Part shown: positions 1-64,000 of the stretch, piece after piece
Position numbering within the stretch: the first letter of the stretch is position 1
How the letters are laid out: each line of letters starts with the position of its first letter
Assembly: GCA_023313575.1 (NCBI GenBank)
Contig: JAJTTP010000005.1
Span: 310,001-374,000, forward strand
Reading direction: 5' to 3'
DNA: 64,000 bases
From: Eutypella sp. D-1
Taxonomy: Eukaryota; Ascomycota; Sordariomycetes; Xylariales; Diatrypaceae
Program-made: the position numbers and the translations under genes
The notes under the pieces: generated by a model
Told to the model about the DNA's origin: nothing
What the model saw: the letters and a program-made list of their open reading frames with translations, nothing else
Database searches by the model: none

Positions 1-754
1 ACGTCACCCTGCGCCTCGTCAATACCCTCGACCGCCTCGTCGCTAGGGGCTTCGACGGCCAGAACGATCTGCTCATCCTCAGCGCCCTCGACCTCATCCA
101 GGGTACCCTGCTGCTCCACCCCCCGAGCAAGACCCTGTTCTGCCGCGATATGTACATGAATGTCAGTCGGACGCCGCCTACCCTCCAGTCCCCTTGTGGG
201 CTTTCATGATATGAATGAAAAGCAAATACTGACATTCGCAACACCAACAGCTCCTCCTAGACCTCCTCGAGCCGGACTTCTGCCCGGCGATCCAATCGGC
301 GACGCTGCTGACGCTAGTGACGGCGCTGATCGAGGCGCCGCAGAACGCGCGCACGTTCGAGAACCTCGACGGCCTGCTGACCGTGACCTCGCTCTTCAAG
401 TCGCGCGGCACGAGCCGCGACGTCAAGGTCAAGCTCGTCGAGTTCCTCTACTTCTACCTCATGCCCGAGACCCCCTCCATCCCGGGCGCTGGCGGCGCCC
501 CCGCCATCCTACAGCAGCGCAGCCCAAGTAAACTCGCCAAGGCCTTCGCTACCTCTTCTTCTTCCTCCCCCTCGCTCCATAATGGGGCCGGTGACGCCGA
601 CAGGAACGGAAGCCGGCCCCGCTCGTCCAACGGCAGCGGCGTGACGCGGACGCAGGAGGAGAAGCAGGCCTTGCTTGGTCGCCATCTGAATAGTGTCGAC
701 GAGCTCGTCAAGGATCTGCAGCACTGCACGCCGTTCGGCGGCGTGGTGTGTTAG
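1..754 (+). CDS. cdc14: SIN component Cdc14-like protein, 3' part (5' end outside window)
   Basis: Cdc14 of the septation initiation network (the fission-yeast type that partners the Sid1 kinase, not the Cdc14 phosphatase) helps trigger cytokinesis at the spindle pole body. Two exons are visible: 3-161 in frame and 251-754, with an intron 162-250 (GTCAGT...CAACAG). The splice joins FCRDMYMN to LLLDLLEPDFCP, and 220 residues are visible. Family-like segments are TALIEAPQNARTFENLDGL, SLFKSRGTSRDVKVKLVEFL and the C-terminal GRHLNSVDELVKDLQ...PFGGVV. A Ser/Arg-rich low-complexity insert lies before the last block. The start codon and N-terminal half lie upstream of the window. Family assignment is from remembered conserved segments; the exon model is from sequence. 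Confidence 0.85.
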
Positions 755-1236
755 TCTTGTGTGTGGATACTGTCCGCCCTGATGGGTCTTGTTTTGTGTT
801 GTCCGGGTTGGTTTTTCTTCTTCTTCTTTCCTTATTGTGCTGGTGTTCTCGGAGTCTACATGGGAGCGTATTCGGTTGGGGAAAGAATTACACACTACTA
901 CACATGTTTGATGAGCGAAGAATGGTCCGCGAGGGCAATGATGGGTTGTTCTCGACTTAGTATCGATTTCACGATACGCAAGTCGTACTGTACATAGTAG
1001 GGTTTTGATTAGGCGTTGGCGGGGAGTTTGGGCGTTTGTTCGAGGGACTAAACTTTTTTTTGCATCATGCGCCAGAGGTTATCAGGATTCATATGCGCAT
1101 TTCAATTATTATACTACTACTGGCGAGAGAGCAGAAAAGAGAAGAATAATAACCAGAGCAAGACTTTGATGAACGCCAACCCCATCGCCCGATCCTCAAC
1201 CTCCTCCACCCCTAGCTTTTGTTTACTATACGCATC
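755..1236. other. Intergenic, shared 3' flank
   Basis: This is the space between convergent genes (Cdc14-like on +, cysteine-rich membrane protein on -). It has T-rich and A-rich stretches, for example around 812-835 and 1051-1060, that could serve 3' end formation on either strand. No further gene is supported. Confidence 0.5.
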
Positions 1237-3060
1237 TTAGGGCTTTGGTTCCGGAGACTCAACCGACCTCTCCAACGCGGGCTCCGGCGACACCGTACCT
1301 GGGAAGCCCGGGGTGCCTGGCTCGCCCGGCTCCGCTGGGCTGAGCGGCGGCGATGGGCTCGCATGGGTCTGGCGCGCATGGTCCGGGCTCTCATGGGTCG
1401 GGCTCCCCACGAGCTCGAACGGACCGTCGGCGTCCCCATCAGCCTTCGTCGCCTCGCCTTCGTTCCCGTCCATCCCATTGCCAAACCCATTGCCAAAGTA
1501 CTGGACCCCGAGGCCGTGAACCTTCTCATTCCCCCCACCGGGCCCCACCACCACACCGCCGCCATTGTCGCCGTCCCGCTTGGCGGCGGGATCCACGACG
1601 CGGCTGCTAGGGTCGAGCTCGACCGGCAGCATGATATCGTCGGGGCCGTGGGGATCACCAACCACCACGCCGGCCCGACGCTCGGGCAAGACAGTCCCCG
1701 GCGCATCCCCCGCCTCCGTATACGGACCCGATACGGCCTCCGGCCCGAAGTAGTCGTAGACGAGCCCGTTCTGGTGCACCGGGGGTCGCGAGACGCCGCT
1801 ACCGCTTCCGACCCCACCCGCGCTCGTCGGCCCACTCATCTCGCTACCAGCACTGGACGTCGTCGGGCCCCCGCCCAGACCCCGCGGCAGGTGGAAGAAC
1901 TGCGCCGCCGGCGACAGGGGCCCCATAAATCGGCCTCGCGAAGCCCGTGCCGTGCCCCCCGCGTTCCCGTTGCCGCTGTACCCGCCGCGGTCATGGTGAT
2001 TGTTGCCATTATTATCTCCCGTGCCGCCGCCCCCGTTCGCGCCGACACCGTTCGCCATCGTGTACTTACTCTCGCGGCTACGGGAGGCGGCGGAGCGCCT
2101 GCGGCGCAGGCAGCAGAAGGTCAGAGCCGCGATGACGGCGGTGGCCCCGACCGCGACACCGACGCCGATGCCGGCCTTCGCACCGGATGAGAGGCCGCCG
2201 TCGTCCATGGCCACGATGACGCTGCCGTCGGGGGCCGTGACGGTAGGGTTGGGCTCGCCCTTGCATTGCGAGGGCCCCACGCAGGTCTCGCCCATGACGC
2301 AGCACCCAGCGCCCTCCTCCGGGGGGCACGCGAACTGCGAGGTCGCGGTGCAGCCTTCGGGGATGGGGTGTGCGACGGGCGGAGGCGTCGAAGTCACGTC
2401 CGACAGGCACTGGCTCGACGCCCCGCACCGCGACCCCAGCGGACAGCACTGTCCGCCGAAGGCCTCGGGGCATCCGAAGCTCGTCGTGCCACAGGGCCGG
2501 TTGCAGCACGCCGGCTGGGACTTGAAGGTCTCGATGACGGAGGTCGCGGGCTCCGACCCCGTCGGCGTAGCGTTCGCCTCGGAAGATAGTACTGCGGGAG
2601 GTCCTGTGACGGTCGTTTTGGTGGTCACCACGTTCATGCAGTAGTTGTCGCCGCTCTTGCATGGTGTCTGATCTGAGCACACGTTTCCCAACGCGCAGCA
2701 ACTGACCTCCATGTCCTGGTTCATGAAGCAGTACCGGTCGTCGGGGCAGCACATCGTCGCGCCACCCTCGCCCACGTCCAGACAGCTGTGGTTGCCGGCG
2801 CCGCAGTTGATCGGCTCGATGTCCCGCCGCTGCCACCACTCGTATCCGACTCCGCCATCGCGCGGTGGCATAGCCGGCACCGCTGGCAGGTAAAATCGCG
2901 GCGAGTGGCCACGGCCTGTAGGCATGATAGCCTCGCTGGTGATTGTGGCGAAGTCGCGCTCGCGCCCCTGTGCCCTTGCGAAAACAGTACCTAGTAATGA
3001 CAGGATTAAAAGAAGAGCCATGGCGGTCGGCCTTGCGACGCTGCGCTGATTGGTCGCCAT
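1237..3060 (-). CDS. Cysteine-rich single-pass membrane protein, hypothetical
   Basis: Single-exon frame of 607 residues from the ATG at 3058-3060. An upstream in-frame ATG at 3096 would add 12 residues, but the internal start gives a better signal peptide (hydrophobic ALLLILSLLGTVFA at about residues 15-28). The extracellular part (about residues 86-266) has over 20 cysteines in CC-containing modules such as MCCPDDRYC, SCCALGNVC, QCCPLGSRC and GCCVMGETC. A glycine/alanine-rich transmembrane helix (about 296-317) follows, with CCLRRRR as positive-inside stop. The cytoplasmic tail of about 280 residues is low-complexity (Gly, Pro, Ser, Asn). It is probably a cell-surface protein, sensor or wall-linked. 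The cysteine modules resemble those of many uncharacterised fungal surface proteins; I recognise no named family. Confidence 0.7.
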   Translation of the reverse strand: MATNQRSVARPTAMALLLILSLLGTVFARAQGRERDFATITSEAIMPTGRGHSPRFYLPAVPAMPPRDGGVGYEWWQRRDIEPINCGAGNHSCLDVGEGGATMCCPDDRYCFMNQDMEVSCCALGNVCSDQTPCKSGDNYCMNVVTTKTTVTGPPAVLSSEANATPTGSEPATSVIETFKSQPACCNRPCGTTSFGCPEAFGGQCCPLGSRCGASSQCLSDVTSTPPPVAHPIPEGCTATSQFACPPEEGAGCCVMGETCVGPSQCKGEPNPTVTAPDGSVIVAMDDGGLSSGAKAGIGVGVAVGATAVIAALTFCCLRRRRSAASRSRESKYTMANGVGANGGGGTGDNNGNNHHDRGGYSGNGNAGGTARASRGRFMGPLSPAAQFFHLPRGLGGGPTTSSAGSEMSGPTSAGGVGSGSGVSRPPVHQNGLVYDYFGPEAVSGPYTEAGDAPGTVLPERRAGVVVGDPHGPDDIMLPVELDPSSRVVDPAAKRDGDNGGGVVVGPGGGNEKVHGLGVQYFGNGFGNGMDGNEGEATKADGDADGPFELVGSPTHESPDHARQTHASPSPPLSPAEPGEPGTPGFPGTVSPEPALERSVESPEPKP

Positions 3061-4043
3061 TGCGGTTGAAGGATTAAATCGACTACACTCTCTCAACTTA
3101 GAAAGTCACTTGTAAATACGACGATGTAAGCGATGGCATACTGTGCCGCGTCTCCCACTCAATATCACTACAGAGTAGGATGCAGCAATAAAACGAAAGA
3201 ACATTGTGCATTCTCACGTTTAGACGTCGGCAAGCGAAGATAAGGCTGCCGGTGGGGTCAGGAAAGGTGTAGCATTCGGGGTCTGACGGGTCGGAACCAA
3301 CAGCGTCGCACACCATATTCAATAGGGCAAACCAGTCCAGACCACCCACTCAATTACTGCAGGTTGGCTCTCTACCGAGAATCAATGGCAAGTAAGCAGG
3401 TCGAGACAAGTGGTGCCAACATGTCTTTGGCGGCTGGTGGCGGAGTGGCTGCATGTTGTTGTGAAGGGCCTGCACGAATTAAAAATGGCGTGTCATCGCG
3501 GCATGTAACCCAACGGAGGGGGAATCGGGCTTGGCTCGTACATGGGTGTCTAAAATATTGATTTTTGTTCAGCAAGTACCACGTATCATGCCCGTACAAT
3601 GTTCCATTTGAAGAGCACGAAAAGCACTGCCCCATGATGAACATCTTCGATATTCACCCGTGGTAGAATTCCTAGCAGAAAACGATTTTCCGATGGGATC
3701 AGTGATAGGTGGAGTCGCTCCTATTCCACCCCCTGACTAGGACAAACTACTTGGCATCAATGAGCACCGCCATAAGGCTAGCACAGGCGCGAAGCCCCAA
3801 AATCTCGGTACCAAGTACTACAGTACGCAGCACTATGCGTTCCAATATCAAAGTACCTGGAAGGCTTTCAGGGTAGAATGAGTTCAAAGCAGTTCCGCAT
3901 CACATGCGTAGAAAACGTTACCAGAAGTGACTAATTATAGATGGGCACGGATATACATAGTATATCACCTCCTGCTCCTCTTCTATTACCTAATCATTGG
4001 GCTACCAAGCCTCCTTAAACTCTCATTATTAATTCAGGCCTGA
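3061..4043. other. Intergenic, no gene recognised
   Basis: It contains the upstream region of the cysteine-rich membrane protein gene and the 3' side of the BTB gene. Short open frames (for example 3098-3349 and 3372-3644 on -) show no recognisable protein features and no convincing splice structure. Confidence 0.4.
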
Positions 4044-4946
4044 CTACGAATCTTTCTTGTCAGGTGGCCCATAGCCGAGCACCGTTATCAACACGTAAAG
4101 TTCCCTGTACTCCTCTATCGCGGGCATCATTAAGTCCAAAAATTGTTGGTCTTCGAGTCCCGCTTTAAGAAGGGAGCCGACAAGGATCCGTATTGCTTTG
4201 TCATGGGGACCTGTGTTGTCGTACACCATGGAGACGGCCTTCAAAAGGTGTTCATGGGTCTGAAACTTAAGCGCTTCGTCGTCGAACAAGGGGTGCATTT
4301 CATCAACGAAGAGTAGTTCCTTCCCCACCACCCAAAATCTCTGGCATGCCGATAGCTTCAGTCCGCCAACGTCAAACTTATCGGCCATAATATAGATCCG
4401 GATTGAGGTATACAGGCTTTGTACTTGTCGAGAAACCGAGTATTGTATTTTCGGGCAGTGCCAGTCTACTAAGTTTGTATGTGTAGTGTCATTCTCAGCT
4501 GAGTCCATGCGGATAGTTGGTACTTTGTGAGGGTATTCCCTGATGAATAACCCGATTTCGGTCAAGTAGTACTCGGTTCTTTCCTGTGGGAGTTGGGCGA
4601 CAGGGCTGGGTTTTCCATCTCGTGCATAGACTCCGTCCGCATACTCTCCAGTGTACATGTAGGAGAGGAAATGCTCAAGGATCTCTGGGTCGTCGTCGGG
4701 AAGGTCCACAACTCGTTCCTCAGCCTCCTGTGAATTATTGAGAAACGTTTTCCTCTTAGGTTTGTGAGAAGCTTGTGTTCATCATAAACCTACCTTGAAG
4801 CCACCCTCGCACATTCTAGCGAAAACCTTGGATTGGGCACATAGGACCAATCTATGGACTTTAAACTCACGACCACCGCAAGTTATAGTCAAGTCCGTAT
4901 ATTTCCCCTCGAGAAATTGACGGTAGAGTCCCTCTTGGAGCGCCAT
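4044..4946 (-). CDS. BTB/POZ domain protein
   Basis: Two exons, 4794-4946 and 4044-4727, with an intron 4728-4793 (GTAGGT...TTCACAG), give 278 residues. The BTB fold is recognisable: YTDLTITCGGREFKVHRLVL near residues 16-35, QSKVFARMCEGGFKEAEE across the splice, then VVDLPDDDPEILEHFLSYMY and YTGEY, the classic BTB core. After an insert, the second half has YIMADKFDVGGLKLSACQRF, which links to the C-terminal helices. Fungal BTB proteins of this short type are protein-interaction modules, some acting as Cullin-3 adaptors; no MATH, Kelch or zinc-finger partner domain is present here. An ATG 72 nt upstream in the same frame is less likely because the BTB motif starts right after MALQEGLYRQFLEG. 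Specific function unknown. Confidence 0.85.
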
Positions 4947-5924
4947 GATAGAGTAAGTGGCCGTAAGAGAGTGAAGAGTTGTGTAAGATCCAGAAATCTT
5001 CAGATACGCGCGATGCAAGAGAGTGGGAAAGTGATAGTTAACAGGGTGTGTCGCAACCAGTATGTGTGCCCTTTAGACCCACTCTGGGCACCCATACAGA
5101 GGGAGCACCCGGGTCTAGGTTGGGGAGATTCCCTTCTTTTCCTTCCTTCCCCAGGGCCGTAGGAGGGCCCTTTTGAGCCCAAAATATTAGCCTTTTTTGG
5201 TTACGACAGGTGATTGGCTGAAGGAAGGCAAATGGACGAGGATGAGCTTGCGAATAACAGAATGCCTAGAGGTACGTAATTGTAAAGTTATGCCTCAAAG
5301 CATATAGGGTTCCTGCTACATTGAGATCCTGGATTTCTCTCTGAATGCTGTGTAGAAGTAGCTACTAAGTAATTGAGTGATTTCCTAGGTACCTAGGTAG
5401 GTAGAAGATAGGTATGGTTTGCAGTTCACACTTCTATTGATTTACCTGGTAGCTTCTTTCCTCGTATGTAGATGTGGTAGCTCCTTCCTGGTATATAGAT
5501 GTGGTCGCTTTACCAGTACTTCTATCCTATGGTGGTTCCCTAAGCGTATCTCCAAACGCACGTACCAGTAATAATATGAACTCTGGGAATAGACGTGGTT
5601 CCTATGACCATAATAAGCTGGCCATGGACTTTAAACCCCTTTTTGCCTTGATAGTACGTATCTATCACGATCTGAAGTCGGGTCATTCATTATATATCAC
5701 TCCATCCTTATGGAGGTTCCCATATACCGTATATGTAGAACTGGTATAGCATTTACCATTAAGACATCTAGTCACTCGTACTTTGTAGCATTGTATTACT
5801 CTATCGGGCTTATATCTCATAGAGCGGCCGTGCCTCATAGCCGTAATTTTTTTCCCAGGTCTCCTTCCCCAGTCCAACCATCGTATCCTATTCACAGTCG
5901 CCCATATCCAAAAACCCAGCAAAC
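4947..5924. other. Intergenic with CTAGGTA-type palindromic motifs
   Basis: Upstream of the BTB gene and downstream of the next cysteine-rich gene. It contains a CCTAGGTACCTAGGTAGGTAG run near 5387-5403, a motif type that recurs in gene-free segments of this window. No coding region is supported. Confidence 0.4.
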
Positions 5925-7169
5925 TCAACCCTGCAGCTCTGAGATGGGCTGCAACTCCGGCTGTCTATATGACCCCTGTTCCTGCTGTTCCAGTGGTGAT
6001 ACCGGCGTTGATGTTGACCACCCGCTCGGCGCAGTCGAGACAGAAGAGACCGCTGAGCAGCGCTGGGGATTGCGGCCCTGGCCATCTCGTGTATTGCGAT
6101 AGTTTCTGTAACTATCGCGGAAATACGCCCGGTAACTCCGGCGATGGTTCTCTCTGGAGGCCGGTCGACCGGAGTCCGCGCTACTCGGGGTCATGGGGGA
6201 AAACATTCCCTGGGGCTCATCGCCAGGGAGCTCTGGGTTATTGTGTGGCTCCGATGGAGTATCGGAGGGGTCGCCAGTATTGTTATTATTCGACGAGCTC
6301 TGCTGATTTCGAGCCCGTACTTGTTGCCATACACGCCCTCTCTCCCGGCTCCGTCTCCGCCTCTCCTTACCCTTTCTCCACCTAACCAAAAGAAATACTA
6401 TGAGCACTAATAACAAGAATCCCAGCCCAGCACCAAGACTAATATATACAACTTTTCCCGTTGTAAACTTTCCATCGGCACCTGTATGTGGCGCCGCAGA
6501 GGCCGTGGGGTGGGCATCTGAAGCCCCTGTTGAGGTGGGTTCAGAGCTTAGTGTTGGGACAACGGGCGTAGTAGTCGGCGTCGGGGGTACGTGTCCCGGG
6601 AAATAATATATTGTGCCCGTTCTCGGGTCTTCAGGGAGTAAAGCGACATCAGCAAGGACGGTACTGCCCTTGAAGAGGCGCTGCTTGCTCTCGTCACACT
6701 CGCAGTTGCTGGGCTTGTCGTCAAGAGGCTTGCCAAGAGGCTCATCGCACCCCACCCATTCCTTCTCGTCGCTATTTTTGTTTGTGCTTCTATCGCACCA
6801 AATAAGTCCGACCCAGTCTTGTCCCCTGTGCTCACCCTTTGGAGGACAGGCTGGGTGTGCATATGCTGGGTCGGTGCAACCCGCGATATAAGTTATACCA
6901 CCTGTAAAGAGGTTGTTAGAGACGTAACTCTGCACGATTGCTTGATTGCCTAGCTTGACAAGAGATATATAAGGTATAAAATGTATAAGACACCTACTTT
7001 CGTCGTGGTAACAGGCGTTATTTGAGAGGCATTTGTCGCCTCGATTGCAGCATGCAAAGTGGGTGCACAGAAGGCCTGCATTGCCACAGGGAATGTATTC
7101 GTCTTTTGCTTCTTTATTATGGTTGGCGTAACAGGTGCCATTTGACTTCAGGATATCTAAGAACTCCAT
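5925..7169 (-). CDS. Cysteine-rich single-pass membrane protein with basic juxtamembrane tail
   Basis: The frame is open for 414 codons, but a 48-nt in-frame intron is likely at 6950-6997 (donor GTAGGT, end CAAGCTAG). Removing it gives about 398 residues and joins CYHDES directly to NQAIVQSYV, so that the cysteine module NGTCY...IPCGN...CCNRGDKCLSNNACY continues to AGCTDPAYAHPACPP. This spacing is usual for a large family of uncharacterised ascomycete surface proteins. After a Thr/Pro/Ser-rich stalk there is a transmembrane helix (VVYISLGAGLGFLLLVLIVF, about residues 224-247 of the spliced form), then a strongly basic segment (RWRKGKERRRRSRERGR) and a Gln/Asn/Ser-rich cytoplasmic tail. No clear signal peptide is seen, so either an upstream exon is missed or the helix acts as signal anchor. 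Ligand and role unknown. Confidence 0.7.
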   Translation of the reverse strand: MEFLDILKSNGTCYANHNKEAKDEYIPCGNAGLLCTHFACCNRGDKCLSNNACYHDESRCLIHFIPYISLVKLGNQAIVQSYVSNNLFTGGITYIAGCTDPAYAHPACPPKGEHRGQDWVGLIWCDRSTNKNSDEKEWVGCDEPLGKPLDDKPSNCECDESKQRLFKGSTVLADVALLPEDPRTGTIYYFPGHVPPTPTTTPVVPTLSSEPTSTGASDAHPTASAAPHTGADGKFTTGKVVYISLGAGLGFLLLVLIVFLLVRWRKGKERRRRSRERGRVWQQVRARNQQSSSNNNNTGDPSDTPSEPHNNPELPGDEPQGMFSPMTPSSADSGRPASRENHRRSYRAYFRDSYRNYRNTRDGQGRNPQRCSAVSSVSTAPSGWSTSTPVSPLEQQEQGSYRQPELQPISELQG

Positions 7170-8570
7170 TGTTATGATAGTGTATATATAAGACGGCTTG
7201 CTTGTCTTCGGTTGTGGATAGAGAGACTGAAGAATGGAAAGGTGGTGAGAAGGTAAATGTTATGTGATTCTGCAGAGTGTTGTATGTGAGTGAGTAGAGG
7301 TTGGAGAGAGAGAGAAGGAAAAGAATGTCTTGCTAGTAATGCAAAACCTTTAGGTCGGCGAAAATCAGGTTCTGTGTATCTACTATCTACCTATTGTCCA
7401 TTCTTCCTATTGTGCTCTGCTTCTACTATCTAGGGTAATGGTCGGCAGCCAGTAGCGCCGACAAGGTGATGTCCGACCTTCCACCACTGAGGAAAGCTTT
7501 GAATGTAAGCTTCAGTACTTGTTATTCGAAGTGGTTATTCACTTCCTTATATATCCAGAGCAGAACGTAGACAATGGGGAACGTTGCCTACCATGTGATA
7601 CAAACCATGTACTGGCTATGAATGCATATGTGCCATGCCCCACTCTCCTGAAGACAGTGTTTGCCTGTCAAACTGCATGTGTTTGACAAATAGCTTTCTA
7701 CAATGGCAAGAAATATGTGCCTAGCCCAGGGTAGCTACTCAGGTATGCTTGTGACCTATTGTTGTGCACCAGAAACTTGGTAGCTAGAACTGTCGCTTGT
7801 CTCTAGCTTCCCCATGCAGCATGCAGCTTGATCCTGAATACTGGAACTGGCTACTCCATTCATATGTAGGGGGTTGAACAGGTGAGAACAGGAGTGAACC
7901 CACATGGCCTTGAGAAGGACGACGTTACTAACTGCTCTCCAGTGATACTCAGTATAACCTTGACACCAGGCAGCCAGGCTATCCTTATTGATGTTCTTCA
8001 GCCATGACCAAGTGTTAGAGGGGCTCTAGGAGCATAGCCTCTCATTCTTATGTTGATTGTATAACTCCACAGTGTACTCACCCACCATAGGTATATTGCT
8101 CCATTGAGGCTTTTGATTTCAACAATGGTATGCAGAATAACTATGTCTTATATGCAAACTGGGCACCTGGGAAACAAAGGCCCACTCCTAGTTCATAGTG
8201 CAGGGAGGTGGCTGCCAATCACCAACTGATTGCTGATGGCGCTATGCTTTATGTGGCTTGACTATGTTGGCAGTCAGGCAGACTCCTATTATAAACCTCT
8301 TCCCCCTACAATCAAATTTTATTGCAGGTACTCTATACATAGCCCAATGCAGAGAGAGCTTTTCAAGGAAGTAATCTAAAGAAAAACATGGGCCCTCTGA
8401 TGAAAAGAGGGGAAAGGGACCAGTGAACGCCTCACAAGATCAAAACCGGGTACGAAAATACCTGTGTTACAATACGTATAAAGTAGCTATTATTACGAGC
8501 CGCTACGATACTATCTAGTTTATATATGTACAACTCCTCTAAAGTAGACGGGTACTTTAGAAGGAACAGA
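7170..8570. other. Intergenic, no gene recognised
   Basis: This 1.4-kb segment lies between the 5' end of the cysteine-rich membrane protein gene and the 3' end of the alpha-glucosidase gene. All frames are short, and I see no protein or RNA features. Confidence 0.4.
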
Positions 8571-11530
8571 TTACACGAGCTCGACGGTGAAGCCTCCAGT
8601 CAGGGGCAGGTCGACGGCGACGGTGACGATCTTCTTGTCCTCGTCCACCTTAGTCTGGACCTCCGACTCCGCCTCGGCGGCCTTCACCTTAGCAGCGGCG
8701 CCGCGGCCCTGGTCCTGGGGACAGAGTCCGAGGAACGTGACCTTGGCGATGCGGACGGGGGTGTCATACCCGAACTCGCCGTCGACCGTGAGGACGCCGT
8801 CCGCGAAGCGGAACCGGGCCTCGGTGGTCGCGCCGTCCTTCTGCTCGAGGCTGACGCCGTCGTCGAGGTAGAGCTCGCCCTCCGCGGTCCCATCCGCGCC
8901 GAGCGGCACCACGACCTCGAAGTCGAGCTTCCGCACCTGCGTCGTGGTCATCACCTCGTCGGCAGTCGGGCCAGTCTCTCCCGCTCCCCTCAGGGGCACC
9001 ACCACGCCGCCGCGCAGGAACAGCGGGATGTCCGAGGTTCCCTGGTCCGAGACCGTGATGTTGGCCGCGCCGCCAACGACCTTGCGGCGCGTGTGCCAGT
9101 CGTAGAATACATCATCGGGAAGGTAGACGTCGACGGCGGTGGCGTTCTCCTCGAGGACAGGGGCAACGAGAAGTGCCGGGCCGTAGAAGAACTGGGTGTC
9201 GATAGCGAGGGTGGCGGAGTCCGACGGGTAGAGGTAGAAAAGGGGGTTCAGGGCGGGGGTGCCATCGGCGGACTGCCGCCACAGCGCCGTGTAGAAGTAA
9301 TCGAGCAGGCGGTAGCGGATGGCGATGGCGGTGCGCGCAGCCTCGGCGACCGATTCCCAGCGGTAGAACTCCTGGGGGATGCCGTCCTCCTCGTTGTGGT
9401 TGCGGTAAAAGGGCAGGAACGCGCCTAGCGTCGCCCACCGCGCGCACAGCTGCTCCGTCGTGTTCAGGCCGAACCCGCACACATCAGCTCCTACCATCGG
9501 TACCTGGTAAACCGATGCGAACGCCAGAGACTCCGCAATGCTGCGAACGTAGCTCTCCCAGTTTGATAGGTTGTCGCCGAGCCAATGCCCCACCTTGGAG
9601 CCGGCCCCGGCAAAGGTCGATCGCGTGATGATCAGCGGGCGGAGGGAGGGTCGGCGCTGAAGCATCGCCTCGCGCGATGCCACCGACATCATTGAACCGT
9701 AGAGGTTATGCGTGTCGTACATGGTGAGTCCATTCTGGTGGATCAAATCCGTGTTCACCGTCTTATTTGAGATGCCACCCTTGTCCGCGTTCCAGTCGTC
9801 CCGCCACGCCGCTTTGTTGTGGATCGCGTACTTGGGGAACAGAAGGTCCCGGTCGGGAAGACCTAAATGATCGCCCTGGGCCTGTCGGTCCACGAGCACC
9901 GGGTCCACAGATTGCGAAAGCCTAGGAACATTGTCTCGGATTTCCACTATGGACTTCTCCGTAGGCTGGGAGTCCTTACAATCTGTGCCCTCCGGCTGGA
10001 AGTCGCAGGGCCAACCAGGCAGCTCTCGAGGCGGGGTCCTGACGGGAGGCGGGTCGGGCGGGTATCCATCCTCTGCGACCTCGTCAGGGTTATCGCAGGG
10101 GAAGAAGCAGGGGAAACTACTGGGCTCGTTCATGTCGATCCAGAGGGCATCAATGTCGACGCCGTCCTCGGCAGAGAAGAACGTGGCGAACTCGTTGTTC
10201 CAGTAATTGGTGATGTTCTCGGCGAACCAATCGGGGAATGCTGTCACGCCAGGCCAAACGACACCCTTCCAGACCGACCCGTTGGCGCGGAGCAGAAAGA
10301 TGTTGTCGTCGACGCCACGGTGGAATGGCGGGTAGTCTTGGTAGGCAACAGCGGGGTCCACCATGACGATGTAGTGCTGATCCGCCTCATGTAGTTTGTC
10401 GACAAGCTGGCGTACCATGTGGAGAGGATACCTCTCTGGATCGAGCGAGAAAACCTATAATTCCATGCGTAAGCAAATGACGAGCGTTTGACCCGTCGGC
10501 TGACTTACCCTTCGCCTGTCCATGTAGTCAATGTCGGTCCACATAGTCTCAAGAGGAATGCCGGCCTGGCTGTAGTTGTACACCACCTCAGCCACATCGA
10601 AAGCATCCTGATACCCGTACCGGCAGTTGTGGAACCCGAGCCCCCAATACGGAATCATTGCAGGCAGACCCACGACCTCGGAATACTGCTTCGTGACGTC
10701 GATGGGGCTCGGGCCAGCTAGGAAGTAGAAATCAAGGACACCGCCGAGAGTGTTGTACTCCAAGTATTGTCCAGACTCTTCCGTGTTGTTGATGAAGATA
10801 TCCATGCCATTCGAGTTGAGGAAGAAGACGCCGTGCGAGCCGCCCTCACGGTGCTCGTAGTAGACAGGATGGTTACCGTAGAGGTTAGAATCCGCGGGAA
10901 GACCCCACGAATCTTGCGACCATAACGTGCGGGTATAGTTGGTCGTCTTTAGCCGGAACGGATCTGAGTGCTCACCCAATCCGTACAGGTTTGGGTTCTC
11001 AGGGAGCTTCGTCCGTAAACGAACATACTGGGATTCGAAGACCAAGGTGGCCGCCGAAGTGTCGAAAAGTACTTCCTCCGTGTCGGCGCGGGTCACCGAA
11101 AAGGAGAAGGGCTCCTCTTCGTAGTGGAACTTTAGCGCCGGGCTTTCGGGTGCACTGCTGGGACCCTCGGGCCGTGGGAAAACCGACTCTGGAACCTGGT
11201 AAACTTTGTTGCCGGCGTCCTGTATCTTCACGTGAAGTCTAGTATCTAAAAAGCGAATCAGTTCTCCCGGCCTGTTTTCGTTTTCGTCATTAATTGGGCC
11301 TACCCACCGGTATCGTGCGAGACCTCGAGGATCAGATCCTCAAGGTCGGTCCCATAGACATCACAAGCATCGCCGGCGAGTGATAGCTCTGCCGTCAAGC
11401 CAGTATCAGTTTCCTTAACATTCGAGGCCTTGTAGCCCGGGCAAGCAGCGAGAGCAGCGCCGGGCGAAGTAGCTCTTGGGACGAGCGCCGCTGCCGAGGC
11501 AGTCGCAGCCAGGAACAGGAGGCTGGCCAT
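8571..11530 (-). CDS. Secreted GH31 alpha-glucosidase
   Basis: Hydrolyses terminal alpha-linked glucose from maltose, maltodextrin or starch fragments outside the cell. Three exons (11308-11530, 10509-11245, 8571-10454), introns 11246-11307 and 10455-10508, give 947 residues, the usual size for fungal GH31 enzymes. The splices produce [14 protein letters not shown] and [18 protein letters not shown] signal peptide begins [15 protein letters not shown]. The N-terminal GH31 domain has [12 protein letters not shown]. The catalytic barrel has [10 protein letters not shown] with nucleophile Asp about 427, and [14 protein letters not shown] with the acid/base Asp about 614. VGADVCGFG follows, then C-terminal beta domains with [12 protein letters not shown]. 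No obvious starch regulator or amylase gene is adjacent. Confidence 0.93.
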
Positions 11531-14500
11531 TTTGGCTACCTAGGGATGTATGCCGAGTTGACTGGGTTGACTAAATCTAGGTCCAGGAATAGCGGAGGGA
11601 CGTTAAGGGAACCTTATATACTTTAGTACAGAAGTAAATAAAAGACCAGCCACATGGCTGGCTGACCAAACCCCGCATGATCTTCGATACATCTTGCCTA
11701 ACTCCTGCCTACTCAACTCTTCACCTCGGTATTTCTCCGCATGCTACTTTGCATTTCTTTACTGTGTACCGCACGATGCCACGCGATGCCTGCACTGCAG
11801 CTGCATAACATGGGATGATAGTATGGGGATTTTAAAATTAAGCTACCATTAGGTAAAGCGGCCGCGGCCGAATATTCGGGCCTCCTAAGATCTAGAGAAT
11901 ATATACGAAATAGACCAGACCCTGATGCACCAAGTCACCGAAAGGCCGAAGCTATAGACCTAGGCAGGCTAGTTCCTCTGAAATCACGTCCTGAAAAAGT
12001 CTGGACTTCGGTCTTGTGTCGGCGGCAGACCCAGACTTCTGCATGGTGTAGGAAGATCGCGGTGTGTAATTCTCGGGGATTTCCATAGCGCGTGTCGATC
12101 TTCCTCCGAATTTGAGGTCCTCCCCAAGGGGATCAGAGGAGTTGGCAGCTGGTTAGGGTAACTAAAGGGGGCTTATGGGGGGCAAAGGGCCGGTATTATG
12201 GTTATGGATGGGGTCATGGATGGGGAAGGAAAGAAAAAAAGAAGAGAACTGGGACAAATCAGGTTGCCAGTGTACGAAGTAGCCCTAGAAGAGTCCCCAC
12301 AGAACCTGCAGGCTACAGCGCAATTACAGCAGCTCCCCCGCACCCCAAGAAGGGGACCTCCGCATTCTAAGACTAGTGGCTTCTAGGGGCCCCGGGGGGG
12401 CTTTCTTGGGGTAGACTCAGGTACAGGTCTATCTAAGTACGTACCTACGTAGGTAGTAAGTAATGGATGACTTTTGAAGAAACCAATCCATGGTAGCCAA
12501 CGGAGTCAAAATTTGAGCCTTGACTGAGAAATCACACACCGTATTTAGTATAGTACAATGAAGAGTTCCGAGAGACCCGGAACAGTTATCGGGGGTAAAG
12601 CTTACAGTGTATGTGAAATCTCGTCCCGGGTCTTCTCACCTTGCGCTACCTACTACTATGAAGGTTTGTGATTGATACTTGTCAATGTGTGCTCACGTTT
12701 GGCTTCACCAAGGAGAATAATGTAAGAAATCAAGAGAAGAAAAGATGGAAAACCCTTTTTTTATAAAAAAAAAAAAACTAAAAAAACTTGTGGCATACGT
12801 AGCTAACGATATATTGAGATTTTACCATGGAAGCCCCTCGCTCGGGATGTCATGCATGTGACGGAAACTAGGCTCTGCCATCTGAGATGGTGGCCCTACT
12901 ACCATCGTGACGGCGCACGAGTATCTTGTACGATACAACGCTAGAGAGGAATACGGCCGAAATTTGCTTGTTCTATCCGATTGTTGAGCTAAAGAGGAGA
13001 AAAATGCGTCATGTATGTAAGTCGAAATAATCGCATGTAACACCTGGGACCTATGGAGCTGGCTGGGCATTAATATGACAAGACTTTTATCACAACCCAT
13101 GTGATGAGTGGTATAGTGATTGTAGAAAAGGGGCCGCATCAAGTCGCCAAGCTGTAGGCCAATGACGAAAAGTCACAATCAAACCCAGGCGGTTAGATCG
13201 ACAGATAGGAGAGACATGTTAGGATCTTATAGTATTCAATTGCCCACATTCCTCGATTTATGGCGCGTTTCTGGTACGTTTCTTCCCATTCGTCCTCCAG
13301 CAGCGGTTTGATCAACCTCAAGGGGTACAAGTGCCGGGCGCCCAATCGCGGGTTCCCCGGCACACGATTTGTCCTCTAGATCTTCGGACTGTGCGACAGG
13401 CTCGACAACTACCATGTGCACAACATGATCTGTGTTTCCTTTTTGCCTGCATGTGTCTCTAGGTAACTATATGATCTGACTTACTTCCATGCACCGCAGA
13501 TCACGCGTTTCCAAGTTACCCGCAGAGCCTATCTACAACTGCATATGCTAGCCTGGGCAGCCTGGGGTACTCTAACGGCTGTAGACCGGTGAGGGCATCG
13601 TTGTAACCAGATTGCCTTGTCCTTCTTCGCTAAGAAATTCCTTCGATTCCCTAACCCCCCGGTCCAGTTCTCTTCCCCGGAAAGACCGGTCTCAATGGCC
13701 CGATGCTATTGGAGAAGAAAATAGCGTCATCTCCGCAGATGCGCACCCCGAGGCCGCGATCTTGAAAAGCCCCGGCGACGGCCCGACTCCGCTTGGCACC
13801 TTGATACCACGGGAGCATTCCATTCACTCTCGGCTCTTCACCATCATTGACCACGATACCGCGTCTTTAACAACTGGAAAATTGAACGAAAAGCGAGCCA
13901 GTCCCCCCTGAATCATACATTCATTCAATTGCCATAAACTCAGAAAAAGTCGATGGAGAAGATATACGGAGAAAACTGCAACGGCCAAAAAGCTTGTGAT
14001 GCCTTCGTCTACTATATTGATGAAGAGAAGAACCTGGTGGAAAGAGGCGTCATGCTAAAGGAGGCCGCGTTTAAGCGTCACAGACCGAAGGGATCCACGG
14101 GCTGCGGATTTAGAGCCGCCATCAGGGCCGTCAAGCAAGGCTACTAAGTACTTAAACCCGCTTCGCTGTACGCTATTTAAGGGCGAAAACGGGCTATCGT
14201 GGCTGGCTGACGAATTAGTAGTAGGCATCGGCGGTGGGCGATCCCAGTACGTAGCGTGCTGCTGTCGTTGTCGTCGTCAGGCTGTCAACTCTCTTAGGGC
14301 GGTGGGATTGTGGTCGTCTGGGGGGAAAAGTTTTCCTTCTTGTTTTCCCCTTCTTAAACTTGTTTTCCCAGAAAGCTACCACAAGAGCCGCCTATAAGTG
14401 TATCTAGTCGGAGTATGAGACGAACCACCACGGAAAGATGTAGACCCGGTTACTTAAGTGTCCCATTATGGTGACTTCGAGAAAAATTGCCAACCGAAAT

Positions 14501-16174
14501 GAAACACAGATATTTAACGTGCGATTATATTGATAATGTAGCAAGGCGCGCCGGGGAATTCCAAATATAGGAAATGGATCGTGGCTGTTTCGCTTGGCCT
14601 CCCCCTGATCGGCAGTGTGATTTTTGGCCTTGCTTCTTTGGGACGTGTTTAGAAGGCATCGCTGCCCCTGTGGCTGTCGTTAGATAAGATACGGCCAAAT
14701 TTGGTCGATTGAGGCGTCAAAATCAAGACTGTATCGCCACAGATGTTTACTGTGGTATTGCGGTGAAAAATGGGCGTTGCAATTTTCGGCCGTCTAGATT
14801 TCTAAGTATCTAAGTGATTAACCTTCAGGTCTGCGCTCAGCCATTTTGAGGCTGAGAGGCAAGGCGTCTGGCATGCGGGCAGATCATGGACGATCGCGAG
14901 ATGATAGGCATAGTATCAATTAACATGATGTTCGATTCGGCCGATTGTGATGCGAGACAAGGAGAGAGGGACATTGACGACCAGGGCAGGAGATAGTCTC
15001 CCTTTTTTGAAAATTCACATGTCGACATGCATACATCACACATTACCATATACCGTATATAGTACTAAATCCAGGGGTAAAGCTTACCTTACGACTTGGC
15101 GCATTATAAGGAGGCGTTAAGAAGCTTGCAATTTGAGATGTTCTTAGGTAATTGATTCGTGCCATGAGCATCAGTGCGTTTGATATGGCCGGTCATCCGG
15201 CATCGCAGCGGCCAGCCACTATCTCTAAGAATAGCCAATGTCTTATGGCAATTAGGAGCATTCATTCATTTCTTCCTTCGACGCCTTCTCGGGCCCGTCC
15301 TCGCTCGCAGTAAGAGGGTAGAACAATACAGCCCCAACGGATGAGCACGCACACAGTAAGCTGGGTGCCCCCTCGATCCAGCGTCGTGTCTTCCGCCGGT
15401 AGAGTCTACCTGAGAGCATGGCCACATTTTTTTTTTTTTTAGTTCAGATCTGATAACGGCCGTTCTCCCACTTTCCAGGACGAGCTGTCAAGGTTCGGCC
15501 CCGGCAACCTGGCAACCTGGCAGTTTGGTCAGATCTCACGTAGACACTAACTGGGTCCTGTATCTTGGCAGGTTTCGTCTGTGATTGGGTCTCCGTCTCC
15601 CCCCTTTACTGGTCGAATGGGAACTAAGCAATCAAGTTGTATAGAGAATGTTATGATAGGAAATCCTCAGGGGCGAACTTGTTTGTTACGGAAACCCAGG
15701 AAGGTGATCCGCCAAACAGCTTTGCGTCGATGCCACGGCCTACGAGACATCACAGCCAAGACGGTCGAGATTTTATAGTCAGTAAACTACATGTGTACAT
15801 AGACGCTCCCTTGCTATCAAACACCACACTATTGTCGAATATGGCTCCACCTGGGGTCATAGCTTTCAAGATGCCCTGTAGTTGGTGATAAGCCCTTGAG
15901 TGGTAGCACTTTTTAACTTTCTTAATCCTGTCCATCTATCAGATTCGACTGTCCTCGTCTCATTCGCGACGGCGTGCCATAGCCAATATCAACATCGGTC
16001 ATTACCGGCTGTCCTTTTTTTTCATTCCTTAATTTTTGCCCTGGCTGGCGGTTATTCGTGCTAATTTTCATTTTGCCCTGGTGGCCTTGTTGCACTCTCT
16101 AAACACTAACAGATAGTTTTCTCGCGAGGCATAATAAAATAGCTTTGCTAATTCACTCTGTAATATTCCACATA
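11531..16174. other. Long gene-poor segment
   Basis: About 4.6 kb between the alpha-glucosidase 5' end and the multidomain oxidoreductase 5' end. It holds homopolymer tracts (A-rich near 12755-12785, T-rich near 15428-15440) and many stops. The only frame noted separately is a 64-residue one at 13953-14147. The promoters of both flanking genes must lie here. Confidence 0.4.
13953..14147 (+). CDS. Possible small protein, 64 residues, unrecognised
   Basis: An ATG-started frame that begins MEKIYGENCNGQKACDAFVY and ends in RAVKQGY. It has three cysteines, a lysine-rich middle and a balanced, non-repetitive composition unlike the surrounding noise. There is no signal peptide at this start; an upstream exon could supply one, but none is evident. 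It could be a small gene, the last exon of a longer gene, or a decayed remnant. Confidence 0.25.
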   Translation: MEKIYGENCNGQKACDAFVYYIDEEKNLVERGVMLKEAAFKRHRPKGSTGCGFRAAIRAVKQGY

Positions 16175-19100
16175 ATGGCAATGTCGGAGCGATCATGCCC
16201 AGTGTCGGGCTCTGTAGGGGGCGGCAGGTGTCCGGCGGGCCACGCAGCCGGACATTCAGGCAGGAATACCATGGGCCCCCGAGGCTGCTCCTTCTCGGGA
16301 CACTCACAGCCAGGAGATATCCACGCGGCTTTTGACGTATGTCAAGTCGAAGCCGCCATTATCGGGCCACCAGTGTGTATGCTAACACGATACAGATTCC
16401 GCGGGGCGTCGACGTGGAGGAGTGGCTCCGGATGAGGGAGCGCAAGTCGATAACGTCGCTCCTTTACTCCAATATACCGTCCGTTAAAGAGATCGACGCA
16501 GCCAAGAACCAGCTTGAGATAGATTCTTTCAACGCAAATGAGCAAGACCTTCTGGCCGTCGCGTTGGGGGCACCCGCTAGACAAGTGATGCTCAGGGCAG
16601 AAGAAATTGGCCCACAGACCGGGTGGATCGATGGGTACCTTAGCGCAGACCACGGATTCTGCCCGCCAGACTACGACGAGGCCGTCGCCGCTTTATCAAG
16701 AACCCCGGGACGGGTATGGGCGGATCTCTGTGAGCGGATGCCCGGTTGTGTCGCTAGGGGCCGTGTCCAGGAATCCGTCGCCGCTCTGCCGCTCGTTGAA
16801 GGCACAAAAGAGGTTATTCCGGACCACGCGTTATGGGCAGGCGTAGTAGCGCTAGGCAGTAAGTATATATCAAGATGGCTTCAAGGATGACTTATCACTG
16901 ACAGTGGCAGTGCTTTGCTCCATTTATCGGTTTGAGGCCAAAAATGACGGTACGGAGGGCCTCACCACCAGCAGCGTCAAGAAACACAAGCCCAATTGTC
17001 CGATGGGTGACGAGTTAGGGATGGAACTTGCCGGAATCCCGATGACCATTGCGCTGCCATACTACCAGATATCGCGTCGTATGGGACGAGCGCTACCTCA
17101 CCTTTCGTTCCCAGACCAGGCTTCCTACAACGTAAAGATCAGGGATCCCAACTCGAAGTATCCCTACCTAGCTCGTTTCGACAACATCGACCTCCGATGG
17201 CCTGTATTTGGCGAGAAGGCTGAAATTGCCTTCCTCAAAGGATGTGCCGACACTTCGGGTGAGTATATCTTCTATACCTGCAGGCACTGACCTGTGAGCG
17301 CTGACACTCTATAAGCATCTTTCCAGCACGGGCCGGACGCGATCGCCGCCTGCCAAGAGCACGTCATGAACAGGAACGTGGAAGGGCTTCTCCGAGAGAT
17401 GATCCGACTCAAGGAGATATTGGAGCGGATGCCTAATGCTTTCCACTCGATCTCGGTGAACCCAAACTCCGGCGAGAACTACGTGCCTGTCCACCAGTGG
17501 ATCCGCTGGGGCAAGTTTTCCACGCCTCTGTCAAAGAGAGTCCCGGCCGCTTCGGGACTCCAGTTTCCCCCTTACCTGGTCATGGATGCCTTCTTAGGTC
17601 GTAAGAAGTGAGTTGGATACTAGTCATTGCGGAAAACTTACCTGTCGATGCTAAGCACGTGTAGGTACACATCGTTCCTGGGCGCTGAAGGCGTGCACCT
17701 TCGAGCCTGGTTGCCCTCTAATCTTCGAGCCTTCATTGCGGCTATAGAGTACCATTACCGCATACCCGAATTCGTCCAGCAGTCGGGCGACCCCCGCCTT
17801 ATGGGAGTCCTGGACGGCATCGTCGAGGCTTACACGGGCGAGCGCGGATTCATGGGCACGCACCGTTACAAGGTTTTCGGTATTCTCGAGATCGCCGCGA
17901 AAATAGGACGATCGGAGACTAATGGCCTGTCCGGTGCTGCCGACGCTGGGCGCCCATGGGAGGAGACACATCGTCAATTCTCCGACTCCATGAAAGAGCG
18001 TCTCGAGCCGTACCGCGGCAGCGTCCCCGTGGAACCTAACCAGATGAGGGGTTCCTTCGAAGAATGCCGATATGTCACTAGAGTTCTGAACCGATCAAAC
18101 GTCGACGCCGATCCCGCGCGGTCTATCGCCCTTGTCACGCTAGACATCCAAGATACCGGTATCACGTTTATGCCGGGCGACCGCCTCGCCGTGATGCCGC
18201 TGAACAGCTGGGAGGAGTGCGCCAAGGTGGCCGCAGCGCTGGGCCTGGAAAACCGAATCGATGAGCCGCTCAGCGTGAGCGGTTCCTGGTCCCGCTTCGA
18301 ACAGCACCTAGGTGCCGTCAGGAGGACGTCGGTCAAGAAGCTGACGGTCGGCGATATCCTCCGCCGGGGCCACCTGGCACCTATCACCAAGGAACTCGCG
18401 CTCAAGGTTCACGGCATGCTAGCCGCCTCCTCCAACACGGTCCTCCAAGTTCTGGCGACCGACGAGTGGCCGGTTCGGGGGTCGCTCGGGGACATGCTGC
18501 AGGAAGCGCTCATGGACACACCGCCGCACATTTGGGACAAGGCGTTCAACCTCGACGACCTCACGTGGCTGGCCGAACTAATTCCCGTCGAGATCCCGCG
18601 TACCTACTCGATCGCCAGCTACACGGACGAGCTTCTGCCCAGCACGGTCGACCTGGCAGTGTCGCGGGCTGAGTACAAGCTATGTGCTACTTTCGCCAAG
18701 CAGGAAGAAATCACCCGCGCCGGCGTCGCGAGCGGCTTCCTCAACTCCGCTGAGCCCGCCGACGAGACCGTGTCCGACGACGAGATCCTTGTCGGCGTCT
18801 CGCGGCCCCTCGCCTTCCAGCTGCCCCTGGACTCCGCCGCCCCATGCGCCTTCTTCGCCGGCGGCAGTGGCATTGCGCCTTTCCGGAGTTTCTGGCAGTA
18901 CCGCCTCACCACGAATGGCTTGTCTGGAGGCAAAAATTACTGTAAGTGATAACAGAGACTCGGCGCCTCTGCGCCTGGCCTTTTTGAAGAGTAGGCCTTA
19001 TATATGCTAACCACCGATATTACAGTGTATCTCGGTGTGCAGTCTCGCGAGAAGTTCTGTTTCGAGGACGAGCTGCGAGAGTACGTCCACGCGGACTTCA

Positions 19101-21595
19101 TGGAGGTGCATGTGGCGTTCTCGCGGGACTCCCGCGGCGTGGCGTACGACCCCCACAACCGCGACCTCGTCGAGAGGCAGATGCCGCCGCGGTACATCGA
19201 CACACTCATTGTGGAGCAGGGGGCGACGATCTCGGACCTGGTGATGTCGAAGAAGCAAGGCGGGCTGGGCGGATACTTATATGTGTGCGGGTCCGTGGCG
19301 GTGTTCGACTCGGTGATGAGCGGCATTCGCAAGGCCATCTATACGCACTGCACGGCGACAATGGAGAACGTCGACCTGATCGTCAACAAGGCGTTTGCGG
19401 AGCGCCGCTTCATGCTCGACGTCTTTATGACCCCCAAGCCGCTCCCCTGCAACTTGCCGACCATTCCCTTGTCGCAGCTCGCTGTCCACACGGGCCACCG
19501 TCCCGGGTCGCGCATGTGGATCGGCGTCCACGGCAGCGTGTACGACGTCACGGACTTCTGCCCGATGCACCCCGGCGGGACGCAGATCGTCAAGTCAAAC
19601 GCCGGAGTAGACTGCTCCAAGTCGTTCGACAACCTCGCCCACACCAATAACCCCGAGGTTGCCAGCCTGCTGACCAAGTACTTCGTCGGGCATCTGACGC
19701 CGAAGCCCGACTTCCAGTCCGGCAGCGAAGACATGTCGATGCTGTACGACTTATGGGCGGGATACCTACGGACGACGGTAGAGACGCTAGTGGCACATCA
19801 GATCGAGATGCACGAGCTACAAGGTGCATCGCTAGACGCGTCGTCGTCGCACGACAGGGCGGGCATCGTCAACATCTGGCTGCGGGAGAACCTGCCGAAC
19901 ACGATTGCGATCCGGACCTTCTACGAGTACCAGAGCCGGCTGCTACAGGGCGGGTTCTCGGCGCTGTTCGGCGGCAAGCTGCAGGAGCTGGTGCTGAAGC
20001 TCTCCTTCGCGCTGGCCAACGCGAGCGGGCCCGGCGCCAACATCCAGTTCCCCGACATCCTGGGCGCCGTGGCGCGCGCTAAGACCAGCGCCGACGCCGT
20101 CGCCTGCACCAACGAGGTCGCGCTCGTCGGCCAGTTCGTCTGCGGCGCCGAGGGCATCCTGCGCTTCCAGGAGCGCGGCGTCTTCTCCTACGCCGCCCGC
20201 AGCGTCGAGCTCGACATCGAGCTCCTCGAGGACCTGCGCCAGGAGGTCTGCACCGGCATGGACGCGTTCGACAGCATTGCGAACTCGCAGCGGCAGCGGC
20301 AGCAGGAAGGCGGGGAGGACGGTGAAGCTGACGTCGACGACGAGAGCCGCCTGACGGCGCTCTCGGCGTTCCTGCTCCAAATCCTCGAGCGCATCGCCCG
20401 GCGTCTGGGCATCTTCTACGCGCAGCTGGCGCAGTGCTCGGTGTACCGGCCGGAGCTGGAGCGGAACCCGGCGCGGACGCGCTGGGCGCTCGTGCGCCGC
20501 TGCATCTGGGACGGCAGCCTGTTCGTGCTGGCGCATGCGGCGGAAACCGAGGCCCTGGCCGCGGGCCGCCCGCTACCCTCGCATTACACGTCGCGCGCGA
20601 ACCTGAACCAGAAGATCGACTTTGACGACGTCATGACGCAGGTGCGCGGCACGCTGGCAGGGTCGCCGGAGGCCCAACAGCAGCAACAACAGCAACGCCA
20701 ACTTGCCCCGGGCCTGCGTCTCCAGCAGCAGCAGCAGCAGGAAGAGCCCGTGACGCTCAACGCGGTGCACCAGACGCGGGGACGGAGCACAGGCGACGCG
20801 AGCGCAGTGGCGACGCGCGAGAACGCGGGCGCGCTGCGGGCCATGAGCAGCTTCGTGGAGAAGAACAGCAAGGCGATCCGGCGACTGAGCAAGATGCCGA
20901 CGGCGCCCATGAGCTTCGAGGAGATCCGGCGGTCCGCCGCCGCCATGGGCGTGCACACACCGCCCGGGTCCGCGGAGTCCGTCGACATGATGGCCCTCGC
21001 CGGTAGTGGTGGTGGCGGGAGACTGCCGACGCCGCCGTCCAGTCGCGTGTCGAGCCGCTCCCCGTCGCGCACTAGACATTCGTCGACCGGCATGTCGCAC
21101 TCCGCCGAGATGCTGCTCAGCAAGATCAACGGCGCCCGCGTGCGGCACCCCTCTATGAGCATGAACAGCCGCTTTGGCAACGCATCTAACCACGCCGCCC
21201 ATGGGCGCCAACCCTCCCAGCATCATCATCAGCAGCAACAACAACAGCCCCTATACCCCGTAATCGGCGGCGTTCCAACACCACCCGCAAGCACCGCGGG
21301 CGGGTCGGTCAAGGGCGTGCACTCGGCGCTGGGGCCGATGCTGAGCCGGCTCAACAGCCGCCGATCACTCGGAGGCGCGCAGCCCCCCACGGTGGGTAGC
21401 GGCACAGGCCAAAACCACCCTATGTCGATGCCAATGCGGACGAGGTCAGTGTCGAGCACGCGGTCGGGCGGCGGGCGCAGCATGAGCCGCGGGCGCGAGC
21501 CGGGCCACGCTTCCATGCCCTCGACCAATTCCATGCGCAGCTTCAGGCTCCGGGGCGTGTCGGAGGTGGGCGAGCGCGTGCAGCCGACGTTCTGA
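16175..21595 (+). CDS. IDO-like haem domain / P450-reductase-like FAD-NAD(P) module / cytochrome b5 fusion protein
   Basis: Six exons (16175-16336, 16396-16858, 16905-17258, 17316-17607, 17665-18941, 19026-21595) with consistent phases encode 1705 residues. Residues to about 550 follow the indoleamine 2,3-dioxygenase fold: GIPMTIALPYYQISRRMGR, HGPDAIAACQEH, YVPVHQWIRWG, and GFMGTHRYKVFGILE with likely haem ligand His490. Next is a ferredoxin-reductase/P450-reductase-like module: FMPGDRLAVMP (592-602), FAD motif RTYSIAS (736-742), nucleotide motif GGSGIAPFRSF (823-833) and GYLYVCGSVAVF. A cytochrome b5 domain follows, with HPGG at His1031 and the second ligand His1055, 24 residues apart as is canonical. 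After a helical region (about 1085-1260) comes a disordered tail with polyglutamine near 1401. There is no flavodoxin domain. Inference: the reductase feeds electrons through b5 to the IDO-like haem, making a self-sufficient oxygenase. Substrate unknown. Confidence 0.8.
20678..20745 (+). repeat. CAG/CAA-rich tracts coding polyglutamine
   Basis: Two Gln-rich runs separated by a short Leu/Pro/Gly linker lie within the last exon of the fusion protein gene. A third CAG/CAA tract at about 21226-21249 follows a His-rich stretch. They mark the disordered C-terminal tail and may vary in length between strains. Confidence 0.7.
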
Positions 21596-23004
21596 GATCC
21601 GTGGGGTTGTATCGGAAGGGTAGAGGAGGAAGGAATAGTCAGAAGTTTGGGTCTGTTAAGTAAAGCAAAACAAAGCAAAGCAAAGCATTTTCCTATTACT
21701 GTTTAAGGGGGGGCCTTTCGTTATTGAAATTAAGGGGTAGCTTGTTGAATTATCACACTCGGGTTCGAATTCCGGGAAGAGATATATATATATACGTGGA
21801 TGTACCGTACCGTCCTTCGTTTTAGTTATCATACAAATGCGTGTTTGGTTTTCCCTTAGATTCTTGTTTCTACCGCCCCTTGCCAAGTCAGCAAAGGCAA
21901 GGCTTTGAGCCTCATCGCGGATAGGCAGAGTGTAGGCTTACTACCTACTGCCTAGCCAATTGATCATACCTACTATTCGACGCCGTGCCCGGGTTGAAAC
22001 TTACAATGTACCATCAGTTAATCTAGTAAACTTGGCTATGTTAGGTAAACCCGTCGAACTTAAGGATGGCATACATGCTCGCTTTCTTTACATACACGGA
22101 GCGTCATAACACCTGTATTTTCAGCTACAGCCAAATCTAGCTCACATTTCATCAATGTCACCAAAATAAGAAGCAGCATAACTGTCGGACCAACTCATGT
22201 CGTCTTTGTATATTCTTAGTCTCTCATGGCCTGCTGTCTCGGCCTCTGTATATATACACAACGTGTCTGTATCTGTATGTACCTAGGTATGTATATGCGT
22301 GTGTGCGTGTGCGCGTGCGTGCGTGTCTCTATCCCTCTCCCACCCTGCAAGTAAGGCAATGACAGAAAATCCGCAACCAGCCACCCGAATCGCGGCTGAT
22401 AACCGGCGGATAGATATATATATAGAGAGAGAGGTGGGATAGGTAGTAGGTTAAAAAATAGGTGGCGCGTATGTTGCAGCACAAATCCGCATCAAAGCGA
22501 AAACGCACCCGCCAAGTCGAGTTGGTTTGACGACAAGATTCGAAGGGTGCAGTGCAATAAATAGAAAGGATCGTTCCATTCGTTCGTTAATCGTCTTCCC
22601 TGCGTTATAACGTATGTGTGTGGGGGGAATAGGCATCGTCCTGACAGACAGATCAAACGCAGGCGTGCAGGGTAACGTAAGTCGCGGTAAAACAGTTAAA
22701 AGAATCGACGACGGAAATGTACATCGATAGTAGAGACATAAACACTAGACTGGGTTGGCGGAGTGGAAAAAAAGAAAAAGGAAAAACTCCGATACTCCGC
22801 GCGAATAACGCTGCTTGCATAAACTGCCTGCCCGCAGAAAAAAACACAAACATAGGTCATGGGCCGAGAAAGACTTGGTCGTCATATAGCCGTAAAGAAA
22901 AAACATCACTGTGCGTAGGGTTCTTCTCGTCATCCAAAAGCCACACGACAAACGGCTCTGGCGTCGACCGTGTTTATCCCCATGAGGGGTCGGACGGCGC
23001 GTCA
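21596..23004. other. Convergent intergenic region
   Basis: It separates the 3' ends of the fusion oxidoreductase gene (+) and the zinc-finger gene (-). It contains a GT/GC dinucleotide-like tract (about 22298-22326) and AT dinucleotide tracts (21781-21793, 22412-22422). No gene is supported. Confidence 0.45.
22298..22326. repeat. GTGTGCGT-type simple repeat
   Basis: Alternating purine-pyrimidine GT/GC tract in the 3' intergenic space, a candidate microsatellite. Confidence 0.6.
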
Positions 23005-26000
23005 TCACCCGTCCACTTCCATCTTGTCTACCATAGTACTCGCAGCTATTATCGTGCTGCTGTTATCTTCCTGCTCCCGGTCGCGTTCGCGTTCGCGATA
23101 ATGGTCGTGATCGTGGTCGCGGTCCCGTTTGATACCGGCCGTTAGATGATCGCCTGGAGGGACATGGTTGTGATGGTGACCATCGTTGTGGGTGCCGTTA
23201 CCGGGCTCCTTCTCAGTCCCGTTGCTGCCGCCTTTGCCATTGCTGCCGTTGCTGCTGTCCGCGCCCGTCGAGGTACCGCACAGTCGGTACTCCCCGTCCT
23301 CCTCTCTCCGTTCGATGATGTTCTCGGCGAGGGCCCACTTAGCAAGTAAGCGATCGACGCCGAGGCGGGAGGCCTCGCCCTTCTCCATGTGACGGCCTAC
23401 GTGCTCGGTCCACTCGTCCCACGAGGTGGGGCCCTCGAAGACGCTGGCGCAGTCGGGTTTGGGGCAGGCGGAGCGCTGCGGGGGCTGCCGCCGCGTCACG
23501 AGGCACGACTGCTGCATATCCTTGACGTGCGATTCCCACTCGACCTGCAGCTTGCTGTCGCCCTTTGCGATGGCCTTCTTGATCGCGAACGGCGCGTGCA
23601 TCCGCCGGAGGTGCTGCGTAAACAGGTCCTTGCGGTTGAACTCGTTGCCCTTGCCCTCCGCAGCGTTTTGCGGGCATGCCGAGCACCGGTAGTACGTCAG
23701 GCATAGGTGCTGCGAGGAAATATGCCGCTTCCACTCGTTCTTCGAGCCGAACGTGCTTGTGCAGCCGGCGAATGCAAAGGCGCAGGGGAACGGCCGGGTG
23801 TGGGCCGCCGCGATATGTTTACGTAGGGAGGAAGAGTCCTTGAACGGTGCGTGGCTGCAATGACTACATCGTGTCTCCTGCTTGGGGGGCTGCTTCTGTA
23901 ATGATCTTCTCGGCTTAGGTCTTGCCGATGGCGTTGGATGTTCGGCATTCGGGCTTCCTTCCATTCTGACTTCGTTTGCCTCATGGGATGACCTCTCCTC
24001 ATGCTTCACATCTGGCGTCGCGTCCATGACCAACGAGTGGGCACGTACCGCAGACGCGACTTCGTCACTCAAATGGCGCACATGACTCAATGCCTTTAGT
24101 TGTTCGGCGGCCTCTTGCATCTCAGCCGAGTCCTCCACTTCGTCCTTTGCGACGCCTGCGCCCGGAGTTGAATTGGCGTACGTATGACCGGTAGATACAG
24201 AAGACTGTGGTACACTCGTAGGATCAAATCTACCCAGACCATCCGAGCGAATCGGGGTTTCGGGATAGATTTGCATGTGGCTCGGGTCGTGGTGAAGATA
24301 CTCGTGACGTCGCACTACAGGTGTAGTCGCAGCCACCTCTCGTGCTTCTAAGAGCATACGACCGTCCTCCATATCCTTCGCAGACGCCTTTGGAACCGAC
24401 ACCGATGCAACCAGTTTATCATATAGATGTGTCATGTTATGCGAATTGACATAGCCCAAAAAGCAACAAACCTTATCATGTTGCACCACATTCCACACCT
24501 GCATTGGCATTGATATGAGTAGCATGGTCGGGGGGCCTAAGAACATTCCTTCCACGATAATCTTTGACGCGATCGTAGGGGTATTTTGCAGCCAATGGTT
24601 GAACGAGGACATATCCGGGCTGGCTTCACCCACAAATGTTGTACATACCAATACTCTTGGCTCGTCAAAAGTCAGGTTAGCAACACTTCTAGGATGTATA
24701 AGATTATCCTCCCGTGATGACACAAGCTGCATAGGATCTGAGTCCAGCGCAACACTCGGCAGATAGGGGGATTGTAGGTGGGCGGCCGTCGGGGCGGCGG
24801 GCAAAGGAGACAGGATGATAGGTTGGTCTTTGCCCAGGGACAAATTATACAGCAGTGGTCCTTGGCCATCACTTGAACGAGGTTTACTAGCACCATTTGT
24901 AAGTCCAGGAGGGTGTGTTAATGCAAGGCTCCTCTGGGAGATTTGGGAGATCTGGGAGACCTCCTGCCTCAGTTGTTCCGGGGTGAAGGGTCTGCCGTTC
25001 TCGTCTAATTTGATAAAAGCCTCAGTCATACAGGCGGTAAAGGAGCGGGTGACGGGCTGTGGCCGGCTGCTCTGTTCGATGTCACCCATGGCGATAATTT
25101 GTTTTATGCTGTTACCAGAAGTAGGGGTCTGCTCCCGCGCAGCATAGGTATCGAGGAGGAAGAGCATATCGGACTGAGTCTCCTCAAATAGGCACCGGAA
25201 GCTATTCCATCTGAACTTGGGAGCATCCTCTCTTCCATTGCTGATGTTATGTTATGTCAGAACTGGGCCTAGACAGATGACGCGCGCGCATTCTCTCTCG
25301 CGCACATTCATTTACTGGCACGGGTTTACCTACCATGTCCAGAAAACCTGGTTGTCTGCACCAACGAAACTATGGCCAGCATAGTAGACTATCAACAGGT
25401 GGTCGGGCAATGCATTTTCCAGAAAGGAGGCAACACGAATGCCTAATTTTACGCTTGGGTTGGGTATAGAGGGTATGCTCCAGCATTCGGTGCGGTAGTT
25501 ATATCGGTCTCGTAGGATGCTATCGAGGGCGACAGCTTCGTGTTCGGCGGCATTGTCATCCTCCCAGGTCAGTAACAATGCCGAGACTTTTGTATAAGGT
25601 GACTTTTGCGTTTGCCTGTATATAAGCATGGCGGCATCTTGCAGGTGTCTCGCGAAGGACTCGAACTCATGTCTCTCTGGAGGTGGTGGAGGTAACTCCT
25701 GAACCTGCACCTGCACCTGTACCTGAGATGGTTGATAATGCTGCGTGATTTGGGAGGGCGGCGGAGGCGGAGGGGGTGGCGGCTATAGGCACACGATGAG
25801 AATCAGTGAGTCAGTCATGATATTAAAATATTCAATGTTCATCATATCATCATATCATCATATATGTGTCTCATGGAAACAAAGCAATTGGGTGGAATTG
25901 TGGAATCGCATGTGGAATCGCATGTGGAATTGCATGTGGAATTGCATATGGAATTGTCTCGTACCGGCTCATGAGGAATCGTCTGTGAATGACTTTGTGA

Positions 26001-26069
26001 GTGAGGAGGACTCGTCTGCGCCTCGATCTTAGGCGCCAGCCGTCGTTTCTTTGCGGCTGGTTGATCCAT
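23005..26069 (-). CDS. Caspase-fold-like (nucleophile lost) and C2H2 zinc-finger protein
   Basis: Three exons (25965-26069, 25334-25782, 23005-25240), introns 25783-25964 and 25241-25333, encode 929 residues. The N-terminus has a nuclear-localisation-like PAAKKRRLAPK, then a polyproline run formed at the first splice. Residues about 76-220 resemble the fungal caspase-like (peptidase C14) fold: a strand HLLIVYYAGHS with His172, then MLFLLDTYAA where the family has a D-C-C type catalytic site. Position 217 is Tyr, so the nucleophile appears absent. A segment with VWNVVQHDKVCCFLGYV (about 430-450) is typical of a domain after such caspase-like folds in ascomycetes. Residues about 640-805 hold at least four C2H2-like fingers, starting at CSHC (643-646) and ending with CPKPDC. 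The tail is charged (RDRDHDHDH). Likely a nuclear DNA-binding protein with a pseudo-peptidase sensor or scaffold domain; this role is inference. Confidence 0.75.
25885..25956. repeat. 12-bp tandem repeats in first intron
   Basis: About five imperfect copies of a CATGTGGAATTG unit lie in the first intron of the zinc-finger gene, next to an ATCAT-type repeat at 25839-25864. The intron (182 nt) is the longest in this window, probably because of these repeats. Confidence 0.7.
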
Positions 26070-29000
26070 TCGTCCGTGTCCGTATTGTGTGAATGTTTTC
26101 TTTTTATTGTATTTTACTTATTTAATTTTACTTCTTTCTGTTTGATATCCTGCCTGGAGAGGAGAGGAAGGACACCAGACAGAGAGACAGTAAAAGTGGT
26201 GAAATGAGGTGAAATTGGGACGTGGACGAGGGTTTCGGTACAATTGTAATCAATCAGTCAATTCTCACTCCCTCTTTTGTTTTTCTCTTTTTCCTTTCCT
26301 TTTCTTTCCCTTCTTCTACCTGTCTTTTTAATTGGAATTGACTTGAAGATGAATTGTAGATAGTTGCCCGACTCAATGTTCGGACATCATGGGAATTGAT
26401 GCATTCGGCATGGAATTGTCAATGACGCCGTCGCTAAGGATGAGAGTAAAGATAGGTAGGTGCCTAGGTATAAGCTACCTCAGGTATCTTATGTGTACTG
26501 TGCATATACTTCAGTAATACATATCGAAACAAGGTGGGAGAGTGGTGTGATGAGGTATGTGTTAAGTGCTGAGGTGAGGATATGATGTATGAATGTAGAC
26601 GATAGACGATAATGATAAATGATGATATTAAGGTCAGTAAGGCGAAGAAGAAAGAAGGCGGATGTGGTGTGTGTGGTGTGGTTTATCAAAAAGTGAGGGA
26701 TCAATCAGGCTGGAATTGAAGGGAAAGGCTGTGTAGTGAACTACCTAAGTAATCTGGGGGTGACCAGAAAGGCAGAGTAATTATTCGCAAGGCTGGATTT
26801 TGCTACGGGGGGTGGAAGGGGAAAATAGCCCTACTTCTAGACTGGAGCTTCGGTAGAAGCCCGCCCTGTAAGCTACCCGTGTGTATTTCATAGACTAGGT
26901 TGCTTGGATACACACATAATACATAATAATGTATACATAATGTATACTCCATACTCTCAAAAGTCTCGCTAGTTAATTCCAGCTTTCTATTCCTACTTAC
27001 TTACCTAAAGTACCTAGTAAAAGTATACATGTAATTACCCCCAATCCCCTCCTATAGACTTGGCTTTCCAGTCCAGCTCCCACTTTACACCTCTACGCTA
27101 CTCCTAGTAGTTACCAACCTTGAAGTTAACCTGAGTTATTATGTAGGGGTAGCCGGAGGGATTGATAGTCCCAGACAATTCTATCAAAGCAACGCATAGC
27201 ACCATTGCACCATCATAAACTACTGCGCCTCCTTCTTCCCCTATCAGCCTAGGTATCACTTGCAGCCTATCAACCTACCTATCTAATCCATCGCTACCAG
27301 GGCTATTATCTCTCTACCTAGCCTAGGTACAGTTTACATAGTGCTTTTTAATGTATGTACTAACGTAACTATCTATCTGCCCACTTACATGACTGCCAAT
27401 ACCACCACCACCACCACCATCACCACCACAACCACCCACTTTTATACGATGCACACCTTCGGTCCTAACCACTCTCGAGCGCCGCTCAAGGCCACCTACA
27501 TACCTACATACCTAGTAGTATATGTTAGATATCTCTTCGATATGATACCGTACCACTCGCTAGTTGTTGATAGGTGGAAAAGAGGGCTGGGGGGGACGGC
27601 CATTCTCCCGGCCTCGCAGACACTGATTGGTCAAGTCCGTTACACTAACGTATCCAAAGAATGGGGCGCATATGTAAAGTATACAGCATGCTATCATGGA
27701 CGTGCGTATACAGACACACATATATATATTATGTATACAACCCTAAGGTATGAGCGTATGCATGCAACGTAGGTACCTACTTAGGAAGTAGGCAGCCCTG
27801 AGGTATTTTGTTGTAGTAGCGCGATGCGGTGCGGTGCGGTGCGGTTGTTTGGAAGGCAAGAAGGGTTCCAAGGTTGTTAAGACAATCTGCCCAACCTGGA
27901 ACCTACGAGCCTTTTTATCTGCCAGCCTATGAGGTCCACTTCTGCCTCTTGATCCCCTCCCTCCCCTTCTCTCCAGGGCTCCTCCTCCTCTCCTCGATCG
28001 ACCTCGGCCTGATGCAGGAAATAGGCCGGCCGGGGCTGGAGGGGGGAGAGAGGAGCTCCGACACCTTAGGGGGACGAGAAGTTCTAGATCCGCACATCTT
28101 TTCTTTATCCAGGCCCCACGTCGACCTGCCATCTATAGCCAATCACGTCGATGAGTCCTTTGTGGGGGGGATAAGGCGGCAGTGGTAGCGACCGGGCGCG
28201 GCGGCGGGGTTTTCATATGCAACCTTGGCGACCTTGCCTGGCCTATGAAGTACGAAGTACTTACACAAAAAAGGACAGGGCTCTCCTCCCGCCTTGTTCC
28301 CTTCCATTAATGGAGTCGTCGTCTCGTTCTTGTCTCGTCTCGTGCTGCAACCCCAATCTTGTCCTTGTCCCTCGTCTCTCCGAAAATGTCTCTGCTTTTC
28401 TTGTTTCGTCTTGTCAAGGGTCTGTCTGCCGGGGCCTTGTCCAATGCCATGAAGCGCGAAAAAGGACAGGTGGAGAAAGTTGTTTAGAGAGACAGAGAGA
28501 GAGAAGCACCACCACCCAACTATGTACCTCTTCCTGCATGTATCAGAGCCCAACCCACCTGCATGCGCCCTTGGTGAAGCGATAGTGTTCCCATATCCTT
28601 GTGTTAGATCCGACTAGTAGCGCATACAATTTATATGTAGGCAATTGGATCGGCGACTTCGTTGAGCGCTGTAAAATAAGTAACATATAAGTTTGGGTAA
28701 GAGATTTGGGTAAGAGAGAACCGACAATCCAATGCGCGCTCCAGCGCCGGCCGGATGTGCACCGGCTACCCCGAATCGCGAAGGCCCGTTGTTCATATGA
28801 GAGTTGGCGCCGTGAAATACATAGTTAGATAATATGAAATGAGACGATTAAGGTTCACCACGGACACTTCCAGGTATGTCACATCGATAAGTGGCAACAG
28901 CCGATAATCAGAAGCTTTTATGTTTCAGTTCATATTTCCCTTCATCCCGCCGCCGCCCTGCCAGACTGCCGGATACGCGGGCAGATGGGATCAGATCGGT

Positions 29001-30536
29001 GATAAGGTATTATTTACCTATAATATACGTTATATATGCATACACCCCAAGTGCTCACTACCAAATCTTGGAGAGGCTTAAGATGAGATAGCCTTAACGA
29101 CTATGTCGGGTCCACCTCTGATAAATATGTGTATGGTTCCCAACGGATCGACTGGGATACATATCTTGTCTGATTCTATACTTCGCTTCTTGATTTATAT
29201 TCTCCTTTGAATCGTCAGAAAGCTTATCCTCTGTCTATAATCGACACCACGCTCCCATCCAGGTGCATCCACATAGGTAGTAACAAAGATCCCGCGTAAA
29301 AAGTGAAGGATCAAGCTTAATAATATACACTACACATGTAAAAGACGCAGACACTGGAGCTCCTCCGGCACTCTACTCAAAACAAGCGATGGCGCCACCC
29401 TGGCTGGCAATTCACCCGAGCCGCCCGTCTGACCCTCTCTAGCGTTGCAATATCTATATATCGTCGGTTGGCAAGACTCCACCAACCCCCCCCCCCTTGG
29501 CGTGAACTATCTACCTGTCTGTCCACTCGGCTACCTATTTATGTAATCTATTTGGATTCAGTTCTATCTGACAGCCTGACCCAATCAACCCGTAGGTAGC
29601 TTCGTAAGTAAGGTAGGTATTAGAAGACACACTACAAGCGACGTCCACGACGCCCGAATCAACATAATACCGGAACGGGGCCGCCTTCCGCATCGTCTTT
29701 ATATTTCCAAGTTTCTGCGTCAAAACAAGCAAAGTAGATACTCTTGTCATTACTTACTATAATGCGTGCTGTAATATCTTGACGTCGTAGAGTACTAGCT
29801 CTAGCTGGGCTACAACTGCCTTGCAGCTCTAGTGGGAGGAGGATCTTAGGCTACCTGCAGATAGGAGAATGAGGATATCTGCGCAGGAGAACGTCTCTGC
29901 TCACAATAGCCAAAAGTCGATGTCTTGTGGTGATATGTGTAAAGAAAGAGCGATGGGAAGGCTGGCGGTCGGGCAGCCTTCTCATACTTACGCCGTAGCA
30001 TTAAGGTTAGTACTAACCAGCCCACCGGATGAGGCGGAGGTCTAGATTTTACTTACTACTCAACACACTGCATCTCATCTATAACTCAGAACTCACCTCA
30101 ATTTAAAAACATAGCCACTTTTCACACTCCTTTCACCCACTCACATCACAACCAGGATCCGACTATATGAAATCAACGAATTGTATAAATAGTGGGGGGG
30201 TATAATACGGGCAGTAGGCTGCACCTCCCAGGTCAGCTACCCAAACTGCGTCTCATGGACCCAGCATCCAGCATCATCATCATCTTCCATTGTCCCACAT
30301 CCATACACCTGCGCATATTTAACCGGTGACTAGGGGTAACGCGGCGTATTATTGTATCGTCTCGTCTCGTCGCGACTACTATATCGCAATACGGGACCAT
30401 CATCCTCGTCAATTCTCTCATTACCCCGAACCGCGGATACACATGAAAGGAACCATCGTTCATCGTCTCTCCCCAACCCTTTGATTGACGCACACACGCA
30501 CGGGAAACCCGAGAACAAGCCTCCGCCCCCGCCTTC
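26070..30536. other. Gene-poor 4.5-kb segment
   Basis: It lies between the zinc-finger gene promoter and the 3' end of the sugar transporter gene. It is rich in pyrimidine tracts, in TACCTAGGTA-like palindromes (near 26455-26475, 27245-27255, 27318-27330) and in short repeats. Frames such as 27743-28132 and 28143-28553 (-) overlap antisense frames and have low-complexity, unrecognised products. I see no convincing gene or RNA. Confidence 0.4.
27401..27437. repeat. ACC trinucleotide repeat
   Basis: An interrupted (ACC)n microsatellite in the gene-poor segment. A GCGGT pentanucleotide repeat of four units lies at about 27826-27845. Confidence 0.75.
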
Positions 30537-32398
30537 TTAGACGGCGGAGATCTCCTTGTTCTCGATGTTGACCTTCTCGTCGTCGCTGATCTCGTTGCGC
30601 TCGACGCGGAGCTGCTCGTGGCGCGTGTTGTGGGTCCTCCAGGCGGGAGTGCCGATGTACTTCAGAGAGCCGGGCTTGGTGTCGTCGAACATGTCGATGA
30701 CCTCCTCCAGCCGCTTGTTGGCGGTCTCGGGGAACATGAAGAAAGTGTGGATGAACATCGCAGCGCAGAATACGGCGAACAGCACGTAGGTCTTCCAGGT
30801 GATATTTGCGAACGCCGGCGGCACGAAGTAGGCGAGGGCAAAGTTGAAGGCCCAGTTGGACGACGTCGCGAGGGCCACAGCCTTGCCACGCACGCGCAGA
30901 GGGTACAGCTCCGGCGGGTAGGTCCAAGAGACGGGTCCCCAGGTTGGCGCGTACGAGGCGACGAACAGGTATGTCGAGGCAATGACAGCCTTCGAAGCCG
31001 GGCCTTTGATGACCATCGAGATGGCGGGGGTGCTGAACTCATCTGGCAAGGCGGGACGAGAATAGACGGCGAAGAGGCCAGCGTTGACGCATTGCCACAG
31101 GCACATGAGAAAGGCGCCAACAAGCAGGGTAGGGCGACGGCCCCATCGGTCCATCCAGAGTAGAGCTGGAACGGTCATGACGACGTTGATGATGAACTGG
31201 ATACCGCTGGGCAGGAGCTCATCGCTGCCATCGTCTGCAAGACCGGCCATCGTGAAGATATACGTGATGTAGTACATCTACGACTTGTCAGTTCACTTGC
31301 CTACACAAGTACACGGGGCAGGAGAAGTTTCAAGCACTTACCATGACGTTCATGCCAGTAAGTTGCGACCAAATCTGCGTGAACACACCAATATGGGTAC
31401 GGTTGATCATCTTGGGCCGGAATAATTCCTTCACGGAGACATCGGCGTTCTGACGTTCGAATTCGACGACTTCGCGGATCTCGGCCAGCTCCTTCCTGAC
31501 GAAAGGCGAATTCGGGTCGCCGTGGCCATGGACGAGGGTGAGGACCTCCTTAGTCTCGTCCCAACGATCCTTCTTCGCCAGCCAACGTGGGGATTCCGGC
31601 AGGAACACGAGACCGAAGTACAGGCCGATGGCGGGGATCATTTGCAGTCCCCACGGCAGGCGGAAAGCAGTGCTCCCTTCAATAAAGCTCGAACCGTAGC
31701 AGATGAAGAACATGATGCAAATACCCCAAGTGATGGCCCACTGTTGCATACCGATGAGACGGCCTCGCTTGGATGCGGGTGAGACCTCGGAGATGTAGAC
31801 GGGGACCTGGGCGGAGCAGATACCGACGGAAAAGCCGTTGATAATACGGCCCACAATCAGCATAGGGATGTTCTGGGCGGCGCAAACGAGGACGCAACCA
31901 ACGACCCTGTAATCGGCTTTTGTTAGTCTCCGACACAAGAGAAACTCGACACGAGAAACTCGACAAAAGAATGATCCAAAGCAAGCACAACTACATAACA
32001 ACAGCAATGACCACTTACCAAATCACAGCGCCAATCTGGATCGACGTCTTGCGACCAAATATATCAGACAAGAAACCGGAGACGAGGGCACCAAGCCAGG
32101 AACCACCCGGCATCGAAGCCGTGATGCCTCCTTGAACGTTCTCGTCAGGGCCTAAACATTCTCCTTTCGCATTGAAGTAGGGCTATATGTTTCTCCCAAG
32201 TTAGATCGCGTTAATCCTTTCCATTGCGCCACTCGTCGAAGCAATGGGAGACAGGGTCTCACCTACCGATCGGTTAAACTGGCACCTGTAGGGCTGAGTG
32301 GAGATGATGGCGCTCATCGACGAGATATCGAAGCCGAAAAGAGCGCCACCGATGACGGCGGTGGCCGCGATAACATAGATGTTACCGACTTTCTTCAT
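30537..32398 (-). CDS. MFS monosaccharide (hexose) transporter
   Basis: Plasma-membrane sugar carrier, probably a proton symporter or facilitator. Four exons (32267-32398, 32019-32182, 31342-31906, 30537-31277), introns 31278-31341, 31907-32018 and 32183-32266, give 533 residues, normal for the family. Splices yield FNRSPYFNAKGEC, GAVIWVVGC and GMNVMMYYITY. Visible signatures are GGALFGFDISSMSAI in helix 1, DIFGRKTSIQIG (loop 2-3), GRIINGFSVGICS, PESPRWLAKKDR after helix 6, QLTGMNVMMYYITYIF in helix 7, DRWGRRPTLL (loop 8-9), PPELYPLRVRGKA (loop 10-11) and FPETANKRLEEV after helix 12. A charged cytoplasmic tail ends the protein. Substrate within hexoses or pentoses cannot be told from sequence. 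Confidence 0.93.
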
Positions 32399-35309
32399 TG
32401 TTGTTGTACGCCTCTCTTAGGGCTACATGTAATAGGATAGGTTTGGTATAAGACTTTGGTGGGCAAGTCTAGGGTAGGCGAAGAAAGCAAAAAAAGAGGA
32501 AGAGAAAATTGGAATATGGGGGGGTGAGATGAGGGTCGATCTCTTTATATTCAGGCCGACTCGGGGAAATATTCCACTGCAAGGTGAGTGTGAATCTCTC
32601 TCTTTACGGAAGCAGAATGAGGTACGATAGGGTACTTGGACAGGGGTCAATGTAATGTATGTACCTGGTTCATGTACCTGGTAACGGAAGACGGATATCA
32701 CCTCTGTGTATTACTTCTATTGTATTGTGTATTGTTGAATGTACCAATAGGAATAACATGTACCTCTGGCTACCGCCCGCACCGTACATACGATCCGGGT
32801 CGTGCCCAGTTGCCCCAGATGGTAAATAATCGTGGTAAGGAGGTCCCACCCGCAAACTAGGTACCTCCATACCACCACACCTGCTTTTCGGAGCCTACTA
32901 ATTATTTGCAGTACATAGTTCCCCTAACCCTTACCCATTTTAGGCCCATTCTGTCATTATGTCCTATTATACCGATTTACGTCGAAGCAGATGAATCCTC
33001 AAGACTCATAAGACCTCCTAAGAATTTCAAGACGAAAAGGTGCTTAATGGGGATACATGAGCTACCTATAGTGACCCACGGAGTCACTACAATGGCACAA
33101 TGGCACAATGGCATGTACAGAGGTCCTCCAGCTTCCGCGCGCGTGGCACCTTCTCCGGCTGCGCTACCAGGTTGGGTTTGATGTGGGGAAGCTCCATCTG
33201 GGGTAGGCTGTATGTACCTCCCTATAATGTAAGTACCCTAGGCATGTGATATACTTACGCGGGCTAGGTCCAACGGGTTAGTTCCATGTTAGTATCCATG
33301 GATTGTCTTGTATCCATCGCCTTTCGTTCAATTCACCACCGGAATAACACTACCACGAAGCCGTTGAATCGGTTAGACAAACCACGTCCGGGTTATCGTA
33401 GACCGCCATATTAACGCTATACCTATAGGTACTCGTAGTGTTGTCGTAGTGTTGTGATGATAATCGCGGGATATGCTACGCGGAGGATCGTTTGTGTTAC
33501 CCAGACCGTCAGACATACTTGACGACATCGCTTAAAATTGAGGCCTACATGACCATAGCTCACCACGCTTGTGGTCTTGCATGGCGTCAATTGGCCCGAG
33601 TAGGGCCTTTTTTTTCGAGCTGACAGCCCCCTCCTAGACGGAAAAGCAAACAGATGTAACCATAACTACCAAAACCACCGGGCACACGTGTATGCACTGT
33701 GGCCTTGTCTTCCAGTCAGCCAGTTGCCAGCCAACCAGTGCGGTAGCCGATAGGGGTTCAGCATTGTACAGTACAGTACGCATAGGGAAAACTCTGGAGA
33801 TCACGCGCATGAGGAAGGAGGGCAGCAAGGGCAAGCAAGGTCAGCTCGAGGAATCGAATGGGTAAGCTGAAAAAAGAACGGAAAAAAAATAAGGAGCTCG
33901 TACATAGCACCCCTTAACGGACATCTACGATCCTGGGGAATAATGGGCTGATTGAAGAACTACCCGTGGTTGGGCCATCCCGGAAGCCAACCAACCTCGA
34001 AGCATCCAGGGATGGTGATTCAGCTTGAGACCTACACTATTACGTATGATATACATAAAACACATATAACTATCCAATATGCGTCCAGGCTGCCAGGACA
34101 CTTTTCTTTTTTGTCCATGGTGCGTAAGTGGGTGAAGAAATGTAACGTGCGCTACTGGGACCGAGCCAGCCAGTTCAAACTATACTATATACTGCTAAAG
34201 TTGAAGGCATCGTGATGTAGGGGGCTGTCCATTATACTAGTATGTAAGCATGTCTCGCTTGCTCGCCTAAAAAGGCGCCGTCCCCGACCTAACGAAGAAG
34301 TCCTCCCGGATCCGTCGCGCGAAGCCTACCCTATTTCCCTGCCAACATACTTACCGAGCTTACTTAAATACTTACCTACAATTACTTGTGCCAGTTGGAA
34401 GGGAAACTTAAAATAGAGGAGCGGGAGGCGCCACATAGCTGCTAAAAACGGTCTGCAACCGGTGAACCTTCTTTGTTTTCGGGATCAGCTTGTTAAAAGC
34501 GTGACAGGAAACTAGGCAGATGGGATAGAGCAGAGTGGCTGCCACGAGCCCTGACAGAATGAGTGAAAAGGTCCTAGACGAGTTCGTCAAGACATATTTC
34601 TATGGGCATTGTGTCTTCGTCGTCTGGTTGGTCAGGTTATAACCTTGTGTCTGAGACGATCCAGAACAAGGCCCCAACTGCGCTGATCGACAACATACGA
34701 GCAAGACCTCGGCGGCCTATCTTGCCAATCTGGGGAAAGGGTTGCTCATCCCCACTGCGGTCCAATCGCAGATGGAGAAAAAAGCGAAAACTCGATCAGC
34801 AGCCTTTTAGCGGCTAGCTAGAGTAGCCGTCTCCCTAACGATGTCCGATCTGCTTAGTTCAGCTCAGCCAATAGTGGTCCCATTGTAGACCAACGTTTGC
34901 GGCAAAGCTGAGAAATACGAAGAGGAAGACAGGGCGAGAAAAAAAAAGATTACTTTACCCGTGATATTAACAGTTTCGTTTTTTTAATTTTTCTTCTTTT
35001 AAGGAGTGTTTTCGAGCATAATTAGGGCCATACTTATGGGTTAAAAGTAGGGGGAATTATAATCCGACCCGAACCGTTTTTAAGCATAAGCTATAAGTTA
35101 TTATATTAATTTTGCTAGTGGGTTATAATAATTATATTAACTATATAATTAATAAAATATTTTAAAACGGTTAATAAATACCTACTTTAATAAAATCACT
35201 TATATAAGTGATTATTTTTATTAAACCATTTATTAACATTATTATTATTATATTTATTAAGTAGCTATTATTATAACTATTATTATAACCACCATTATAA
35301 TTATTATAA
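32399..35309. other. Intergenic segment grading into AT-rich block
   Basis: It contains the transporter promoter and then unassigned sequence. Base composition changes abruptly near 34970 from balanced to very AT-rich. Short frames at 34408-34590 (-) and 34602-34817 (+) have no recognisable features. From about 35220 the DNA is a TTATTA/ACCATTATAA-like simple sequence that served as insertion target for the retroelement. Confidence 0.4.
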
Positions 35310-35314
35310 TTATT

Positions 35315-35742
35315 TATAACGGCCGGTTTATTGTTAATTAATAATTTAATTAAGGGGTTTATATTAATAAAAGTGTTAAAGGTTTTAAGTAATAAATAAT
35401 TACGTTTAATAATAATAATAAAAAAAGTGCTTTAAATAATTAAATTATATTATAAACTAATAAGCTTAAAAATTATTTAAAAAAAGGTAATAAACGTAAT
35501 TATATATTATTTATATTTTTTATTCTTAATATTAAAATATATAATTATTATTAAATTATTAAAATCGTATTTAAATATAATAATTTAATATCGTTAAAAT
35601 TATTACCGATTTAACCGATTTTTTTTAATCGTATAATGTATATAACTTATTTTAATATAGTTATTTTTTTTTAAATTTAAATTAAGGATTTTCTTTTATT
35701 ATATTAGCTTTATTCGGTTTAATAGCCCGACCGGTTATAACA
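35315..35742 (-). repeat. LTR 1 (left LTR of element 1)
   Basis: 428 bp, from TATAACGGCCGG (a decayed TGTAACGG end) to CCGGTTATAACA. It is heavily AT-shifted and matches the other five LTR copies throughout. In the element's minus orientation this is the 3' LTR. Confidence 0.9.
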
Positions 35743-38439
35743 CGATCTTTCTTTTTAAGGTTTTATTTTTAAAACCTGTTCCGTTTTTTTTTACATCTTT
35801 TAATAAGTTTTTTTTCTTTTTTTTTTTACGTTTTTTTTAATTATATTTAATCGTATATTTAAACGTATTAAACCTTTTATAAAAATTACGTAATGTAATT
35901 TTTTTTAACTACCGTATTATTTATTAATTTTTTCGATATAGCTTTTTATTTTTATTATAAACGTTATTATTTTAAATATAAAGTTTCGGAATCGGACTTT
36001 TTTTATTACTTTTTTTATATTTAAAAAAACCAGCCTCGGTATAACGTTTTTAATTTTATTACCGAACAGCTTTTTAAAATATTCTTTTAATATTATAAAT
36101 TAAAAATAAAATTTAAAAAAATTATAAAAGTTAAAAAATGTATAAAAGCATATATTTAACGTATTTAAAAATAAAGAAAAATATAGTATAAAAAATAATA
36201 AAAACGGTTTTTTATAATATTAATAATTTAAAAGATTTAAAAAAATTAAAAACGGAAAAACGTCGGGTAAAAAATATATATTTTATAAGGTTTATTAAAA
36301 CGTCGGTAAATCTTAAAGTTATTCCGGAATTTAATTAGTTTAAAATAAATATATAAAGTAATTTTAATTAAAATATTATTTTTATTAACGTTTCCGTTGG
36401 TATTAATAAAAACTTTTTAAAAAACGTTAAACGTTTATTAAATAATTAATAAGTTTTTATATATTTTCGAAATTATTATATTTTCTTTTTAATTTTATAT
36501 TTTATTTATCCATTTTTTATTTATACGTTTAAAAAATTTTTTATTTCGTATTTATTTATTTTATTTTTATAATATTTATATTTATTACGTCCTTAAGTAA
36601 AAAGATATAAAAAATTAAATGAATTTTAATTTCAGATAATAAATTTAATTCGTAATTATTTTTTAATATTTTTTAATAATTAAATACGGTCCGATATATT
36701 TATAATCGAATTTTTTTTAAGTTATTTTATTATAATATTTTTTATAACTAAATAAATTATATCTTTTTTTAAAAAAGTTAATTTTTTTAACTTTTTTTAA
36801 TTATAATACTTATTTATTTATTAACGTATAAATTTAAGTTTTATTTTTATTTTTTTATATAATTATTTAAATTATTCCGATATTAATATAACTTTAATAT
36901 TATCTGGTTTTTTTTATAAACGTTTTAATAAACGTCCGGGGTAAATCCGAAATTAATATTAATAAATATTATTTATATATTTTTATAATAAACCGTATTA
37001 TAAGTTAATTATATAATAAGTAATTATTTTATTTAGTTATTTTGTTTATAATTAATATATTATCGAAAATAGGTTTTTAATTTTATTATAAAGTTTTATT
37101 AAAATTTCGATATAAATATTATTCCTTTATTAAAGATAATTTCGAATATAAAGTTATATATTATTATAATATATTATAAAAAGATATATATTATTTACTT
37201 TATATCAGTATTTTCGTTATATAAAATAAAATAAAAAAACTTTATAAATTAATTAACGATTACGAATATACTATTATAACCGTTACGTATTATTAAATCT
37301 TTTAATATCGGTAATTTAATAATAAAATTAAATATAATAAATTTTTATAATTATTTATTAATTAATAATAATTATAATTTTCCGTAAAATTTATATCGTT
37401 TTATTTTAATTTTTCCGTATATATTATATCGTTATCGTATTTATTATATTATTAATTTTATTTTATTAAATACTTAAATCCGTTATAATCGTTTAAAAAT
37501 TTTATAACTTTTTAAATATCCGTATAAAAAATGTTTATAAATTCTTTATATTAATTATTTTTATAATTTTTATAATATTTATAACGTTTTTATTTATTTT
37601 TTTATTAATAATTCGTTATTATATTATTCGATTTATTTATATAAATTATTTTAAATAATTTTAATAATAATAATTTATTGTTATTTTAAATATCCTTTTA
37701 ACGTTAATCGGAATACCGCGTATTTAATTAATATATATTCTTTTTATAAATAATAATATAATCGAATTCCGTAAAATACTTAATATATTATAACTGTTTT
37801 CCGTTAAAGGTTTAAGTAATAAAGAAATATATAATATTTTTATAATCGGTATAAACTTAAATTTAATGCATATCTTTTATAAATTAATATTTAAATTTTT
37901 TAAATACGTTAATAATAATAAAAAAGTTTTTATCGTAAATTAAATAATTAAATTCGGTTTTAATAAATTTATAAAAATAAAATACGATAAAGTATAATTT
38001 TTTTTTATCTTATTATTTAATTTATATTTCGAAAACATAATTTAAAACGTTAGTTTTTAACTTAATAAGTTTTTTAAAATCGTATATAATAAGTATTAAT
38101 TTGTTAATAATAATGTTTTTTAATTTTTTAAAAAGTTTATTTATTTTATTAATTTATATAAACCGTTTATTTTTTTATTAATTCCGTAAAAAATGTTATA
38201 ATATGTTTAAATCGTTATATAAATTTCCGATAATAATTTATTAAGCCGAAAAAAGTTTATATTTGTTTTATATTAATAAATATTTTCCAGTTTTTAATAA
38301 TCGCAATTCTTTTAAGATTTATTTTAATATATTCGGGGGTAATAATATATCCAAGGAATTCCATTTTTTATATATAAAATATACTTTTTTCGGGTTTTAT
38401 TAATAAGTTAACGTTTTATAATATTTATAATATTATATA

Positions 38440-38530
38440 TATATACTTTTTATATTATTTTTTTAAATTTAAATAAATAAGGATATTATTAAAATAATAA
38501 ATAATAAAAATATTAAAATATTTTTATAAA
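38440..38530 (-). pseudogene. Decayed reverse-transcriptase core, element 1
   Basis: Minus-strand translation shows KYFNIFIIYYFNNILIYLNL-like residues, aligning with the RT active-site block of Ty3/gypsy pol. The two catalytic aspartates of the YxDD motif read Asn-Asn (GAT to AAT type changes), as expected from G-to-A decay. Stops lie on both sides. It marks the RT position and the element's direction. Confidence 0.65.
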
Positions 38531-39138
38531 ATATAATTAATTATGCGTTAAAATAATATTAATTCGTTAATTAATTTAAAAAGTATAATTAAATATTTAA
38601 ATATATTATATTGTATTTTAAAAGTTATTTTTTATTCGTTTCCGGGTTTAATTTTAATATAATAATATTTATTTTTATGGTTTAAAGTAATAAATTATTT
38701 AATTCCGTATAAACGGTTTTTTATTTCCGTAATAAATAATAACGGTATCCGGATTTTTATAATAATTTTATTTAATTATTAATAATCGATTATTAATTAT
38801 AATTTGCTGTTTTTTTTAATATAAATATAATTAAATATCCGGTTAATAATTTTAATTATTAAATATATTTTGTTATTAATTTATTTTTAAGGTTATAAAT
38901 TTTATAAAATCGTAACGTTCTTTTTTTATTAAAATAATTTCGTAATTTTATTTATTATATTATAATAATCCTTTTTTAAATTTTTCGTAAAATATTTTAT
39001 TATATTAATAATATTATAATAATATAATCGTTTTTTTTTAAAATGTTATTAAAAAATAAAATCGTTATCGGATAAATGCGATAATTCGTTTAATCCTTTT
39101 TTTATATTTTTTATTTTTAATTCGTTATATTTTTTTAA

Positions 39139-39577
39139 TGTAACGGCTGGTTTATTCCTAACTATTAGTCCAATCGAGGGGTTTATATTAACAGGAGTGT
39201 TAAGGTTTTAAGCAATAAATAATCACGTTTAATAATAATAAAAAAAAAGGTGCTTTAAGTAACTAAGTTATATTATAAACTGGTAAATTTAAAAATTATT
39301 TAAAAAAAAGGTAATAAACGTAACTATATATTATTTTATATCTTTTATTCTTAATATTAAAATGTATAATTATTATTAAATCGTTAAAATAATTAGCTAT
39401 TTTAATTATCCTGGATTATTAAGATAACTAATTATCCTGGTTATCTTTTTTATTACGTAATTTAAATATAATTAACTTATTATGGCTGGGTTTTTTTAAA
39501 AGCTTTATTTTTTCGAATAAGATTATGATTTATTATTAGCCTTATTTAGCCTTTTATAACCTGACCAGGTTATAACA
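39139..39577 (-). repeat. LTR 2 (left LTR of element 2)
   Basis: 439 bp, TGTAACGGCTGG...GGTTATAACA. Partly AT-shifted: its first 80 bases still keep GTCCAATCGAGGGG, unlike LTR 1. It contains a short extra copy of an AATTATCCTGG motif near 39396-39445 not seen in the other LTRs. Confidence 0.9.
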
Positions 39578-40379
39578 TAATCTTTTTTTTTCCAGGGTTT
39601 TTATCCTTAAAACCAATTCTCCCGTTTTTATTATTATAAGTATTTTTTCTTTTTTTTTTATTTCGTTTTATTTTTTATTATATCCGGTCGTATTAATAAA
39701 TTAATTTTTTAACGCGTAAAACTTTTATTTTAACGTAAAACTTTTTAACGCGATTTTTTTCTTCCGGCAGTTTTATTATTTAACCCGATTAATATAGCTT
39801 TTTATTTTTATTATAAACGCCGTTAACTCGAATATAAGGTTTTTAATTCGGATTTTTTTTATTATTTATTATATATTTATTATAACCGGAGTTAATATAA
39901 CGTATTTAAGCTTAATCCGGAGCAATTATAAAAAGTTATATCTTAATATCGAAAACTGGAGTTAAAACTTAAAGCTGTAAAAAAAAAAGCTAATATAATT
40001 AATATAAAACTCCGTTATTTTCGTTATTAAAAGCATATATGATATAAGAAAATAATAAAGGCGGTTTTTTATGGTATCGATAATTTAAAAAAATTAAAAA
40101 AGTTAAAGGCGAAAAAGCGTCGGGCGGAAAATACGTATTTTACGGGGTTTATTAAAATATTAATAAATTTTAAGGTTATTCCGGATTTTAATTAATTTAA
40201 AATAAATATATCGGGTAATTTTAATTAAAATGTTATTTTTATTAACGTTTCCGTTAACGTTAATGAAAATTTTTTAAAAAGCGTTAAACGTTTATTAAAT
40301 AATTAACGGGTTTTTATATATTTTCGAAATTATTATATCTTTTCCATTTAATTTTATATTTTATTTGTCCATTTTCTAT

Positions 40380-40643
40380 TTATATATTTAAGATTTTCTT
40401 TATTTCGTATTTATTTATTTTTATTTCGATATTATTTCGTCTTATTTTTATAACGTTTATATTTATTACGTTTTTAAATAAAGAAATATAAAAAATTAAA
40501 TAAATTTTAATTTTTAATAATAAGTCCAGTTCGTAATTACTTTTTAATATTTTTTTAATAACTAAATACGGTCCGATATATTTATAATTAAATTTTTTAC
40601 TGGGTCGTTTTATTATAATGTTTTTTATGGTTAAATAAACCAT
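40380..40643 (-). pseudogene. Integrase C-terminal fragment of element 2 pol
   Basis: An 87-codon frame with KNIIIKRPSKKFNYKYIGPY, then ELDLLLKIKIYLIFYISLFK and finally NKYEIKKILNI. It matches the end of Ty3/gypsy integrases (the block before the chromodomain). Downstream on the same strand (about 40270-40380), after a stop, KYKIKWKRYNNFENI and KPVNYL match a decayed chromodomain. This places the element among chromoviruses. Lys/Ile/Asn enrichment fits G-to-A and C-to-T decay. Not an active gene. Confidence 0.75.
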
Positions 40644-42469
40644 ATCTTTTTCCGAAAAAATTAATTTTTTTAACCTTTTTTAATTATAATATCGGCTTAT
40701 TTATTAACGTATAAATTTAAGTTTTTCCTTTATTTTTTTATATAATTATTTAAATCGTTTTAATATTAATATAGCTTTAATATTATCCGGTCCTTTTTTA
40801 TAAACATTTTAATAAACGTTTAAAATAAATCCGAAATTAGCGTTAATAAATATTATTTATATACTTTTATAATAAGTTATATTATAAACTAATTATGTAA
40901 TAAATAACCATTTAATTTAATTATTTTACTTATAATTAATATATTATCGAAAATAAGTTTTTAATATTTAATTAGTTCGTTTTATTTATCCGTTTATTTA
41001 AAGTTTAAAAGCTATTATAAATTTAAGGTTTAATTTTAATTTTATTATAAAACTTTATTAAAATTTCGATATAAATATCGTTCCTTTATCGGAGATAATT
41101 TCGAATAAAAGGCTGTATATTATTATAATATATTATAAAAAGATATATATTATTTATTTTATATCGGTATCCTCGTTATATAAAATAAAATAAAAAAACT
41201 TTATAAATCGGTTAACGATTACGAATATATTGTTATAACCGTTACGTATTATTAAATTTTTTAATATCGGTAATTTAATAATAAAATTAAATATAATAAA
41301 CTTTTATAATTATTTATTAATTAATAATAATTATAATTCTCCGTAAAGTTTATATCGTTTTATTTTAATTTTTCCGTATATGTTATATCGTTATCGTATT
41401 TATTATATTACTGATTTTATTTTATTAAATACATAAATCCGTTATAATCGTTTAAAAATTTTATAGTTTTTTAAATATCCGTATAAAAGATATTCGTAAA
41501 TCTTTTATATTAATTATTCTTACAGTTCTTATAATATTTATAACTTTTTTATTTATTTCTTTATTAATAATTTATTATTATGTTATTCGATTTATTTATA
41601 TAAGTTATTTTAAATAATTTTAATAATAGCAATTTATCGTTATTCCAGGTATTCTTTTAACGTTTATCGGAATACTGCGTGTTTAATTAATATATATTTC
41701 TTTTCCATAACAGGTTATTTACTGATAATATTTATTTATCCGTTTTTTAATTTTTTTTTATAAATAATAATATAATCGAATTCCGTAAAATATTCGGCGT
41801 ATCGTAACTGTTTTCCGTTAAAGGTTTAAATAATAAAAAAATATGTAATATTTTTATAATCGGTATAAACTTTAATTTAATACATATTTTTTATAAAATA
41901 ATGTTTAAATTTCTTAAATACGTTAATAATAATAAAAGATTCTTTATTATAAATCGGATAATTAAATTTTATTTTAATAAGTTTATAAAAATAAAATACG
42001 ATAAAGTATAATTTTCTTTCTTTATTTCGTTATTTAATTTATGCTCCGAAAACGTAATCCGAAACGTTAATCTTTAACTTAACGGGTTTTTTAAAATTAT
42101 ATATAATAAATATTAATTTATTAATAATAACGTTTTTTAATTTTTTAAAAGATTTATTTATTTTATTAATTTATATAAACCGTTTATCTTTTTTTATTAA
42201 TTCCGTAAAAAGTGTTATAATATATTTAAATCGTTATATAAATTTCCGATAATAATTTATTAAGCCGAAAAAGGCCTATATTTCTTTTATATTAATAAGT
42301 ATTTTCTAATTTTTAATAATTACGATTTTTTTAAAGTTTATTTTAATATATTCGGGGGTAATAATATATCCGAGGAATTCCATTTCTTATATATAAAATA
42401 TATTTTTTTCGGGTTTTATTAATAAGTTAATATTTTATAATATTTATAATACTTTATGTATATATTTTT

Positions 42470-42560
42470 TATATTATTTTTTTAATTTTAAATAAATAAA
42501 AATATCGTTAAAATAATAAATAATAAAAATATTAAAATATTTTCGTAATACGTGGTTAAT
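42470..42560 (-). pseudogene. Decayed reverse-transcriptase core, element 2
   Basis: The minus strand reads HVLRKYFNIFIIYYFNDIFI, the same block as in element 1. Here the second aspartate of the active-site pair is kept while the first is Asn, so the two copies decayed partly independently. Confidence 0.65.
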
Positions 42561-42720
42561 TATGCGTTAAAACGATGTTAATACGTTAATTAATCCGAAA
42601 AGCATAACTAAATATTTAAATAAGCCGTATTTCGTTTTAAAGGCTATTTTTTATTTATTTCCGGGTTTAATTTTAATATAATAATATTTATTTTTAAGGT
42701 TTAAAGTGGTAAATTATTTA

Positions 42721-43152
42721 TGTGACGGCTGGTCTATTCCTAACTATTAGTCCAGTCGAGGGGTCTATATTAGCAGGAGTGCTGGGGTTTTGAGCAATAA
42801 GTAGTTACGTCTGGTGATAGCAAAGAGAAGGGTGTTTTAAGTAACCAAGTTATATTGCAAGCTAGTAAGCTTAGAGACTATTTAAGAGAGAGGTAATGAG
42901 CGTAACTATATACTATTTATATCCTTTGTTCCTGACACTGGAATGTATAGTTGCTGTTGGATCGTTGGGATCGTATTCGAGTATAGCGATCCAACATCGT
43001 TAGGATTATTACCGATCCAACCGATCCTTCCTGGTCGTGTGGCGTATGTGGCTTACCTTAGTGTGGCTGTCTTTTTCTTCAGAACTGGAGTCAGGGATCT
43101 TTTCTTATTGTGTTTAGCCCCATTAGGCCCAATGGCCCAACCGGTCATAACA
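42721..43152 (-). mobile_element. Solo LTR 3, least decayed copy, inside element 2
   Basis: 432 bp, TGTGACGGCTGG...CGGTCATAACA, with target-site duplication ATTTA at 42716-42720 and 43153-43157. Element 1 has the uninterrupted site AAATTATTTAATTCCG near 38690-38706. Its base composition is far less AT-rich than both flanks, so it carries little RIP damage. An open frame at 42943-43158 (+) is an accident of this composition, not a gene. Confidence 0.9.
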
Positions 43153-46037
43153 ATTTAGCTTCGTATAAACGGTTTTTTATTTTAATAATAAATAGTAACG
43201 GTATTCGGTTTTTAACGGTAATTTTATTTAATTATCGATAATCGATTATTAATTATAATTTGCCGTTTTTTTTAAGCATAAATATAATAAGGTATTTTAT
43301 TAATAATTTTAATTATTAAATATATCTTTTTATTAACTTATTTTCGAAATATTTTTATAATTCTTTAAATTCGATTTTATTAAAGTTATAAATTTTATAA
43401 AATCGTGGCGTCTTTCTTTTTATAAAGATAATCTTATAGTTTTATTTATTATGGTTTAATAATCCTTTTTTAAATTTTTTATAAAATATTTTATTATATT
43501 AATAATATTATAATAATATGTTACGTATTCGTAATATCGTTTTATTTTCCTTTTTTAAAATGCTGTTAAAAAGGCGGAATCGTTATCGGATAAATATGAT
43601 AATTTATTTAATCCTTTTTTCGTATCCTTTTTTTTTAATTCGTTATATTCCTTTAAATAAGGTTTTTATCGTATTTTTATATCCGTATTTATTATCCGTT
43701 AAGTATTAAGATTTTTTTTTAAATTATTATCGGTTTTTAAAAAATAAGGAAATATTATTTAGCTAATTCTTTAATTAATTGATAAATTATATTAATATAG
43801 CCATAGTTATTTAAGGATTATATTATATCTTTTTAAAAATATAATATCGAAAATAATATCTTATTTTTATCCTTCGATATATACGTTAAGTTAATCGGTT
43901 TCCCGTAATACTTTTTTTTTATCGTATTTAAAAATATAATTTTCGGCTCCCGTTATATTATAAAAATGTTATTTTTCTTTTTATAATAGCTATAATTTAT
44001 TATATAATTTTAAAGTTATATAATTACCGTCGGCTCCGTTATTTATTATAACGGTATATTAATTATTTTTAACCTTTATTCGTATTATAATATATCCGTA
44101 TCGTTTTTAAGCTTTTAAAATAGCTTATAAATATCGTATTACGTTTTTAAGCTTTATAATACCGTTTTATAACCTTAATATAAACGGCTTTATCTTTTTA
44201 AATTTTTACTGTAAATTTATATAACGTTATATAAGTTATTGTAAAGTTTTTTTTTATTAGATTCTTTTTATATATACGGTTATTTTTTTATTATTAAATT
44301 TTTATAAAAATGTTTAAAACTAATTTTATTAAAGGTTATCCTTTTTAATAAATCCTTATAAACGTATAAGTCGGCATTTAATAACTTATTTTTTTAATAT
44401 CGGATTTTATATTTTTATTATTCGATTTTATTTCGGATTTTTATAACTTTTAATATTTAATATATATATTTATTATAATAATATATTTAATATCCTCCGG
44501 GGCAAAATATTTTTTTAACCACTTTTAATTATACGGTACGCAGTTAACATAACGTATAATTTTTTTATACCATTATTAATCGGTTTTATCTCCTTTTTAT
44601 TATAAAAAATCGAATCTTTTTTTAATTATTTATCTAATTCGGCTAATAATACCGATTTTTTATTCTTTATATTAATAGCATTTATATTTTCGGCAATTAA
44701 TAAGGTATTTTAAAAAATATAACGTCCGAGTTTAAATTTTTTAATTAATAAACTTATTTTAATTACGAAATTATTATAAATAAATTTTAAATCGTTATTT
44801 TTTAAAGCGTTATTAAAATCGTTTAACGTAAATACCGTATATTTTTATAATTTATAATTTTATCGTTTTTTAAACTAATTAATTAATCGTTTTATCTTTT
44901 TTTTTTTTTATAAAATAAATTTTCGTAAAAGCTTTTTTTTTATCGTTATTAAAGTATTTATTTTATTATTATTAACGTTATCGTTTTATTACGGCTTAAA
45001 TTAATCGTTTAACTTTTTATAATCCTTATTAATAAATGTTATTATCCGAATATACGTAACAGATTATTCCGAGCGTTTTTTTACCGGCAAAAAGTTATTT
45101 TTTTTCGGGTATAAACTTTTAATTTTTATCCCGTTTAAATCCTTTATATTTTTTTTTAAAATATCCTATTTTATTATAATTATAATATTTAATTTATCGT
45201 TTATTTTTTCGTATTATATTAAGCGATATAAGTTTTAATACCGTTTCGTAAAATGTATCGGTAAGCTTTTAATTTTAATTTTTATTATTTTAATATCTTT
45301 TAAATCCTTTAAATATATAATATCCTTTTTTTTTTAACGTTATTTAAATTATTTATTATTAATTTTAATTATTAAAATAACGAATTCGTTAATAATACCT
45401 GGTTTATCGTATAAAATAATCTTATTTTTAACCGTATCTTTAAGTTTTTAATAAAATATGTTAATAAAAGATTTATTGTTTTTTTAATCAGTTTTTATTA
45501 TAAGCTATTTAAATTACGCGGCGTAAATATAAGCTATTTTTTTTATTTAAAATTTAGGAGTTATTATATAACGGTTCGGGCTTTATCCGGGTTTTTATAA
45601 TTAGTTTTTACCTTTTTTACGAAATTTTCGTACTTTTCGAAAAAACGTTTAATTTCCGTAATATTTTTTTTTTTTTTTTTTTACGAAAGTATTTAAAATA
45701 GGTTTAAATTATTAAATTATCTTTCCGGTAAAACATAAAGCGATATTAAAAATTTTATCGGCTTTTTCGGTTAATATATGGCGTTATTAATATAAATAAG
45801 TTATAGCTGTAATAAAAAAAAGTTATACGGGGGTAATACCATTATAAGGTTTAAGTTTTTTAAATTTAAATTTAACGGGTATAATTTTTTAAGTTACGGC
45901 TATAATTATTATTTATTCGATTTATTCGATTCGTTTAAATAATAATTTAATAATTTATTAAAGTTTTTAACTTAAAAAAAACATTTTATCGGATATTGCT
46001 TAAAATTAATAATATTATTAAATAAAAACTTATAACA

Positions 46038-46468
46038 TATAACGGCTAATTTATTCTTAATTATTAATCCAATTAAGGGGTTTATATTAACAGGAATATT
46101 AAAAATTTTAAATAATAAATAATTACGTTTAATAATAATAAAAAAAAAGTACTTTAAATAACTAAATTATATTATAAACTAATAAGCTTAAAAATTATTT
46201 AAAAAAAAAGTAATAAACGTAATTATATATTATTTATATCTTTTATTCCTGATATTAAAATATACAGTTATTATTAAATCGTTAAGATCGTATTTAAATA
46301 TAACGATTTAACGTTATTAAGATTATTACCGATTTAACCGATCCTTCTTGGTTATATGGCGCATATAGCTTATTTTAATATGGTTATCTTTTTTTTTAAA
46401 ACTTAAGTCAGGGATTTTTTCTTACTGTGTTAGCCCCATTAGGCCTAATGGCCCGACCGGTTATAACA
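46038..46468 (-). repeat. LTR 4 (right LTR of element 2)
   Basis: 431 bp, TATAACGGCTAA...CGGTTATAACA. In minus orientation this is the 5' LTR, followed inward by the decayed primer-binding and gag side. It is more eroded at its left end than LTR 2. Confidence 0.9.
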
Positions 46469-47807
46469 TTTAATAAGGTTTTTATCGTATTTTTATGCTT
46501 ATATTTTTTATTTATTAAATATTAAGATTTCTTTTTTAAATTATTATCGGTTTTTAAAAGATAAGGAAATATTATTTAATTAATCTTTTAATTAATCGAT
46601 AAATTATATTATATTTTTTTAAAAACATAATATTAAAAATAATATTTTATTTTTATTTTTCGATATATATATCGAATTAATCAGTTTTTTATAATACTTT
46701 TTTTTATCGTATTAAAATATATAACTTTCGGCTTTTATTATGTTATAAAAATATTATTTTCTTTTATAATAATTATAATTTATTATATAATTTTAAAATT
46801 ATATAATTACCGTCGGCTCCGTTATTTATTATAACGGTATATTAGTTATTTTTAACTTTTATTCGTATTATAATATATCCGTATTATTTTTAAGCTTTTA
46901 AAATAGCTTATAAATATTATATTACGTTTTTAAATTTTATAATACCGTTTTATAATTTTAATATAAACGGTTTTATTTTTTTAAACTTTTACCGTAAATT
47001 TATACGGCGTTATATAAGTTATTATAAGTTTTTTCCTTACTGGACTTTTTTTATACGTACGGTTATTTTTTTACCGTTAACTTTTTATAAAAATATTTAA
47101 AGCTAATTTTATTAAAAGTTATTCTTTTTAATAAATTCTTATAAATATATAAATCGGTATTTAATAATTTATTTTTTTAATATCGGATTTTGTATTTTTA
47201 TTATTTAATCTTATTCCGGATTTTTATAACTTTTAATATTTAATATATATATTTATTATAATAATATATTTAATATCCTCCGGGGTAAAATATTTTTTTA
47301 ACCATTTTTAATTATACGGTACGCGGTTAATATAATATATAATTTTTTTATATTATCGTTAATCGGTTTTGTTTTTTTTTATTATAAAAAATCGAATTTA
47401 TTTTTAATTATTTATTTAATTCGGTTAATAATACCGATTTTTCGTTTTTTATATTAATAATACTTATATTTTCGATAGTTAATAAAATGTTTTAAAAAAT
47501 ATAAAGTCCGAGTTTAAATTTTTTAATTAATAAATTTATTTTAATTACGAAATTATTATAAATACATTTTAAATCGTTATTTTTTAAAGCGTTATTAAAA
47601 TCGTTTAACGTAAATACCGTACGTTTTTTATAATTTATAATTTTATTATTTTTTAAGCTAATCAATTAATTATGTCTTTTTTTTTTATAAAATAAATTTC
47701 CGTAAAAGCTTTTTTGTTTTATTATTAAGGTATTTATTTTACCGTTATTAACGTTATCGTTTTATTACGGCTTAAATTAATTATTTAACTTTTTATAATC
47801 TTTATTA

Positions 47808-48238
47808 TGTAACGGCCGGTCTATTCTTAACTATTAGTCCAGTCGGGGGGTTTATATTAACAGGAGTGTTAAGGGTTTTAAGTAATAAATAATCACGTTT
47901 AATAATGGCAAAAAAAAAAGGTGCTTTAAGTAATTAAGTTATATTATAAGCTAATAAATTTAAAAATTATTAAAAAAAAAAAGGTAATAAACGTAATTAT
48001 ATACTATTTATATCCTTTATTTTTAATACTGGAATATATAGTTATTATTAAATCCTTAAGATCGTATCCGAATATAACGATTTAATATCGTTAAAATTAT
48101 TATCGATTTAACCGATTTTTTTAATCGTATGGCGTATATGGCTTATTTTAATGTAATTATTTTTTTCTTTAAAACTGGAGTTAGGGTTTTTTTTTTATGT
48201 TAGCCCCACTCTGCCCAATGGCCCGACCGGTCATAACA
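47808..48238 (-). mobile_element. Solo LTR 5 inside element 1
   Basis: 431 bp, TGTAACGGCCGG...CGGTCATAACA, with target-site duplication TATTA at 47803-47807 and 48239-48243. The empty site is preserved in element 2 near 45020-45040 (TATAATCCTTATTAATAAATG). Decay is intermediate between LTR 3 and LTRs 1 and 6. Confidence 0.9.
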
Positions 48239-49144
48239 TATTAATAAATATTATTATCCGGGTATACGCAGTAAATTATTTTAAACGTTTTTTTACCGGT
48301 AAAAAGTTATTTTCTTTCGGGTATAAATTTTTAATTTTTATTTCGTTTAAATCTTTTATATTTTTTTAAAAATATTTTATTTTATTATAATTATAATATT
48401 TAATTTATTGTTTATTTTTTTATATTATATCGAATAATATAAGTTTTAATGCCGTCCCGTAAAATATATCGGTAAGTTTTTAGTTTTAATTTTTATTATT
48501 TTAATATTTTTTAAATTATTTATTATCGATTTTAATTATTAAAGTAATAAATTTATTAAAAATATTTAATTTATTTTATGTAATAATTTTATTTTTAATT
48601 AAATCTTTAAATTTTTAATAAAACGTATCGATAAAAGATTTATCGTTAATTTAATTTATTTTAACGGTAAACTGTTTAAATTACGTAACGTATATATAAG
48701 CTATTTTTTTATTTAAAACTTAAAAGGTATTACGTAACGGTTCAGGCTTTATCCGGGTTTCCGTAATTAGTTTTTACTTTTTTTACCTTTACGAAAATAT
48801 TTAAAATAGGTTTAAATTATTAAGTTATTTTTCCGGTAAAGTATAAAATAATTTTAAAAATTCTATTAATTTTTATAATTATTATATAACGTTATTAATA
48901 TAAATAAATTACGGTTATAATAAACAAAGATTATACGGGGGTAATGTTATTATAAGGTTTAAATTTTTTAAGCTTAAATTTAACAGGGGTAATTTTTTAA
49001 GTTACGGTTATAATTATTATTTATTCGATTTATTCGATTTATTTAAATAAAAAGTTAATAATTTATTAAAGGTTTTAACTTAAAAAAATATAATATTAAA
49101 TATTATTTAAAATTAATAATATTATTAAATAAAAGCTTATAACA

Positions 49145-49539
49145 TATAACGGCCGGTTTATTTTTAACTAATAATTTAATCGAAAGGTTTATATTAATAA
49201 AAGTATTAAAAATTTTAAATAATAAATAATTACGTTTAATATTAATAATAAAAAAATATTTTAAATAATTAAATTATATTATAAGTTAATAAGTTTAAAA
49301 ATTATTTAAAAAAAAGTAATAAACGTAACTATATATTATTTATATCCTTTATTTTTAATATTAAAATATATAGTTATTATTAAATCGTTAAAATTATTAC
49401 CGATTTAACCGATCCTTTTTAATTATATAACGTATATAACTTATTTTAATATGGTTATCTTTTTTTAAAAAACTTAAATTAAAGATCTTTTTTTATTATA
49501 TTAGCCCCACTCGGCTTAATAGCCCGACCGGTTATAACA
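49145..49539 (-). repeat. LTR 6 (right LTR of element 1)
   Basis: 395 bp, TATAACGGCCGG...CGGTTATAACA. It is shorter than LTR 1 because about 30-35 bp between two ATCGTTAAAAT-like direct repeats is missing. Heavily AT-shifted, like LTR 1. Confidence 0.88.
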
Positions 49540-49544
49540 TTATT

Positions 49545-52500
49545 ATAATTATTATTATAACCACCATTATAACCATTATTATAATTATTACTATAATTAC
49601 TATTATAACTATATACCATTAATAAAGGCAGGCTTAGTATATAGATTTATATATTTACGCTATTAACGTACGGTTATTTATAAGTACTAAAATATTTAAA
49701 ATTAAAAAGCAGGCCTTTAGCAAAGCGCAGCTTATAGCAGGGTGCTTACAGGCTATAATCCGAATTATGATTTTACTGCAAAACAGGCCCTTACTTTCCC
49801 GTCTGCCTACTCGTTACCAGCGCTAGCGCTGACCAGGCATCGAGAGGAATATTATTACACCACACTACACCCATGTCTTGACATATTCGTTGGGCCTTCC
49901 AAGAGTAGTTAGTGAAAAACATGGGAAGGCTTCGGCACTCTCTGGTGGTGGAAGGAGACCGTAACAGCATAGCGTAGCAACGTGGAGGAAAGACCATAAC
50001 AAGGCGAGGTGAATGATGTAAGTGGTAGGTAGTTGGGTAGTAAGGCCGGTAACAGGCTGCCGTGCAGCTGCCGTGCCGCACTGCGCCGATTGTCCATCCA
50101 AGCCCACGCACAAGTGAAGTGATAGGCGTCATAGCTACTCGGCACGTTATGCGCGTGCACATAGCGGGTGGTTGAATGACGCGAATAAAATCTAGCAATC
50201 CCAGAAACCCCTACCACCTCCACTTGATTGGCACTCTAGCACCCCTCAAGGGCACCCCAAGAGCAACCCCATACCCCGGGAGGCGCATCGGTGCTTGCAG
50301 GCGGTCCGAATAGAGAACGAGCTAAAAACTTGCGGAACAAAACTTAATTTCCTCGTTGGCTATAATGTTCCGTGGTTGAATGTTTGATCTTCAAAAGGTT
50401 CTGCAACCTCCTCCTCACTCAACCCCTCAACTCCCTCTTCCCAGATAGATGGATGATTTGGACTACTTACGACAGTAGAATCAACAATACATACGATCTC
50501 TGACCTTGAATACCCTACCACCCCGGTGGAATACGAGTGCCTACTCAGGCTGTCAGGTAAATAGATACCGGGGCTAACAGTATAATTAACCCGAGAACCG
50601 AGATATAGCGCTATCTTAGAAGCACTGGTATACATGTACACGTATACCACATACAAAGTTTTCGTTTTGAACCAAATTCCGAAGAGGATATTTTCCGTTT
50701 CATTTCCTGCAACCTATCCATGGATTCCTGTTGCTATTAGTGGATGTAACGATTCCAGGTTCTGCCATGTGCCATCAAACAATGCCCTGTATTGTCTCCT
50801 ACGTATACTTCACGCACTTAACGCACTTAAGTAAATAATAATGGATACCTCGGCTCCGACTCGGCGACTCCACATCTTTCCCCAAATTACCTACCTGGAT
50901 ACTCCATACCTCCTACCATATTCCGCCCCTTTCCCCGCCTTCCCCTTGATATTTTACCAGTTGGAATGTCGGCGATAGGTACCCAGGTACTTCTGCTGTT
51001 TGCGTCGATATACTTGTACGAATCCTTCTAAGATTGCCTCCCTAGGTACAATGGATAGGTACGCCGCCTCCGCGTAATCTTTCAGGTATGTACATTAGTA
51101 TAATAGTAGGTACGTACGTAGGGACGTTACGTTACGCAAAGGGACATATAGGGGGGCTAGAAACGGTCACGGGAAGAACAAAAGAGTAACAAACTTATTA
51201 GGCACTTGTGACCTGTAGCTCCGATCTAAATACGTAAGGGTGTTCATAGATACAGGCCCGTCATGCCATACAGTTCAATTAGCGAAGGAGCTTCTCGCTT
51301 CTTACATACAAGTCCATAACCAAGCAATTGTCTAGAAGGCCCAGTCTCCCGGGCCGTTGGCAGGAAACGGACGGGATTGGAACGCCTCGCAGTACTATGG
51401 GACAGGTAGTACTTACAGGTAGTACTTACAGGTCTTTGTATTACTGCCCCGCTAGGCTAATAACCTGCTTGCCAGCCCTCTCCTGGTTAGATCGTGATCT
51501 CAGTACATAAGTATGTCGCTTCGACGTTAGAGAGGGCGACGGGGCGGTGGATTCAGAGTTCAAAGTTGCATGTCAGTTATTAAAGGTTACTTAATGCCCA
51601 ACATTGCAACATCAGACCCAATCCTTCGGGATCAGGCCCAGGCATTTCTGGCCCCGGACCTGACTCCAGATCTCCAGATTCCCACACCACCGAAACCCCA
51701 GGAACTGAGATCAGATTCCATTGTCTGGTGCGGGCGAGGACGGGCTGGAACATTTCCAATGTTATTACATAGAAAGTAATAATAGAAGTCCTTCCATATA
51801 GCGGAATAAACCACCCCGATTCATCTACAAACTTCCTCACATGCGAGAAGAAATCCACGAACCCGTGACATACTCTCTCACCCTTGGTTTGGATGCAAGT
51901 AGTAGTGGGTAGACCCGAGCGCATCAATTGGTCGACTGACCTGACTGAATCCTTCGACCGCCTACTCCAGGTAAAACAAGAATATTTTAGTTACGGACCT
52001 GGCATTTGGCGAGGTTGGGGGGTGTAATCGGACCAGGAACGCCCCGGCTTCCCTCGGCTCACCATGACATGATGCTACCGCTGTCAACACACCAGAGAGC
52101 TATGCACTCCGGCCGGATGCGATGTATTGTGTTGTCTACGTCGCCGCCGACGCCGCTGCCCCGTCGCCAGGGTTTGTTCGATTCATGTTTAACCACACCG
52201 TGTATGGCTCAGCCCAGGTCAGCGAATTCCGCAGTCAATGAATCTTTTTTCCCCTCCCAATTCCTACCCTTGATTGGTCCGCTTTCCGGCAGTGATTTTG
52301 TTTGGTCTAAGACTCGCTTCGCTTGCGGCGAAGTACTACATGCCACGTGAAGTGTTCGAATCGTATACGCGCAGGTACCAGCCCAGCGGGTTTCCATCGA
52401 CGGCACTTCACACTACGATGGTCACCTCCTAATACGAGGGAATGCAATCCCCCTCACCCCTCTACTTCCCAAGACGGTTGTCAGTACGCTTGCGTCGACT

Positions 52501-53289
52501 GGCATCAGCAGCAGTCAGCCATTCAGTCAGCCTCGTACCGACCAGTGTTACTGTCCTCTCCGTCAGCCCACCGTGTCACCCACTGGGTCTTCCACAACTA
52601 TCGCCATGTCTGTGATGCATCAGGCAGAGAGTCAGCAAGGCGGACACACGCACATTACGAGGGCGGACATCAGCGAAAGCCCGGCGGATCATTTCGCGTC
52701 TGATAGCCCAGCTAGGTGAGTATGTCGTACAGGAAATGTGATCGAAGATGTGATGATCCCAATATTCTGTGTTACGCACACTGGATCCCGTGACAGCCTA
52801 GTCTCATCTCTTACCAATACCATTCTCACGTCGCTATCCAGGGAGTCCACTCGCGCGGAAATCTAGGAGTCCAATCACTCGCTTGCCTGCTCTCTATCAT
52901 TTAATACGTGTACATGGACAGTACCACCCTTAGAGAAAATGAAATACGTTACGCTGCTAAATCAAGCCCCGTCTTTTGGCTCATTATAGGAAATTCTCAA
53001 ATGCCCGTTGGCGAGGACGTAATGCGGTTTGTACGAATTATAGAGGACTGGTCATCAACTTGAGAACATACGCACTGCTGTGATTAAAGATGAAACTACA
53101 AGTATGTCTATTGGGCGTGCGTAGTACCGACTAGCACAGCTTGGTTTGCTTGTATGAGGAGGACGATAGCCCCGTGCCCGGGACTTCAACGCCCAGCTGT
53201 CGCAGGGCCGACGCCAGAACGCGGGGATGGAGTCATGAAGGACAGTGGATTTCTCATTATCTCCCACCCCCACCCTTTCTTCTCAGCGT
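49545..53289. other. Segment after the AT-rich block, no gene recognised
   Basis: The first 220 bases continue the AT-rich TTATTA/ACCATTATAA simple sequence in which element 1 sits. Normal composition returns near 49780. Overlapping minus frames at 49791-50223 and a 98-codon frame at 50360-50656 show no recognisable protein. TAGGTACC/CTAGGTA palindromes recur near 50978-51065. A duplicated CAGGTAGTACTTA unit lies at about 51403-51431. Confidence 0.4.
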
Positions 53290-53781
53290 CTACTCTAGGT
53301 CCTTCTGGCGGAGGTGGGTGTCGTATTCGATAAGGTCCATGAGCCACTCGCCGCGCTGTTTAATATCGAGGTGCTCGATCTGGAGGCGGACAAGCTCTCT
53401 GCTAGCGGAGCGAACGACGGGGAGGCACGCGCGGATATTCAGGACCGCCCAGCCGAGCCTCTCGCCGGCAGTCCAGTCCGCGCGGATTTTGCGGTCCGAA
53501 TGCATGAACAGGTCGCGCACATCCGGACGCGCCGACCAGATCAGCCGTGCCGATTCCCGATCCGACTCCGCGAGCGGTAGTAAGACGATCCGGAGCTTCG
53601 GATCCTCTACCGCCCACTTTTGGCCCTTCGCCCCATAGCGCCACACTAGGTACTCTTCCCGGAACTTGCGCGCGAATCGCTGGAACTCCGACGAGTTCAT
53701 CAGCTCCAGTGATGTGCACCGCTCCAGCTTATACTCCGCGTCGTACCTCTGTAGCTTCGTAATGGGGTTCCTGGAGGCCAT
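53290..53781 (-). CDS. Hypothetical protein, 163 residues
   Basis: Start ATG at 53779-53781 (MASRNPITKLQRYDAEYKLE). The same frame is open 78 codons further upstream, but that part is of lower complexity and basic. The product is soluble, charged and helix-prone, with Trp/Arg-rich blocks (FREEYLVWRYGAKGQKWAVE, WTAGERLGWAVLNIRACLPV) and no signal peptide or membrane segment. It looks like a real fungal protein of unknown family. It is monocistronic, between the retroelement-bearing gap and the ferric reductase pseudogene. Confidence 0.6.
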   Translation of the reverse strand: MASRNPITKLQRYDAEYKLERCTSLELMNSSEFQRFARKFREEYLVWRYGAKGQKWAVEDPKLRIVLLPLAESDRESARLIWSARPDVRDLFMHSDRKIRADWTAGERLGWAVLNIRACLPVVRSASRELVRLQIEHLDIKQRGEWLMDLIEYDTHLRQKDLE

Positions 53782-54667
53782 GATTCTTTTCAGATGCTCT
53801 TTTTGGATCCTGCTTCTATTTTCTTCCTCTTTTTCTTCTCGGTGGATCCTGAAATTGTGAATCTCGTGATATGCGAGGTAGTGCGAGCCACCACTTATGT
53901 ATAATCTTTTTGAAGGTAGTGTGGTGTTGTGTGTGGCGATGAGTTGGGGTTTCTTCTGGTTGTGGTGCATATCACCACGTTTATATGCCTGTATGCTCAC
54001 TGGCCTCAACGACAAAGCCGTGTATTCCGAAACCCGTCAAAAAAGACGTGACAAAGGTGATGCCAAAAGGCTTCTCGCAGGACTAAGAAGCTTCCTTTGC
54101 TCTCTGATTGGGCGGCCTGGACTGGTACTTGATTGTCCCATGGTGAGACTCTTTGTCCCTCTCTGTTCTACTCCAGGACGCTGCTGCAGGCTTTCACTGG
54201 CGGGCGCTGGTGCGAAATATGAGCTGTCCTCGGCCACGAAGGAGAGGTACGCCTCGCTGGGGGCGGATACGTGTAATACCCCTTACACGTCATTATCGCC
54301 ATCGTTGCCGGCAGGAGACGATATTGAGTCTATTGCCCGACCCGATGAGAAGCGATGACGTGCCCGAGGAATCTTTTCCGATCGTGCTAAGCGGGACGGT
54401 TGTTAAAGCGACTAGCTAAATTAGAGCCGAGACCGAAGTCCTGTGGAAAATCCGAATTATATTATTCATGAATCTAATTTCTAACTCCTTATCGTAACGT
54501 TTATGAGAACATGGCCCAAGCTGTCGAGGGCGCTGGTTCGGAGACTGTATCCTACCTATATCTTAGGCAACGATCGTTCCAAACCCTAGGTAGTCGGTTA
54601 ACATTCTATATATCCCAAACGCCATGAAGTTTCTATAAATTACACAATTTCGATGATAGCATGATAT
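53782..54667. other. Intergenic, no gene recognised
   Basis: It includes the probable 5' flank of the 163-residue gene and the 3' flank of the ferric reductase frame. Frames on + (53897-54358 and others) are unrecognised. Confidence 0.4.
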
Positions 54668-55756
54668 TTACCACCCGAACTTCTCAACTTGAAGACGGAC
54701 ATCAGCGCCGCTCCTGATCGCGTCGGCACAGGCATTACGCACCGCCGTGTTCATCCCCTCGGGGCCGGACACCACGACGCCGACCCCACCGCCATCATCA
54801 GCCACGGAAGAAGAAAAAGCCAGGTCCCGGACATAACCAGGGATATCGGGTCTACCGGCCTCGGCGGTCGGCTTGGGGACTGTGACGTGGACGCCACGAC
54901 TCCTCAGCTCATCGAGCTGGGCCTCGGGCACCCACGAGCGCTGGGCCCGCGAGTGTACAACCCAGAAAAGATGCACTTGCACCTGCGCTTTGGCTGACGC
55001 CTCTGCTGCGTCCCTCTTGCTGCGACGACGCTGCATGGCCCGCGCCAGGTCCCATGCCAGCGGGAACGCGACTGCGATGCCGGATCCACCCGCGATGAGC
55101 ACACGCGTCGCGCTGGCACGTAGCATATCTAGCGGACCCCGCGAGCCATACGGTCCGTCGAGACGCACGCGCACGCGAACCGGGGTGTCGCTGCCATCAC
55201 TGCCATGCAAGCGTGCGTGGGCCAGCAGGGACGCTGTGAAGCCCGACTGCGCGCGGATCAGCAGGCTCAGCCATGCGTGCTGTCGTTCCGCTGTCGGATC
55301 GTGCTCGGAGTTGGGCGCCGCGGACGCGATCGTGAACGGGTGCGCTTGCCACCTGTGGCTCCGGCCGAGCGCAGGCACGCTGACGAACACGTGGTCCGCG
55401 GGGCCCCAACCGTGCCTGGTTCCCTGCCGCCATGACGCCACGAAGCATGGCGGCCACCAGCGAGAAGGCTGGCGTAGCTAGAGCGGTATATCCCAGTTGG
55501 CGGAGAGCATGACCGTCTCGCCATCCTCCAGGATTCGCAGGTCGACATCGAACCAGTCGGACTTGAGCCCGAGGCGCCATGCAATTCTGTCTACCGCGAA
55601 TATCACCAGCGCGGCACCCACGTACGGGCGGGCGGTGTGATAGTGCAACCACAGGAAGGCGAGGGCGATGGCTTGCAACGCGACGTGCGATGCGAGGAAA
55701 GCCTCATAGCAGCGGCGCCGCAGGCCACGCAGGGAGGTCAGGTAGAGAGTCTCATA

Positions 55757-55793
<37 letters not shown>

Positions 55794-56767
55794 CCATGCA
55801 GCACGAGCGGGCGGGTGAGGAAGTGTGCCCAGGATCCGTCCGGGACGAAGCCTGCGCGTAGGAATTCAGGCGACAGCCAGAATACCCAGGATAGTATGCC
55901 CACAGCGTGTGAGAGCGCCGCGAGGCAGACGGTCTCGCCAACCCGCCGGTGCAGGATGTTGAGCGCCTCATAGGAGAGCCCCGCCAACGGCTTCAGGGGC
56001 TGGTTCTTCGCCGCCAACAGGTACAGCAACGGCAGGTTCGCCGCGAAAACCAGGCCTGCCCGGTCCGCTAGCGAGAACAGGTGTGCCGGCTCCAGCGGCG
56101 CCGCCCAGAACTGGTAAAATAGGTTCAGGCCGTAGTATGCCAGGACGAGGAGCGTCGTGCCGTTGGACGGGAGGGCGCGGCCGATAAGAGGGATCGGGGG
56201 CGGCTAATGGACGAGCCACGACCGAATAAGTCTCGACGCGCGGCTGCCACTACCGCTAACCCGCAGCTTATTTACGAACTTGGACTGGGTTTGGCGGTGA
56301 CTAAGGAGCGGCTGGCGCTCGAGGTCGATGTTAGAAGGTTTTAATGCATCTTCCAATTCCGAAAAGGTTTCGAGAGTGCTGCTAGAGGACGACGATACTG
56401 TGCCCTCATCCTGTGTCCCGAAGCCCGCCGGATCAGCCGGGATAGCTCCTATCTGATCCCCCTCGATGACCCTGCACCTATTGCGATCTCTTCTCTTCTC
56501 GTAGAAATAGAATAATGATAGAAACGTGAGGATGACGAGGAGGAATATGTTGTAGGTAGTGACGATCCTACGGCCGTTGAGGAGGTGAGCGATTAGCTCT
56601 TGCAAGAACCGGAGCTTGTCGGGGTCGAGTGGAGGGCGGTGTCTCTCGTTATTCGATGTTATGACCTCGCCATCGGCGGAAGAAGAAATCAGGGATCGTG
56701 ATGCCCGCAGACTCTCCCTCATTACTTGAAGGGCCCAGTCCCGGCCGACTTCCTGGGAATCCATCAC
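54668..56767 (-). pseudogene. Ferric reductase-like gene with two in-frame TAG codons
   Basis: One continuous frame of 699 codons (ATG at 56767, final TGA/TAA-side end at 54668) encodes a plasma-membrane ferric/cupric reductase (FRE, NOX-like flavocytochrome). Order: N-terminal helix (IVTTYNIFLLVILTFLSLFY), then PPPIPLIGRALPSNG. The haem-binding ferric-reductase domain has paired histidines HRRVGETVCLAALSH and HVALQAIALAFLWLH, each pair 14 apart. Then FAD motif HPFTIAS (from codon 476), NAD(P) motif AGGSGIAVAFP and the family ending VEKFGW. The frame is cut by TAG at codon 188 (56204-56206), where relatives usually have Gln before PPPIP, and at codon 430 (55478-55480). An intron of 72 nt (donor GTAAAT) could remove the first, but it would delete a conserved segment. 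No plausible intron removes the second. Likely a recent pseudogene by C-to-T change; readthrough or sequence error is possible. Confidence 0.75.
55757..55793. repeat. 9-bp tandem repeat within ferric reductase frame
   Basis: Four copies of GGCGGCGAG (plus strand) encode an Ala-Ala-Leu repeat in a membrane helix of the ferric reductase domain. Possible length-variable site. Confidence 0.75.
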
Positions 56768-58324
56768 AGACTTATCAACGCATGTTGCATCGAAAATTCA
56801 GGAGTAAACGGTATACACAGTCCGGAGACTGGCTTATCAGATCTAGAGATAATCTAAAATGGATCGAATGATCGGGTCCGACCTCGCTGGACGCGAATGG
56901 CGGCTTGGCGGTCACAAAGCATTGCTGTTCCCTACATATCCCTGTATCTTTCTGATTCCCGCACTCAGCTGGCTTTGTGCTAGCCTAGGCACCAAAGACA
57001 CTTGGCCAGAGACTGACTTTGTTGCCATCTATTACAAATAGAATCCTCAGTGGCTGTATCGTGGCAGGTGGGTGTCGTACCCACAGCGGATGAGTCGCTG
57101 CTGCCCAGCGGCCCCAGCCTGCCATACTTCATCAGGGATAGCCTGGGGTATCTCGAAATCCTTGGCGGGATCTTCAGGGATCCTGTCAGGTCACCGGCCA
57201 TGACGCTGATCATCAGGCTCCTGAGGTCGTCTTCGTCCGGATACACGTGCTACTCGATCTGCGGGGACGTGACCGCTTTCTCTGGGCCGCTGCCGCGTAA
57301 AGGTCGCGAAGGTTCGTCTCTCCCGTGTACGGCTTCTGGACGAGGACGAATGAGCGCGGCCGGATAGCGCCCGCGTGAGGCGGACGTTCTCGCTCATAAT
57401 CGTCGAGCGCAGCCCCACTACAATCTTCTCGAGCAGGACTCCCATCCGCACCGCGATGTCCGCGGACACCTCACCTGGGCAGCTTCTGGCCTGTAGAAGG
57501 GGCCTCGCCTCAGCTTCCCGGGCCCACCAGAGACAGATCACCCTTTTAGTGACGGCCTATAGGATATAAGAGTGGGATCACACCCATCTAGATAGACTCT
57601 CCTTTAGCTAGCCAGCGATCAATCTAAGTAATTGTACCTTCTACATATTGTGTTATATAAAACCGAGACCAGTGGTGACGGCTTCGTTATAGGTCCTCCT
57701 TAAGATGCCACTTCGACCGCGCTCCACGTTACTAAAAGCGAACGCGGAGTAGCGGTTGGTAAAGGCTCGTTAGCAGGCTAATGTGCGTCTGAGATTATAA
57801 AATTTATATAACCACTTTTTATACTTTGAATAACCATTGCATTGATAGATTCTGCGGCAAACAATTAGGGTTATTACGATTCGAGTGGATCAGAACGATT
57901 ATATACAATTACTTCGTGGATATTTGGTTCACTAATTCTGTCCAGTGCCTACTCGGACAAGGAGAAGGCGGTCGTCAATCTGGGCTTCATGTCCTGACTA
58001 CCTTCTAGAAGGCATATGTCTGGCGTGTAGATACATATCTTAGGATTACTGATGGTGTTTCGGCCACCGACCACAATTAAGCGGGTGGACTGCATTGAAT
58101 TCGTAGCATTACATGCGTACGTGTCCGTTTTATCATTGAGGCAAGGTTTTTATCGTAGTACAGTAAAGTATGACATGACTGAGTAAATATTTGTAGATCA
58201 GGGAAATGCTATCATCTCGGACACTTGAATGGCACCAGGTAGCCAGCCTCCACGAAGAATTTTCAGCACTTAGCCAACGGGCCTTAGCCTTGAGGAAGGA
58301 AGGCACCAGACCCCCATAAATCGA
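56768..58324. other. Intergenic with possible decayed coding remnant
   Basis: On the minus strand at about 56980-57541, protein-like segments appear in different frames: RSFVLVQKPYTGETNLRDLY near 57270-57330 and VYPDEDDLRSLMISVMAGDL near 57180-57245. A stop and frame changes separate them. They may be exons or a decayed gene of unknown family. The rest (57560-58324) shows nothing. Confidence 0.3.
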
Positions 58325-58858
58325 TCAACACCAATCTGGGCGATCAGACAAACACTGATCGGTACAGGTAGCCCCCAGGAGCGTGTCCTTGGCTTTGGCC
58401 GACACTCCAGTATCGCCCCGGCACTTATCCAGCCCGGCTCGAGCGGCAGGGACGAGATTTTCCCATACGGCACCTTGAACGGCGTCGTGCCAGCTGACAC
58501 AGCACCTCGATCCATTAAAGTCAAGGCAGATAGAACGCTGGCTACTCTGCAGTGGGGTACGATCGCCAACAAGCTGGTCCACAAGGAGGTTGCAGTTCTT
58601 CCGCCTTGCCTCGTTGCTGTTGTCGCACGTCACCTGCATGGAGCCGCACCGACGGTCGAGGCTGGAAGCCTCGGCGACCGAGCTTCTTCGCGAGGACAAG
58701 GAATCTGCGTCGCCATAGACGGTGATAGTCGTGATGCCCTCATCCTTAGTGAACTGCTCAAGGATCTCGAGGTTGGGCACTTCGAAAGCGGGCATGCTTT
58801 GTGCGAGGTATGGGAGGGAGACCACGGCCACGGCAAGCTTAGAGAAGAGCATGGTCAA
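58325..58858 (-). CDS. Secreted WD-like cysteine-rich protein
   Basis: Single-exon, 177 residues. Signal peptide MTMLFSKLAVAVVSLPYLAQS is followed by a propeptide-like segment to about residue 70 (ending SLDRRC, a possible dibasic processing site). The mature part has ten cysteines (71, 78, 89, 111, 119, 120, 146, 165, 169, 177). Blocks SICLDFNGSRCCVSW and CTDQCLSDRPDWC match the fungal WD-like domain found in secreted proteins of plant- and insect-associated ascomycetes. Five disulphides are likely. Function is not established for the family; a secreted effector or antimicrobial role is only a guess. Confidence 0.75.
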   Translation of the reverse strand: MTMLFSKLAVAVVSLPYLAQSMPAFEVPNLEILEQFTKDEGITTITVYGDADSLSSRRSSVAEASSLDRRCGSMQVTCDNSNEARRKNCNLLVDQLVGDRTPLQSSQRSICLDFNGSRCCVSWHDAVQGAVWENLVPAARAGLDKCRGDTGVSAKAKDTLLGATCTDQCLSDRPDWC

Positions 58859-60293
58859 GGGGAAGAGCTTGGGGCGGGGGAAAGTGAGAGCAGATTAAGA
58901 TGTGAGTGTTTTTTCAGCTTAATGTGCATATAGGAAGAACCTGTCGAGTTGATACCTAGGCGAAGGCGCTTTCGAGGCGGGTCCCAACTGGTCTTTTTAA
59001 ACACAAAGCTATTCTAAGCTCCACGTCCCTGCCTTCTCTCGTTTGGCCGCAACGTCTCGGATGCTACCAGAGAAGATTCGACAGCCACGAATCACAAGTC
59101 ACAAACTCGGCATGCCAAACAGCGTCTCTATAGCATACCGTCACAGCCTGTATCCCTTGGTAGACGTTTTCCTCAACCGAAAGATCTGGCCAAGCCACAT
59201 AATATAGGCGTTCTTCGATTATTACAAGGTCATATTACCAATACTGAATGTATCATAGGTTGAAACATTGGCACTTAGCTCTGCTATAACGCCCAGAACA
59301 CCCTACGTGCTTGATATATGTCTTTCTTTGTTTCTCTTTCTGATTCATATATATATACGTATCTCAGTAACGAAGCATAATAATCGTCTTACTTACATTC
59401 CTATATTCGGCATTCGGTCGATAGGCTACCCTTGAACTACCTGTCTCACAAGCAGTGGCCATCTTCATCGATTCATCTGCATGAAAACGTTCAAGGGCCA
59501 ACCATCTGCCAACCTGCTTCTTGTAGCACGAGCTTAAGATGCCTACGTAGATTCTAGCAGTCGTCTATTTCATGCTATCTCAGCGAAAAGCATCACCAAT
59601 CTCGATGACCGTCGGTATGCAAAAGCCTCGTCTCCACGAAGTGCATGTATCCCTGAACGCCGGGCTTTCCTACCCCGCAGGATGTCGTCTTTCATACTAC
59701 AATGCCTTTCCTGGTCAATTTTCTCACGGTCACGAAAACGAGCTCATCACTTAAGTCTGATTCTGGCATTCATGTCTACCCGGTCTGGCTTTCGTGGTGC
59801 AATACCGTGGATATTCTCTGGTCGACGTGTTGCAAGGCATAGGACGCGACTACTTCGAGGCTGCGTGCTAAGTTACTTTCTTGCTTTGATGAAATCCATT
59901 CGGCAGTTGGGAAATCGTACGGCCCGGGGAATTCCTGAGGAAAACATCCTCGCACGGTGTTCTCTATGAAAGCATGACTCGGAAAGAGAAACAATATGCC
60001 TCCCTAGTCGTGCTTTAGGAGCGGTCAATATAATTAAAGACATCGAAGAGCATCGTCAGGATACATAGCAGAAAGCTTCACCTATATTTTACCAAGTATT
60101 TCCGTAAGCCACTTCATTGCGATGATTTATAGGATTGTGAAGGCCTTACTAAAAAATGTCATCCTTCGTAGGACTACGACCCCCGTAACGAGTGGCCTCA
60201 ACACGATAGTTTCACACCGAATGCAGGTAAGTGATGACATTATTTTCACGCTAAAAACGCTCGATATATTACATAGGAGGTCATTAAGTACCA
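58859..60293. other. Intergenic, no gene recognised
   Basis: It contains the 5' flank of the WD-like protein gene and the 3' flank of the dehydrogenase gene. Only short unrecognised frames are present (59572-59969 +). Confidence 0.4.

Positions 60294-64000
<3,707 letters not shown>

Follow-up and report, generated by a model that had tools for sequence, protein, structure and literature searches.

Gene Structure and Domain Order

Which reductant serves indoleamine 2,3-dioxygenase (IDO) in vivo is unsettled, and a 2026 preprint calls it unclear whether the known systems operate there (PMC13142367). The locus described here raises the question of whether a fungal relative of IDO might be served by an electron chain on its own polypeptide. 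The window (the whole 64,000-nucleotide stretch of Eutypella sp. D-1 DNA that was analysed) carries on its forward strand a gene, 16175..21595, for which a sequence-only reading had proposed six exons in a single frame. Splicing and translation bear this out: the exons join into one frame of 1,703 amino acids, all five introns are GT-AG, and the whole protein is 79% identical to its relative P0001 with 100% of the query covered. Intron 2 has two neighbouring acceptors, of which the relatives favour the second (exon 3 from 16911), and comparison with relatives also suggests Met3 (16181) as a possible start. The Eutypella genome has one copy of this fusion gene. Counts out of 197 refer throughout to an alignment of the window protein with 196 relatives of at least 1,400 amino acids, drawn from 303 family proteins of which the 107 below that length were excluded. 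The features are as follows.

16175-16336, 16396-16858, 16911-17258, 17316-17607, 17665-18941, 19026-21595, forward strand: exons 1 to 6, whole gene
16175..16336, forward strand: exon 1, N-terminal segment with SCPVSG (Cys8-Pro9), CP (Cys19-Pro20), and RGC.FSG (Cys38)
16531..18022, forward strand: IDO-like domain, about residues 100-541 (Pfam IDO 36.7 bits, residues 136-388; introns 2 to 4 inside)
17861..17863, forward strand: His488 (GTHRYK), candidate proximal haem ligand (His in 197/197)
18032..19438, forward strand: CPR/NOS-type FAD and NADP(H) module, about residues 545-985 (Pfam FAD_binding_1, NAD_binding_1; intron 5 inside)
18599..18619, forward strand: RTYSIAS (R734, T735, Y736, and S737 in 197/197)
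18860..18883, forward strand: GGSGIAPF (S823 and G824 in 197/197; G821 and G822 in 196)
19475..19696, forward strand: cytochrome b5 domain, about residues 998-1071 (Pfam Cyt-b5 54.6 bits)
19706..20557, forward strand: all-helical conserved domain, about residues 1075-1358 (block identity, AlphaFold2)
20558..21595, forward strand: Ser/Gly/Arg/Gln-rich variable tail and stop codon (block identity)

The sequence-only reading had suggested a Pfam search of the spliced product, and in that scan IDO, FAD_binding_1, NAD_binding_1, and Cyt-b5 all exceed their cut-offs; these matches and the invariant residues described below place an IDO-related domain, a reductase, and cytochrome b5 on one chain, as that reading had claimed. 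Its list of parts was correct but lacked the N-terminal Cys-Pro motifs and the helical domain after b5, and its histidines are real but numbered two too high (His490 is H488; His1031 and His1055 are His1029 and His1053). The domains, their order, the candidate cofactor residues, and their conservation can all be read directly from the sequences. The stretch joining the IDO-like and FAD domains (541-558) measures 18 residues in 188 of the 197 sequences. Hydropathy gives no sign of a membrane span (highest mean over 19 residues, 1.46).

Distribution and Age of the Fusion

Where the earlier reading had a single candidate gene, we find a recurring family. Searching with the whole protein yielded 335 matches, and searching with a distant joined seed 390. 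Each search scored only about 7,990 candidates, those with the most words in common, and all four domains are present in 116 of the best 120 matches listed in each (two partly overlapping lists, counted by eye from a precomputed Pfam column). Five distant members, scanned with Pfam again, each show the four domains; in one of them, P0259, FAD_binding_1 scores 28.9 bits, below the cut-off of 32.3. Among the matches listed, the fusion occurs in both Ascomycota and Basidiomycota, with named sources in the Sordariomycetes, Leotiomycetes, Dothideomycetes, Eurotiomycetes, Pezizomycetes, and Agaricomycetes; lineages were looked up for six source species, and the Sordariomycetes and the remaining species are placed by general classification.

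In a FastTree phylogeny of the 197 sequences (1,214 columns), which we rooted on the Basidiomycota split so that its direction is assumed, 11 Basidiomycota (by source names) separate with support 1.0 from the 186 others, which include metagenome proteins and form two main groups (support 0.46 and 0.50) and a small group of three. Judging by this split, the fusion looks old. An early duplication is suggested by five Leotiomycete or Dothideomycete species, each with two copies 0.93-1.27 apart; a Colletotrichum pair is 0.61 apart. Because the same architecture recurs across many fungi, its parts very likely work together.

Relatives are labelled "hypothetical protein", "sulfite reductase flavoprotein", "NADPH--hemoprotein reductase", or "nitric-oxide synthase, salivary gland". 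To judge from the domain matches, the sulfite reductase and nitric-oxide synthase labels fit the reductase part only, and we rejected both as identities: i) nitric-oxide synthase (NOS) is matched by the reductase part only, and a Pfam scan of the window protein up to E 1 finds no NOS oxygenase domain; ii) for the NADPH sulfite reductase flavoprotein, P0001 scores no higher than 81 bits where the cut-off is 432, over residues about 560-980 only, and 72.1 bits with the cysJ model (cut-off 668).

The Reductase Module and Cytochrome b5

RTYSIAS, which we take to be the FAD-binding motif, and GGSGIAPF, presumably the nucleotide-binding motif, are accompanied by S880, R881, D979, and F981, invariant in all 197 sequences, and by C935, present in 196 with one gap. 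In a comparison made with a P0001 fragment, S880-R881 align with AFSR of cytochrome P450 reductase (CPR), the NADPH 2′-phosphate site that selects NADPH. The P0001 reductase region matches the nNOS reductase at E 1.2e-14 and CPR at E 1.4e-13; RxYS, SGIAPF/TGIAPF, SR, and YVCG line up with the FAD/NADPH domains of both, and the final D-x-F lines up as in nNOS. Unlike CPR and nNOS, the fusion has b5 on the C-terminal side and no FMN-binding flavodoxin domain that Pfam could find up to E 1 in the window protein. The axial histidines of b5, His1029 (in HPGG, codon 19568) and His1053 (codon 19640), are both present in 197/197, and the earlier view that b5 is present and the FMN domain missing holds.

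The IDO-Like Domain and the Missing Tryptophan Site

The Pfam IDO match of 36.7 bits stands against a curated cut-off of 26, eight of eight family members scanned match IDO, and the family profile matches human IDO1 at E 2.4e-14 (HMMER). The HMMER alignment with IDO1 ends just short of the ligand histidine; H488 sits three residues beyond the ungapped-extension position of IDO1 H346, and a MAFFT alignment puts it in register with the matching histidine of three IDO frames from the same genome, making it our candidate for the proximal ligand of a haem in this domain. HMMER places R482 (191 Arg and 6 Lys of 197) opposite IDO1 Arg343, whereas MAFFT places Met/Leu/Phe485 there. HHalign against the IDO frames of the same genome is weak (probabilities 0.4, 11.8, and 6.5%), and the structure model of the domain is poor (pLDDT 50, haem pocket not readable), although all of the best 50 matches listed in a structure search with that model are IDO chains, at TM-scores of 0.24-0.29.

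Conservation in this domain bears on whether the NADPH-FAD-b5 part might instead serve an external partner, with the IDO-like domain a docking or structural module. Cytochrome b5 and CPR do serve many fungal acceptors, but conservation across the protein peaks in blocks 401-500, which contain H488 (0.90 each in 121 sequences), and H488 itself never varies; we consider such an arrangement very improbable.

Read off the HMMER alignment by hand, the equivalents of IDO1 Phe163, Ser263, and Asp274 are kept in 197, 192 (5 gaps), and 196 (1 gap) of the 197 sequences. The substrate segment Phe226-Phe227...Arg231 of IDO1, sought as F[FYWH].{2,3}R where residues 366-392 align, is found in 0/197, and so is the GTGG active-site loop. 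The fusion protein thus resembles IDO (PF01231; human IDO1 and IDO2; fungal IDO alpha, beta, and gamma) in sequence, candidate ligand histidine, and these three equivalents, but differs in lacking FF..R and GTGG and in having a reductase, a b5, and extra N- and C-terminal parts; as far as sequence can tell, it probably has IDO's fold without IDO's tryptophan site.

An ordinary tryptophan/indoleamine 2,3-dioxygenase with an activating b5 and reductase fused on would fit the IDO homology and also the reported reduction and activation of human IDO1 by b5 and CPR (PMC4191572, for b5; PMC13142367), NADPH-P450 reductase acting with or without b5 (PMC13142367). We nevertheless think this quite unlikely: both tryptophan-site elements are missing from all 197 sequences, and the Eutypella genome, with IDO matches at three other places, has IDO genes scoring 553 and 397 bits (the six-frame match of the second contains one TAG) that can fill the tryptophan role.

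Proposed Electron Route and Chemistry

By its domain content the protein has a haem domain and its own reductase on one chain, as in self-sufficient haem oxygenases. The reading we prefer, and in which we place about even confidence, is a single-chain NADPH-driven haem oxygenase on the IDO fold, probably a monooxygenase, with a substrate other than tryptophan. NADPH would reduce the FAD; the FAD would pass electrons one at a time to cytochrome b5, placed where diflavin reductases have FMN; b5 would reduce the His488-ligated haem of the IDO-like domain; and the reduced haem would bind and activate O2, most probably for a monooxygenation that uses electrons at every turnover. The "own electron chain" of the sequence-only reading stands insofar as reductase and b5 share the chain and have invariant residues. 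That electrons reach the IDO-like haem we infer, along with cofactor binding, O2 activation, the type of reaction, the substrate, and the docking of b5 on the IDO-like domain that the route would require.

We regard monooxygenation as likeliest because the tryptophan segment and the GTGG loop, which human IDO has in place, are gone, and because an attached reductase would fit a need for electrons at every turnover. Once reduced, IDO reportedly needs no further electrons for dioxygenation, but to turn over as a monooxygenase it must be reduced again (PMC12921851), and loop and ascorbate are described as steering MarE between the two (PMC12312684). However, human IDO is reported to do some monooxygenation (PMC12921851) with its loop in place, so that loop loss is a hint only. 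The "new substrate" proposed earlier is favoured by the absence of FF..R and GTGG.

Loss of the tryptophan-binding segment would also suit an O2-binding or NO-detoxifying analogue of flavohaemoglobin, in which the IDO-like haem would bind O2 and might react with NO, the reductase would return ferric haem to the ferrous state, and no organic substrate would be involved. Flavohaemoglobin likewise joins a haem domain to an FNR-type reductase in a single chain, IDO-like myoglobins indicate that the fold can carry O2 once tryptophan activity is lost (PMC4191572), and b5 is reported to support NO dioxygenation by cytoglobin in vitro (PMC3820574). But an IDO-like turbo myoglobin is described as incapable of high-fidelity NO dioxygenation (PMC3820574), and the Eutypella genome contains two separate globin matches, in frames of 471 and 452 amino acids; we judge this analogue unlikely.

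The N-Terminus, Helical Domain, and Tail

Two Cys-Pro motifs and RGC.FSG are present in most sequences extending that far N-terminally: Cys8 is found in 93 of 121 (gap in 24) and Cys19 in 93 of 121 (gap in 25), while before Q60 there are two Cys-Pro dipeptides in 135 of the 197 sequences, one in 12, and none in 50. We take these motifs to resemble haem-regulatory motifs. Mean identity of the helical domain is 0.61-0.75 in the 50-residue blocks of 1051-1250 and 1301-1350, and 0.45 in 1251-1300; AlphaFold2 models that of P0001 as all-helical (pLDDT 72, pTM 0.68). The domain has no convincing relative, the best Foldseek match being at E 0.16. The tail has a mean identity of 0.16-0.43 per 50-residue block, and the last 343 residues are 14% Ser.

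Conserved Cys-Pro motifs, a conserved helical domain, and a variable Ser-rich tail might, together with the IDO-like haem, make up a sensor of redox state or haem, with a regulatory and not a metabolic role. A complete, invariant set of NADPH-FAD-b5 residues seems costly for such a role, Pfam scans up to E 1 find no signalling domain in the window protein, and the three marginal matches of the helical domain (Pfam up to E 1) each occur in one of 11 members; a sensor therefore seems to us improbable.

Comparison with Known Systems

The oxygenase reading that we prefer invites comparison with P450 BM3, P450foxy, NOS, and flavohaemoglobin, in all of which a haem domain and an NAD(P)H reductase share one chain; here, by contrast, the haem domain is IDO-like, and b5 lies where those with FMN have FMN. 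In nitrate reductase and in b5-fused cytochrome b5 reductases, a flavin passes electrons to or from a fused b5. A b5-reductase fusion is described in PMC4557397. The present protein differs from these in that its flavin domain is CPR-type and a molybdenum domain is absent from the Pfam scan of the window protein. MarE and PrnB, histidine-ligated haem aromatic oxygenases of the HDAO family, are stand-alone bacterial enzymes without an attached reductase. The predicted fungal counterpart is set beside them by description: a His-ligated haem and monooxygenation are reported for both (PMC12921851), and for MarE an altered active-site loop, with ascorbate promoting monooxygenation (PMC12312684).

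We would go further only tentatively, to a new class: a self-sufficient, His-ligated haem monooxygenase on the IDO fold, with b5 for FMN and a non-tryptophan substrate, in existence since the ancestor of Ascomycota and Basidiomycota. If true, this would be a parallel to P450 BM3 and NOS. The parts are of known kinds, and what is new is their combination, its spread, and the missing tryptophan site; the fusion is not described in the titles and abstracts of the open-access literature searched, a body of work outside which most subscription papers fall.

NADPH reductase and b5, the proposed reductants of IDO, are here fused to an IDO-like domain across two fungal phyla, and with a single purified fusion protein the delivery of electrons to an IDO-type haem could be measured directly. 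The fusion may thereby reveal a class of haem oxygenase now filed in databases as sulfite reductase or nitric-oxide synthase.

C-terminal to cytochrome b5, the fusion protein carries a conserved helical domain (residues 1075-1358) for which neither Pfam nor the PDB yielded a convincing relative; a weak BAR-like arrangement was seen among the VIA-align rows. This domain, two further frames in the window, and a divergent IDO match elsewhere in the same genome are located as follows:

Window 19706-20557: conserved helical domain of the fusion protein
Window 54668-55477, minus strand: ferric-reductase-like frame (FAD_binding_8, NAD_binding_6)
Window 60294-62870, minus strand: dimethylglycine/sarcosine-dehydrogenase-like frame with DAO, FAO_M, and GCV_T
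G000:C5:908530-909342: divergent IDO match L012 (68.7 bits)

No stop-to-stop frame of at least 120 amino acids lies between window 32022 and 49791, and what looks like a RIP-type AT-rich island occupies window 35000-50000 (15 kb, G+C 11-25%; nearest flanks about 46-55%).

The genome also has two strong IDO matches; L012 is possibly, at a guess, of the low-activity IDO gamma type. Five species each have two distant copies of the fusion (P0229/P0256, P0242/P0280, P0241/P0281, P0245/P0267, and P0247/P0290), and the paired copies may differ in substrate.
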